Source: Hypericum androsaemum
Lineage: Eukaryota > Streptophyta > Magnoliopsida > Malpighiales > Hypericaceae
DNA length: 64,000 bases
Assembly (NCBI GenBank): GCA_963995505.1
Contig: OZ023183.1
Coordinates: 18,720,671 to 18,784,670 of the forward strand
Direction: 5' to 3'
Of this stretch, positions 1-64,000 are shown in pieces. The notes beneath the pieces were generated by a model. The model searched no databases. It saw nothing but the letters and a program-made list of their open reading frames with translations, and was not told the origin of the DNA. A program made the position numbers and the translations under genes. Numbering within the stretch: position 1 is the first letter of the stretch; each line of letters starts with the position of its first letter.

Positions 1-785
1 GTAATTTACCAAAAAGAAAGTAGAGTTTTGTAAGAGGAAAAAAGTAGAGTTTTGTTATAAAAAGAAAGGAAAAGTCCACATTAGTACCTTGTAGTTTGCT
101 CAATTATCAGAGATAGGTTTGTGGTTTCAAACTCATCAAGGAAGTCTCCTGTGGTTTCACGGACTCATCAATTAAAGGCTCGGATAGCTCTTCGAGCCTA
201 GTAACATCCTTGGAGCTTGCCAAATCAGAACGGTGTCATTTTTTGGCCTAGGTGGCACTCCACGTCAGATTAATTATTAACCCAAAATTACTGACATGGC
301 CTAGGTGGCACGCCGCGTAGGATTAATTATTGACCCAAAATTATTAACCCACATCAGAACGGCGTCCTCCTTCTTCTTCTTCCTCCTCCTTCCCTTTCTT
401 CCTTCTCCATTTTCTGATCTCAAAAAAATGGCAAAAAGGCAAGGTTCGAACCAATCTCCTTGAGACGGCGACCCAGAATCCCCTGTCAAAAAATCCACGA
501 ATCCCCTGTCAAAAAATCAATCTTAATCCCCTGTCAAGAACCCAAAAAAATCCTTCACCGACGAATCCTTCATCCCCTGTCAAAAACCCAAACTCACGAA
601 TCCCCTGTCAAAATCTCAAACCCATGAATCCTTCATCCCCTGTCAAAAATCCAAACCCACGATCCAACAACCAAGACACCAGGGGGAGGAGACGATGTGT
701 GGCCGGCTCCAACGACGTCATCGTCGTTTCCTCGGTCTCGACATTGGAGCAGCGACTTTGCCGACGAGTGGAGTTCGTCTAATTA
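1..785. other. Non-coding, repeat-rich left edge
   Basis: No gene is recognisable. Positions ~236-350 hold an imperfect direct repeat built around GGCCTAGGTGGCAC and TTAATTATT...ACCCAAAATTA. Such text with a CT-rich stretch (361-415) resembles the interior of a transposable element, but no matching second terminus lies in the window. The short minus-strand ORF at 301-498 has no protein-like features. Confidence 0.5.
478..655. repeat. Minisatellite, CCCCTGTCAA units
   Basis: The core CCCCTGTCAA recurs six times (about 480, 503, 528, 574, 602 and 637), followed by A-rich text such as AAAACCCAAA and often preceded by CGAAT or TTCAT. Spacing is irregular (23-46 bp), so this is a degenerate minisatellite rather than a clean array. 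Confidence 0.8.
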
Positions 786-3010
786 TTTTTTATAACCTTG
801 TTTGGATAGCAAAAAATTATTCTCGTGTTAATTGACGGTAGTTCAATAATCACATTGTAAATTATAGATGAATTAAGTATGACGACATATTACAAAGTTT
901 ATTTAAGAAAAAGCTACAGAGAAAATGCACTGTTAAATAATCGGTAGAAATTGGATCGTTTCCAACAAAAAAAAAAGAGGTTAAAAAATAAAATAAAAAG
1001 TATATCTGAGAAAAAAAAAAGAACACAAAATAATAAATGCGAGAAGTGAGGTACTCCGTTGATACAAGGAGATGCCTATTCGTGTTCCCGTGTGTGTGTG
1101 AGCTACCTACCGTAGGTGATTTTTGTCAGCTTTCCTTACTGCATTTGCTTTCGTGTTGAAGTAGCAGACTGGATAATGGAAGGGATTGCTTCAGTTGCTA
1201 GTGCCAAGAGCCAGATGCTCGGAAAGAAGCAAGGCAGGAACATTTACGTTAGAAGAATCCAGTTAGAGAATCTGCCAGATGCGCTTCTTCTGCACGTTCT
1301 GTCTTTCCTTCCAACAGAAAATGTTGTGCGAACCAGTGTCCTGGCCAAAAGATGGCGAAACTTTTGGAAGTTGGTCTCTCATGTTGACATAGAAGAGCTC
1401 GGAGAGGACATGTTGTATGACCTTCATGACTCTGAAGAAGAGCCTCCTGCAAGAGATTCCTTCATGAATTTTGTGGAAAGTGTACTGCTGAAGAGGGATT
1501 CTTCTAGCATAAACTATTTCACACTCACTCTGCGTACTCCGAGATGCATCCAGAATTAATAGTTGGATATTCGCCGCGCTCACTCATAAAGTTCAGAAGC
1601 TATTTCTGAAACTTAGGCAGATTCTTGACAAGGATTTTGAGTTGCCTTCCTGCTTGTTTACTTCTCAGTTTCTAACTCAGCTGAAAATAGAAATTATCTC
1701 AGATCTTAGATTTCCTCCTACGATTTTTCTTCCCAGACTTGAGGAGCTGGAACTATCATGTTTGACTTTTCCGGGACACAGTTCAGCAATCGGATTGTTC
1801 TCTGGTTGCCCAAACTTGAAGAAACTGAGCCTGAAAGATTGTGATTGGAGTGAAGTCAGAGCTATTTGCATATCTGCTCCCAGGCTCGAAGAGTTACTTA
1901 TAACTGAAATGATACCTTGCGACTCTCCAAGGGCTCCTCAAGTTGTTATTTTTGTAGAAAATCTCAAGCACTTTTCCTTGAGAGGAGACCTCATCAATGA
2001 CTATTTCTTATACTCGCCCGCACTAATATATGGTTCCATAGACTTCTTTTCGACAGATGATAGCAGAAGTCAGAGAGAAGTTGCATTCGGAGTGCACATG
2101 CTTCTATGGCAGCTTGCTGGTGTCAAAAGTTTATCAATATCACCCAACACTGTAAAGGTAATTTTTTCCAACCAGTTATAGAGCTGTTTACTTTCACCTT
2201 GTTGCTTTTCTTTCTAACCTCCAAAGTTCCGCTACTATTATCCTTGTCATAGGTTCTTGATTGGGCCAAAGATCTACTTGCGCATTTACCGTCCTTTCGA
2301 AGACTGGATAACCTCTATGGAATTGAGTCAGCCACGAGCTTTCCTTCCGAGGCATTGTTGACCATACTCCGAAAGTCACCTCGACTTGGTTTGCTTGATT
2401 TTGATCGGATAAATCTTAATTAAGTCAATGCTTCATCTTTTAGCCTGCTGCAGTATCGTCCTCCTGGCTTATGTATCTAGCATTTTTCACCGTTCGCTAG
2501 GGCTTTGCTTTATCAGAGAACTTCAAAGGGACACCAATAATCAACCCCGTACCTTCTTGCTTCTCAACACATCTCAAGACCATCAGGATCAAGAACTATT
2601 CTCAGACTGACGGGGAGTTGTACATTCTGAGTCAGTTGCTTCGCGCTGGAAGCGTCCTAAAGAAAGTGTATATCTCGACTCTCGAGTTAAAAAAAGATCG
2701 GATGCCATATTAAGGCTGTGCAGACAATCACGGAATTGCCAGATCATTCTCTCCTGCTCCTCAGTAGAGTTTGAAATTAGCAATGTGGATTGAGCTGCAA
2801 TTCTGCAATCGGCAAACTAATTTACCGCCTTTTGCTTCCATCGTTCACCTTTAGATAGAGCTAAATGTAAATGCACTGCATATTTTGGATTACCGGCCAC
2901 ATCTATTATTTTGGTTGCTTTACATTTTCAGTATTGGAACAATTTAAGTGTGAGCCCTAAACCATCGGTTCAAATTTTGGAAAATCTGTTTAAGCAAAAA
3001 ATTGTATTTA
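786..3010 (+). repeat. Segmental duplication, copy 1
   Basis: The similarity to 14.0-17.0 kb is not limited to the F-box gene. Upstream text (AATCACATTGTAAATTATAG, then GAATTAAGTATGACGAC) and downstream text (TTAAGTGTGAGCCCTAAAC) occur in both copies in the same order and orientation. Copy 2 carries about 0.8 kb of extra DNA just upstream of the start codon. The large Mutator-like element lies between the copies. Confidence 0.8.
1176..2793 (+). pseudogene. F-box/LRR/FBD gene, copy 1 (decayed)
   Basis: F-box/FBD proteins are substrate receptors of SCF ubiquitin ligases. The chosen start (1176) begins MEGIASVASAKSQ. An intact F-box follows at residues ~29-66, beginning LENLPDALLLHVLSFLPTEN and containing VRTSVLAKRWRNFWKL. 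Compared with copy 2 at 15.1 kb, about 2 bp are missing near 1535, so the frame ends at 1557. The LRR part resumes in another frame at ~1555-2157 (FLPRLEELELS, CPNLKKLSLKDCDW). A GT-AG intron lies at 2158-2252, and the next exon (VLDWAKDLLAHLPSF) hits a stop at ~2421. The FBD-like tail runs from 2501 (SENFKGT, LLRAGSVLKKVY). The frameshift and stop make it a pseudogene, although the isolated F-box segment could still be translated. Confidence 0.85.
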
Positions 3011-3514
3011 GGTGCACTCATTTAGTCAAAACCACATAATATGTGGGTACTATTATATGTTAGTATATTAATTAATCCAAATTTGAATAGGATGATGACC
3101 GGGTTGATGATAAGCAATATTAAAACAGAAATGTACCAAAGAACCAGCCCGATTTGACCATGTAGCCAGATTTTTTCCATTTTGTAGTTTCTAAGATAGC
3201 GATTACATTGTTTTAAATGAATATTTATTGAAAGAACCAACCCTAATTTAGAGGAGTCCTATACAAACTAAACAAGAATAAAATCAAAGTTGAGTGGTTA
3301 CGATAAAAAAGATATCGCTCTCCAATTGCTAAACGGCAAAGTCTTCGATTATTCCCTTCGACTTTTGTGGTTGGGCCGCATCTTTTGGTTATTGGATCTT
3401 TCTTGATCCGAATGAGCCATCGGTGGGCTAATGCAAATATCAAAGCCCATAAGAACAGGTCCAGGATCTGAAACTGGGCCCACCGGTGACCTTCCTTACC
3501 TGTCTCCAAGACGG
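3011..3514. other. Intergenic spacer left of the Mutator-like element
   Basis: No gene or RNA is recognisable. The stretch ends at the target duplication of the Mutator-like element. The minus-strand ORF at 3243-3674 runs across the element boundary and into its terminal repeat, so it is not a real gene. Confidence 0.5.
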
Positions 3515-3522
3515 TTAATAGT
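3515..3522 (+). repeat. Target-site duplication TTAATAGT (left)
   Basis: The 8 bp immediately before the left GGG end of the Mutator-like element; identical to 13588-13595 in direct orientation. Confidence 0.92.
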
Positions 3523-3797
3523 GGGTTTTTTTCCTGAATGGTGTTACTATTCACCATTTTTTGTGAAAAAAGCGTCTGATTTGAAAGTATTGCGGGGACG
3601 GTGTCCACGTGGCACGGACGCCGAAAAAAGTCGGATCTTGGGCCAAGATCCGACTTTTTTTGTCGGATGACCAAGATCCGACTTTTTTAGTCTGATATAT
3701 CATCCGACTAAAAAAGTCAGATCTTGGTCCAAGATCCGACCGTTTTTGTCGGATGACCAAGATCCGACTTTTTCTGTCGGATCTTGGTCGATAATCC
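3523..3797 (+). repeat. Left terminal inverted repeat with nested palindromes
   Basis: Inverted match to 13343-13587. The outer ~120 bp (including TATTGCGGGGACGGTGTCCA) are almost unchanged. The inner part is made of alternating AAAAAGTCGGATCTTGG and CCAAGATCCGACTTTTT units that form head-to-head palindromes capable of stem-loops. TIRs carry transposase binding and cleavage sites in this superfamily; the actual binding site cannot be read from sequence. Confidence 0.93.
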
Positions 3798-3949
3798 TAT
3801 TCGCTATAAAGTGGATTTCCGAAGGATATCGAGATCCAACTATAACAAGATCCAACAAAAAAAGTCAGATTTCGGTCGGTATAAACACCAAAATCCGACT
3901 TTTTCCGTCACTCACACTCCCGTCCCCGACATAGCCTTCCCGTCTGTCC

Positions 3950-4215
3950 CGCTCGCCTCGCCGCTCCCCGCTCCCCGCTCCCTGCTCCCCGCTCCCCGCT
4001 CCCCGCCCCCGCCCCCGCCCCCCGCCCCCGCTCCCCGCTCCCCGCCCCCGCTCCCCGCCCCCCGTCCCCGCTCCCGCTCCCCGCTCCCGCTCCCCGCTCC
4101 CCACTCCCCGCCCCCGTTCCCCGCTCCCCGCCCCCCGCTCCCCGCCCCCCGCCCCCGTCCCCGCTCCCCATCCCCCGCCCCCGCTCCCCGCTCGCCGCTC
4201 CCGCTCGCCGGCTTG
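3950..4215 (+). repeat. C-rich low-complexity tract (CCCCGCTCCC-like)
   Basis: About 265 bp composed almost only of CCCCGCT, CCCCGCC and CCGTC units, with nearly all G on the minus strand in runs of 3-6. The minus strand could form G-quadruplexes and the plus strand i-motifs. It lies between the left TIR and the PMD gene, in its promoter or 5' leader. The proline/serine/arginine-rich ORF across it is a composition artefact. Confidence 0.85.
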
Positions 4216-4255
4216 CCCGCCTCTCGGTCCGGCCCCCGACGTCGTATTAGGTAAA

Positions 4256-4395
4256 TTTTTTAATTAGTTAATTTTTTAATTAGTTAATTGTGAATGTTAG
4301 TTAATTGGTAAATTGGTGATGTTAGTTAATTGGTTAATTGTTGATGTTAGTTAATTGGTTAATTGTTGATGTTGGTTAATTGTAATTTGTAGATA
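4256..4395 (+). repeat. AT-rich tandem repeat, TTAATTG units
   Basis: GATGTTAGTTAATTGGTTAA and close variants recur about four times with a period near 27 bp, directly after the C-rich tract and before the GGTCCGACC block. Non-coding. Confidence 0.75.
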
Positions 4396-4409
4396 ATTGG
4401 TTAAAAAAA

Positions 4410-4670
4410 ATTTGGTCCGAATGGTGCGACCAAAATTTCGGTCTGACCGGTCTGGCCAAAAAATTGATCAGACCAAATTGACCAATTTATGGTCCGACCG
4501 GTTTGACCGAAAAATGGTACGACCAGTTTGACCGAAAGATGGTCCGACCAGTTTGACCGAAAGATGGTCCGACTGGTTTGACCGAAAGATGGTCCGGCCG
4601 GCCAGTTTGACCAAAATAAGGTCTGAGTGGTTTGACCGTTAAACAATGTGACCGTAATATGGTCTGTAAT
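4410..4670 (+). repeat. Left subterminal repeat block (GGTCCGACC...TTTGACC)
   Basis: Units such as GGTCCGACCGGTTTGACCG are repeated with a ~25-bp period, most regularly at 4490-4600, with degenerate versions on each side. The block ends ~130 bp before the PMD start codon. A block of the same motif in inverted arrangement lies at 12640-12870, upstream of the transposase start. Paired short-motif blocks near both promoters suggest protein-binding sites; that is inference. Confidence 0.8.
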
Positions 4671-4801
4671 AACGCTATTTTAATTAATTTTTTGATTAAT
4701 GTTCTAATTGTTCAATGTTTAACATTGTTGGATTTGCTAAGTTTGTTAATATATTGGTAAGTTAATATAATGTTCTAATATGTCTATTGTGTTGTTTAGA
4801 T

Positions 4802-7633
4802 ATGGATGCACAGCCATACGGGCATCTTCTAGGGAATGGAGGACCCTTAGATACGTCGGTATTAGTGCACCAGGACGTGTGGAACCGTGAGGTTCGTGAA
4901 GGGATTAACGATAATCAGGACACATTGTTGAAGATACACCGACGGAAATGGACGGTGTCTCATGTGCAGAACGAGACCTTTATAGCCTATATGAAGGAGG
5001 CAGGTTTCTGGGATGTGTGGTGTATTGGCTGGGTCGTTCTCGAAACAGCATTTGTTACAGCCTTGGTGAAGCGGTGGCGGCCCGAGATCCATACGTTCCA
5101 TATGCCTGTGGGTGAGATGACAGTTACTCTTCAGGACATTGCTGTGTTGTTCGGGCTTCCTATCGATGGTCACCCAGTAACAGGGTTGCAGACACCTCCT
5201 GATTGGCACGAGTTCTGCGTACGCCTATTTGGTAGTAACCCGGCAGATACCCCTGGAATGGTTTGGAAAAACCAAATTGCCCTTAAATGGTTCGAGGACC
5301 ATTTTGACCCTGCTACTATCCCAATTGATGCTGGTGATGAGGTCGTAAAACGATATGTTCGAGCGAATATATTGCGACTTATCGGATGCATTCTTTTTCC
5401 CGAGTCTAGTGATGCCAGGGTGAACACATACTGGTTGCCACTTCTAGAGAATGTAGAGGCAATTGGTTCTTACAGCTGGGGTAGTGCGTGTTTGTCACAC
5501 ACGTACAGCCATTTATGTAGAGCCACAAGCTCGACACGTTCACTTATTGCCGGGGCGATGACGCTAGTATGTATGTGGGCTTGGGAACGGATCATCCCAA
5601 ATCGTCCGATTTTGTTCAATCCGGCAGTGCAACAACCTGGGCAAGCACTGGGCATCAGGTACAAATTATTACTTAATGCGCTGTAGCCGCTGATTAACCT
5701 TATAGACTTGACGTGATATTTTTATGTCACTGTACAGGTGGAGTGGAAAATTTAACAGAGCGGCCAGCAAAAAAATAACAACCGTATCTGTTTACAGACG
5801 CAGGTTGGATGAGCTTAGAGAATCAGATGTAAGTAATTTGTTTATTAAATTTTAATGAATAGTTTTGACTTAAATCATACTGTGTTGCATACATATAACC
5901 ATGACCATTTGGACGAGCTACGACTGTGTGCATTTGTTACAGGTTGTATGGATGCCGTATAACGACGAGATTCTTAGCAATCTCCCGACAATATGCCATC
6001 GTGATTGTGGCTTATGGTTGGCACGAGTCCCGTTGATATGCTTTTTGCATGTGGAGTGGCATTATCCTGATCGGGTGTTACGACAGTTCGGATTACTCCA
6101 GGGTATTTCGGCTAGCCCTGAGATCGATGAGGCGACACATAGTGCGGTGGATGGTCGGGGTCAGGCTGGCCAAAATTGGAATGCTATTTACGAAGGCCAT
6201 GTGAAGATCTGGGTGGAATTTCGGACAAGATATGTGTATCACGGAGTACCTACATCGCCGTATATCCATTATCATGATGGATATATGGATTGGTACAGGA
6301 AGATTACTCGGCGATTCATCAGCCCTGCTAGCGCAATGTTACACATGAGTGTAAGTCAATTTAGCTATGTTAAATAAAGATGTTGTCTATTTTAATTTTA
6401 ATAGCGATGTTCCACAATGCTAATGATAATAAAATTTTATTTGTAGGCGGATGTTGTTGAGCATATACGCCACAGGTCTTCAGACATTTCAGAAATTCAG
6501 AATTTGTCGCAGGTTGTACTTGGGTTCGCCGGCGAGCAAAGACGGTACCTAGGTCTCCGCGACAGCCAGCCACCTGTGGGACTGGCGGAGCACATGACAT
6601 ACGATCTTCCTCAATCAGAGAGGGTATCTGTCGTGAGACGCAAAACCACCCTTTTCAACAAGCGGCAACCAATACCCCGGCCTGAGCCCGTACCTGGTTA
6701 TCAAGTGGAGCCCATGGTCTGGGAAGATTATCGGTCGAGATCGCAGATTCCAGCAAACACAGTGACGTCTCTCAGCATGGATACCTCCGCCTCTCATCCA
6801 TTCTCCCAGCACACAGATTTTGGCACCCCCAGTTCCGCTTCCCAGCCGTCCCACCAGCACTCGAGTTACGGCCTAGCCCACACTGGGGTGCCGCATTCTC
6901 AGCTGTTTACTCCCCCTAGGCAGAGGTATTTGTTTATCTTAATTTGTGGTATTAATTATGAATTTTATTACAATATGTTCAATTGATTTGATTTCATTAT
7001 TATATAAATTTTTGGGTTTGTTATTAGGGGTGTTCTCATTGGAGACGGTACAACGGCAGCTAGGTCTGTGCAGCCGTTTTCTTATGAACTGGGCCCTTCC
7101 GGATCGGGTTTCGGCGTCGCCCCCTCCGCTGCTCATCCATTATTCAGGGAAAATATATTTGGTTGGCCCCAAACTGGGGCTCATACGTCCGATACGCAGT
7201 CCAGTTTTGGTTTGACCCGGTCTGGTGTACAGACATCCCAACTATTTGAGACACCTACACAGAGGTTGGTTCTCTACAATTTGATGTGTGTAAATTATGA
7301 ATTTTATTTAAAAATTTTGAATTGATTGTATGGCTTTATTGTGTTGATAACATAATTTGTTGATTTTGATAAATTTGTATGATATTTTATAATAGGACTT
7401 CGCCACGTGATACTACAACTCATGGTAGTGGTGACTCTTCATTTGACGATCCAATCGATTTTGAGGATGAAGAAATACCTCTGGTCCGGCGTCAGCCTAA
7501 TCGGGGAGCTAGAGAGGCTGGTGTGCGATGTTTTACAGGAGGACACCTGAATGTGCCTGGAAAGGGAAAGGGGAAGGCGAATGCTCACGCAGATAAGCAT
7601 CAAAAGGAGAAGCCTCAGAAGAAGAAGAAGTAG
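4802..7633 (+). CDS. Plant mobile domain (PMD) protein encoded by the Mutator-like element
   Basis: Six exons, all with GT-AG junctions: 4802-5658, 5738-5828, 5943-6350, 6447-6925, 7028-7264, 7396-7633. Joined, they give an uninterrupted 769-residue frame with matching phases at every junction. The start MDAQPYGHLLG is the first methionine after an AT-rich leader. Residues ~35-445 form a plant mobile domain; visible landmarks are MPVGEMTVTLQDIAVLFGLP, the exon-2 junction giving RWSGKF, WMPYNDE, and a region ending YMDWYRKITRRF. The rest is low-complexity (Ser/Pro/His-rich, SQLF repeated twice), with an acidic patch and a lysine-rich tail (KPQKKKK), suggesting nuclear location. Cellular PMD proteins (MAIN, MAIL1) act with PP7-type phosphatases in gene expression and transposon silencing, and PMD genes are known inside plant transposons. 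Its role in the element is unknown. Confidence 0.88.
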
Positions 7634-7931
7634 TTTATGCTTCTGTACTAGACATTCGTTGGATGCTTTTATGACTGTATTAACTTCACTTTTTTTATGA
7701 TTTGTGTTTTAGTTCTCGAAACTTTTCAAACGTTATACCTTTCTAGATAAGTATGCCGTCAAGATATTAAACAAAGTACGGTATAAGGAAATACGACATG
7801 ACAAAACTAAGAAGTGCAATACTAAAATAGGATGACAACAATCTGAAATAACAGATAAAAAAAATGTCTTTATGTTTCTCAACACGTTGTCACAATTCTC
7901 ATCAGAATTTCCGGTAGGGACATATTTGCCA
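7634..7931. other. Convergent intergenic space between PMD and OB-fold genes
   Basis: Short AT-rich space where the PMD gene (plus) and OB-fold gene (minus) converge tail to tail; it must hold both 3' ends. No further ORF with protein-like features was seen. Confidence 0.5.
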
Positions 7932-9668
7932 CTATTCCTTGAAAACTCGTTTAACATTCTCGTGATCAACACTGAAATGTATTCGATTTTCTTCATACGA
8001 GACATAAATCTGTTCAAAAAATACTTAATTAGGTCAATGATTATATTAAAATAATTTACTGACGACGATGTAATGATAATATAAGCTTACATCTTTCACT
8101 AGCAACACACATCCATCACAGTAGGTACTCTCAATGTCTTGTAAACTTCCCGTGATTTCGCCAGTAGGATCCTTCATAAATTTATAGATATGAAGTCTTT
8201 GATAATTAAAAAATATGATTAAGAAATAAATAATATATTATAATATAATACCTGAAAAACTGCTCGGAAACTATTGCCGTATACATGTTTCTTCTTTTTC
8301 ACGTACATAACCATCTGCAAGTCTCTTAGTTAACAATAACATTACTTGCAAATTGCAAAATTTTCATATATGTACAAATGTTACCTGTGGAATTGTGATG
8401 CTTTCAGAGATTGTTTTTACATCCTCAATAGATACTCCATCAACGTTAGCTCCATACATCAAACCTAAAAAATTTAAAAATTAGATACTCCATAAATGTA
8501 AGTAACAAGTATGTATAAGTATTTTCGTAATACCGTGAGATAGAACAAATTCAATAGCTGTTGTCCATGGTTCATTGTTGAAAATGTCATTGGCTTTGCG
8601 GTCTGCTTCAGCTCGTATGGCTTTCCTTCGAAGGGCTGATTTAGCTTCAGCTTCCTTTTTATGCAGCTCTAACCTCTTTTGTTCTTGGAGCCACTCAAAG
8701 GCCTCTAAGCCATATAGTGCCTTCAAATCGGCACCACGTCCCTCAGGATATGGTGCTGGAGGATAAGGACGACGACCATCATAGGATGGTGCTGGACGAG
8801 TTTGTTCTTGGGAATCTTCATCAGATTCTCCATTTTTCTTGAACACTTTGACCACGTTCTCATCAGTAATGCTAAATAATTTGTTGTTCGGGTATGGGGA
8901 CGAGTCAACTTTTACCTGTTGAAGAACCAGAAAATCAGTAAACAACTATCTGGGACTATTGAGAAAAAAAAAAAGGATATGCTCACATTTTTAAGATACA
9001 ACACACATCCAGCTTCAACAAGACCGGTAGAGTCATTTATGGTACTAGTAATACTGCCTGTAGAATCCTGTAATATATTAAAAGTTTAAAAATTTTCTCA
9101 CATAACATAAATATGTAAGAATAAATAAAATTCTTTTAATTGTACCTTTAATGTCGCAAGTGCGCCAATTCCGACACGCTGAAAACGGGTCACCTCTACA
9201 ACCATCTACAAGCAAATACAAAATACTTGTTATAAAATTGACTATGATGCTAACTCAAATTAAAGGATAATGTAAAATTTCTTACCGACATAACTGTAGT
9301 ACCACTATAGGTATTTTTGAAGCTCTGAATACTTGTTCCTTTAAAACAGGTTCCTATCATCATCCCTGTAAAATAAATTAAAATTTAATAAAAATATTAT
9401 GTGATCCAATATAGAAATACGGAATACCTTCAACTGTCAAAAAGTCCATGGCTCTACTCCACGGTTCTGGATCTCGCTTGACAAGCTTGTAATAACAGTT
9501 GCTTTTGGTAGGTTTCTGAGGAGGGGCTTCTGATCTATCGTTGGATGGCCTCTGTAATCGTTTGAAAATATACCCAAACTTAGAACCACATAGAGCATTC
9601 CAATCGATTTGAGGATGCTCCGGCTCTTCGTCATCATGTGCGATTGGCTCTTTGCCACTTCTCCTCAT
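7932..9668 (-). CDS. Two-unit HROB-like OB-fold protein carried by the Mutator-like element
   Basis: Nine exons on minus: 9668-9428, 9365-9286, 9205-9146, 9067-8987, 8915-8534, 8464-8385, 8314-8252, 8171-8091, 8009-7932. Joined, they give an intact 381-residue frame with consistent phases and GT-AG borders. The protein is an internal duplication. Unit 1: DPEPWSRAMDFLTVEG, then TRFQRVGIGALATLKDSTGS, GCVLYLKNV, LFSITDENVVKVF. Unit 2: NNEPWTTAIEFVLSHG, then KDPTGEITGSL, GCVLLVKD, IHFSVDHENVKRVF. Corresponding exons have equal or near-equal lengths (80/80, 60/63, 81/81 nt). The pattern LKDxTGxI...GxVLxLKxV...NxVxVF resembles the OB-fold of plant homologous-recombination OB-fold (HROB/DUF4539) proteins; animal HROB recruits the MCM8-MCM9 helicase. 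Between the units is a Pro-rich stretch and a charged helix (EQKRLELHKKEAEAK). An upstream non-coding exon is possible. The family call is from memory of motifs. Confidence 0.78.
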
Positions 9669-9846
9669 TGGCACACCTGAACAATTATGACAATAAACAT
9701 TTACATAAAATGTGTAATGCGTCATTATTCTGCTAAGATAGAGTAACTTAAACTTCAGACTGTTACAAAGAAACTCAACACAACCCACATAGAGTTTCAC
9801 AAAATATTACAAAGTACAATCCTTTTAGTTCAAAATTAATTACAAT

Positions 9847-12532
9847 TCAACGTCCACGACGGCGTCTACTCGTACTTGCCCCTACGGATACAGCTGCCGC
9901 TTTAGCTGCTTTAGCCGCTCTTGCCGCCGTAACTGCTCTTATATTAGTACAATTGGCTTTTGTGTGACCCCTTGTTTTACAGAGCGTACAGCGGACGAAA
10001 GGCACTGTATCCATTTCATTATGTATGCGCTTCCGTGGCTGTCCTCTACCCCTCGCTAATCTTTCATCTGGAATGAGCCTTACAACCGTTGGATCTTCAG
10101 GATACGGCCAATATTTAGGATTGCCCAGAGGAACAAACTTCAGTTGGTAGCAACCTTGCGTGGTTTCCAGGCGATAATACTTATCCACAAATATCTTGTA
10201 ATCGATGCCAAGTTCAGTACAACACGCCATCACATGTGAGCACGGACAGTGGTAAGCCTGGAATTTGCCGCAGCCACAAAATCCTGTGGAAAGATTAACT
10301 GAATGCTTTCTGTCCCCCTTTTGTCTTCTCATATCGTACCCAGTGCGAACTTCGTACGATCCAACTGTACTGTCAGAAACTCGCACTCTATGTCCATTGG
10401 CCTTTCCCTCCCACCGCTCCAACCTGTTTAGGAGCTTCTGTGACATCAATATTTTGCCAGTACAGCTCTCTTTCATACACTTAGTTGATCTCTCTTCAAA
10501 ATATTCGGTTAGCTTGTTAAATGTCTCTGCCACCAAGGCCGTCACCGGTAAATGACGAACTTTTTTGAAGATCATATTTACGCACTCGGCAAAATTCGTC
10601 GTCATGTTACCATATCGGCGTCCGCCATCCCACGCTAAGCTCCACTTGGGCAATTCCTGTTCATACATCCAGTTGAAGACCTCCTGGTCGACATTCCATA
10701 TTTCTCGCATGTTAGCTTCCAACTTCCACAGTTGAGCTTGCATTCCTTACAACCAACATAGTAAAAATATTAAATGTGGAGTAACAACTTGTAAAATAGT
10801 TTTAGACTACAAAATATTTGTGCATGTCACCTGCAATCTTCATGACATTCCTCATGGCGTCATTTTTGAAGTGTTTGTTAAGATTGCTTGCTACGTGTCG
10901 AAGACAATATCGATGGGCGGTATCACTGTCTTCTCCCCAACCATACTCCGTATCCATTGCCTTTAATATGCCAGCATGTCGATCAGAAATAACACATATT
11001 CCATGTCGGCCAGGCGTGACGTGCTTCCGGACTTGTTTCATGAACCACGGCCAACTATCCGTGTTCTCACCTTCTACCAGAGCAAATGCTATTGGAATTA
11101 TAGCATTATTACCATCAATTACAGTGGCGATCAGGAGGACATGCTTGTATTTTCCATACAAGAACGTTCCATCAATCTCCAAGACAGGCATGCAATGTTT
11201 GAAAACTTCAATGCAAGGCTTGAAGCTCCAAAAAACTCGCTTAAAGATCTTTGTTCCAGGCACCAGTGCTTCCACGTAATGGTCGCAACCAGGGAGGGTG
11301 TGATAATATTCCCATTCAACAACAGTTCCAGGATTATTTGCCTTGCACGCTGCAAACCATTGCGGAAGGCGATTGTAAGATTCTTGCCAATCCCCCCATA
11401 AATCTTGAAACGCCTTCTCTTTTGCCCACCAAGTCTTCGTATACGAGGGTCTAAACTTCATATGGTCGTGGATCTCTGACCTTAAAGTGGCCACACGAAT
11501 TTCTGGTTGTTCCTCTACTCGTTTCTTAATAATTTGTGCAATGAAAGCAGAAGTGAGTTGTTTATGATCATGCGACTTTCGTAGGCGACCACAGGTATGG
11601 GGGTAGGTGTGTTTCACGATTTTCCATGGACTGAAAAGTGTGCCCCTTCTTTCCTGTGAGACACGGATCTCTCATTTGCAATCATCCGTCTCCCATTTTT
11701 TACACTTCACAGAAAAAGTTTCTGGCCTTGTTTCTTTTCGGACAAACTCACGCCCATCGTTCATTACGAACGCCTCGATCTCCCTCTTTGCATCAAATTT
11801 GCTCTTCCAAATCGTACCCTCTTTCAACAAACCAGAACAACTTCCATCTATTGCTCGGTCGCAATCCCATTCTTCACCATAAACAGTCATCGATGATTGT
11901 TCACCGGGATCAGTTAGAGCGAGTTCACCGTATTGTTGTTCTCGGTATTGTTGTTCCTCTTCTTCTACTACTTCTTCTTCATCTTCATCTTCTTCTGCTT
12001 CATTTTCGTCTTCTTCTGCTTCGTCTTCGTCTTCTACTTCTTCTGCTTCGTCTTCACGATCAAAATTGTATGTGGCATATGGACCCGTCTCTCTAGGATC
12101 ATTTTCAAACTAATCAAATATTGGTTCATGAGCAACATCCATCCCCGTTGACGTACCAGCTTCAACGACAAACGGGTTGTAATTATTAACCCTCTTTTCC
12201 ACAATGATTGTAAGCTTAATCTCCTTCACCATTGGTCCAAAGAAGTTAATCATGGTCTCCAGCATTATCCTAACATCTTCATCGTCGTTAATAAACATTG
12301 GACCAAATTGTCCTCTTCCAAATGGACATCTAAATATCAATGGCCCAAATTCTTCATTTGGACCTATTGGGATCTTTTCGTTAACTTTTTTCCGCAAGAT
12401 ATTGTATCTAACAAATGCTGCATGAAACTTCAACTTCTCTTTCCCACCACCTTGGTAATCAAAACCGGTTTCATTGTTGTTGAAAATTACTCCATCGTAT
12501 TTCAACTTTATTCTTATAACCCGGTTAGCCAT
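9847..12532 (-). pseudogene. MULE transposase (MuDR/MURA-type) with two nonsense codons
   Basis: Exon 1 is 12532-10831 and exon 2 is 10745-9847; the 85-bp GT-AG intron joins KIAG to MQAQLW in frame. Together they give ~866 codons in one frame, interrupted by TAG at 12110-12112 and TGA at 11672-11674. The TGA sits where the zinc-binding N-terminal domain would have Trp. Order of parts: N-terminal domain (MANRVIRIKLKYDG...), a long Glu/Asp run (~12060-11950), the MuDR-type domain (FSVKCKKWETDDC ... HTYPHTCG), and the MULE catalytic domain with the first two Asp of the DDE triad (LEIDGTFLYG, VISDRHAGI) and the C-x2-H signature YCLRH. Then come GGRRYGNMTTNFAECVN, a SWIM zinc finger (CGCGKFQAYHCPCSH), a CCHC knuckle (CTLCKTRGHTKANC) and a basic tail. 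No frameshifts were seen, so inactivation is by point mutations only. Confidence 0.9.
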
Positions 12533-12639
12533 TATGAATACTACAACAAAAGAAAACAGCATGCAATTCTATATTAGCAACACAAAACATAATTTATATT
12601 AACGAAAATATCATATAAACATACATTCTTCTCCATCAA

Positions 12640-12870
12640 TTTTTTGGTCCGACCACCTTAAGAACCAGATGAAATTTAATCGGACTGGCAGGGTGGTCAC
12701 TTTTTGTACTCGACCATCCGGAATTTACCAAGAAAAAATTCACAATCTGACCGGTCGTTCCGGTCAGATTGGTCAGACTAACCAGACCAGTCCGACCGAC
12801 CAGACCGGTCCGACCGACCTGACCGGTTCGACTCATTAAACCAGTCTGGCCATTGGGGTTGGTCAGTTTA
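12640..12870 (-). repeat. Right subterminal repeat block (GGTCCGACC/TCTGACC)
   Basis: Dense copies of CCGACCGACC, GACCGGTC and TTGGTCAG-type units, inverted relative to the left block at 4410-4670, lie 110-340 bp upstream of the transposase start codon. The minus-strand ORF here reads as a GlnThrGlyLeu-type repeat and is an artefact. Confidence 0.75.
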
Positions 12871-12880
12871 TAAAATCCGC

Positions 12881-13110
12881 ACACCCACAAAATTTTAAAC
12901 AATCAGATATCACACTCAAAAAATAGAAGGAATTAATAATTTCAAAGCTAAAATATACTAATTATTTTTAATTAATGAACAAACTCTACATATATACACC
13001 CACAAAATTTTAAACAATCAGATATCACACTCAAAAAATAGAAGGAATTAATAATTTCAAAGCTAAAATATACTAATTATTTTTAATTAATGAACAAACT
13101 CTACATATAT
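12881..13110 (+). repeat. Tandem duplication, 2 x 115 bp
   Basis: Two consecutive, virtually identical 115-bp copies, each starting ACACCCACAAAATTTTAAAC, the first at 12881 and the second at 12996. Non-coding, between the right repeat block and the right TIR. The near-identity implies a recent duplication. Confidence 0.92.
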
Positions 13111-13342
13111 ACCAAAATATTAAAGTAAATTAATTTACCTGGTTTTGGGCAGGGTCTTCTATGGTATGCAGGACGTCTTCGTATGGATGACAAAAGGCTT
13201 CTGCGAGGTATCCATTATATAGGCCATATGATCGACCAAGATCCGACCAAAAAAGTCGGATCTTGGACCAATATGATATATTCGACAAAAAATGTCGGAT
13301 CTTGGTCATATCCGAAATCTCCTATTCAGATTTCGGATATGG

Positions 13343-13587
13343 TTTATCGACCAAGATCCGACAAAAACGGTCGGATCTTGGACCAAGATCCGACTTTTTT
13401 TGTCGGATATATCATCAGACTAAAAAAGTCGGATCTTGGTCATCCGACAAAAAAAGTCGGATCTTGGTCCAAGATCCGACTTTTTTCGGCGTCCGTGCCA
13501 CGTGGACACCGTCCCCGCAATACTTTCAAATCAGACGCTTTTTTCACAAAAAATGGTGAATAGTAACACCACTCAGAAAAAAAACCC
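13343..13587 (-). repeat. Right terminal inverted repeat
   Basis: Inverted counterpart of 3523-3797, with the same GATCTTGG/CCAAGATC palindromic units. It differs by a few substitutions and by the loss of one ~30-bp unit. Related but diverged units continue inward to about 13230. Confidence 0.93.
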
Positions 13588-13595
13588 TTAATAGT
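13588..13595 (+). repeat. Target-site duplication TTAATAGT (right)
   Basis: The 8 bp immediately after the right CCC end; identical to 3515-3522. Confidence 0.92.
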
Positions 13596-15143
13596 AAGGG
13601 AGGGAAAACCGGAGACAGAGAGAGAGAGAGAGGGCGAGAGGGAGTAGCACCGACGGCCTTACTACAAGCACGTGACGAAGACAGTAACATGATGCTCCAG
13701 CGTACCCGCCCCGCCAGTGAACCTCGTCATTTTTTAAGATATAGTTTGAAAGTGAACTGAATATTAGAATTTACACAAAAATAGGATTTTGTAAACCAAT
13801 AAAACTTAGATATTCCCTATGTAAAAAAGAAAATTTTAGATTAATTGGTCATGGATTTGTTCCAATTTATCAAAAAAATTTCAAAAATCTTAACCGACTC
13901 TAACTTATATTAGTTAATATCCGGATATCATATAGTATTAATAAATAAAAATTCGATTTTTTAAGGTGAAATTTAAATTGTTTAAATTATATTGGAGTAA
14001 TTATTTTTATATAACCTTGATTGGATAGTAAAAATTATTCTCGTTTTAATTGAGGGTTTCTCAATAATCACATTGTAAATTATAGATGAATTAAGTATGA
14101 CGACGTATTACGAAATTCATTTAATAAAAAGCCGCAGAGAAACACACTTTTAAATAATCGGCAGTTCCCAACAACAACAAAAAGAGAGGTTAAAATGTAT
14201 ATCCGAGAAAAAAGCACACAAAATAATAAATGCGAGAAGTGATGTACTCCGTTGATCCAAGGAGATGCCTACTCGTGTTCCCGTGTGAGCTACCGTAGCT
14301 GATTTTTAACTGTCTTGGACTTGTATGGTAAAAGCGGTAGAAAGATAAAACCGAAATTCTAGGGACGCATCAAGGAATTGACGTGCTCAGTTCTAGAGGA
14401 TCACCGGAGAAGGTACTTCGTTTGAACTTTTGTCACGTACTCTAGTAGTTGGATGACAGGTGATTGGGTTAGTAGGTGGATGACTGTCACGTACTGTAGT
14501 AGTTGGATGACAGATGATTGAGTTAGTAGGTGGATGACAGGAGATTGGAGTAGCAGTAGACGACATGGACAAATTAGTAAATGTACGATTGGGTATAAAT
14601 AGGATATTAGAAGAATTGTAGGGCATCAGAATAATTTGTTACCGTGGTCATTCCAAGTCAAATCTCCGCCCCTCCCTCAGCCTTTCGAAGGATTGATGAA
14701 TGGATGGGGTGGATTAACCTTGATTTTTTTTAGGGATGGGATTAACCTTGATAGCTCCTTGCATCATCAACACTATTTTGCTTGCTTTTAATGACTTGCT
14801 TCGTGTTGAAGTAGTATCTTATGCTTCATAGTTGGGTTTCTTGTTGTTAAGATTATCACATTGTTAGTTACAAGTGTGGTGGATTCGTTATAAGTGCAAA
14901 AAATTCATCTACCCATAGCCTTGACTTTTGGGTTGGATATGGCATGGTAACTGAGGGGGTTGATTTCATGTCTGTTGTTGTCCTCACACGACCCATACTT
15001 CGTCGAACATTGGCGTGTTGAGATTACCTTGTTTGTAAGTGCGAAAAACCCACTACAATCTATAGCTTCAAGGTTTTGGGTCGGTCCCGAAGATTCCTAA
15101 CACTTTCTGCACTTGCTTTCATGTTGAAGGATTAGCTCACATA
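13596..15143. other. Intergenic; right flank of the element and upstream of F-box copy 2
   Basis: Starts with a (GA)n run (~13614-13640). From ~14000 to ~14305 the DNA matches the region upstream of F-box copy 1. From ~14305 to ~15105 it holds about 0.8 kb absent from copy 1, with a 54-bp tandem repeat but no recognisable gene. The minus-strand ORF at 14393-14626 is a translation of that repeat. Confidence 0.6.
14432..14539 (+). repeat. Tandem duplication, 2 x 54 bp
   Basis: Two adjacent 54-bp units starting GTCACGTACT at 14432 and 14486, each containing GTAGTTGGATGACAG and GTTAGTAGGTGGATGAC, with a few substitutions between them. Confidence 0.88.
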
Positions 15144-16777
15144 ATGGAGAGAATTGCTTCAGTTGCTAGTGCCAAGAGCCAGAGGCTCCGAAAAAAGTAA
15201 GGCAGGAACATTTACGCGAGGAGAACCCAGTTAGAGAATCTGCCAGATGCACTTCTTCTGCACATTATATCTTTCCTTCAAACATAAGATGTTGTGAGAA
15301 CCAGTGTCCTGGCCAAGAGATGGCAAAACTTTTGAAAGTTGGTCTCTCATGTTGACATAAATGAGGGAGGAGAGGACATAACGTACCCTCACAATTCTGA
15401 AGAAGAGATTCCTACAAGAGTTTCCTTCATAAACTTTGTGGAAAGTGTACTGCTGAATAGGGATTCCTCAAACATAAACAACTTCACTATCTCGCTCTTC
15501 ATACTACATGATGCATCCAAGGTTAATAGTTGGATATTTTCCGCGCTCACTTATAAAGTTCATATGTTGTGTCTGAAGCTTATGCGGATTCTTGACAATG
15601 ATTTTGAGTTGCCTTCTTGCTTGTTTACTTCTCAGTTTCTGACTCAGCTGAAAATAGATATGATCTCAGATCTTAGATTTCCTCCTACGATTTTTCTTCC
15701 CGGACTTGAGGAGTTGGAACTACGAAATGTGACACTTTCAGGAGACAATTCAGCAATCAGATTATTCTCTGGTTGCCCAAACTTGAAGAAATTGAGCCTG
15801 GATGACTGTGACTGGAGCAAAGTCAGAGTTATTTGCATATCTGCTCCCAGGCTCGAAGAGTTAATTATAACTAAAAGTTTACCTCGCGACTCTCCCAGGG
15901 CTCCTCGAGTTGTTGTTTTTGCAGCAAATCTCAAGCTCCTTTCCTTCACAGGATACCTTTTTTTTAGGAACCTTCACAGGATACCTCAACAATGACTATT
16001 TCGTATACTCTCCTTCACTAATATATGGTTGCATAGACTTCGATTCGACAGATGATAGCAGAAGTCAGAGACAAGTTGCATAACTAATGCACATGCTTCT
16101 ATGGCAACTCGCTGGTGTCAAAAAATTTCAGTATCATCTGACAGTCTAGATGTATTTTTTTTGACCAATTATCAAGTTGTTTACTTTTACCTTCTTGCTT
16201 TTCCTTTTAACCTCCAAAATTCTGTTGCTAATATCCTTCTCATAGGTTCTTGAATGGGCCAAAGATCTACTTGCACATTTACCATCCTTTGGAAGACTAG
16301 ATAGCCTCTATGTGATTGAGTCTGCCGCTCTGAGGCATTGTTGACAATACTCCGGAAGTCATCTCGACTTGGTCTGCTTGATTTTGATTGGGTAGACCTT
16401 GCGCAACTCAATGCTTCATCTTGTAGCATGCTGTAGTATTGTACGCCTGGCTAATACATCTGACATTTTCACCGGTTTGTCAGGGCTTTGAGTTATCAGA
16501 GAATTTCAAAGGCACGCTAGTGATCAACTCGGTACCTTCTTGCTTCTCAACATATCTCAAGACCACCAGGATCAAAACCTACTCTCAGACTGAGGGGGAG
16601 CTGTACATTCTAAGTCAGTTGCTTCGTGCTGGAAGCGTCCTGAAGAAGGTGTATACCTCGAGTCTCGAGTTGATGAATAGACCGGACGCCATATTAAAGA
16701 TGTACAGATAGTCGCGGAAATGCCAGATCATTATCTCCGCCTGCTCAGTAGAGATTGAAGTTAGAGATGTGGATTGA
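15144..16777 (+). pseudogene. F-box/LRR/FBD gene, copy 2 (decayed)
   Basis: Paralogue of the 1.2-kb copy. It starts MERIASVASAKSQ, but the F-box region has at least three in-frame stops: TAA after the Lys run at ~15199, TAA at ~15288 where copy 1 has Glu, and TGA at ~15336 where copy 1 has Trp. The LRR part is open at 15339-15995 (FLPGLEELELRNVT, CPNLKKLSLDDCDW), then disturbed by a small duplication around 15955-15985 that repeats an AGGATACCT-containing stretch. The FBD-like tail is at ~16487-16710 (SENFKGT, LLRAGSVLKKVY). Copy 2 keeps codons copy 1 has lost and vice versa, so both decayed independently after duplication. Confidence 0.88.
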
Positions 16778-18601
16778 GCTGCAATTCTGCATCTGATGGT
16801 TTTGGAACTAATTTACCGCCTTTTGCTTCTGTCGTTCATCTCTACTTGGAACTAAATGCACTGCATATGTTGGATTACTGCCACTTCTATGGTTTTGGAT
16901 GCTTTACATTTCCAGTCTTGGTCAATTTAAGTGTGAGCCCTAAACTATGGGTCCAAAACTTCAAATTTGGCAAATCTGTTTTAAGCAAAAAAGTTACATT
17001 TTGGTGGACACAATTATCCCTTTTTCTACCCACATCCTCAACCTGCCCCAACATAGGTCACATAATAAATAATTAATTTCTCTCCCATCCACATCAACCT
17101 AACCTAATTAAATATTTTTCTACCCACATCTGCAACCTGCCTCAACCTAGGTCACAGAATAAACAATTAATTTCTCTCTCATCCACATATTATCTACTAT
17201 CATTTTTTATTTATATAAAAATTATAATAAATATACGAAAATAATTATTCTGTAATTATAAACAGGAAAAAAATTATGATTAAGTAACACAATTAATTAC
17301 AAAAGTTAGAATATAAAATTAGAAAGAATTAATTCGAGATATAAAAAGATGCTGTCAATATTGGGCTCTATTTATAGAGATTTTTGATAAATACGAATTT
17401 TTATATTGTTTAAAGATAACTCTAATTTTTTAACCACATAAATAATATCCAAAAAATTTATTTGTACGATTAACATTGTACCAAGTGTAACTAACTAGAT
17501 AGAAAAGTAAAAATAAACAACGAGAGCGAGGGGGCGACTTTCGATTTATCTTTTTTTTGATTTTTTTTCGATTTTTTTCCCACCTGGCGGGGCGGGGGCA
17601 AGGGCGGGGCATGGATGCGCCTAGTCTTAGTGGAAACCAGTGGATATTTATTAGATTGACATCCGGTATCAGTCATGTCCATCTATATCAATTAATATTG
17701 ATTTACCCTTTCAAAAAAATTAATATTGATTTGAGCTGAGACTGGTGGGTCCGATGAAGGGGTTAATAATACTATAATAATACTTTTTTTAAACGATGAC
17801 AATAATGTCAGGTCAATTAATGGCATCCAAAAACTCAATCATGATATGATGAATACAGTATCAGTCCTTAAACATAAAGTAGAAGGATCCAATCTCATGA
17901 TCGTCTAAAACTCAAAATTACAAAAACAATTTAAATCTTATCCAAAAAAAATATTGGCATCCAAAGTCAAAAGCGGATCTCACATGACAAAAATGTCCCG
18001 CTGGCTCCTTGGAAAGAGTGAAGCGCGTTTTATTTTTTCTTATTCAAAAGAGTGGCGTTGCCTTTGTCTTCAAAAGATTCTCTCTCTAGCTACATTCCCA
18101 CCGAATAGAATTCAAGCTACGCATATAACTTTGTTTTTCTTTTCTACGATCCTATAATGTCATTATTATGTCTACAAATAGCTATTAATTTAAATTAAGC
18201 ATGATTTATAAGAAAATCCGAGTATCGTACCGAATTGATCCGGTGCAAACCATGTTACTTAACTTTTGGGATCTAATCAAAATCAGACCTTAATTTAAAA
18301 CTTCCAGATGTTGAATTCACATTGCAATTTGAAAGAGCGGGCCATGCAAGTGGGAGAATAAAATAAAACTAAGCAATAATTGAAATGGGATTCCAAATCC
18401 AAAAGGTCCTTTAGAAAATAGCTTAATAGTGGAAATCCTGCGTGTTATAATTCGCCCATACCCTTTGGAAGTTGATCCACTAACATTTCTCTGTCTGAAA
18501 AACCAAGGTATATCCTTTTAAGAACAACGATCCATGGCTATAGCCTTAATCTTCATCTTCAAATAGATTCTCATGTCCTTCCCAACCTTAGTTAACCAAG
18601 C
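16778..18601. other. Intergenic; short repeat, AT-rich
   Basis: To ~17010 it continues the duplicated F-box 3' region. At ~17020-17095 and ~17112-17190 a ~75-bp segment (TTCTACCCACATC...AATTAATTTCTCTC) is present twice. No gene recognised in the rest; the ORFs at 17430-17682 come from a T-rich run. Confidence 0.5.
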
Positions 18602-20854
18602 ATGGATGAAGAAGAATTATGCAATTTCTTCAACAAGGTAAGACCCATTTTAAATTTTCTTCTCACATCTCACGTGCTTGAATTAACTTAACGAACTATT
18701 AAGTTCAAGTCTTACGAATATATATGATTGATAGAGTCACTTCTAAATTTGGTTGTGTCTGAATAACAGAGATTTATAAAAAAAAAGAGAGTTAAGGCCC
18801 TTAATATTATTTTTGGTGGGTGTTTAGGCCCTTAATTGACATTATTTTCTTGCAACCTGATTATGTCCATATATATGAGCTAGCCTACGTTCTTGACCAT
18901 TTCTTGTGCCTTAATTTTCTCAAAACCAAACTAACCTTTACCTCTCTTGTTCCCTTCTCGGTTCCTTCGTTTTCATGGAGCATCCTAGATGGAAGCCACA
19001 GTACAATCCTTACAAGCTTTCTACTTCAAACTTTCTCCTTTTTTGAGTTCTCATCAGAGAGATTAACACGTGAGTTGCGAGTGTAGTGAGCTGGTTATGG
19101 GCTCGATACGGAGATTTTAATGGTTTCTTTCCTTTGGCCTTATGAACTCTTACAGGAATCGCTGGGAATAAAGGCTCCAAAGAGATCTCCTCTGGTGCTA
19201 AGATTGGTGGTGGTGGCGTTTGCTATGGTGTGTGGGGTCTACATTTGCTCAATCTGTTTGAAGCAGATAAGCACAAGAAGCACGTCCAGGCTATTAAGCG
19301 TCGAGGTCTTTGATCAACCCTGTAACACCTCAGGCCTCGAGCCTTGGGAGATCCCCTACGTCCATTTCCCCAAACCCACAACTTTTAACAGGTAACTAAC
19401 CGATCCCGTACTCACATTGTGTCGGGAAGGTCCCGCGTTGAGACGGGTATATGAAAATTGTAACATAGTATTATACGTTGGTGTTGCATTTTGCAGGGAG
19501 GAGTGCGCGTGCAACCCTGTCCGGTTATTCGCCATACTGTCGATGCAGAGATCCGGGAGCGGATGGTTCGAGACATTGTTGAATAGCCATATCAATGTGA
19601 GCTCCAACGGGGAGATTTTCGGGACTCGGGACAGGAGGGCTAATGTTTCCGCCATTGCCAAGACCTTAGACAAGGTTTACAATCTCGATTGGTTCAGCAG
19701 TGCTTCCAAGAACGAGTGTAATGCCGCTGTCGGGTTCAAGTGGATGCTCAATCAGGTACCCTTATTAGAATAGTGCTTCATTTGATTAGATTGGATCTGT
19801 TCTAATTAATTACCACCAGCTCACATGGTTAAGTATAGTAGAGTGTGTTGGATCGAATATATAAATTGAAATTGTCCCGTTGGTTCATTGACTTGCATTC
19901 TTTTTGTTTTGTTGGATATGGATAACGGATCTCTAATCAAATTCTGAAAAAAGGGTTGAAAAGTTTTGTGAGTAATGTTTACGTTATGGAACTCACTCAC
20001 ATTTGATCAATACCTACCCGCCTAGTAATGCGGTAGTTGGATTTTCCACAATTAAGTTATGTAAACAATGTTTACGTTATTGTATGTCGTGACTATAGTA
20101 AAATTTCACGATGCAGGGAGTAACGGAACATCATGAAGGTATAGTGGATTACTTCAACAGGAAGGGAGTTCATGCCATATTCCTCTTCAGGAGGAATTTG
20201 CTTCGCAGAATGGTTTCGGTGATGGCCAATTCCTACGACAAAAACAACAAACCACTCAACGGAATCCACAAGTCTCATGTTCACTCCTCGGCAGATGTAA
20301 TCTCTCCCCTGTCCCCTTTGCTCCTATCTTCATTTTAGCAGTAGATACTTCTAAATCTCTGAATCTTTAAGGGCCCTTTGCTGTTTTCTTACTTTGTGTT
20401 GAAATCTCTGAATCGTTAAGCGTTGCAGGCCAAAGTACTTGCAAAGTACAAGCCTAAGATAAACGCGAGCACGTTGATCGCTGAGCTGAAGCACGTAGAC
20501 GATAGAGCTGCCAGGGTGATTGGATACTTCAAGAGCACCCGCCACATAGTGCTGTACTACGAAGATGTCGTCGCAAACCAAACCGTAAGTCAAAACCAAC
20601 TAACGTTAGCCTGGAATGTCGCAGCAACTTATCTTCTGTCCGAGTTGTATGTAACTCTTGCTGCAATCTGTTTGGTGCAGAAGCTGAATGAACTTCAAGA
20701 CTTCCTGAGGTTGCCTCATCGGGAACTGACGAGTCGCCAGGTAAAGATACATACGGCACCCTTGTCGCAGCAAGTACAGAACTGGGATGATGTGGACAAA
20801 GTTCTCAAAGGGACCAAGTTCGAGAGCTTCCTCCACGCCGACTACGAATTGTAG
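18602..20854 (+). CDS. NodH-like membrane sulfotransferase family protein
   Basis: Six exons: 18602-18637, 19156-19391, 19497-19755, 20117-20296, 20429-20584, 20681-20854. All borders are GT-AG, the phases match, and the product is 346 residues. The 36-nt first exon (MDEEELCNFFNK) is chosen over the in-frame Met at 19120 because it splices cleanly into ESLGIKAPKRSPLVL, the usual N-terminus of this plant family as remembered. Residues ~27-49 are one transmembrane segment (LRLVVVAFAMVCGVYICSIC), predicting a type II Golgi-type topology. SMQRSGSGWFETLL (~106-119) is the 5'-phosphosulfate (PAPS) loop. FLFRRNLLRRMVSVMANSYD carries the Arg/Ser region expected for 3'-phosphate binding, and IVLYYEDVV is typical of sulfotransferase folds. 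The natural substrate is unknown. The frame is intact, so it is probably functional. Confidence 0.88.
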
Positions 20855-21391
20855 CCTGCTGCAGTTGGCACCCAGATGTAGATAGTTTCTTCAGGAATCA
20901 GATTTTGCCTCTCATTCTTTGGACCATTATTTTGATGTTGTTAGTTAAACTTTTGATTAATATAGATCCATAGTTGAATACTCCAAATTGATTCAGTTCA
21001 GATGCTACTCAATCAACTTCAAGCAACCGAAAATTCAAGCGATTCAAGTATTTTTCGTATCGTTTCTGAACATCAGTTCTCGGTCTGCTGGTGCAGTGGT
21101 TGATCGGCCATATCTAATATCTTTAAGTATCACCAGAACCAAGCAACTAACATCAAGCTCCATAGTAAGTATTCAGGTATACTGGAAAAACAAGACTATG
21201 ATTAGGAAGATCAACCTTAGCCGAACTCGGGAGAAGGACGCTGCAGTAACAAGAGAGGGCACAATCTCGACTGCATAAGATAAGAATGAAAGGTTTTTTC
21301 CTTGATTTCTTTCAACTACTGTCCTGAATGTTGAGATTACAACACTACTACATCGAGCAGGCAGGCTAGTGAGTAACTGGCCCGTTACTAA
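20855..21391. other. 3' region of the sulfotransferase gene and spacer
   Basis: Holds the presumed 3' untranslated region of the sulfotransferase gene and runs up to the convergent minus-strand gene. The ORF at 20988-21278 has no recognisable domain. Nothing else seen. Confidence 0.45.
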
Positions 21392-22940
21392 CTACTGAGG
21401 CGGGATCATCTGTCCGTCTGACAACAAAGTGATTACAATCTTAACAGTGTTTACAGGATCTTGCTTAGAAGAAATTGCTCTCCATTTGCTAGGGTACTTC
21501 CTGTGGTGGCTCAGTTGATCTGGCAGCTTGATCTCCGAATCCCACTTGGTATCAAGTTTCCATTCCTTCGGAATCTGAATAATGAGTAAAATCAACACTA
21601 CATTCGAGGACTATGGTACCAAATCCAATTTGGTGTTAATGCAACAGTGAAGCAAGCATTTCGACTGGATGTTAACAAATTGCGCTAGAAAACCGGAGAT
21701 TTTGGGGGACCAAATTGCTCTATGCATGTAACCAGAAGATAAAATAACTAATTCCTTGCCTTGTCAACGGCAAGAGTGTATACTTCAAGATCACCAGTCT
21801 TGGTGATGTGAAATCGAGTGACAGCCTTGTAGTTAGCGATTCGAAGAGACGAGAAGGCTTCGTCAAAGTGGAGGTGAAGCCAGTTGATGCAGACATATAG
21901 GTAACTTCCGAAAATCAAGGAAACAACCGGCGTGGAGAGGACCCAAGAGTAGAGGGAAACAGAAATATAGTACATGTCGGCTCCTCCTCTTGATAATGAG
22001 GCCATCCCATGCTTCCAAATATTGCTTCGTGTGACAGCCAAAACCTGATAATTTTCCAAAAGCTTTTCTTTATTGAATCTATCTATCACAGAAGAAAAAC
22101 AATTAACCGACGGCAAGAATCTTATTACCTCCGGAACATCAAAAGCCGACATCAGATACTTTATGCAGTCTGGATAAAATCCAAATGTCCATTGTCCAAA
22201 ACGAGACCGAACTCCACCATCCCGTACCATTCATACAAAGTGTGATATCCTGAAACAGAGAAACAAATCCTTTAAACAAACAAACAAAGAAACTCACAAG
22301 AGCTCAGGATTTTATGTATGTCTGAAAATAATTCAATGTCAATTTTTATGTATATTAGAAAATCAAGAAAGTCCCAGATGAATTAACTGTACAGAGAATC
22401 CAAATCAACAGAGGCAAGCACCACTAATCGCATCAATGACAAGGCCCAAGAACTCAGGATTTAACTAGCCTGAAGCTGCAAAGAGTCTTATACGTGTTTC
22501 AATACCCAACTCCAAAAGCAGCGCAAGTATCAGTGCAGCTGATTGATGAGCGAGCAGCAACATGAAGAATGCCAATCAAAAACTGTTTCTTCCGGGACGC
22601 TTTAAGAGGGAACAAATGAAGTTGCTGCAACTAGCAACAACAGAACACCAGCCGAGGAGACACAAGAGCTTCCGAGAATGTACGAAAAGGAATTCCCCGT
22701 AGTTCTAAGCAAACTTTGTACGAGCCAAGGAAATGTATCCTCTTGCAAGATGTGGTCGAGCTTACTTACACTAAACAGCCAGGACAGGTTAATAATTAGT
22801 AGGGCAGAATAGGAATTACAGTTGGCGAAAAAATATGTACATCTAGTTTTTTTTGAGGATATGATATACAGCTGCCACTAAAGTCCAAGCTATATACCTG
22901 CAAGAGCAAGTACTTCAACATCAGTGACCCTTGTCGCCTC
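21392..22940 (-). pseudogene. 3' exons of a conserved plant membrane protein (frameshifted)
   Basis: I do not recognise this family securely. Exons in coding order: ~22940-22901 (ATRVTDVEVLALA), 22249-22129 (GYHTLYEWY then RDGGVRSRFGQWTFGFYPDC), 22044-21760 (RSNIWKHGMASLSRGGADMY, VSLYSWVLSTPVVSLIFGSY, FDEAFSSLRIANYK, GDLEVYTLAVDK) and 21574-21392 (IPKEWKLDTKWDSE, YPSKWRA, DPVNTVKIV). The hydrophobic VLSTPVVSLIFGSYLYVCI suggests a membrane segment. The intron after VDK has a GC donor (AAG|GCAAGG) with an AG acceptor. In the 22249-22129 exon the reading frame shifts by the equivalent of a 4-bp loss exactly where GTAC would be duplicated (TGGTAC|CGGGAT context); restoring the length makes phases agree on both sides. 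No N-terminal domain is found upstream, so it looks like a truncated, inactivated copy. It may belong to a metallophosphoesterase-like family; weak. Confidence 0.6.
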
Positions 22941-25900
22941 TTTCTTATTGCCTCCGTTATATCAAACATATGTAATGATGACAAGGGAAAATAACAAAAT
23001 TCACATAACGGGAGTGAAAAAGAGAAGAAAAAATAAATCTATTGTGATAACTCAATTCTGAAAAGTCTTAAGTAATTTGAATGGTACTATTCATATCAAT
23101 AAGGTTCTGTCACACAGTGAGAATTTTAAGGTTAAAAATGTGTGACCAGGAGTAGGATCAAGATATGTGATCTCTTGAGAAATTTCTGGGATGTGTGTGA
23201 GTCAAAACAAAATATGCTGAAAAAGACATGTGTTGGTCTGTAGAGATAGTCGAGTCAGATCACGTGGCGTTATACCTCATTGACAAAAATTTGAATGGCT
23301 GGGCTGAATAGTCGTCCCAAAGAAGGGCGATGAAAAGAAATTGAGCCAATGACCTTCAACTTGTTCAATTGCAGTCTTCGAAGACCGATCAAGTTAGAAG
23401 CTCTACTAATGGAAAACACACAGAACAATAGCGAAGAAGAAGAAGAAAAAAAGCTCGGATTATAACGCGGAGGAATTAAATCTTAAATGTATAGAGAGAG
23501 AGTACCTGGAGAATGGTGGAAGTGAGGGCGCGTGTGAGAGAAATAATATAAACTGGAAAATGGGAGGGATTTTAAAATTTCCCAAATCTACAAATCGTAT
23601 ACAGTTAGTGAAAAACTAGACTCAATTCGTGACTATTACATTGTCGTTTAATTCTCGTGTTTGTCTCTTGTTTATGGGTTTCTCTTGTTCCGGAAATTAC
23701 CGTTTGCTGACGCCAAATGATTTTGCCCGATTTACAAATGAGGAATTGACTTTTCGTTTTTTACCTTTTCTTTTGAGATAAGGAATTTGACTTTTCTCGA
23801 AGCTCTCTTTCTTTTGCGGAAAGAAATCAAACGCTACGCACGGTTGGATTGGTTGACCGTTGGATTCGAATCCCGAGATAGACAACCTTTTTTCAGTTGG
23901 TGACGTGGCGAGCAACGTGGCACTCTCCTAGGACCTCACTTTTTACCTAACGTCGTCCCTGTCTTGTGTTCCACCGACCTGTGGTCCGTAAAAGGAGGCG
24001 GGCCTTGTATTGGGAAGCCCATTTTATTTGTTTCTTATTTTGGGATTCTGGCGAGCCCGTTTATGTGTTGGGCCCTTCTGGATGTTCACTTATTGATTTG
24101 ATTGTGGATTTTCACTCTACCTAGGAAAGAAATCGATTTGGAAAACTGAAAAGAGGAGAAAGGAAGAGCGGAAGTTGAACAATGGTAATTTTTATGAGAT
24201 ACTAATGATCTTATTAATACGATATAGTGAATCTAATATCACATTGATACAAAATTTTCTTCAAAAGTTGAATGAAAAAAATTCATTTTAGTACTTTTTG
24301 TATGACACATTTTTTACCAAGTAGTTTCGTATTTTTCATTTTTTTCGACAAAAATATCTCATGTTGATATTTTTGGTGACAAATTTCTAATTGAAGTTAA
24401 TTTTTTGCCAACTGATGTCTCGTTGAATAGCCACGTTCGCAATACGTCACTATTCTATCTCTTCATTTACGCTAACATGGCAAGTAAGATCCTTCCGACT
24501 ATACTAGAGTTCTACTGCCTGAGTTCTGTTGCTGGTGAACTAGGACATAGGAAATTTCGGGCAGTTCAACATCGCATCCGAAGAGGGGTACAAGAGGTAC
24601 AGCGCATGGGTAAGTCTCACTTGTCATTTTAGCGCAAATAAAATGAGTGAAAAGTGACATGTCGATCATCCACACAAATAACAATCGATAACATAAAATA
24701 ACCATGCTCAAGAATTTATTACTAAAAATGTTAAGCCGGGAAGGAGATCATATGTCATAGAACTCATGATAGCATGGGCTTGCCATTGTTGGTTCAGCCC
24801 AGGTGGATTTTTTTTAATGGGAACCCAGGTAGATTCAGTAGGACTTTTCATATTTTCTTCTTCCTCGGTCTCGTAAGTGGGATTTCTCTGTAAAGCGAGT
24901 GAAACATGACCCCTCTGCCACTTGACATTATCTTTTCCACACGCCATTGAGGTTCTACTGTGTCTCCCACTTGAGGCATTTGGGAATCATAGTCACCTGC
25001 TTGTCACCTTCAAAGATTCCTCCTTCAAAGTTTGAGATACCTTTGACCCTATTAATATGATCCTTCCCCCACCTTCCAAAGCCTTCCTTTGCTGGCCCGG
25101 GAGTGTGAATCAATTGACATGCGTTGTTCTAACTTAATGTCGAATTCGGACTCTAAGAATAAAGGTTGTGTTCGAATCCAAGTCTAACAATATCTCAGAG
25201 GATACAAGTTGTTCTAACTCAACTAACGGTATCGAGTTCGAACTTTGAAAATGAAGACTATGTTCGAATTTAATGAACAGGGTGTGTACAGGCCTATAGC
25301 AACTTCCATTTTCCCTTGGTGCATTATTGTTATGGTCACTACGAGTGACTGGTTCAGGAGCAGCCCATTCTCAAGGGTCCAAATGGGCTTTGAGTGACCA
25401 AATGAACTTCCCCAAGTTGAGGAACCAAACCGGCCAATCTTGCTAGATACGGAGAGGGACAGCGCACTGAAGAGCCGCCATTGGTTCCAATTTGACCTGT
25501 AAATCTCTGCTCTTGCCTTTTATTATAGGGTCCACTTGGATTTCTGCGGGGTCTCAAAGGCTGTAGACCTTTCTTTAAAGGGTAAAAAAGGGTTCCGAAT
25601 AGTTTAATTTTTTTTGGTAGAATTTCGAATAGTTTAATTAGCACTTTGTCAATATCAATGGCAGTATCGCACTTAATGCGCCCAAATATCCTCAATCATT
25701 ATTGACCAAATCTAGCATTAAGAAAACAAATTTCATCTTACTTACTGCCATTAATTAAGTTTTGTTCTTTCTATTTCTACCATCATTTAACACCGTCTCA
25801 TCCAAGCATTAGTTTCAATTATATACTATAAATTTTATTTTGGTCCATACATACTAAATCACCACGGGCTCGGATTCGGTCCTTTTTTGGACCGTATAGA

Positions 25901-27560
25901 TCAAAGGGTGGGTCAGTGGCAGAATGGTAAAATATTCAAAAGGTAGGGGCAAACTTGGAAAAAAATTTGAAATCACCCGCAGTAAAAATAAGGGAAGGAT
26001 GCAGTTATGGAATGAAACAAATTCATAACTAAAATTCTTATCAAGATTCCAATTCAAAAAGAGTAAATTACGCTAACAAAATTTTCAATTATCGTTTCTT
26101 ATCACTAATTAATTATTTAATATTTTATTATAACTATTATTAAATATTAACATCTTATTTTATTTTGACATAACCGGTCTTGCCATTTTAACGTAACCGG
26201 TCATTCCATGTTTACTTTAATTTTATTAAACGTCTTGGGCTTTAATTTTTTTATAAAAATTAGTTAATGTAAAATACAATAATACTCGAATTGGTATACC
26301 ATGTTGAAGAAAATTAGAGTATTATTTAATTAATTATTAGATTTTTTTATAAGTATTATTTTGACATAACCACTCATGTCATTTTGACATAACTGTTCAT
26401 GCCATTTTGACATGATAGGATAGTAGATTCAAATACATATTTCGTCAACTGGAAGGGCAGTTCATGTGAGAGAAAAAGAAGGAGAGGAGGAGAACGGAGA
26501 GATGAGAAGAATAAGGAAGAGAAAAAAAAAAGAAGAGGAGGAGGAAGAAGAGGAGAAGGAAAAAAATAAGAACATTATGATGAAGAAAATGAAAAGAACG
26601 AAAAAAAAGATGAGAATAAATTGTAGGAAGAAGGAGTAAGGACAAAAGGAAAAGGAAGAGGAAGAAACTTACCTCGGAAGCTGGAGAGAGGAGAGAGAAA
26701 GAGAAAGGTGAGAGAGAAACGTAAAGTTGGAGGGAGAAAAAAATGAGGAAGTAAACGAGGAGACGTGATTGGAGAGAGAAAGGAAGAATATAAGTACAAA
26801 ACTACCCCGTGTTCGGTTTTGGATTGAGCGGAGACAACATAAAAGTCGTCCTTACGGAGGGAATTTCGTTTGAACCATCAGATTTTATTAAAAATCGTGT
26901 CTAGAGATCTGACAATCATAAAAGACCGTGTCTATAGGTATAATTACTTGATCTATTTTAGTAGGGATAAGTCTTATCCCCACTGAATCCAACCCCCCGT
27001 GTTCATATTGGCCGTCAGATCTCCTTGGAATTTATTGAGCCTCATCCAACAACCCAGATTAAATTGTAAATGGTCTGGACCTCTCTCTTTCAGTCCGAAC
27101 CGAATCCAAAGCCAAGTCACCACAAGGTTTGGTGCATACTAATCCGCGCAAAAGTTAGATATTATTAAGATTAACAAAGTTGGAAGTCATTAAGTTTTTT
27201 CTTACCATAAAGAACAAAGAAAAACAGAAAAAGGTAGCTAGGAAATAGAAGATGGCACACACCATAAATGGATTGAGTGGGGACTACATGAAATATGTTC
27301 CCATAGAGTGGACTTCATTATGGGCTGTCCGATGTAATTTAAAAGATCTTATATTATCACTTAACCTTTTATTTGTATGCTGGTATTACTTTGATCATCC
27401 ACAAAATCAGTAGATTGCCCTTTGTTTCCATCCTATGTTTAACAATGGTATAAAAGTAAACTCATATTAGTATCCATCCTATGTTTAACTAATATACGTT
27501 TGTTTCCATATCGGCATGCACAAAATATGTTACCAGTCGAATGAAAAAACCACAAGCCAA
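22941..27560. other. Long non-coding stretch
   Basis: No gene recognised. 23390-23530 on minus could be the promoter or 5' leader of the truncated gene at 21.4-22.9 kb. 26160-26420 contains several CATTTTGACATAAC-type units. 26456-26805 is purine-rich. 27280-27410 resembles, in inverted orientation, 30925-31050. Small ORFs at 24405-24632, 24708-24947 and 25354-25695 lack protein-like features. Confidence 0.5.
26456..26805 (+). repeat. Purine-rich low-complexity tract (GAAGA/GAGGAA)
   Basis: About 350 bp of almost pure A and G on the plus strand, including AGAAGAGGAGGAGGAAGAAG. Minus-strand ORFs rich in Ser, Phe, Leu and Pro here are composition artefacts. Confidence 0.85.
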
Positions 27561-27568
27561 GAGAAGTA

Positions 27569-27948
27569 GGGAGCGGATTTGGTCCTGGAATGCCAAATCT
27601 AATCAGGACTGTCCTGGACACTTCAATGGTTGATTTAGTTATGATTCAATGGTTCACTTAATTATGATTCAATGGTCTACCTAGTTATGATTTAATGGTC
27701 CATTTTTTCCCGTCCCGGATAAATCGGGGCCCGTCCCAGTTACGATTCAATGGTTTACTCAGTTACGATTCAATAGTTTACTCAGTTACGATTCAATAGT
27801 TTACCCAGTTATGATTCAATGGTTGTGAACTTTTTTTATTTTACACTCCCGTATTTCTACTTTTTTGTAAAATAGTCCCCGCGTGTCCTTCCATAAAAAT
27901 TCTCCAGCACCGTGCTGAATTTGGCCTCCAGGACCAAATCTAGTCCCT
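27569..27948. mobile_element. 380-bp non-autonomous TIR element (MITE-like)
   Basis: Inverted termini: left GGGAGCGGATTTGGTCC, right GGACCAAATCTAGTCCC. Both flanks carry GAGAAGTA (27561-27568 and 27949-27956). Depending on whether the T at 27948 is counted, the duplication is 8 bp or 9 bp with one mismatch, so hAT and Mutator origins are both possible. The centre has about seven imperfect ~21-23-bp units of the type AGTTACGATTCAATGGTTTA. No coding capacity. Confidence 0.85.
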
Positions 27949-27956
27949 GAGAAGTA

Positions 27957-28711
27957 TAAGTTCGTTATTGAATTCCAGCCCAAAAAATAAAAAAAAACTG
28001 CAAGACCACAAACACCACCTAAAATTTAGAGAGAGAAATTTCTCTCTTGTGAGACTATCTCCCTTTCATTAGGTTTTATCTTCTTTTTCGCCATCTCTGT
28101 TGCCCCCCTTTTCTTGCTTCACCCATCTCCCTCATTGTTTTTCTTCTGTACTTTCCTGTTCCACCCACCTTCACCCGTCACACTCGTCGGTTCCATCAAA
28201 GACAATGCCCTTAAGACCTAGCCCTTTGGTCGCCTGGAGACTCCGTTATTTTTCGCTCCCCGACTCCGGGTGATTGTTGGCCACTGCTCAGAACCCTCCC
28301 GACCAGAGATTGTCGCTTCATCCATCAAGTAGCCACCGCTCGCCCGATCTGGTTATCGGGTGGTGTTTCGTGGTCAGGTGGTGTTCCATGGTCTGACCTT
28401 CCCTCCTCAGTTTAGCCATCCCGAGGTTTCACGGTTTGTCAATCCCAGCTTAGGTCTCCTCCGATCCTCAAGATTGTCGTCCTCACCAATCGCAGTCACC
28501 GCCGGCAACTCTATCGCTCATCGGCGTTCCCCTCCGGCTGGCCAGGTGTAGTCGTTGGAGTTTCCGGGGGGATGGTCGCCCTCGACCATCCCCTGCTGAC
28601 CTCTTTTAATATTATGCTTTGCTAATCCTTTTTCTTTTATGATTTTTGTTGTAGGAGCTTGTCTCACTTTTTGCGACGTTTTATGTCTAGTTGTGCTTGT
28701 TATTTGTCTCC
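27957..28711. other. Non-coding or unrecognised sequence left of the hAT insertion
   Basis: Contains the palindrome AGAGAGAAATTTCTCTCT (~28029-28047) followed by pyrimidine-rich text. The ORF at 28360-28551 is not recognisable. The sequence continues across the hAT element into 29985-30420; when that element is removed the two halves join at one TGAGCCAC. It could be the 5' part of an old LINE; unproven. Confidence 0.4.
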
Positions 28712-28719
28712 TGAGCCAC

Positions 28720-29976
28720 CAGGGGCGGAGTCAGAAAATTTAGGGAGTGAGCACAATATAAATTTTTTTCAAAAAATGTAACGTACGTAATTACAATATT
28801 TATAATTATCCTCTACGATTACTCATGTGTTGAAATCGCTCCATAATAGCTACATTGTCAATACAATCAAATACGTCTTTCTCGATATATGTAATTAAAC
28901 AATCAGCTAGCAATTGATCTCCCATCTTGTTGCGAAGACGATTCTTCAAAATATTCATGGCAGAAAAGGCTCTCTCAACACTTGCAGTCGCAACCGGCAA
29001 TATCAAAGTTAATTTCATGAGCCGAAATACCGTAGAATAAATGAGAACTCTCTGTATTTGCACCAACTTCTGAGCCAAAATATCGAACCTCTTTATATCA
29101 TAAAATTCTTCATTAGATCTCATGTCAGCAATATAATTATCCAATTGACTATCCAGTGTCAAGATATCCAATGACGAAAAGTCATGTGGATAAAATTTAG
29201 TCTGACCAAGCATTTTTTTTCTTATCAAAAGTAGCAAATAATTCATCCGGACTCAAACATGCCACACCAAGAAGCAATTCAGTGTTGATCTCAGTAAACC
29301 GACTATTTAATTCCTGAAGCTACGTAAAGAAGACAAAGTCACTTATTCAAAAAGATAGCAACTTGTTCAATAGGCTATTGCAAGGGTAAATTTGGTATAA
29401 TTAAATGAAGAAATTAAAATTTAATAAAAATTTGAGAGCATTACCATTCTGCATGACTTTTTTTTTGGATTGAGACTACTGAGTACTGTAAGCCTTTTTC
29501 CCTTTTCTAGTTCTTCTTCGGCGTTCCCTAACCCTTCTTTTTTTTTTCTTTGTAGTGAAACTCTTTGATTTTTTCTTTCTTTTAGCGTGAGTTTGGTTTT
29601 TTTTTTCCTTTTCTATTTGCTTGTGTGGGAGGTGCGTGCGTTTGCTTTTTATTTTTCCATTATGTGTTTGTCTCTGTGGGCCACTGGGCTGAGCTAGGTA
29701 GGTAAGTACTATCTTTTTAATTTTTTTAGTTGATTGCTTTATTATTTATGGTAGTATAGTTAGACTAATTAAAGATCTTATAATATATATTAAAAGATTA
29801 AAGAATGCCTAAATTTTTTTAAGATTTTGTTTTAATTTTTAGGTTGATTAATTTTTTAGTGGGGTCAATTTCTAATTTTAGTGGGGACATACATTAAAAA
29901 ATATACCTAGTTATCAAACAAAAAAAATTAAGTGGGGGCAATTGCCCTCACAATGTTAAACGTCCCTCCGCCCCTA
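28720..29976 (-). mobile_element. Internally deleted hAT element with 8-bp TSD
   Basis: The ends are CAGGGGCGGAG (left) and the inverted form of TAGGGGCGGAG (right), an 11-bp TIR typical of hAT elements. Both sides are flanked by the exact 8-bp direct repeat TGAGCCAC (28712-28719 and 29977-29984), the TSD length of hATs. At 1,257 bp it retains only the last part of the transposase gene on minus; the rest is AT-rich filler. Non-autonomous. Confidence 0.93.
28806..29246 (-). pseudogene. hAT transposase C-terminal fragment
   Basis: A 146-codon ORF ending at 28806. It contains LPVATASVERAFSAMNILKN and RLRNKMGDQLLADCLITYIE, the hAT C-terminal dimerisation region of the TTF/ZMYM1-like subgroup. 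The catalytic domain and the N-terminal zinc finger are missing. Its first residues fall in an A/T run and need not be a real start. Confidence 0.88.
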
Positions 29977-29984
29977 TGAGCCAC

Positions 29985-32330
29985 CCCTATTTAGTGGTCT
30001 CCTCAAATTTTCGCTAATTTTTATCTGGTTATGCTTTTGCTTAGATTGACCTGTGCTCGATATGAGGTATGTTGGATTCTCGTTTCCCTTCCTATTGGAG
30101 CAGGTGGATAAACTTTTCTTGGTTGTATACGTCCGACTTTGGCTCTCTTTTTTGCGTGCATCTCGTATGCATTCAAATGCCCACGAGGTCGTGTCTATGA
30201 TGCGACCTTGTGGTTATTGGTCGATCTTTGTATCGACAGCTTTCTGCCTTGGACATTTGACTCTCGTTGCCTTTCGTCTGCCCCTCGCCTCCACCCATGC
30301 AGCTCTGCTCCTTGAGGACTGGTGTTCGTATTTTCTACGGCATATCTGTATGTTATTTATATATTTCTTTTTCCTTATTGTAAACCGTTTGTTATAATAT
30401 AGACCTCGAGCCACTATTTTCAGCAACAAAAAAGTTCTATTAAATTATTCCGAGAATTTCAACCGTTGTATTTTTTTCCACCATTAAATAATACAACGAA
30501 ACCAATATGTTGTATTCATAAAACCGGTAGATTCAAGAAAACACGTCTCAGATAAAAAATATTATATTGTCAACTAACCTTCTATTTGTAGGTTGGTATT
30601 ATTATGATCATCCATGAAACGAGTCGAATAAGAAAATGTTAAAAAAATTGATCAGTTTATCAAATCTTCGATGTAGGAGCGGCCAATCAATTGAAACCAA
30701 TCAATTGTTTAATTCTTCGATCTTGATCTGGTTTTTCAATTAAAGAAATCTCAATTGTTTGAATCTTCATCGATTCAAGTTGAATCGTCCAAATACCCTT
30801 AACTTTAGGGTTTGAATCACTTGTTTGAAGCGGCACATGTAGGTTTAGGATTTTTGGGGTTACAAAAGTAATATTTTAGTTTTAATTTTTTTATTTTCTT
30901 AATTGTCACATCCCTACTGTTTTCGTGGATTATCAAAGTAATACCAACATACAAATAGAAGGTTAGTAAAAAATATAACGTTTTTAAATGACATCGGACG
31001 ACCCATAATAAAGTCTCACCATGAAAACATATTTCATGTAGAAAGATATTTTGTCCCCACCAAATTCGGATTCACACACCCATCAGGCCATTCTCGTGGG
31101 AAATTATTATGGCCGATGTAAGTGCTTGAAAACTTTACCGGCTTTCAGAATTTTTAGATCCCATATCTTCTGGCCCGCAATGATACCCGGGATTAAAGAA
31201 GTATGACTTAGTATATGCTGACTAAAATTTTACCGAATAATAAATTTACAGTAGTACATGGTTTACTTCCTGTCTTCCTCGTTCCCAACCCTGATAATTC
31301 ATAATGTACAAACATATCTGTCCAGAGCAGATTTTTCGCTCTCCAGTGGCTAGCCACTCAATTGGAGAGCTTGCCGGAATATTCCCGCCGTCTATGAGAC
31401 AATTGCGGGGTGTTATTATTTCGAGGAATAATTTTCACGCCTCCCTGCCTCCCAAATTTTGAACATCGCCTAGCTAGAAGCCACTATTTAGACAGTTAGA
31501 CAAAGATTGGACATAAAGAACATATGGCTTTAGGTTACACTACAAGTTGTTTTCGTATAGGTAGTTAAATTTAGGACAGAAGATGGCTTATTATGGGGTG
31601 AAGAATCTGTTTTCCGACTAACACATTTTTTAGCAGGCAACCGAAAAGCAAAAGGCAGCATATTCTATCTCAATTCAAGACGCCTTTGAGTGGAAATGTA
31701 CGATTGGAATTGCCAACATATATTCAGAAACTATTAGGTGTGATTACTATTTTTTGTCACCTTGTCTCCGAAAATTCATTCGGTCGAGTAATCCAGTTCA
31801 AAATCGATAGAACCTTTAAATGGTGGTAAAATTCTCACAATAAATATTTGATGCTATTACATTATCAATGACTCGAACTTAAAAAAATTTAGGAATAACT
31901 TATTTATTGGTATGATTACTATTAATTTGGTTAACAAAATTGAACTAAATTATATGGGTTGCTTGAAAAAATTTATATTTTGAAATTTTATAACCATCCA
32001 TGTATTCATTGTTCCAACTCTGAGGCATATGGGTGCGTGACGCAATTATAGTGATCAGTTCATAATCCTTTCCAAAATGAAGATTCAGGACAAAGAAAAC
32101 AAATATTTAATCAGCTCAAAACTTTGGTCTAATATGTGTATATATAGAATTTGGTGCATGGGGCATGCAGAAATATTTTCTATTGGAAAATTAGAGGCTA
32201 AAGAAGACTATACTTTTTGGTCCTTTCTTTTTTGAGAGAACTCTAAGGAGACATAATCATGAAAGGCTAAGAAACCACTATCAGAGATTATGGTGTTCTC
32301 TTGAACCAAATGCTAGATTTCTCCAACTTC
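29985..32330. other. Non-coding stretch with an inverted repeat
   Basis: 29985-30420 continues the unrecognised sequence left of the hAT element; the ORF at 30053-30397 has no known motif. 30560-30615 and 30925-30985 form an inverted repeat. 31050-32330 is the AT-rich upstream region of the CEP gene, with no recognisable gene. Confidence 0.45.
30560..30985. repeat. Inverted repeat pair (AACCTTCTATTTGTAGGTTG)
   Basis: CTAACCTTCTATTTGTAGGT at ~30575 is matched in inverted form around 30940-30965. The outer arm (to ~31050) also resembles 27280-27410 in opposite orientation. This suggests dispersed copies of one repeat family, but no clear target duplication was found. Confidence 0.6.
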
Positions 32331-32339
32331 TATATATAC
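32331..32339 (+). promoter_or_regulatory. Probable TATA box of the CEP gene
   Basis: TATATATAC lies about 140 bp before the CEP start codon, in an otherwise uninterrupted 5' region. A transcription start near 32365 would follow from usual TATA spacing. Confidence 0.6.
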
Positions 32340-32479
32340 CCAACTTAGGAATGGCTTGCTTGCACCACATCTCTGAATCTCCCAGCTTCTCTCATTAAAA
32401 ATTCTCGCCTTCAAATTGCTTTTTAAAGAACCTGATACTACTCGTATTCATATATCTTTTTGCATTAATTCAATTCCTC

Positions 32480-32773
32480 ATGGCCAAAGGTAACCTTATT
32501 TCCATTATCACCATGCTTGTGATTCTATTGCTTCCCTTTATAATTATCAAGCCCACTGAAGGAAGGATCTTGAAGAGAAATGACTCTAGCTTGGCCAATA
32601 ATGTTTCAAATGGTAACACTAATTTTAGTGTTAATTTATCCCGTCAACTTTTAGCCGATGAGGGGCAATCCATAATTTCCACCCCTCCTACCGGACGTGA
32701 CAGCGATGATTTTCGACCCACCACACCGGGACATAGTCCCGGGGCTGGCCATTCTGCCCCCGGAAGTCCATGA
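32480..32773 (+). CDS. CEP: CEP (C-terminally encoded peptide) precursor
   Basis: A single-exon, 97-residue secreted-peptide precursor. Residues 1-~28 form a signal peptide (hydrophobic core SIITMLVILLLPFIII). A variable, Asn/Ser-rich propeptide follows. One CEP domain lies near the C-terminus at residues 77-91, DFRPTTPGHSPGAGH, with the prolines that are hydroxylated in known CEPs, followed by a six-residue tail. CEPs are cut out, secreted, moved in xylem and perceived by CEPR leucine-rich repeat receptor kinases in nitrogen-demand signalling and root growth control. Length, single domain and position match the canonical family. The frame is intact and an upstream TATA box is present. The exact family member cannot be assigned. 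Confidence 0.93.
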   Translation: MAKGNLISIITMLVILLLPFIIIKPTEGRILKRNDSSLANNVSNGNTNFSVNLSRQLLADEGQSIISTPPTGRDSDDFRPTTPGHSPGAGHSAPGSP

Positions 32774-35535
32774 TATATATGCCATGTGCTTTATTATTGA
32801 TATGTATTATTATGTTAAATAATTCCCAATAAGTTAAAACAGATTGCGTTAAATATATCATAATCTTTAAGCCTTTTTTATAAGTATAATGTTTAAGCCT
32901 TGTACTGTTTATTTTCCTACCTGATGTAAATATTAATGCTTCTAGTGACCATCTGCTGTCACAAGTTATTGGCTTAGTTAATGAAATTGTGTATATTTGT
33001 TTTCTAGTATTTAATTTATGCTTCCGTTGGTTTCTTTCTGTGATTTAATTTGTACCTTTCCCACTATTTCTCCTTTTGCTATTTCTCTCAAATGGGTAAT
33101 GTCTTGAGGTAGAATTTAAAAAATACAGCAATATTAAAATATAATAGGAATTTTTTATCACAGAATAAAATTTTGTTCCGCTCAAATTTATACTTTAATT
33201 ATCTTTACATGTTCGCATATCGTGTAGTTTCTAAAATAATTCTTACACTTGTCCAACTAAATTGGAATTGAGATGGACTTTTGAGATGGCTCATGGCTAG
33301 AAAAGCAACTTAAGCGAGCTCGTCCTCGTTTTAGATCCCAGATTGATTCTCCTTAAAAAAGTCAAATATGTGATTAAGAAATCAGCAGCCGGAAGACCGA
33401 ATCTTAATGATTGGGTAAAGGAATTTTAATGGATGATTATCAACTAAAGCCTGAATTAATTAACATTAAAATGCGACGGCGAGAATGATTACCAATCGAA
33501 AAACTTGACTGGATTTGTCGACACTATAAATTAATGCCAATCGTCATCCAATATGCCCGAGCCGAAAGCAGAAAAGATGTATGTAATTTAAAAACGTTTC
33601 TTGTGAAACGGATTTTGCATTATCGACTAGGTCAAATTCGAACTATATAAATAAACAGTGCACTTTATTATCTACAACATGAATTATTTAGTGAAAGAAA
33701 ATTTAATATGAATTGGTGGAGAACTAAAATTCTATTGTTTCGGTGGAAAATATTTTGAGGATTTTAAAAATAATATATTATTTATGTTAAAAATTTATGT
33801 AAAAAGTATTCGGATGTTACTTTTAGGCAAAATAAGTATTTATTTCAAAAAAAAAAATTCTCACTAATCAGGTCACACATGGAAAATTGAAAAGATAAAA
33901 TATATTTCCATGAGTTTATATCTCATTGTAGCTAAAACTTAAATGCATAAGTTAAAGTAGTGAATTTTTTTTGAAAGATAAATTATTACATTTAATTACA
34001 ATGTCAATGATTGAACCTTTGACCTCTTTGAAATTAAGCAACGCCTATACTGTTAGGTCGAATATTGGTTGACTTTTTATTTGGGGGTTTGGATTTTGAC
34101 CCATGGGACTTGCGTACAAAAAGAATAGCGGCGCGGAGGAAATTCTCCTTATGTCATCGTTCTTCTTTGTCACACGAACGACAGGCCCATCAACATAAGA
34201 CTAACAAAACTAAATAGGCCCACTGATCTATTTGGTCTTAATCCGATCCATTCAAATGCAAAACGAAGTGTACTATACCCATTCGAGTCGAATATGATTG
34301 GTGGCAAATGTTTAAACATTATAGCTAGAGATCTAGATTTCTTACTTAAACTAAAATAATTCACATAATATTTAACAATTTGATCTAATTGTTCGTTGGC
34401 AAATTCGCCGAAAATAGTATAAAAAAGGCATTAGATGGAATGGAACCACAAGTAGAAGAAGAACCCACTTCACCTGATACGGAGTCATTGGGTAGCTAGT
34501 GACGACTTCACTATTGCCAGTTTTAGGAATCCTTCGAGAGAAGAAAAAACCCCTCTCGAGGCGTCTTATCGAATCATTCCCAGGTTTCCTTTTCACGGGA
34601 CTAAATACTTAGCCACCCACATCACACAGAATCCAATAGTTACCCGAAAACCTGCGACATCTCTGACCAGAGAAAAAGAGTTCCTAAACTAAAAGAGTTA
34701 CAGTTTACCGGCCCCCAGTTTTGGAAATTTTTTACCACATGATATTTTTTAATTGAATCCTTAATATTTGGAATTGATTATTGTAGAATCTATGTAGGTT
34801 CTATTTTTCAAATAAAACTCAATACTTGCAAATTTTTTACTACTTGATCAACCCTTATTAGTTATCACATATCGACTACGTTAAATTAAAACTAAATTCA
34901 ATATAAATATATAATTTAAAATTAAAATTTCTAATTAAATTAAGATAATTCTAGATGGATTAATTCTCATCTATTTTCTTTTGAAACCTTTGATAGCTAG
35001 AGTTGAGTACCGTAAAATTCTATTTTATTGGTGATTAATTCACGTCTGTTTGATAAGTAAAAAAGGAAAAGTGAAGTAAACTAAATAGTAATGTGGGAAG
35101 CTGGCGGCGGATCTAGTTTTCCCTTTACCAGCAACCGGAGAGAAAACTAAAGCAGTGTTACTCTCCAATCCAACGGCTGTTATTCTCCACCGCGCCTCCA
35201 TTGGCTACCCATCGTCGATTTCCTCATTAGAGTCCCCTAAACAGGAAAAAAGAGAGGAAAACTATAAAACTTAAAAAAAAAACTTATTTTTTCTCGAAAC
35301 AAACCAAACATAAATCCTCTTCTTCTTAGACCCTAACCGTGAGACCCCCAACTTCCCCTCTCCCCTCTCTCTAGAAAAACTCAGATTCGGTTCCGCTCTC
35401 TCTCTCTAGACCAAAACACTCAGATTCGTATCCTTTTCGGTGAAATCCCGATTCCGTCTTTATACGCTAATTACTAAACGGTTAGGAATTAATTAAGGAG
35501 CTTTTCCTTCTTCGTTTTCACGAGAAGAAGATAAG
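32774..35535. other. Intergenic; CEP 3' region and RBP47 promoter region
   Basis: To ~33000 this is the presumed CEP 3' region. The middle is AT-rich with no recognised gene; the minus-strand ORFs at 34170-34364 and 34372-34596 show no family features. From ~35100, the sequence before RBP47 includes CT-rich leader DNA (CTCTCTCTCTCTAG at ~35397-35410). Confidence 0.5.
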
Positions 35536-38420
35536 ATGCAAACCAACGGCTCGGATTCTTCGTCGTCTACGCAGAAGCACGAGCATCGGCCGCCGCCGCC
35601 GCCGCAGTGGATGGCTGCGGCGGCGATGCACTACCCGGCGGCGGCGATGGTAATGCAGCACCAGATGATGCCGCCTCACTACGCTCCGCCCCCACCGCCG
35701 CTCCCTCAGCACTACATGGCGGCCGCCTACCACCACTACCACCAGCAGCAGCTCCCCGCGCACGTGCAGTCCCCGGCCCATGGCGGCGGCGGTGGAGAGA
35801 ACAAGACTATATGGATCGGCGATTTGCACCACTGGATGGACGAGAATTATCTCCATAACTGCTTCGCCTCTACCAATGAGGTTTTCTTTTCTTTTCTTTC
35901 CTTTTCTTCTTCTTTATTTTCTCTTATCTTTCGTTTTAAGTGCTTTTTTAATACGCTTTTTAGTTTCTTCTTGATTTTTTTTGGATAGTTCGTTACAATT
36001 GTAAATGTCTCTACATAAGATGATGCTTTGTTAAATTGTTTTAGTTTTATTTGTCCTTTCAGTCTAATTTCGAAATTGTGATGTCATTTGCACGTGCAGA
36101 TTAGTTCGATCAAGGTTATCCGCAACAAGCAGACGGGTTTGTCCGAAGGATACGGATTTGTGGAATTCTTTACACACGCCACGGCTGAAAAAGTTCTCCA
36201 GAACTATGCTGTCATGTTGATGCCTAACACAGAGCAGCCTTTCCGTCTCAATTGGGCCACATTTAGCACGGGCGACAAACGTTCGGATAACGCACCCGAT
36301 CTTTCCATCTTTGTGGGTGACCTGGCTGCTGATGTTACCGACACTATGTTGCACGAGATTTTTGTTGGTAAATATCCATCTGTTAAGGCGGCAAAAGTTG
36401 TAATTGATGCCAATACAGGCCGATCAAAGGGATATGGATTTGTGAGGTTTGGTGATGAAAATGAAAGAAGTCAGGCGATGACTGAAATGAATGGTGTCTT
36501 TTGCTCGAGCAGGCCTATGCGTATAGGCGCTGCAACTCCCAGAAAGTCCTCTGCTTATCAGCAACAAGGTGTCTCTAAGTCCATCTGCGATACCCTTTTT
36601 TCTCTTCTGAAATTCGTATGCTATACTATACTAATCCCGGTTTAGTTTTCATTGCTTTCATGTTTGTGTTTCATTTCCTTTTGCTATTCACTTGCTTTTG
36701 ATCACGGTGCGGAACCTCTCTCTCTCTCTCTCTCTCTGCCCCCCACATAGTCAAAGCCACACATATGTACTCAAGAGTTACGTATATACATATATACAGA
36801 AACACATGTACCCGTTGGCTTGCATAAAAAGTTGGTATCATCTCTATTAACTTCGGCCATCTGGATTTATTGTAGAAATATTAAAAGTGCTAGCTTGTTG
36901 ACTGATTTAACAGTTGCATTGTATTAGATACTTGCCTGGTTATCCGCTTCTTTGTGAATACTGCATTCATAATTCTCATCATTATTTTCTTGTATATGGA
37001 CCTCAAATGACTCAATTATGCAACATATAAGCTAGAACACTCAATTTAGTTGCTGTTTGACAGATTCTCCACCCCATTTTTTCATCTCCCTTTTTCACAT
37101 GTTGAACATGCATGGATACACCTACTTAAATGTTGATGTGTGATGAACTTTTTACCTGAGCAAAGTAACTCTATTTAAAACTAAGATTTTTGCTCTGTTA
37201 GAACTTATAATTCAACTGGCTATACACTATCATGGCAACTTAAATACGGGCTGTGGTCGTTCGCCACTCTTTTTTCATATTTATCTCTCCTAATTGGACA
37301 TTGCGCAAGAGTTGGGGGAAAAATAGCCGGCCCATTGTAATCCACTCCAGCTCATTTTCTAATAATATCTGTTGGTAATTTCTCCTCTACATTTTTCTGA
37401 TGAAAGAAACATCAAATGAGCGTTTTTGATATGTGCCTCGAGTGTTTTACTTGCGGTGCTTCACACAGTCTCTCGCCTGCTTGCCGTTGGTTATAATTCA
37501 TATTTTTTACTCCACATTTCTAGTTTATTTTAGATTCCTTAGTTTGTATAGTCTATGACTCAATCTTTGAAATGCGTGAGGAATTTGTTATCTCATCCCT
37601 AGTTTTACTTTATTGTGTTTCCTCTTTAGGAGGATATCAATCAAATGGTGCCTCTGGCCAGGGCTCGCAGTCCGATGGTGATTCAAATAACACAACAGTG
37701 AGCTCCAGCTTCTTACTGTAACCTTTACGTCTGAGAGCCTATTGCTTTCCCCTTGACAGTTATCCGCTCCTTGTAGATATTTGTTGGCGGGCTTGATCCC
37801 AATGTTACCGATGAAGATCTGAAGCAACCTTTCTCTGAGTACGGTGAGATAATCTCTGTTAAGATACCTGTTGGTAAAGGATGCGGATTTGTACAATTCG
37901 CCAACAGGTAAAACCATTGCGCCTACATAGAGGACGCGCCAAACTTCCTTGTTAGGATTCTTCTCTTCATACGCTGTTTGGTACTTCACCTGCTCTGTCT
38001 TGACAGGAACAATGCTGAGGAGGCACTGCAGAAATTGAATGGAACTACGATTGGAAAACAAACAGTGCGCCTTTCTTGGGGCCGTAACCCAGCTAATAAG
38101 CAGGTATATCATCTTCAGTGTGTGAATCATGAAGAAGAGATAAGCTGTGACTTCTTTTTTATGTTAAGACTTGATGAGGATGCGATCTCCTCCTCTATCT
38201 ACGTTCTTTTGTTTATCTGCAAAATTTCCTTTTCTGGGTTTTGCAGTTCAGAGGAGACTATGGCAACCAATGGGCCAGCGCGGGGGCATATTACGGAGGC
38301 CAGACATATGAAGGTTACGGCTATGCTTTGCCAGCGCCTCATGATCCAAGCATGTACGCCGTGGCTGCGGCCTATGGAGCATACCCTGTGTATGGCAGCC
38401 ATCAGCAACAAGTAAGCTGA
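35536..38420 (+). CDS. RBP47: RBP45/RBP47-type RNA-binding protein with three RRMs
   Basis: Six exons: 35536-35880, 36100-36568, 37630-37697, 37777-37907, 38007-38103, 38247-38420. The borders are GT-AG, the phases match, and the product is 427 residues. A Gln/Pro/His/Ala-rich N-terminus (~1-87, starting MQTNGSDSSSSTQ) precedes RRM1 (~88-168; RNP2 IWIGDL, RNP1 GYGFVEF), RRM2 (~181-260; IFVGDL, GYGFVRF) and RRM3 (~294-370; IFVGGL, GCGFVQF), then a Gly/Tyr/Ala-rich tail. This is the layout of plant RBP45/47 proteins, nuclear poly(A)- and U-rich-RNA-binding proteins that move to stress granules. The N-terminal MQTNGS and the third RRM ending VRLSWGR favour RBP47 over RBP45. Intron 2 (36569-37629) is by far the longest and has a (TC)n run at 36718-36737. 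Intact and probably functional. Confidence 0.93.
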
Positions 38421-38789
38421 AACAATAACGTAGCGGAAGAACAGACATAATAGCTCCGGAAATTAGAAACGACCACGCTAGAAGTGGCAAACCCGCCTCT
38501 TTTCTCCGTAGTGTACTGTCCTCTACTGGTTCTGTAGAGTTCCTATAAAATCCCTCCAGGTCGTGGAGTGGAACTGAATTTTGATGAACTTCTGTAGTCT
38601 TGTAGGGATTCTGATTTATCATTCGTTCAGAATTACGGTGGTATTCTCCAGACTTCAATTTTTGGGTTTGATATCACTCACTATCAGGATACTTACTGAG
38701 TCGACTTCTCATTAAGTATTTAACACTGATGTATTAACTCGAGTTTTATTGGTTAAACTAGATTACCAAGAATAGAGAATCTGCTGCAG

Positions 38790-38965
38790 GAGGTGAAATG
38801 AGCATAGTAAGTGTTGGGTGTGTACATAACACCATTTTGTATTTTGGTGGGTGTATGCGAGAAGATTGTGCGCCTGTTTGCGTCGTCAAGTATGGGAGTA
38901 AAGCTAGCGGCAGATGCGACAAACAGAGAGTTTCTCGTCGACTAGTGGTGCACTATAATTGTTAA
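38790..38965 (+). pseudogene. DEFL cysteine-rich exon without a leader exon
   Basis: Preceded by an acceptor (CTGCTGCAG|GAGG). In phase with the other DEFL leader exons it reads 58 codons to TAA. The cysteine spacing C-x10-C-x4-C-x3-C-x11-C, including CAPVC and FGGC, matches the DEFL exon at 49898. Near the end a 7-bp tandem duplication (AATTGTT type) brings the stop forward, so the last cysteines of the pattern are lost. No signal-peptide exon is visible between RBP47 and this exon. Defensin-like peptides are secreted, disulfide-rich signalling or defence peptides; this is an orphan second exon. Confidence 0.72.
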
Positions 38966-39908
38966 TTGTTTGTGCATTCTTCTATGTTAGCCATCACTTG
39001 TTTATGAAATAATGTCCAATATGGGACCAAAATTAATAATTCTGCAAATAAAGAGTATCAAAATGATATTAGTTGAAGAAATTTGGTGTGAAAATTTCAA
39101 TTTGGTATCAGCACGATATGATGTTAGCCTCGTATGTATGTATTGCAATTGAATCCAGAGATGATACAATTTGCTCATGGTATATGGATTTAATGTACTC
39201 CCACTTTTAATACGGGCCGAAGCATATGAACTAGTTAAATACTATTAATGAAAATAATAATTCATTATTCTCAACATCATAATTTACAGGAATGAATATA
39301 TTTGCGAGATATGGGTTACAATTTGTATCCATTAAGAAAATCGTAATGGGGACCAAATCACCGGAGTTCAACCTAGGCATCAATTCAATTCCCTAAGGAA
39401 CTTGCATTTTACAATAACATAATAATCTATTTTGTAATGAATATGTCAGCTTGAGTTGATGTTGTTTACTTGGAACAGGTTTAGAACCCACTTGCTTGCA
39501 CCGTTTACAGTAAACAAACAAAGCTCACTTTCATCGATTCAACAACAGACTTAGTGGGACGAATAGGGACCAAATCTCCTATAACACACTACAGGAGAAG
39601 AAAATGTCTTAAAGAGACCTGAGCTCGAACGTAAATCGCCTTGGTGCGTTTTAAGCAGCAAGTTTGGAAGGTAGACTTTTTGAGGTTGGTTTTTTCCTAC
39701 TGATTTGGTTTTGGGAGTTAGATGACTTTTATGTTGTAACGAGTTACTTCGATGAGATTTATCTAACTCCTAAAATGATGTAACTAACTTGGTGTAATTA
39801 GCTTTGTTTTTTTTTTACTAATAGAACTTTACTTATATAAAAAAAAGCTGGAATGTAAAAACGTCATGTCGGATGAAGAGTTTTAGGAGTTTCCTTGGGG
39901 CGTGGCTA
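38966..39908. other. Intergenic, AT-rich
   Basis: 38966-39115 continues the DEFL downstream sequence, also found at ~60250-60365 and ~62955-63075 (TGTTAGCCATCA...TGATATTAGTTGAAGAAA). The rest shows no gene or RNA. Confidence 0.5.
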
Positions 39909-39916
39909 CTTCCAAG

Positions 39917-40591
39917 TAGATCTGAGCATTAACCCGAAAAAATCCGACAATTCGATCACACCGAAACACCGAACAGTGTCGTGGGTTGATATTTGAGTTA
40001 AATCTGTAACTTCGGTGTAACGTCGGTGTTGGTTTTAACCAACCCGACCAACTGATACACCGATGTTAGACGGAACTCCACCCCTCCCTCCTCTCGCGAG
40101 CTTCCATTTTTCCCATCTCCTTCACACTTTCCCCGGGTTCACTTTCCCCTTTCCTTCTCGCGAGCTTCCATTGACGCTTAGCTCAACCTTTTCACTCTCC
40201 CTCCTGAGTCCTGACCTCCATCCCTCCCGACCTCCCTCCCCTCCCGGGCCTCCCGACCTCCACCCCTCCCTCCTCTCCTCTCCTCTCCCTCCCGACCTCC
40301 AACCCTCCCTCCTCCCTCCTCCCGACCCCTTCTCCATCCCTCCCTCCCTCCACCCCTCCCTCCTCCCGACCCCTTCTCGATTAGCCGCTCCTCTTTGTCA
40401 GAACCCTAAAATCCCAATCGTCGGTGAACACCGCCAACCCGATCGACAGGAATCTACACCGCCGCACCACAACACCGTCGGCATACCATTAAATCGTGTC
40501 ACCGTCGGTGACCATTTCAGTTTTTTTCTGCTGTCGGTGTTGGTGTCAATAATGGTTGAAAAATCATGACACCGACGCATACTCACCCCTA
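39917..40591. mobile_element. Small non-autonomous hAT-type element
   Basis: 675 bp, flanked by the exact 8-bp repeat CTTCCAAG (39909-39916 and 40592-40599). The termini are TAGATCTGAGCATTA (left) and, inverted, TAGGGGTGAGTATGC (right), sharing the TAG...TGAGxAT pattern of hAT ends. Subterminal DNA has CGGTGT/ACACCG motifs in both orientations. The middle (~40190-40380) is a CTCC/CCCTCC low-complexity tract. The plus-strand ORF at 40063-40569 is a translation of that tract. No transposase. Confidence 0.82.
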
Positions 40592-40599
40592 CTTCCAAG

Positions 40600-40939
40600 T
40601 CTTTTTTCGACCAGGTTTCAAAAAATTGCACGTCAACAATGAAATACTCATATAACATTAATTCGGGGTAGCATTTTGGTAACAAAAGATTCATGATATC
40701 TTTCATTATGAAGGTTATCAATATCTCATTGACTACACAATCATTACCATATAAAAACCTACCATTGACTACACAATCCCTACCAAATAAAAACGTACCT
40801 GCACAATTGCTCACATTTAATTAGGTTACTCATAATTACCAATCTGCAGAGAATAATTAGGGTTGACTAGTTTTTCTACACCTATCATATTATAATTCTG
40901 GTTTTCTCATCGCAAAATAATCCACATACTTCGTCAGAC
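40600..40939. other. Upstream region of the DEFL gene
   Basis: AT-rich, with no ORF of interest. From ~40853 it matches ~63890-63994 (CATCATATTATAATTCTG type text, CCACATACTTCGTCAGA), showing that the promoter-proximal part of DEFL genes is duplicated together with the leader exon. Confidence 0.55.
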
Positions 40940-40997
40940 ATGAAGAAGTGCAGTGCAACTATATTCACTTTTCTCGTTGTTTTCGTTCTATTTCTGG
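40940..40997 (+). pseudogene. DEFL exon 1 (signal peptide)
   Basis: 58 nt encoding Met-Lys-Lys-Cys and a hydrophobic core, ending at a GT donor with one base of the next codon, as in typical two-exon DEFL genes. Its partner exon is 49898-50088. Confidence 0.75.
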
Positions 40998-41331
40998 GTA
41001 TGCTGTTTTTTTTCTTCTTTGAATATAAGTGTATCTTCTTCCTTTGTTCCCCCTGTTATGGTTGCATAACAAAAATTGAACACGCATAACAAATAATAAT
41101 AGATAGATAAATGACACACAATATACCTAAATCCACGAAATCCAGATAATTAAGACGATGATACACCTCCAGACTATTTTAGAGCATATTCTATTATACC
41201 CACTAACAAAAGCCAAAATACTCATACATCACTGCAACAACAAATTAGGTACATTTAGAGTTTATAGTTCATACATTTTTTTAATGTAATTTAGTGCTTA
41301 GCTTAATAAATCAAATATTAAGTAGTATAAA

Positions 41332-41833
41332 TGTAGATTTCTTATGGTGATTATAACATATTATAATCGAAAAATTATAAAATAATTAACGTTAAATTAA
41401 TTAACGAACGAATTCGTTAAATCGTAAATACACTTATTTGTTGTAGTGCAGTATCCACAGGATCGTAACGAATTTTTGTCATTGGTCGGTTCTTACTCAC
41501 GGTATATTAGAGTCGAGAATAATTTCTACGACTTTATCTACCTCGGAGTCAAAACGAGAACTCAGGGATCAAATCAGTAATTTTTCTTCCCTGTTATGTG
41601 TGTGGTCATTCTCATTTTTTTCTCCCCTTTTTCTTCCTCTCTTTTAAAGAGGAAATGGCCTCTGCACTTATCATCACCAAAAGGTGATTAGCTTCATCCA
41701 TGTGGCAAGGCTACCATTGGTAGCTTGTCCATGTATGAAATTATGTGGCAACAATTTGCCACACAAATAAGGAGGAGGTGGACAATCATATGGGCTTGGC
41801 CCATGAACAATTATGGGTGTAAAAAATTCAACA
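41332..41833 (-). repeat. 3' LTR of the Copia element (minus orientation)
   Basis: Matches 49318-49816 over its length (for example AACGAACGAATTCGTTAAAT in both). Plus-strand ends are TGTAGATTTC and TTCAACA. Confidence 0.93.
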
Positions 41834-41848
41834 ATCTCCCACTCACAC
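41834..41848 (-). other. Polypurine tract
   Basis: On minus, GTGTGAGTGGGAGAT lies directly before the 3' LTR TG and primes plus-strand synthesis in LTR elements. Confidence 0.85.
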
Positions 41849-42906
41849 ATAATTAATCATAATCAATATTCTCTTATATCGTGTTTGGCAGATATTTCGT
41901 GCGACCAGCATACATCGAGTGCACGTAGTTAAACTCAAGAGCACATAACGGTCACTTGAATGATAGCATCTCGATATCTCCATTAAGTAAAGTATGTCTT
42001 ACCCTAGGTCTCATCTCATATTCCTTGTTTTCGCATGTGATTTCTGAAATAATCTATTTGTGTTCACTATTGTATTGCTCTCAATACAAATGGTGCACCA
42101 GTGAACCACGAAGCTTTTCGAATGTGATCGATAGAGAACCTTCTCCCTTAACACTATTTTTTCTATCATGATCTAGCCTGCTTTTCTAGTCAGCCTTGCC
42201 AGGTCGAATCAAACTATGACCCTTTAAAGACTTTCCAAGCTAGCAGCACTGAATCATATTTCCAAAATATATTTAGGATCTTAAGAGTAGAGTTCCAGAA
42301 ACTATAGTTTTCGGAGTTGGTCTCACACCAGGAAAACTGAAATCACTTAATAATAAATTAATTTCCCATCCATTGGTCGTAGACCACACATGATACAATT
42401 CATGTGCTATGGTATTTTCTCCTGTTAAAGGAGCACATGTCTCTCACAAATAACACCATACTAGAGCATCATCCTCGATATTTTAAAACAACAGCTTTAG
42501 TCTACACAAAGACTGCTCTAGGCTATCAAGACAGAATTATGGTAAGTTCCACTTATTTCTTACCATTGGATTTCAAATAATCCTATAAGTTTCAAAAAAT
42601 TTATTTAATGTAGCAACTATTGCTTACACATAATCTTGCGCTTTAACAAGACTGCTCTTATAGTTAAGCAAGACGGCATTCATATTTTAGAACAGGCACT
42701 CGATATTTAACAATGTTCCAAAAATTACCTCATCTCAATCAAGAATCAACTCATGACTCCCACTGAGGTAAACACCCGTGTGAGTGGGCAACTTCTCTGT
42801 CCGACATGCATTAGTAAATGTTACCTTAAATAATATTTACACAATACGTATTGCTAAAAATAATATTATATTGAAAAATAAATTCTTTACAATATGAGCA
42901 AAAATA
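41849..42906 (-). other. Copia 3' untranslated region
   Basis: About 1.06 kb between the RNase H stop and the PPT. No protein motif recognised; the plus-strand ORF at 41956-42171 has no family features. Confidence 0.5.
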
Positions 42907-45900
42907 CTAAAACTTTTGCAAACCTAGGGACCTGACATGTTTCTCAAACACATCTCTAACAACACCCTTGATCATTGGATCTGCAACCATATCTTGTGTA
43001 GATATGTATTTTATGCTCACCTCCTTATACGCAACCATATCCCTAACAAAGTGATATTTGATGTCGATATGCTTTGCTCTGCTATGATACCTAGGATCTT
43101 TAGCAAAAGCTATCGACGCTTGATTATCGCAAAATAAGCTCATTGATTCTTTTAAGTCGGTTAGGAATAAATGGCTCAAGAATCTCTTCAACCATACTGT
43201 CTCTTGCACAGCAGCTACAGAAGCTACATATTCAGCTTCCATAGTTGACAGGGAGACACACGTCTGTTTCTTGCTACTCCATGAAATAGCATCCCCGCCA
43301 AGCAAGAAGACATATCCTGATGTAGATTTCTTCTCGTCCATATCACCACCCCAATCAGCATCGGTGTAACCTCTCAATATTAGGTCTTGACCTTGATAAC
43401 ATAGTGAGTATTCTGCAGTCGTATTCAAGTATTTCGTAACTCCCTTGACTGCTTTCCAATGTGCATTACCTGGATTAGACTGGTATCTGCTCGTTATCCC
43501 AACAGCATAGCAAATATCTGATATTGTACACAACATTGCATACATGAGACAACCAACTGCATTGGCATAAGTGATTTTCATCATATCTCTCTCCTGCTGA
43601 GCTGTTTTAGGACACATGTCTTTATTGAGATGGTGACCTTTAACAATTGGGACATATTTGGGATTACTATCATTACAATTGAATCATTCTACTACTTTGC
43701 AGATATAAGTCTCTTGTAAAAGAGACAATAGCCTCTTCGAACGATTCCTTGTGATCTTAACCCCGAGTATGGAATCAGCTTCTCCTATATCTTTTATTTC
43801 AAAGTTGGACGAGAACTAAGCTTTGAGTTCGATTAGATATCCTATGTTATTTCTAGCTATTAGAATATCATCAACATATAACGTAATTATGACAAACTTC
43901 TTACCTGAGTGCTTAATATATATACAATGAACTTCGTCTATCATTTTAAAATCATACGACATGATCGTATTATGAAAACGAATATATCATTGTCTAGAAG
44001 ACTGCTTAAGGCCATAAATTAATCTTTTAATTTGCAAATCATATGTTCGCTACCTTTTTGGATGTAGCCCTCTGGCTGGACCATATAGATCTCTTCATCC
44101 AGTTTTCTATTGAGAAATGCAGTTTTAACATCCATTTGATGCAACTCGAGGTTCAAATTTGCCACCATAGCCAGAATAATCCTAATGGACGTGAATCTAA
44201 CAACAGGAGCGAAAGTATCCTCATAGTCAACTCCTTCTTGTTGTTTAAATCCTTGGGCAACTAAGTGAGCTTTGTACCTTTCGATACTTCCGTCTGCTTT
44301 AGGTAGGTCAACTAGTTCCCAAATCTGGTTTTTCATCATGGAGGCCATCTCTTCCTCCATTACTTTACCCCATTCATTCTTTTCGGGAGATGAAAGAGCG
44401 TCAGACACATTTTTAGGTTCATCTTCATCTTGTAGGATTGCTAAAAGAATCTTACTTGGACCATTATGTCTTCTTAATGATACCAAGAAAGCATTTGCAG
44501 CACCTTCAATCTCAAATCGTTGGTATGGAATGCTAGTTCTTTTAGTTCTACGAATTTTCTGATTTTGATAAACATCTCTCATGTATTCATCATAACCTAG
44601 AATCGTACTCCCTCTGAAGCAAAAATTCATACTCCCACTGGAATCCAGAATTGTACTCCTACTAAGATGTTGATCATTTGGATCATGAACTTCCGGATCA
44701 ATTGGAAATGGAAAATCTTGATTTTCCTCCTCCACAATTTTCCCACTCGGATGGAGTGATCCAGATGATTCTGACTCATTAACTTCATATAAGGCAAGAT
44801 CATGACTCACCTCTCCCAATTTTGGAATTTTTTTTCCAAGAACGTGACATCTCGTGATTAAAAATTCTGTCACTTGTCCATTTTCTAGTTTGTCCACGAA
44901 CACGTATCCTTTTGATACTTCAGAGTATCTTATAAAAATACTATTTCTACCTCTCGGTCCTAATTTACCGTATGTACTCGAGGTAGAATGGACGTAAGAT
45001 GCACACTCCCACGGTCTTAAGTAGTTCAGATCAGGTTTCTGACCTGTCCACATTTCGTAAGGGATAGTAGTGACAGACTTAGAGGGGACACGATTTAGAA
45101 CATATGTAGCGGTAAGGAGCGCATCTCCATAAAAAAATATAGGCAAATTTGCCTCTGCCATCATAGACCTAACCATATCAAAAAGGGTTCTATTCCTTCT
45201 TTCTGCTGCCCCATTTTGTTGAGGTGTATAAGGAATGGACAACTGATGTTCAATTCTTTTTTCTTGACACAGAGCTTTAAATTCATCGGAAAGATACTCG
45301 CGACCACGATCAGTTCGTAAGGCCTTAATCTTTCGATCTAGTTAATTCTCAACATGATTCATAAATATCTTGAAACAACTTATTGCTTCTGATTTGTGAG
45401 AAATCAAATAGATTTGACCATATCTACTAAAGTCATCTATAAAAGTGATGAAAAAATATGCTCCATGTCTAGCCCTCACATTCATTGGACCACAGATGTC
45501 AGAATGAAGTAATTACAATAGATCATTGGCTCTAGTTCCCTTTCCAAATAGTTTTCTTATCAATTTTCCTTCTAGACAACATTCGCAAGTAGGTAATATA
45601 GCTTTTTCTAAATTACCCAACAGTTCTGCCTTAGCTAGATGATTCAAGCGATCTTGACCAATATGGCTCAGTCTAGAATGCCATAGCACAACATCATCTT
45701 GAGACATTTGCGAAGCAGTGGCAAAGGAAAAATTTGAATCAGGTAAATCACAAAGATCAATATTCATGATTAAAAAATCATCTGATTTATAACCAGAATC
45801 ATAGAAAACTTGTTCCAAAAATAACTGAATGGAATTATTCTCAAACAACCAACGAAAACTAAGAGACATCAAAACTGAAATAGAAATTAAATTTCGGCAA

Positions 45901-46100
45901 ATTTCTGGAGCATATAACACATCATGTAGCAGTAGGGTGCATCCTTCACGCAGGCTCAATCTATTTGTACCTATCTCGTTGATATTTACGCGTGCGTTAT
46001 TGCCAACATAGATAGATTTTGCTCCAACCGGTAGTCGTCAAAATTTAACAAAAGTACCACGGTCCTTTGTCACATGGTATGTCGCTCCTGAATCAATCAC
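42907..46100 (-). pseudogene. pol: Copia Pol (protease, integrase, RT, RNase H), broken
   Basis: Protease motif DSGATYH; GAG-pre-integrase and zinc region (VVLWHSRLSHIGQDRL, CECCLEGK); integrase core with YTPQQNGAAERRNRTL; RT with YKAHLVAQGFKQQEGVDYED and DVKTAFLN; the catalytic YVDD at 43867-43878; RNase H with YTDADWGGDMDEKKSTSGY and DNQASIAFAKDP. Blocks 45959-45513 and 45242-44019 are in the Gag frame but separated by stops. The 43617-42907 block is in another frame. Several mutations inactivate it. Confidence 0.92.
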
Positions 46101-47033
46101 CTACATAGGATGACTTTCAGTTAAAAGAATTGTACTTGATACATATAATTTACTCGCATATGAGTGAATAAAATGTACCTTCTTTTTCTCTTTGCAATCT
46201 TTTGCAAAGTGACCCTTCTGTTGACAATTGAAACATTTTACTTTTAAAATGTTGTACTTTCGTTGTTTCTTCTTTCCAGAACTATTCACATTAGTTCCAG
46301 AAGTTTCAGCTTTATTTTTCTTATTTTTCCAGCTGTTCTTACCTTTGCCCTTTTGGCCCATCTTCCTCTTGCTTCCTCTGAAGCTAGACCCAGTCACGTG
46401 TGCTTCTGGGTGGACTCTGATTGCTAGGAGGCGATCCTCTTCTAGCTCGAGGTGATGGGCCATGTCATCAAATGTCGTAACATTATCAACACGGGTAAGA
46501 GTCATTTTCATGTGTTCCCAATTTGTAGGCAGGGAACGAATGACAGCTTGAATTTTCTGCTCATTACTAAGCACGTGACCAGCCTTAGCTAGCCCACTGA
46601 TCATATTTGACATCTGCATGAGATGTATTTTTATCGAATGATCAGGATGCTTTTTGTAGGTATCAAACCTTATAGTCAAAGCTCGCAGCTTTGAAACAGA
46701 AAGCTTCCCGAATCTTTCTTTAAGTGCATCCCAAAGGTCTTTGGCATTTTCAAACATACGAAATTGTCTTGTGATGTCATCCATCATGGCACTCAGTAAG
46801 ATGAGTCGAACAGTAGAATTCTTCTTTTTCCAAACTATATAGGCGTCTTTATCACACCTGTGCTGGGAGGTGTTGCCAGTTTCAGGTTCGACCATAATTT
46901 TACTTATGATCTCAAGCACTTCTTGCTCTTCTAGCACATACTGGATTTTCATATTCCAGTTATCATAATTATCACCGTTGAGCTTCAAATTCTTATTGAG
47001 TTCGGCGATAATTGATTTTGAAGCAATCGACAT
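46101..47033 (-). CDS. gag: Copia Gag polyprotein segment
   Basis: A 310-codon ORF. The Gag core (LKLNGDNYDNWNMKIQYVLE ... LWDALKERFGKLSVSKLRAL) is followed by a basic stretch and a CCHC zinc knuckle, CFNCQQKGHFAKDC. The reading frame continues past the stop into the protease motif VIDSGATYHV (~46095-46065) in the same frame, so the ORF end is a nonsense mutation in a former Gag-Pol frame, not the natural end of Gag. Confidence 0.9.
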   Translation of the reverse strand: MSIASKSIIAELNKNLKLNGDNYDNWNMKIQYVLEEQEVLEIISKIMVEPETGNTSQHRCDKDAYIVWKKKNSTVRLILLSAMMDDITRQFRMFENAKDLWDALKERFGKLSVSKLRALTIRFDTYKKHPDHSIKIHLMQMSNMISGLAKAGHVLSNEQKIQAVIRSLPTNWEHMKMTLTRVDNVTTFDDMAHHLELEEDRLLAIRVHPEAHVTGSSFRGSKRKMGQKGKGKNSWKNKKNKAETSGTNVNSSGKKKQRKYNILKVKCFNCQQKGHFAKDCKEKKKVHFIHSYASKLYVSSTILLTESHPM

Positions 47034-47390
47034 AACTATAGAGAATCATAAAAAAATGCGTGAGGAGTATATTTTCAGCAATACATTATAATTTACTATA
47101 CGTTCATAATTTTAAGCAATATAAAGTTCTTGATTAACCTCGAATTCAAAGTAGGTCACGGGTATGTTTTTCCTCACCCTTCGAGAATTAATTTTGAACT
47201 TTAAACGTTCAAAGTTCTTTAATAGTAAATTCAAGTGGATATATCTCATGGTAATAATAAGCAATTAAATAAATAAACTATTTAATTACAGAAATACACA
47301 TGCATCTTTATTACAACCATGAAAATACATGAAATTTTATACACATATGTACAAAAAACTTCTAACAAGATTTAAACCCATACAAAAGAT

Positions 47391-47903
47391 CTACGCATTA
47401 TTAAAGACAATATCTCTATATATGACATGGGCTGGCACAGAGTTCATGATTGTCCACTTGCTAGGATAAGAAAATTCATGAACATATTCATGAGCACAGA
47501 AGCGACGTACTTTATGCCCACTTCGCAACCTCATTGACTTATTATGAGAAATTTTCTCTAAAATTTCCTTCCCACCTAGATATCTAACCAGACGTTCCAC
47601 AGCTGTTCTGTGAGTAGTCCCAGTTATTGGAGATATGAAAGTGTCAACATCTTCCGTAATCTTCAGCGTAGCTAGAAGATCCATGAACATCAATACCCAG
47701 TTATACCCACTGTTATAACCTCCAGCCAAGATACATTCTTGTATCTCATTGTGAACTGAGACAATATGCTCGGTAAGCACTTATTCATTATCTCTATGCA
47801 CCCACCGAGAGATACGACGCTTTAATATCTTTCGGCGCATGTCTTGTGCCTTTGCAACAAGCACAGGTTCAACACACTTTCTTGGACAACACTTCATCCT
47901 CAT
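47391..47903 (-). pseudogene. Extra ORF between PBS and gag in the Copia element
   Basis: I do not recognise this protein. On minus, a frame starting near 47900 (MRMKCCPRKCVEPVLVAKAQ) runs through one TAA (~47781) and then 129 codons to 47391, with segments such as SVHNEIQECILAGGYNSGYN, LRSGHKVRRFCAHEYVHEF and VPAHVIYRDIVFNN. It lies 360 bp upstream of gag, where Copia leaders usually carry no ORF. The composition is protein-like rather than low-complexity. It may be a captured host fragment, an element-specific gene, or chance. Confidence 0.45.
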
Positions 47904-49300
47904 TGATAACCTGCATTATAATGCAAGTTATTTGGGTCAGCTCACAAGTAGTCCCAATTGATTAAAATCACAATTTTAATCATATCAATGATAAAGGGCA
48001 CAAAGAATATTCACGATATAGCCTCTTATTGTGTGATCCTTGTAGGTTATATTATTTTTCATATTTTTACTGTCTTAATTTTAAAAATATTGGAATAAAT
48101 ATAGTTTAGAACTCATTCTAAAATATATTTTTGATTTTCAAAATTATCATAATAATTTTAAAATCAAATTTTTATCAAAAAATTAAATTTTATTTGAATA
48201 AAACTCATTTTATTCAACCAAGCCTAAAGATAGACTCATTTCAACCAAAATAGTCAAATGGGCCGTGTGGAAATTTATTGGCCCACAAGCCCACACCCGC
48301 ATTGACTTAAAGTAAAAAATGCGGGTTGGGCCCCCTAAAAAAAGGCCCATGAAGAAACGGCCCGCGTTGACCCACGGTCAAACCCGCTTCCCCTTTTTTT
48401 TTACTACGAAATTATGGTTTTGCCCTTCTCGAGTATATATACTCCGGCAAAAAATCCATAAAATTATGGAATTGCCCTCCTCATAATCTCCTTCATCTCC
48501 CTCTTCTTCTTCTTCGTCGAACGAAAGAAGGAAAACGAAAGAGAAAACCCGACCGAGGGTTTATTTATTTTGGCCACCGTGACGACGCCGTAACACGCCC
48601 GAACCGGACACCCACCATACTGGTCCGGTCAGCCTCGACACATCCTCGTCCAGAAAACTCGTTTTCTCGAGCTACAACGAACTCCGTCGTTCGTTCGTCG
48701 GAAGGAAAAAAAATATCATCGAGCAATTTTTATCCGGTTTAGACCGGAAAAAATATGACCAAGAAGGTCACCATGGTCTTGATATATCGTCGGAGACAAG
48801 ATTTATACTCGTTGTCCTCCGATTTGGTTGATTTTTGAGGGGATTGAAATCGGGGCAAAAAACCCCAGTTTTCGCGAAATTAGGGTTCGTCCCGATTTGG
48901 GAATTTTGAACAAATTACAATTTAGTCCCTCAAGTTTAACGCGTGTACAAGTAAGGACAAGGCCTTTTGAAATGCGTTTAGAGTGGAACAATTTCACTTT
49001 ATTTCCTAAGAGTTTCTCACGTTTGCGAAATAAAGACGAAATCCTTATTCGCCTTCCACATTAATTTCAGATTAGTACCTGAGATTTTCACCCGTGTGCA
49101 AATAAGGACGAAGTCCTTTTATGCGCGTTTTGAATCACAACTTCAATTCAATTCCCAGGGATTTACCAATTGTACAAGTAAGGACAACAGAATATAAATT
49201 ATCAAGAACAATATCTTAACATCTGATTTTTTGAACTCTAAAAATCACATACATGATTTTTGTTTTCAAAAAATTAATTAGTAACCAGAACAAGAACTAA
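47904..49300 (-). other. Copia leader region
   Basis: A long leader between the PBS and the extra ORF. 48900-49190 holds about three imperfect repeats around GTACAAGTAAGGAC; 48480-48560 is CTTCTTC-rich on plus. No further recognisable ORF. Confidence 0.55.
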
Positions 49301-49317
49301 TCTGGCTCTGATACCAA
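49301..49317 (-). other. Primer-binding site (initiator tRNA-Met)
   Basis: On minus, TTGGTATCAGAGCCAGA directly abuts the 5' LTR; TGGTATCAGAGC is the usual complement of the plant initiator tRNA-Met 3' end. Confidence 0.92.
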
Positions 49318-49816
49318 TGTAGATTCCTTATGGTAATTATAACATATTATAATCGTAAAATTATAAAATAATTGACGTTAAATTAATTAACGAACGAATT
49401 CGTTAAATCGTAAATACACTTACTTGTTGTAGTGCAGTATCCACAGGATCGTAACGGATTCTTGTCACTGGTTGGTTCTTACTCACGATATATTAGAGTC
49501 GAGAATAATTTCCATGACTTTATCTACCTCGGAGTCGAAACGAGAACTCAGGGATCAAATCAGTAATTTTTCTTCCCTGTTATGTGTGTGGTCGTTCTCA
49601 CTTTTTCTCCCCTTTTTCTTCCTCTCTTTTAAAGAGGAAATGGCCTCTGCACTTGTCATCACCAAAAGGTGATTAGCTTCATCCATGTGGCGAGGCTACC
49701 ATTGGTAGCTTGTCCATGTATGAAATTATGTGACAACAATTTGCCACACAAATAAGGAGGAGGTGGACAATCATATGGGCTTGGCCCTGAACAATATGGG
49801 TGTAAATAACCCAACA
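49318..49816 (-). repeat. 5' LTR of the Copia element (minus orientation)
   Basis: In element orientation it starts TGTTGGGTTATTTACACCC and ends GGAATCTACA. It is followed immediately by TTGGTATCAGAGCCAGA. Confidence 0.93.
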
Positions 49817-49897
49817 ATAAACAAAAAATTTAGTGTAGATGTTATATATTTGTTGTAAATATATGGCCATAATTTGTCGGATAAAACTCGGATGCAG

Positions 49898-50088
49898 GAA
49901 ATGAGATGAACATCGTAACAGCTGCTGATCCCAAGTGCCCAAGGGAGGAGTTTTAGTCGGGAGGCGGTTGTATTCTATCTCAGTGCGTGAGCGATTGTAT
50001 AAAGGCGTTTGGGAGTAAAGCTAGTGGTGTGTGTAAACCATGGGCTATACCTCGTTTCGATAATTGTTGGTGCGTAATTCCATGTTAG
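49898..50088 (+). pseudogene. DEFL exon 2 (eight-cysteine domain, one nonsense codon)
   Basis: Begins after CAG in phase with exon 1 and ends at TAG 50086-50088. Internal TAG at 49954. The cysteine pattern and the conserved GSKASG motif match the orphan exon at 38790. Confidence 0.75.
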
Positions 50089-51235
50089 CCATTGATTTAC
50101 TAATTATCTCCTAAATTATTCCGTATGTCATATATTAGTTAGAATGAGAATAAAGGGCACCATGAAATGTAGTTAAGCATTCATGTTTCTAATATTTTGG
50201 ATTAGCTAAAACAATTGTGTTGCCAATAATTTAAATTCGATTTTTTTAGTTAAGATAACTCTATTACAAACTGATACAGGTAATTATTGATTTATATCGT
50301 GTCACCATCTCTCCTGCTTGAGCGTTCTAATCTGAATTGGGCCGGTTGAATATTTTGGGCCTGTAAACGTGTCTCCTTACAAATTGCTACAAATTAGTAT
50401 TACAAATATCAAAAACATCACAGAAATTTTTTATGGTAATTCTTTTATACCAAATTATTTGATGATTTAGTATGTACCCACAAATCTATAAATAACAAAT
50501 AGATTTGGGACTAATTTATTAACTAATTGACTAGGATATTTAATTACGGAAACCAAATCAAGACATCATTGTAACATAGGTTAAAAATAAACTATTTCCT
50601 AAATAAAATATTCTATTTCAAGAAAATAGAACCAAACCATTAATGAAAGAATGTGTTTCTAAACAAAGTCTTGTTTATATTTTAATTTTCCAAAAAAACT
50701 AAAACGAACTACATCGATCCTCTTTAATTTTCCAAACATTTATCCCTATTGTGATCACATAATATTTATGATCAGATAAATTAGATAACTGTGCACTAAT
50801 ACATTATAGTTTTTTTTCTTCAACCAATTGGTATTTGGCCGAATAACTTAATTTCGAGCCGGATAGAATTTTTAAAAGGTGGCAATGCTCTCCCAACAAA
50901 TATTTAACACTGCTGCGTAACCAAAGACTCGAACCCAAGACTTGATTAAGCTAGAACAACTCTCTTACCGGTTAATCTAAGTGCATGTTGGTTAATATAT
51001 TGATAGGTTATTCCACAACAAAATCCATATCTTACAATGACAAAGTTGTTGGAACAAAAATTTAATTGCTATTATTTAATTTAAAATATATTTATTTTTA
51101 GTGTTAATATATACTCTTAATATTTTATTTATAAAAATTATCGAATTACTTTTGAAACCATAATCAACATACACAAAGGGGCATAATAGTCATTTCCATG
51201 ACCAAAAATGAAAAAAAGAGTCGATGACTAGGGAC
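50089..51235. other. Intergenic, AT-rich
   Basis: No gene, RNA or clear element recognised downstream of the DEFL exon. Confidence 0.45.
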
Positions 51236-51350
51236 CCGAGAGTTTCTAAAATCAAAGACGGGGGACTTCAGCATGTATTTTAAAAATGCAGGGACCATAG
51301 GGAGAGGATAACCAAATACCAAAGACTATGAGGTAATTTACCTTTTAGAT
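51236..51350 (+). repeat. Diverged MULE-type terminus
   Basis: GGGACC...GGGAGAGGATAACCAAA...GAGGTAATTT parallels the right terminus of the Pack-MULE at 62590-62666 (GGGAGAGGGTGACCAAAG...GAGGGTAATTT). No partner terminus was found nearby, so this may be a remnant or the end of an element cut off by the LINE. Confidence 0.55.
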
Positions 51351-51528
51351 TTTTACCGTACCATCGCCGAAAATAGATTTTCATCCTCCGTACACGGCGT
51401 TTGGTTCTTTTCGGCCAAATTCCTTGTTGCAGTGATTTCGCCACTATGGCTTGGGGCTTCCGAGACATGAATGTGGTTAGCTTCTCCATTGACCTTGCCG
51501 AGTCGATTCTAGATAGAGGTTTTTAGAG

Positions 51529-53597
51529 CGAATGAAGAATGTAATTCAGGAAGTGGTAAGTGAAGAGCAATCTGCTTTCATTAAGGGGCGTCAAATTGCT
51601 GATTGTATAATGGTGGCAAGTGAGCTTGTGAATTATCTGAAAAATTCAAAGAAAAAAGGAGTTCTTATCAAATTAGATTTCAGGAAGGCATTTGATTGCC
51701 TAGACTGGGATTATTTGGATTCAGCGATGAGTGCAATGGATTTTAGTTTAAAATGGCGCACCTGGGTAAGAAGCTGTGTGTGTAGTGCCTGTGCATCTGT
51801 GCTTGTTAATGGTAGTCCTACTAAACTGTTTGAATATCAATGTGGGCTCAGGCAGGGAGACCCACTCTCGCCTTTCTTGTTTGTTATTGCAGTCGAAGAT
51901 CTCAAAGTGCTTCTGAGAGAAGCAGCAAATCAGAATGTATTAAAGGGATTGAGCTTCCGGGAGGAGTTCAGCATCATCTGCTGCAATATGCAGATGATAC
52001 GCTCCTTTTCTCTGCAAATTGTGAAGAAAGCATCACCAATCTGCATCATATTGTTCTTGTTTTCAGATTGGCTTCAGGTCTGGAGCTAAACAAGACTAAG
52101 ACGACTATGTACGCGGTCAATATAGAGTAAGAAAATATGGACTATGCTTTGCAAATATGGGGCTGTAATTGGGAGAAACTTCCACTGAAGTACTTGAGAC
52201 TGTCGATAGGTTGTAATATGAGAAGATTGTGTTATTGGAAGCCTGTCATTGATGCAATAGAGAAGAAATTGGTGCTATGGAAAGGGAACTTCCTGTGTTT
52301 AGGAGGAAGAATCACATTGATCAGGTCTGTCCTTTGTGCCCTGCCTATATATTTCTTATCTATTTACAAGATTCCAAAAGGGGTACTAAGAGAGATTGAG
52401 AAGAAAATCAGGCGCTTCCTATGGTGCGGAAATACAGATATGAAGAAGAACTCATTGGTTAAATAGAAAAATGTGGTAAGGCCAAAGGAGTTTGGGAGCA
52501 TTGGGCTGGAGAGTCTCACTCTGAAGAATAATTATCTACTCTTGAAATGGTTATGGAATTTCATGGTGAATGGTAATTCAATATGGGCAAAAACTGTAGT
52601 AAGCATACACCAGTACTGCCCAACTAGGTCATTGACTTATCTTGTATCAACATCAATGACAGGGACTTGGTCAGATATTGTGGCAATGACAAGAGACAAT
52701 CCAAGAGTAACTCAAGATTTTATGGCAGAATGTAAGCTTTGCCTTAGTGATGGAACAGGTTTTTTCTTCTGGACAGATTCATGGCTAGTTGATGCCCCTT
52801 TGAATATGACTTTCCAAAGATTATTTTCCATCTCACTTCAGAAATCGTCCAAAGTGAGGGACTGTTGTGTTTGGGATGGTCAAAATTGCACCTGGAACTT
52901 GACCTGGAGACGGACTCTTCGAGCTTGGGAGGAAGAAGAGTGTAAATTATTGCATGAGATGCTATATTCAGTAGTGTTCAATCAAAGAAAGGATAACATT
53001 AGATGGGGATCAAGTGTGGGAGGTTGTTATACCACAAAAGAGATGCGACAGAGATCTTACCAGGGTATGACTCCCACACCTACACTGGAGGCGGTCTGGA
53101 TCAATTCAATTCCTTACAAGGTACAATATTTTCTTTGGCTCTTGATTCAAAATAGGCTCCCTACTCGATGTAATCTGATCAGAATGCATAGACTGGATCC
53201 GTGGGATTGCCTATGCCCTTTTTGCGGGAATCAGGATGAAACAGAAGCTCACTTATTTTTCAATTGTGATTTCACTTGGCCGATTTGGAATTTCTATCTC
53301 AACTTGGTGGGGGTGCGATGGTATGGCAGAGAAATAGTCGAGAGCTGCTTATCTCAGTGGATGGGTCTCGTCAATGGTGGTATGCTTAGGAAGGTTTGGT
53401 TTGTGATATTTGGTGCGGTTATGTGGAGAATTTGGCTTCATCGCAATCGTACTATTTTTGATGAAGTTGAATGTCATCGAGAACTTCTCATGCTTTCTAT
53501 TCACTACCATGTCCAAGAGTGGCTGATTTGGGCAAATATTTCGAAAAAGATAAACAATCAAGATGTTATTTTATATTTGCAATCCGGTAAAGATTGA
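51529..53597 (+). pseudogene. LINE ORF2 fragment (RT and zf-RVT)
   Basis: Reverse transcriptase motifs: LIKLDFRKAFDCLDWDYL, GLRQGDPLSPFLFVIAVEDL, catalytic YADD (~51989-52000), then KLPLKYLRLSIG-type sequence and a C-terminal zf-RVT domain (IPYKVQYFLWLLIQNRLPTR, CPFCGNQDETEAHLFFNC). Frame changes at ~51950, with stops at ~52128 and ~52464, leaving blocks 51532-52089, 51840-52130, 52137-52466 and 52473-53597. Inactive. Confidence 0.92.
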
Positions 53598-53703
53598 GGC
53601 CGACTGGAGATTCTCTGTAATTAGTTTGGTGTTTCAAGGGTAATCTCTTTTACACTTGTTAGGTTGTAAATATTACTCAATAAAATCAACTTATCAAAAA
53701 AAA
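51529..53703 (+). mobile_element. 5'-truncated L1-type LINE
   Basis: Starts inside the RT domain (RMKNVIQEVVSEEQSAFIKG) with no endonuclease domain upstream, as expected of 5' truncation during reverse transcription. Ends after a short 3' untranslated part (AATAAAATCAAC) with an A-run at ~53694-53703. The 5' limit is approximate and no convincing target duplication was found. Confidence 0.85.
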
Positions 53704-53861
53704 GAGAGGTAAATTGTTAGGAAAATGAAAAGGTTTGCAAATTTGTTTTGTAATGAATATGCCGGAAGATCGGTGCGATCTTTCGAGTCCTTTGATCCGC
53801 ATCAATGTTGTTGACCATGGTGGTTAATGCGTTACGTTCCTTCTGCAACTAACTTAAAACT

Positions 53862-54143
53862 TGTTGGGATGGCGAGAAATAGGAAAGACTTATTTCCTAT
53901 TCCTATTCCTATTCTGACTAGATTCTGGACTCCTAATTAGACCTAGATAGGTTACTTGTACACCAAGGGTTTGTCTCTATATAAAGACATGTTACCCTAA
54001 GGTTTTGTATAGCTTTGTGACTCGGATCCATCAATAAAAGTTCTCCTTTCTCACCGTGGACGTAGGCATTAGGCCGAACCACATAATTCTCTTATTCCGT
54101 ATTCTTTGTGCGATCTTGTTCTCTAGTTGCTGAATTCCTAACA
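53862..54143 (+). repeat. 5' LTR of the compact element
   Basis: Contains a TATA box (TATATAAA, 53978-53985) and a possible polyadenylation signal (AATAAA, 54033-54038). It has three CCTATT units where the 3' LTR has one. Confidence 0.93.
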
Positions 54144-54170
54144 AGTGGTATCAAGAGTTTGGGTTGGAGG

Positions 54171-55865
54171 ATGACGGATGGCGCGAAGTTTGCTCTTGTG
54201 AAGTTTGATGGTTCTTCGAATTTTGGGTTATGGCAAAGGCGTGTCAAGGATCTCCTCGTGCAACAAGGGATGGTCATCGCGCTCTCGGAGAAGAAGCCCG
54301 AGAAGATGGAGGAGCAAGAGTGGAAGGAGATGGGGGCCAAGGCGGTGGCGATAATTCGCTTGTGCTTGGCGGATGATGTGATGTATCACGTCATGGATGA
54401 GGAGTCACCAGCTGAGGTATGGAAGAAATTGGAAGCAAGGTATATGTCTAAGTCTTTGTCGAACAAGCTTTATCTTAAGCAAAGATTGTACGGGCTCAAG
54501 ATGAAGGAGGGCTCGGATTTGAGCCAACACATTAATAGTTTCAGTCAACTTGTGAGCGACTTGAGAAAGGTTGATGAGAAGTTCGAGGAAGAAGACAAGG
54601 CATTGTTGCTGCTGAATTCTTTACCTGGCTCCTACGAAAATTTGGTTACAACTCTAACTTGGGGGAAGGAGTCCCTGGTGTTAGAAGATATCACAAGTGC
54701 TCTGCTAGGGTTTCATCAAAGAAGGAAAATTGACGATGAACAAGCGGAAGGGCTAGTTGTGAGGGGTAGCCATGGTGATCGTAGTAGGGCAAAAGACAGG
54801 AAGAGATCCAAGTCGTGGTCAAGGAGGTTCAAGGGAAATTGCTTCGAGTGCGGAGAAAAAGGGCACGTGAAGAAGGATTGTCCAAAAAGAACTCGGGATC
54901 GCGAGGAAAAAGGATCAGGTTCCGTGAATGTGGCCTCACATTCGGACGGGTCGGATGGTGATCTCCTTTCTGTTTTGTCAAGTCCAAAGCATTCTGTTTC
55001 CTGGATTTTGGATAGCGCTTGCTCTTTCCACATGACGCCCAAGAGAGGGTGGTTCGACACCTACAAGTTCGTTGATTCAGGTATGGTGACTGTGGGTGAT
55101 AGTTCTACTTGTAGAATTGCTGGCATAGGTGATATCCGAATTAAGATGTGGGATGGTGTTGAGAGAAAATTATGTGGGGTTAGGCATATTCCAAAGTTGG
55201 AGAGGAATTTGATCTCGTTAGGAGCCTTGGATTATAGTGGGTACAACTATAATGTTGTAGGCGGGCTAATGGAGGTGGAGAAGGATGCTGTGGTGGTGAT
55301 AAAGGGTGAAAGGAATGCTAGAAACACCTACAGGTTAGTGGGGAACACGGTTGTAGGTGGAGTCACCTCGTTGGGTTCTGATAGAGGGGAGAAAAGCTCT
55401 TGTGTGATGGAGCAAAAGCTTGACATGAATGGTTTGAGTAGAGTTGAGATTCGCAAAGACAAAGTTAGCAAGTTCCCGCTATGGTTGTCTAAAAAGACGT
55501 GCACGTCAAAGGTGTTGGGTAGATTTTGCATGAGGAATACGAAGCCGTTGGTAGCACCACGGGCGAATCGGGTATCTCACTCAAGGCCGAACAGTGGAGT
55601 TCGTGGCATGTCAAGGGTTCTACTTGGTAGAACAAAAGGTTGCCCTTTGTATGCTATGGCATGTAGCATTGGTATGAGGCAAGAAGGTCCAGCGGAGAAG
55701 CAGTTCGAGGTTGCGGAGCATGGGGTTGACCGAAAAATAGAGAGCGCATCTATTGGTCACAAGTTTGCTTCAGCAGGTGGACTTGCTAGTTGGGGTTCAA
55801 TGGAGATTGGAGGGAATAGGCCAAGCAAGCTCAGAAGCTCGAGTTTGGGGGCTGGCTCCAAGTGA
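54171..55865 (+). CDS. Gag-protease protein with an unfamiliar C-terminal region
   Basis: The start is set at MTDGAKFALVKFDGSSNFGL, just after the PBS; the upstream in-frame Met at 54108 is inside the LTR. 564 residues, uninterrupted. Gag core: VWKKLEARYMSKSLSNKLYL and LKMKEGSDLSQHINSFSQLV, as in Tnt1-like elements. Then a CCHC knuckle (CFECGEKGHVKKDC), a protease region (SWILDSACSFHMTPKRGWFD), and IPKLERNLISLG at the usual end of protease. From residue ~395 on, the normal integrase-leading sequence is replaced by ~170 residues rich in Ser, Lys, Gly and Arg with no motif I recognise. The intact frame suggests recent activity or selection on the product. A multi-step deletion of pol followed by frame drift would also explain the tail. 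Confidence 0.88.
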   Translation: MTDGAKFALVKFDGSSNFGLWQRRVKDLLVQQGMVIALSEKKPEKMEEQEWKEMGAKAVAIIRLCLADDVMYHVMDEESPAEVWKKLEARYMSKSLSNKLYLKQRLYGLKMKEGSDLSQHINSFSQLVSDLRKVDEKFEEEDKALLLLNSLPGSYENLVTTLTWGKESLVLEDITSALLGFHQRRKIDDEQAEGLVVRGSHGDRSRAKDRKRSKSWSRRFKGNCFECGEKGHVKKDCPKRTRDREEKGSGSVNVASHSDGSDGDLLSVLSSPKHSVSWILDSACSFHMTPKRGWFDTYKFVDSGMVTVGDSSTCRIAGIGDIRIKMWDGVERKLCGVRHIPKLERNLISLGALDYSGYNYNVVGGLMEVEKDAVVVIKGERNARNTYRLVGNTVVGGVTSLGSDRGEKSSCVMEQKLDMNGLSRVEIRKDKVSKFPLWLSKKTCTSKVLGRFCMRNTKPLVAPRANRVSHSRPNSGVRGMSRVLLGRTKGCPLYAMACSIGMRQEGPAEKQFEVAEHGVDRKIESASIGHKFASAGGLASWGSMEIGGNRPSKLRSSSLGAGSK

Positions 55866-56076
55866 TTGAACAAAAGGTGAAGAGAAAGTTGAGATGGTCT
55901 TATTGATGCAGTTATCTATGGTCCGAGATGGAGTCGGTGGAGTCGGTGGAGTCAGATTGGTTTTGCAAGATCTCATGGTTCTTCATGGGGCGGTGTTTTG
56001 TCAAGGTGGAGTCTGTTGAAGTTCGGGTGGAGCTTCATGGTTCTTCCACGAGATGATTTCTCGCCAAGGTGGAGAT

Positions 56077-56346
56077 TGTTGGGATGGCGAGAAATAGGAA
56101 AGACTTATTTCCTATTCTGACTAGATTCTGGACTCCTAATTAGACCTAGATAGGTTACTTGTACACCAAGGGTTTGTCTCTATATAAAGACATGTTACCC
56201 TAAGGTTTTGTATAGCTTTGTGACTCGGATCCATCAATAAAAGTTCTCCTTTCTCACCGTGGACGTAGGCATTAGGCCGAACCACGTAATTCTCTTGTTC
56301 CGTGTTCTTTGTGCGATCTTGTTTTCTAGTTGCTGAATTCCTAACA
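56077..56346 (+). repeat. 3' LTR of the compact element
   Basis: Same ends as 53862-54143. Differs by the 12-bp CCTATT contraction and a few substitutions. Confidence 0.93.
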
Positions 56347-56351
56347 AAACT

Positions 56352-56599
56352 TGGTGTCAAATTGGATGTATTTGTTCAGTTAACTAATTTTTTTTCCTTT
56401 TTTTTTCTCAATAAGGGAAAGAGAATGAAGGGAGGAAACTTCTGTTGGTGCTCCCCAGCTTGGCCCTACTGGTCTCCCATTGTTGGAGCGGCTCCACCTC
56501 CAACCGAGCCACCAGCCTTGGTGAGTTCATCAAATTTCGGAGCTTCAAGAGCCCTTCAAATGCTGAGCCATGGGGATTAGAAACAGAGACATCATCCGG

Positions 56600-56600
<1 letters not shown>
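56352..56600. other. Spacer between the compact element and the SCPL pseudogene
   Basis: The ORF 56302-56580 begins inside the LTR and is not recognisable; 56441-56575 may be altered 5' sequence of the carboxypeptidase-like gene. Nothing firm. Confidence 0.35.
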
Positions 56601-58626
<2,026 letters not shown>

Positions 58627-59069
58627 TTTCTTTCTGATTGTTATTGTATGGCCAAGTATTGATCGCTACCGTTGTCAATTTATGAATATATTGTTAAGCA
58701 CTAAGATTGATGGGATTGGAAACGAATCATTTTTGTGTTGGGGCCGCGCGACGTCAACAGATTTGCCAGTTTCTTGCCGAAGAGAGAAAAAAATGAGAGG
58801 TTGAGGGGGAACGATGGCGAGAAAAAAGGAGAAAAAGTACGTTATGTTTTTGAAAATTTTACAAATTTAAAATTACGATTGATGAATGAATATAAATTAG
58901 CAACCATAAAAAACAAAAATAGTTTAGCGATGATGTGCTAAATTTGCAAGTATCAATAAAAAATGAATATCTTTTATCCCATATTAATTAGACTAACATG
59001 AATGGAAGATGCTAAATGTAATATATGCTCACTAAAAATCTAATACAATATATTCAAATTAAATGAGAA
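58627..59069. other. Downstream SCPL sequence with a Pack-MULE empty site
   Basis: Non-coding. It runs parallel to 61100-61354 plus 62667-62860. At ~58855-58875 it shows the uninterrupted form of the site (TTTTACAAATTTAAAATTAC) where the second copy has the Pack-MULE flanked by ATTTTAAAA. Confidence 0.75.
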
Positions 59070-59165
59070 TGGTGATTGTACAACGGAACGATTTTGTATG
59101 AAGGAGGGTGCGAGTACCTATTTGTATAGTAGAGCTAGCGGTAAATGTGACAAATGGATGTTTGT
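59070..59165 (+). pseudogene. DEFL exon-2 remnant
   Basis: TGTACAACGGAACGATTTTG and AGAGCTAGCGGTAAATGTGA align with the DEFL exon at 38790 (TGTACATAACACCATTTTG, AAAGCTAGCGGCAGATGCGA). Internal deletions remove the CxxxC core. Not functional. Confidence 0.6.
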
Positions 59166-60125
59166 TTTGGAGTGTTTTTTATTTGTTTGTTTTTTATGAA
59201 TTTTTTTTATAAGTTGAGATATTTTATTAATAGTGTTAGTAATATATACATTGTTCTACCCTGCTAAAATTTTTCTACCTATCCCCGAGTGTGACACTCC
59301 TGTGTACAGACGGGTGTCTAGCTATAGTCCTCACTAAAAAATTTTGCCACCGTAAAAAAAAATTGGAAAAAATTGTAGCGGAAAAAAGAGTTGCTGAAAA
59401 TACTACTAATACAACTTAGGTAAGTGTAGGCCTTGTGGATAGCTTGGGTGAGTAACTAAATATGGCAGCAGATTTTTTACTTTGGTCGCTCGTTTAGACA
59501 TTACCTCTATTTTTAGTCTTTTTTTTCTCTCCCCTCTCTCACCACCATTATATAATTTTTCTTTTATTTGGTAATATAGTTGCATACTTAGATTTAAAAA
59601 AAACTTAGATAAGTGTAAAATTTTCTTTTTCGAGATTGCGATCGTCAATGTCGTCAAATCTTACCACGGTAAAATCTAATGAAAAAATTGTAATAAAAAA
59701 AAAGTACCTCGATAAGATTAATTCTTTCGCCTATTCAATTGGGGTAAATCTTGTCTTTCTTTTTTATGTGAGTTGTAATTTTATTGTTTATATACAAATT
59801 CGTCAATTGCTGAAAATCCATGATCGCTAGATAATATAATATGTTATGCTAACCTCAATTATGTAACTCACTCTTTAGGTCTCGAGGTCATAATTTTCAT
59901 GGTCTATACACAAATTCGTCAAATTTGAAATGTCATATATTTGCTGAAAATCCATGATCGCTAGATAATAAAATCTGTTCTCCAATATCAATTATGTACC
60001 TAACTCTTTTTCGCTTCAGATAGGTCACGAGGGCATTATTTTCATGGTTTATACACAATTCGTCAAATTTGATGTCATATATTAGTCGAAAATCCACGAT
60101 TGCTAGATGATAAAATCTGTTGCAA
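59166..60125. other. Non-coding with a short internal duplication
   Basis: AATTCGTCAA...TGCTGAAAATCCATGATCGC occurs at ~59798-59835 and again at ~59909-59965, with a third diverged version at ~60055-60110. No gene recognised. Confidence 0.5.
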
Positions 60126-60248
60126 GGTGAAATGAGCATAGTAAGTGCTAGGTGTGTACATAACAACATTTTGTACTGATGCACCCACTGAACAGATAGT
60201 TTCTCGTCCACTGGTGTACTATAATTGTTTGTGCATTCTTCCATGTTA
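60126..60248 (+). pseudogene. DEFL exon-2 remnant
   Basis: Begins like the 38790 exon (GGTGAAATGAGCATAGTAAG) and ends like the 49898 exon (TGTTTGTGCATTCTTCCATG then TTAG). An early TGA and a large internal deletion remove most cysteines. Confidence 0.7.
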
Positions 60249-60364
60249 GCCATCACTTGTTTATGAAATAATGTCCAATACGTGACTAAATTAATTATTG
60301 TGAAAATAATGTGTATCAAAATGATATTATTTAAAGAAACTTGGTGTGAAAATTTCAATTTGGT

Positions 60365-60615
60365 AGCGGGCCTCTGCTGCTGGCTCTGCCCTCGGCTAGA
60401 ATGGAGAAGAAACCAATCAATCCGGCAAGTGAATTAATGACAAATTTTGAAATCTGCCCTCTGTTGTTAGTCCATTCACCGTATTACCCACGATCAAGCA
60501 GCTAATAGAAATAGAATAAGAGTGTTGATATACAGGTAATAAACTCGAACAAATCTTTAAATCTGTTTGTCTATTTAGTTATTTTGTTTCAGATAATGGG
60601 TTTGATAATTAGTTG

Positions 60616-60667
<52 letters not shown>

Positions 60668-61100
60668 TTTGGAATTCAATTCCAGTGGCGATGTAGATCA
60701 TGTGGTGCCAATAACAAACTCCAGATATACAATAAACACAATGCATCTCCCTGTTGAATCGGCATGGCGGCCATGGTGCAATAGTCAGGAGGTATGCTAT
60801 ATATTTTTTAGTTTATATCATTAATATCAAAATACCAAATATGATCACTAATCTTTGTTCGAGTCAGTTAAGATCTTTCTATATAATTATATAGTCCAAA
60901 CTCATAAACATATGAGACAAGAAGTTCATTTGTCTTAATGATTAATGTTGCACGTTGGAGGTTATGTAATATGAAACAAAGGGTTGACATTTGCGACAGT
61001 AAGAGGGGCCGGCCACCTTATCCCAAGCGACCAGCCTGAAAGAGCTTTGGCCTTGATCTCCTACTTCCTCAATGGAACACTTCCTCCATCTGCCTCGTGA
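60365..61100 (+). pseudogene. Second, partial SCPL copy
   Basis: A tandem copy of the last part of the SCPL pseudogene. ~60365-60440 matches ~57498-57565; ~60470-60537 matches the ~58000 exon; 60686-60790 matches the Asp exon with a Pro-to-His-type change (GATCATGTG for GATCCTGTG); 60955-61100 matches the His exon. It lacks all upstream exons. Stops such as the TGA in the last exon (TAATATGAAAC) inactivate it. Confidence 0.85.
60619..60664. repeat. (AT)n microsatellite
   Basis: About 23 uninterrupted AT units, in the intron of the second SCPL copy; the first copy has only a short AT stretch at the corresponding place (~58180). Confidence 0.97.
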
Positions 61101-61679
61101 TTTCTTTCTAATTGTTATTGTATGGTCAAGTATTGATCGTTACTGTTATCAATTTCTATGGATATATATTGTATTGTTAAGTAATAAGTTGATGGGATTG
61201 GAAACAAATCATTTTTGTGTGGGGGTGGCATGATGTCAACAGATTCGCTTGTTCTTTGTCGAAGAGAGAAAGAAATGAGAGGGAGAGGGGGAAAGATGGC
61301 GAGGAGAAAGAAAAAAAAGTAAGTGAAGGTTTTGAAAATTTTACAATTTTAAAAGGAAAAATTACCCTCACGTCCTTGTACTTTGGTCACCCTCCCCCTA
61401 GGGTCCATGACTTTTGAAAAAAGATTATCCCGTCCCTAAGTTTTGATGATAATAGACTTTCGGGTCCCTGAAGCCAGAATATTCCCTTTTCTCCGGTGAA
61501 CCCTCACCTGAAATGACCAAAATACCCCTCTAACTTAAAAAAATCTCTCTTTTTTCCTTCTCTCTCCATCCTCTTCCTATCCATCTTCTACCTCCATCAC
61601 CAAGAACAAAATTCCATTCTCTAAAGACTTAATGTTCTGAGTTAAATAAACTTGATTTTATGTTAATTCAAAGCTCATC

Positions 61680-62000
61680 GTCTACATGATTTTCGGCTTT
61701 CCGCTACCGCCGTCAGGTAAGGCTCACCTCTCGGTCTCGCTGTCTCCATCTCAGTCATCTTCTTCTCTCGTCTCCGCCACCGCCACCGCCGTCAGGTAAA
61801 GAACACGCCGGCACCGGCAAGGAGGATAGGGCCAATGCGGTCTAGCCTGTAGACGACGACAGGGATGGCGACGAGCAGAGGATGGCGTATGGCAACCAAT
61901 CGACTCAACCTTCAAGCCGTCGGGATCCAGAATCCCTCATGACAGAGATGTGCCGCCGTGGCCATCGGGAAGCTGGACATTTATACCTGATTCAAGCTCC
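61680..62000. other. Pack-MULE interior of unidentified origin
   Basis: GC-richer host-like sequence with two GCCGTCAGGTAA-type segments (~61708-61720 and ~61788-61800). It may be captured exonic DNA from another gene; no protein family recognised in any frame. Confidence 0.4.
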
Positions 62001-62112
62001 ATCGATTAATTAGAAAACCCAATCCCGCATCCTCCATCGATTCAAGCTCCATCCTAACCAAATAATCAATTCCAACCATCTTCTGTAAGAGCATCGAGTT
62101 CGCCCACGGGAC

Positions 62113-62289
62113 CTTGATGACGTCGAGAGGGTTGACAACAATGGCGGAGAGGAACCGTGCCCCCACGGTGGATAAGACCCTCTCCTCGAACCCAAGGTTC
62201 TCGACACCGGTTGTCGGGAGTGGCTGTGGGGAAATGCCGGAGCCAACCAGGAGGGTCATCTCCGTTGCCGCTAAACTGTGGCTGTCCAC
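62113..62289 (-). pseudogene. Captured N-terminal exon of an MTM1-like mitochondrial carrier
   Basis: On minus, the frame starts MDSHSLAATE and contains LGFEERVLSTVGARFLSAIV and NPLDVIK, i.e. the first transmembrane helix and the PxD/E-x-x-K/R signature that opens mitochondrial carrier proteins; the closest remembered relatives are MTM1-type (manganese trafficking) carriers. Homology stops exactly at AAG|GTCCCG after DVIK, where a carrier would continue TRLQAQ, so the capture probably included an exon-intron border. A chimeric ORF continues to 61981. Only a small part of the ~300-residue carrier is present. Confidence 0.72.
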
Positions 62290-62675
62290 CCACTGACTGG
62301 TAGCCCATTCTGATCTCTCTCTTTATCAGATCTGGGTTTCGACATTTGTTGGGTTTGCTTCTTATATTGATTGTATTTTAGCAAATTAGTTCTCCTCTTC
62401 TTGATATGACTTGATTTTTTTCGACAAATTTTTGTAAGACACCTTCCAATTGTGTGTTCTTTAGATCTGTTTAGAGGAAGCTTTAAGTGAGAGGGGCATT
62501 TTGATCATTTCAAGTGGGAGTTCGCCGGAGAATATGGAATATTCCGGCTCCAGGGACCCGAAAGTCTATTATTATCAAAACTTAGGGACGGGATAATCTT
62601 TTTCCAAAAGTCAGGGACCCTAGGGAGAGGGTGACCAAAGTACAGGGACGTGAGGGTAATTTGTCCATTTTAAAA

Positions 62676-63138
62676 TCACAATCGTACAATGATGACTCCT
62701 GATAAATCAGCCATCATGTTCTAAATTTGCAAAGCATCACTAAAAATGAAAATCTTTTATCCCACATTAATTAGACTAGCAAGATAGAGAATACCTAATG
62801 TAATATATGCTACAGAAAAATCTAATACAATATATTCAAATGAAATAAGAATGGTGAGTGACGTGTGAATAACGGAAACGACTTTGTATAAAGGTGGGTG
62901 CGAGTTTGACAAATGAAAGCTTGTTTTGGAGATTTTTATTATTATTTGTGTGCGCATATTCCATGTTAGCCATCAATTGTTTACGAAATATGAGACTAAA
63001 TTAATTATTCGGCAAATGAAGAGTAACAAAATGATATTAGTTGAAGAAACTTGCTGTGAAAATTTTATTTTGGTATCGGTTCAATATGAAAATTGACTCA
63101 AGTGATAATAAATATAGATTTATTTTAAAGAGTTCTAA
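62676..63138. other. Remainder of the duplicated DEFL/SCPL downstream region
   Basis: Continues the copy of 58870-59165. 62861-62935 is a very deleted DEFL exon-2 trace (AACGACTTTGTATAAAGGTG). 62955-63075 matches the DEFL downstream text at ~38990-39115. No working gene. Confidence 0.6.
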
Positions 63139-63860
63139 GTTCAAGCATTACGATGTTAAAAATATCGTTAGAAGAGTTATCTCATATTTCACTAAGTTCT
63201 TATGTACTTATTGCAATGGGATACAAGATATCTGCTTTAAAATGGTAGTCAAACCTAAATACGGAAGTTTATTAACAAGACAAACCCTCCCTACCAAATT
63301 AGATTAAAAATATTACAAAAATTTTGAGTTCAAAAATTACGACGTTAAAAATACCATTGGAAGAATTATCCAATATTTCAATAAGTTCGTATGTACTTGT
63401 TGCAATTGAATATAAGGCATCTGCTTTAAAATGGTAGTCAAACCTAAAAATGAAAGTTCATTAACTAGACAATCCGTCCCTACAAAATTAGAATAAAAAT
63501 ATTAAGAAAATTTTGAGTTCAAGAATTATAACGTTAAAAACACCGCTGAAAGAATTATCCTTTATTTCAATAAGTTTGTATGTACTTATTGCAATTGGAT
63601 ACAAGGTATCTGCTTCAAAATGGTAGTCAAACCTAAATATAGAATTTCATTAACGAGACAATCTGTCCTTAACAAATTAGAATAAAAACGTAATTAGTCA
63701 AATTTTAAAAAAATTGAATTCAAGCACTAGTAAGTTAAAAACATCATTGAAAGAGTTATTCCTTATTTTAATAAGTTCGTATGAATTTATTAGGCTACTA
63801 AATATGGAAATTCGTCAACTAGACAATTTGTCCCTACCAAATTAAAATAAAAACGTATCT
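63139..63860 (+). repeat. Tandem array, ~189-bp unit, about four copies
   Basis: Unit starts (GTTCAAGCATTACG-like) lie at 63139, 63328, 63517 and ~63717. Each unit contains AAAATGGTAGTCAAACCTAA (the first three) and a CTAGACAAT/GTCCCTAC-type segment. The first two periods are exactly 189 bp; the last unit is shorter and diverged. The ORF at 63041-63307 is a translation of the first unit. Confidence 0.9.
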
Positions 63861-63994
63861 ACTCACATTAATTAGGCTACTAAAAAATACCGATCTGAAA
63901 AGAGAATATATAGGGACTAGTTTCGTTACACACATCATATTATAATTCTGATTTTCTTGTAAGAGCGCACGACAATTCACATACTTCCTTAGAA

Positions 63995-64000
63995 ATGAAG
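63995..64000 (+). other. Start of a further DEFL leader exon (cut by the window end)
   Basis: ATGAAG at the very end follows ~100 bp matching the region just upstream of the DEFL start at 40940. The rest lies outside the window, so whether it is intact cannot be judged. Confidence 0.55.

Follow-up and report, generated by a model that had tools for sequence, protein, structure and literature searches.

The segment 3523-13587 of the window, by which we mean the whole 64,000-base stretch of DNA analysed, is one inserted element: a Mutator-like (MULE) plant DNA transposon with three genes, the transposase being decayed in this copy. Beside the transposase gene lie two intact genes (Table 1), one for a PMD protein whose predicted fold matches the VANC21-DNA structure, and one for an HROB-like protein with two OB modules (the OB protein). 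We put at about even chances the reading that the PMD protein is the element's own sequence-specific DNA-binding anti-silencer, built on the VANC21 fold, and that the OB protein acts on host recombination. A broader reading is tentative, possible but short of probable: the PMD would be the VANC DNA-binding fold, the PMDs of MULEs across flowering plants would be anti-silencers reading their own arrays, the MAIN and MAIL proteins would belong to that fold class and likewise read DNA, and the two-OB HROB-type protein would be a new accessory acting on host recombination. The evidence for the element comes from one copy.

Table 1. Features of the inserted element and of its target site, in positions of the window.
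Feature	Position	Strand	Remarks
Target-site duplication, left copy, TTAATAGT	3515..3522		8/8 match to 13588-13595
Left terminal inverted repeat, with palindromic units	3523..3754	+	222/232 identical to right arm
Putative 5' leader intron of the PMD gene, with 25-bp tandem units and GGTYYGACC motifs	4251..4799	+	AG/GTAAAT donor, TTTAG acceptor 2 nt before the ATG
PMD gene, exons 4802-5658, 5738-5828, 5943-6350, 6447-6925, 7028-7264, 7396-7633	4802..7633	+	769 aa, intact
HROB-like gene, exons 9668-9428, 9365-9286, 9205-9146, 9067-8987, 8915-8534, 8464-8385, 8314-8252, 8171-8091, 8009-7932	7932..9668	-	381 aa, two OB modules, intact
Possible splice acceptor TTGTTCAG, ending at 9677	9669..9677	-	8 nt before the OB ATG; inferred
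MULE transposase gene, coding exons 12532-10831 and 10745-9847	9847..12532	-	PF10551, E 9.9e-19
Putative 5' leader intron of the transposase gene, with 18-bp tandem units and GGTYYGACC motif	12541..13138	-	AG/GTAAAT donor at 13139/13138, TTGTAG acceptor ending 12541
Right terminal inverted repeat	13356..13587	-	232 nt
Target-site duplication, right copy, TTAATAGT	13588..13595		8/8 match to 3515-3522

The two arms of the terminal inverted repeat (TIR) are 95.7% identical over their 232 nt, and five of the 10 mismatches fall within one 5-nt run. The target-site duplication (TSD) is exact at 8 bp, and other lengths from 5 to 12 give no full match at these ends. A 26-bp palindromic end unit occurs in 11 copies in the window (at most 3 mismatches), which all lie in the two terminal regions (3643-3782 and 13241-13467); 100 shuffles gave none. 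The element has the TIRs of a MULE, a TSD within the span of 8-11 bp given for MULEs (PMC6446971), and a MULE-type transposase domain. The 232-nt TIRs, the 8-bp TSD and the Pfam matches bear out the preliminary description of a single insertion with TIRs and an exact TSD, holding three multi-exon genes.

The insertion lies between the copies of a duplicated F-box/LRR (FBD-type) locus (780-3024 and 13998-17016), pieces of which are 82-85% alike. Homology between these copies reaches only to 3024 and 17016, and because the duplicate stops short of the insertion point it offers no empty site for comparison. Elsewhere in the window, a copia-type LTR retrotransposon on the minus strand (41330-49787) has direct repeats 94-98% alike and about 8 kb apart, with gag, integrase-like and reverse transcriptase pieces in separate frames. 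The segment 53906-56347 looks like a gag-only LTR element: direct repeats of 239 bp, 98% alike, surround a single frame of 592 codons that has copia-type gag, Pol_BBD and zinc-knuckle matches but none to reverse transcriptase. An inverted repeat at 61347-62674, with 193-nt arms 90% complementary and 942 nt apart, is a possible further small element.

The transposase gene has one predicted coding intron. Its MULE domain scores 68.1 bits against PF10551 (cut-off 27.6), and a SWIM domain scores 16.8 bits, under the cut-off of 19.6. Two stops lie in frame, at 12112-12110 and 11674-11672. The latter is ten codons ahead of the stretch where the transposase alignment to the Vitis fusion protein P0042 begins, in the part where P0042 carries its MuDR-type DNA-binding domain. 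Because of the two stops the copy, structurally complete, is probably not autonomous, so that the word complete, as first applied to the element, holds for its structure and fails for its transposase frame. The PMD and OB frames stay open in the same copy in which the transposase is broken.

The PMD gene has six exons and 769 codons, no stop, and GT/AG at every predicted junction; the splice sites of all three genes and of the leaders are predictions. The PMD domain matches PF10536 with E 6e-73 (246.4 bits; cut-off 34.9). A 47-aa tandem repeat in the protein corresponds to the tails of exons 4 and 5, the introns after them are related, and the duplication scores 102 against a maximum of 51 in 2,000 shuffles. 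A protein database search with the PMD returned 216 relatives at E<=0.01; the best 120 of the 216, which we used, are 30-41% identical to it over the aligned part (at most 42% in the tree alignment), and the named sources among them are flowering plants. Parts of a transposase related to that of the window are also carried by 6 of the 120 (P0042, P0073 and P0107 from Vitis, P0117 from Senna, P0071 and P0053 from Asparagus), and the N-terminal part of the transposase by two (P0001 and P0002 from Euphorbia), although some of these may be gene-prediction fusions. In viral contigs we found no locus related to a piece of the PMD or to a piece of the transposase.

That a MULE can contain a PMD, that this PMD can be antisense, and the idea that MULE PMDs counter silencing are already known. 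PMDs accompany MULE transposases in grasses and Amborella (Ikeda 2017, PMC5418596), and a PMD, often antisense, is recorded in several MULE groups, one of them listed in Table 1 of that survey with "unknown ORF and PMD (antisens)" (Dupeyron 2019, PMC6446971). In a quick tree of 121 rows, from which we do not claim the MULE PMDs as a single clade, the window PMD sits on an end branch of 1.02 changes per column with a nearest path of 1.85, and its placement is not fixed because of this long branch. The smallest well-supported set that contains it has 53 rows and includes 11 of the 12 PP7-fused rows.

The predicted fold of the window PMD matches VANC21-DNA (PDB 9lnj) at 11% identity, the sole significant match in the PDB copy searched, and the structure model has the VANC fold. 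A sequence profile of the PMD, searched against the PDB at E<=10, gave five weak matches, the best at E 0.51 and none of them VANC21, and the model had no match among viral structures at E<=0.001 (best 3.5). DUF1985 scores 12.1 bits in the window PMD, under its cut-off of 35.1, and is matched at E<=10 by 19 of the 55 PMD proteins scanned (best E 0.0017). We also observed that DUF7745 is matched by 11 of these 55 (best E 0.00016); it may be another family of the same fold group.

The putative leader introns of the PMD and transposase genes both contain tandem arrays, of 25-bp units in the former (4489-4601, 4.5 units) and of 18-bp units in the latter (12781-12832), where the predicted acceptor lies 8 bases before the ATG. 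The sequence GGTCCGACC is common to the two arrays, with two copies in each and none in the other 62,853 bases. The motif GGTYYGACC, with one mismatch allowed and strands counted apart, has 53 matches in the window against 26.8 expected, a density that is partly circular because the motif was derived from the very sequence then searched for it. The PMD leader intron holds 18 of the 53 and the transposase leader intron 7, five of the leader-intron sites being counted on both strands; together the two introns make up 1,147 of the 64,000 bases. As the motif was chosen post hoc, we place more weight on the comparison of the two introns, which have 37 GC-rich 8-mers in common, against a mean of 0.68 and a maximum of 12 in 500 shuffles. 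Judged by sequence, a short motif stands in tandem arrays in non-coding parts of the element, as in the VANDAL type. Two further repeats lie close by. About 250 bp of CTCCCCG tandem repeats (3957-4210), past the left end and ahead of the putative donor of the PMD leader, may belong to a leader exon or promoter, and an exact 115-bp tandem duplication (12881-13110) inside the putative transposase leader intron is probably recent, because it is exact.

The fold match to VANC21-DNA and the VANC-style arrays strengthen the reading of the PMD as an anti-silencer, which had been put forward in the preliminary description; the idea itself is not new, having been proposed for MULE PMDs by Ikeda 2017 (PMC5418596). 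Several points weigh against it. A shared fold shows no function, and here the fold is a prediction with very low identity; the sequence profile does not recover VANC21, and DUF1985 stays under its cut-off. Moreover, the host PMD proteins MAIN and MAIL1 promote silencing, which is the opposite sign, and the element is a single copy with a broken transposase. As for the arrays being the target of the PMD, tandem duplication alone can make arrays, the leader introns are themselves predicted, and the sites could be those of the transposase.

This last point belongs to an alternative that we regard as unlikely, in which the transposase or an accessory protein would use the arrays as sub-terminal sites, and the PMD would help excision or integration in the manner of mudrB. 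Element proteins commonly bind sub-terminal arrays in plant DNA transposons. The protein mudrB itself is described as apparently required for integration (PMC6446971), and the ends of the element hold a repeated unit of their own, the 11-copy palindrome, which suits a role of this kind. Against this alternative, the arrays sit in putative leader introns and not at the ends. In addition, the one significant structural match of the PMD has a tested activity, namely loss of methylation at its own element family (PMC5735166).

A second alternative, decidedly unlikely in our view, is that the element PMD enters or blocks the host MAIN-MAIL1-PP7L silencing complex and so releases silencing without reading any sequence of the element. 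MAIN and MAIL1 are PMD proteins acting with PP7L in silencing (PMC5418596, PMC7156037), PMD-C members are found in MULEs (PMC5418596), and the 53-row set around the window PMD takes in nearly all of the PP7-fused rows. On the other hand, the nearest path of 1.85 makes the window PMD distant from the relatives examined, and mimicry leaves the arrays without a role. The host PMDs, if VANC-folded, may also read DNA, since a promoter motif is reported in 25 of the 26 genes whose expression falls in every MAIN, MAIL1 and PP7L mutant background studied (PMC5418596, PMC7156037).

Under the anti-silencing reading, the PMD protein would bind the short motif that stands in arrays in the PMD and transposase leader introns, with the TIR units as possible further targets. 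Such binding would block or reverse silencing there and keep both genes expressed. The OB mRNA may start upstream, the OB gene conceivably sharing the transposase promoter by splicing to the acceptor that ends at 9677; the gap between the OB and transposase coding frames is 178 bp. The two tandem HROB-type OB domains might most likely act on the host homologous-recombination machinery, either an MCM8-9 type helicase or single-stranded DNA, and such action could favour repair of the excision gap or integration.

The HROB-like gene has nine exons and 381 codons, no stop, and GT/AG at every predicted junction. Its protein matches Pfam HROB (PF15072) in two stretches with E 5.9e-16 and 58.6 bits against a cut-off of 30.8; scored alone, one half lies above this cut-off (31.8 bits) and the other just below it (29.7). 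The two modules have 41 identities over 111 aligned residues, and the alignment score exceeds that of 2,000 shuffles by 30 standard deviations. Their intron phases agree, and their exons measure 80/60/81 and 80/63/81 nt. By these sequence features the modules are an exon-for-exon tandem duplication. The duplication is old, given that the halves have no clear DNA similarity (best match 36 nt, E 0.006), and between the modules (NG86) dN is 0.65 and dS 1.21, a dN/dS of about 0.5-0.6 that indicates only mild constraint.

Searches of a protein database that includes plants gave no relative of the OB protein at E<=0.01 among 2,213 candidates of lengths 210-667, and none at E<=10 among 3,578 candidates of lengths 431-1372. 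Both searches need shared exact 5-residue words and can therefore miss a fast-evolving relative, so that this result is evidence against a recent host capture within the reach of a word-based search. Compared with the 120 relatives of the PMD, the OB protein gave no real match (among the matches listed, the best has E 0.89) and, by sequence, nothing in the PDB at E<=10. The structure model, made from the single sequence, has a mean pLDDT of 38.1 and was excluded from fold searches.

The OB protein may plausibly have a repair role. It is also conceivable, if rather unlikely, that it binds single-stranded DNA and covers the intermediates of excision or replication, as the RPA-like proteins of plant Helitrons would, and that it is unconnected with MCM8-9. 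The two OB modules of HROB type in tandem would suit such a coat, whereas the low-confidence structure model lends it nothing. HROB is said to bind single-stranded DNA through its OB-fold (PMC11377751), and such binding is reported elsewhere too (PMC7290032); by another account the OB-fold of human HROB contacts MCM9, does not support DNA binding and is dispensable for single-stranded DNA binding (PMC11055865). Because the published HROB studies disagree, MCM9 contact and single-stranded DNA binding are both possible for the OB protein.

The PMD and OB genes might, finally, be captured pieces of the host, carried by transduplication as in Pack-MULEs and without a role in the life cycle of the element. 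MULEs are known for gene capture (PMC6446971), both genes keep introns, as expected of capture at the DNA level, and we see a single copy. We nevertheless judge this very improbable. A Pack-MULE has lost its transposase gene and contains fragments of host genes, whereas here a transposase gene, although interrupted, is present, and the PMD and OB frames are full and, in contrast to that of the transposase, open. A recent capture should closely match plant host proteins, but the PMD reaches at most 42% identity among the best 120 of its 216 relatives, on its end branch of 1.02, and the word-based searches gave the OB protein no relatives at their thresholds. PMDs also accompany MULE transposases in other plants. 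The ordinary Pack-MULE capture that had been named at the outset as the alternative is thus disfavoured by the transposase gene, by the internal OB duplication and by divergence.

In the literature searched, mostly without subscription journals, we met neither a HROB-type gene in a transposon nor a link between PMD and VANC; both points, the transposon-borne gene with two OB modules and the link by fold, appear new within that literature, though either may already be in print. The earlier statement that a PMD and an HROB-like gene were not known in combination stands, within the literature searched, for the HROB-type gene, whereas a PMD with a MULE transposase, often antisense, was known (PMC6446971). 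According to a 2021 review, the function of the PMD is unknown and how MAIN and MAIL1 act is largely so, and yet the domain is found in numerous plant transposons as well as in silencing genes of the host. With the fold match to VANC21-DNA, its function becomes directly testable as DNA binding, with the element's own motif array as the candidate target. If the reading is true, anti-silencing by element-encoded DNA readers would reach beyond the VANDALs of Brassicaceae, and there would be a molecular way into the host MAIN/MAIL pathway. With the HROB-type gene, one more type of helper would be added to those of transposons, and it could guide work on how MULEs direct repair once they have excised.

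Among known systems, the element resembles in gene content the PMD-bearing groups MUDR, MUDRAVI2, MDR, MULE-Monocots and MULE-Solanaceae_1 (Dupeyron 2019, PMC6446971), described with a SWIM-bearing MULE transposase, a PMD that is often antisense, and TIRs in most; like them it pairs a MULE transposase with a PMD and TIRs. Unlike them it has an OB-fold gene, the main text of that survey naming none. MuDR, too, is described with a second gene, mudrB, beside a MULE transposase (PMC6446971). The host PMD-C proteins MAIN, MAIL1, MAIL2 and MAIL3 have the same PF10536 domain and serve silencing and meristem maintenance (PMC5418596, PMC7156037), whereas the element PMD is no more than 42% identical to any of the best 120 of its 216 relatives. 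HROB, also called MCM8IP or C17orf53, has the same Pfam OB-fold domain as the OB protein (PMC7290032, PMC11055865), but the human protein has one OB-fold and is predicted to be 79% disordered (PMC11055865), whereas that of the window has two OB modules and linkers within 381 aa.

The comparison with VANDAL21 (Hiun) of Arabidopsis goes further. VANDAL21 also has three genes, for a transposase, a divergent ORF and a DNA-binding factor, and has in common with the window element the VANC21 fold, here predicted for the PMD, and arrays of a 9-bp motif in non-coding parts (PMC5735166). In VANC proteins, variable regions often contain peptides repeated in tandem (PMC5735166), and the tail of the window PMD has its 47-aa duplication. 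VANC is drawn with DUF1985 and DUF287, however, where the window element has a PMD (PMC5735166), and VANDALs have no TIRs or short degenerate ones of 46-174 bp, against 232 bp here, although some VANDAL relatives do have TIRs (PMC6446971). Its long TIRs and a DUF1985 score under the cut-off place the element outside the VANDALs, although it may act in the same way.
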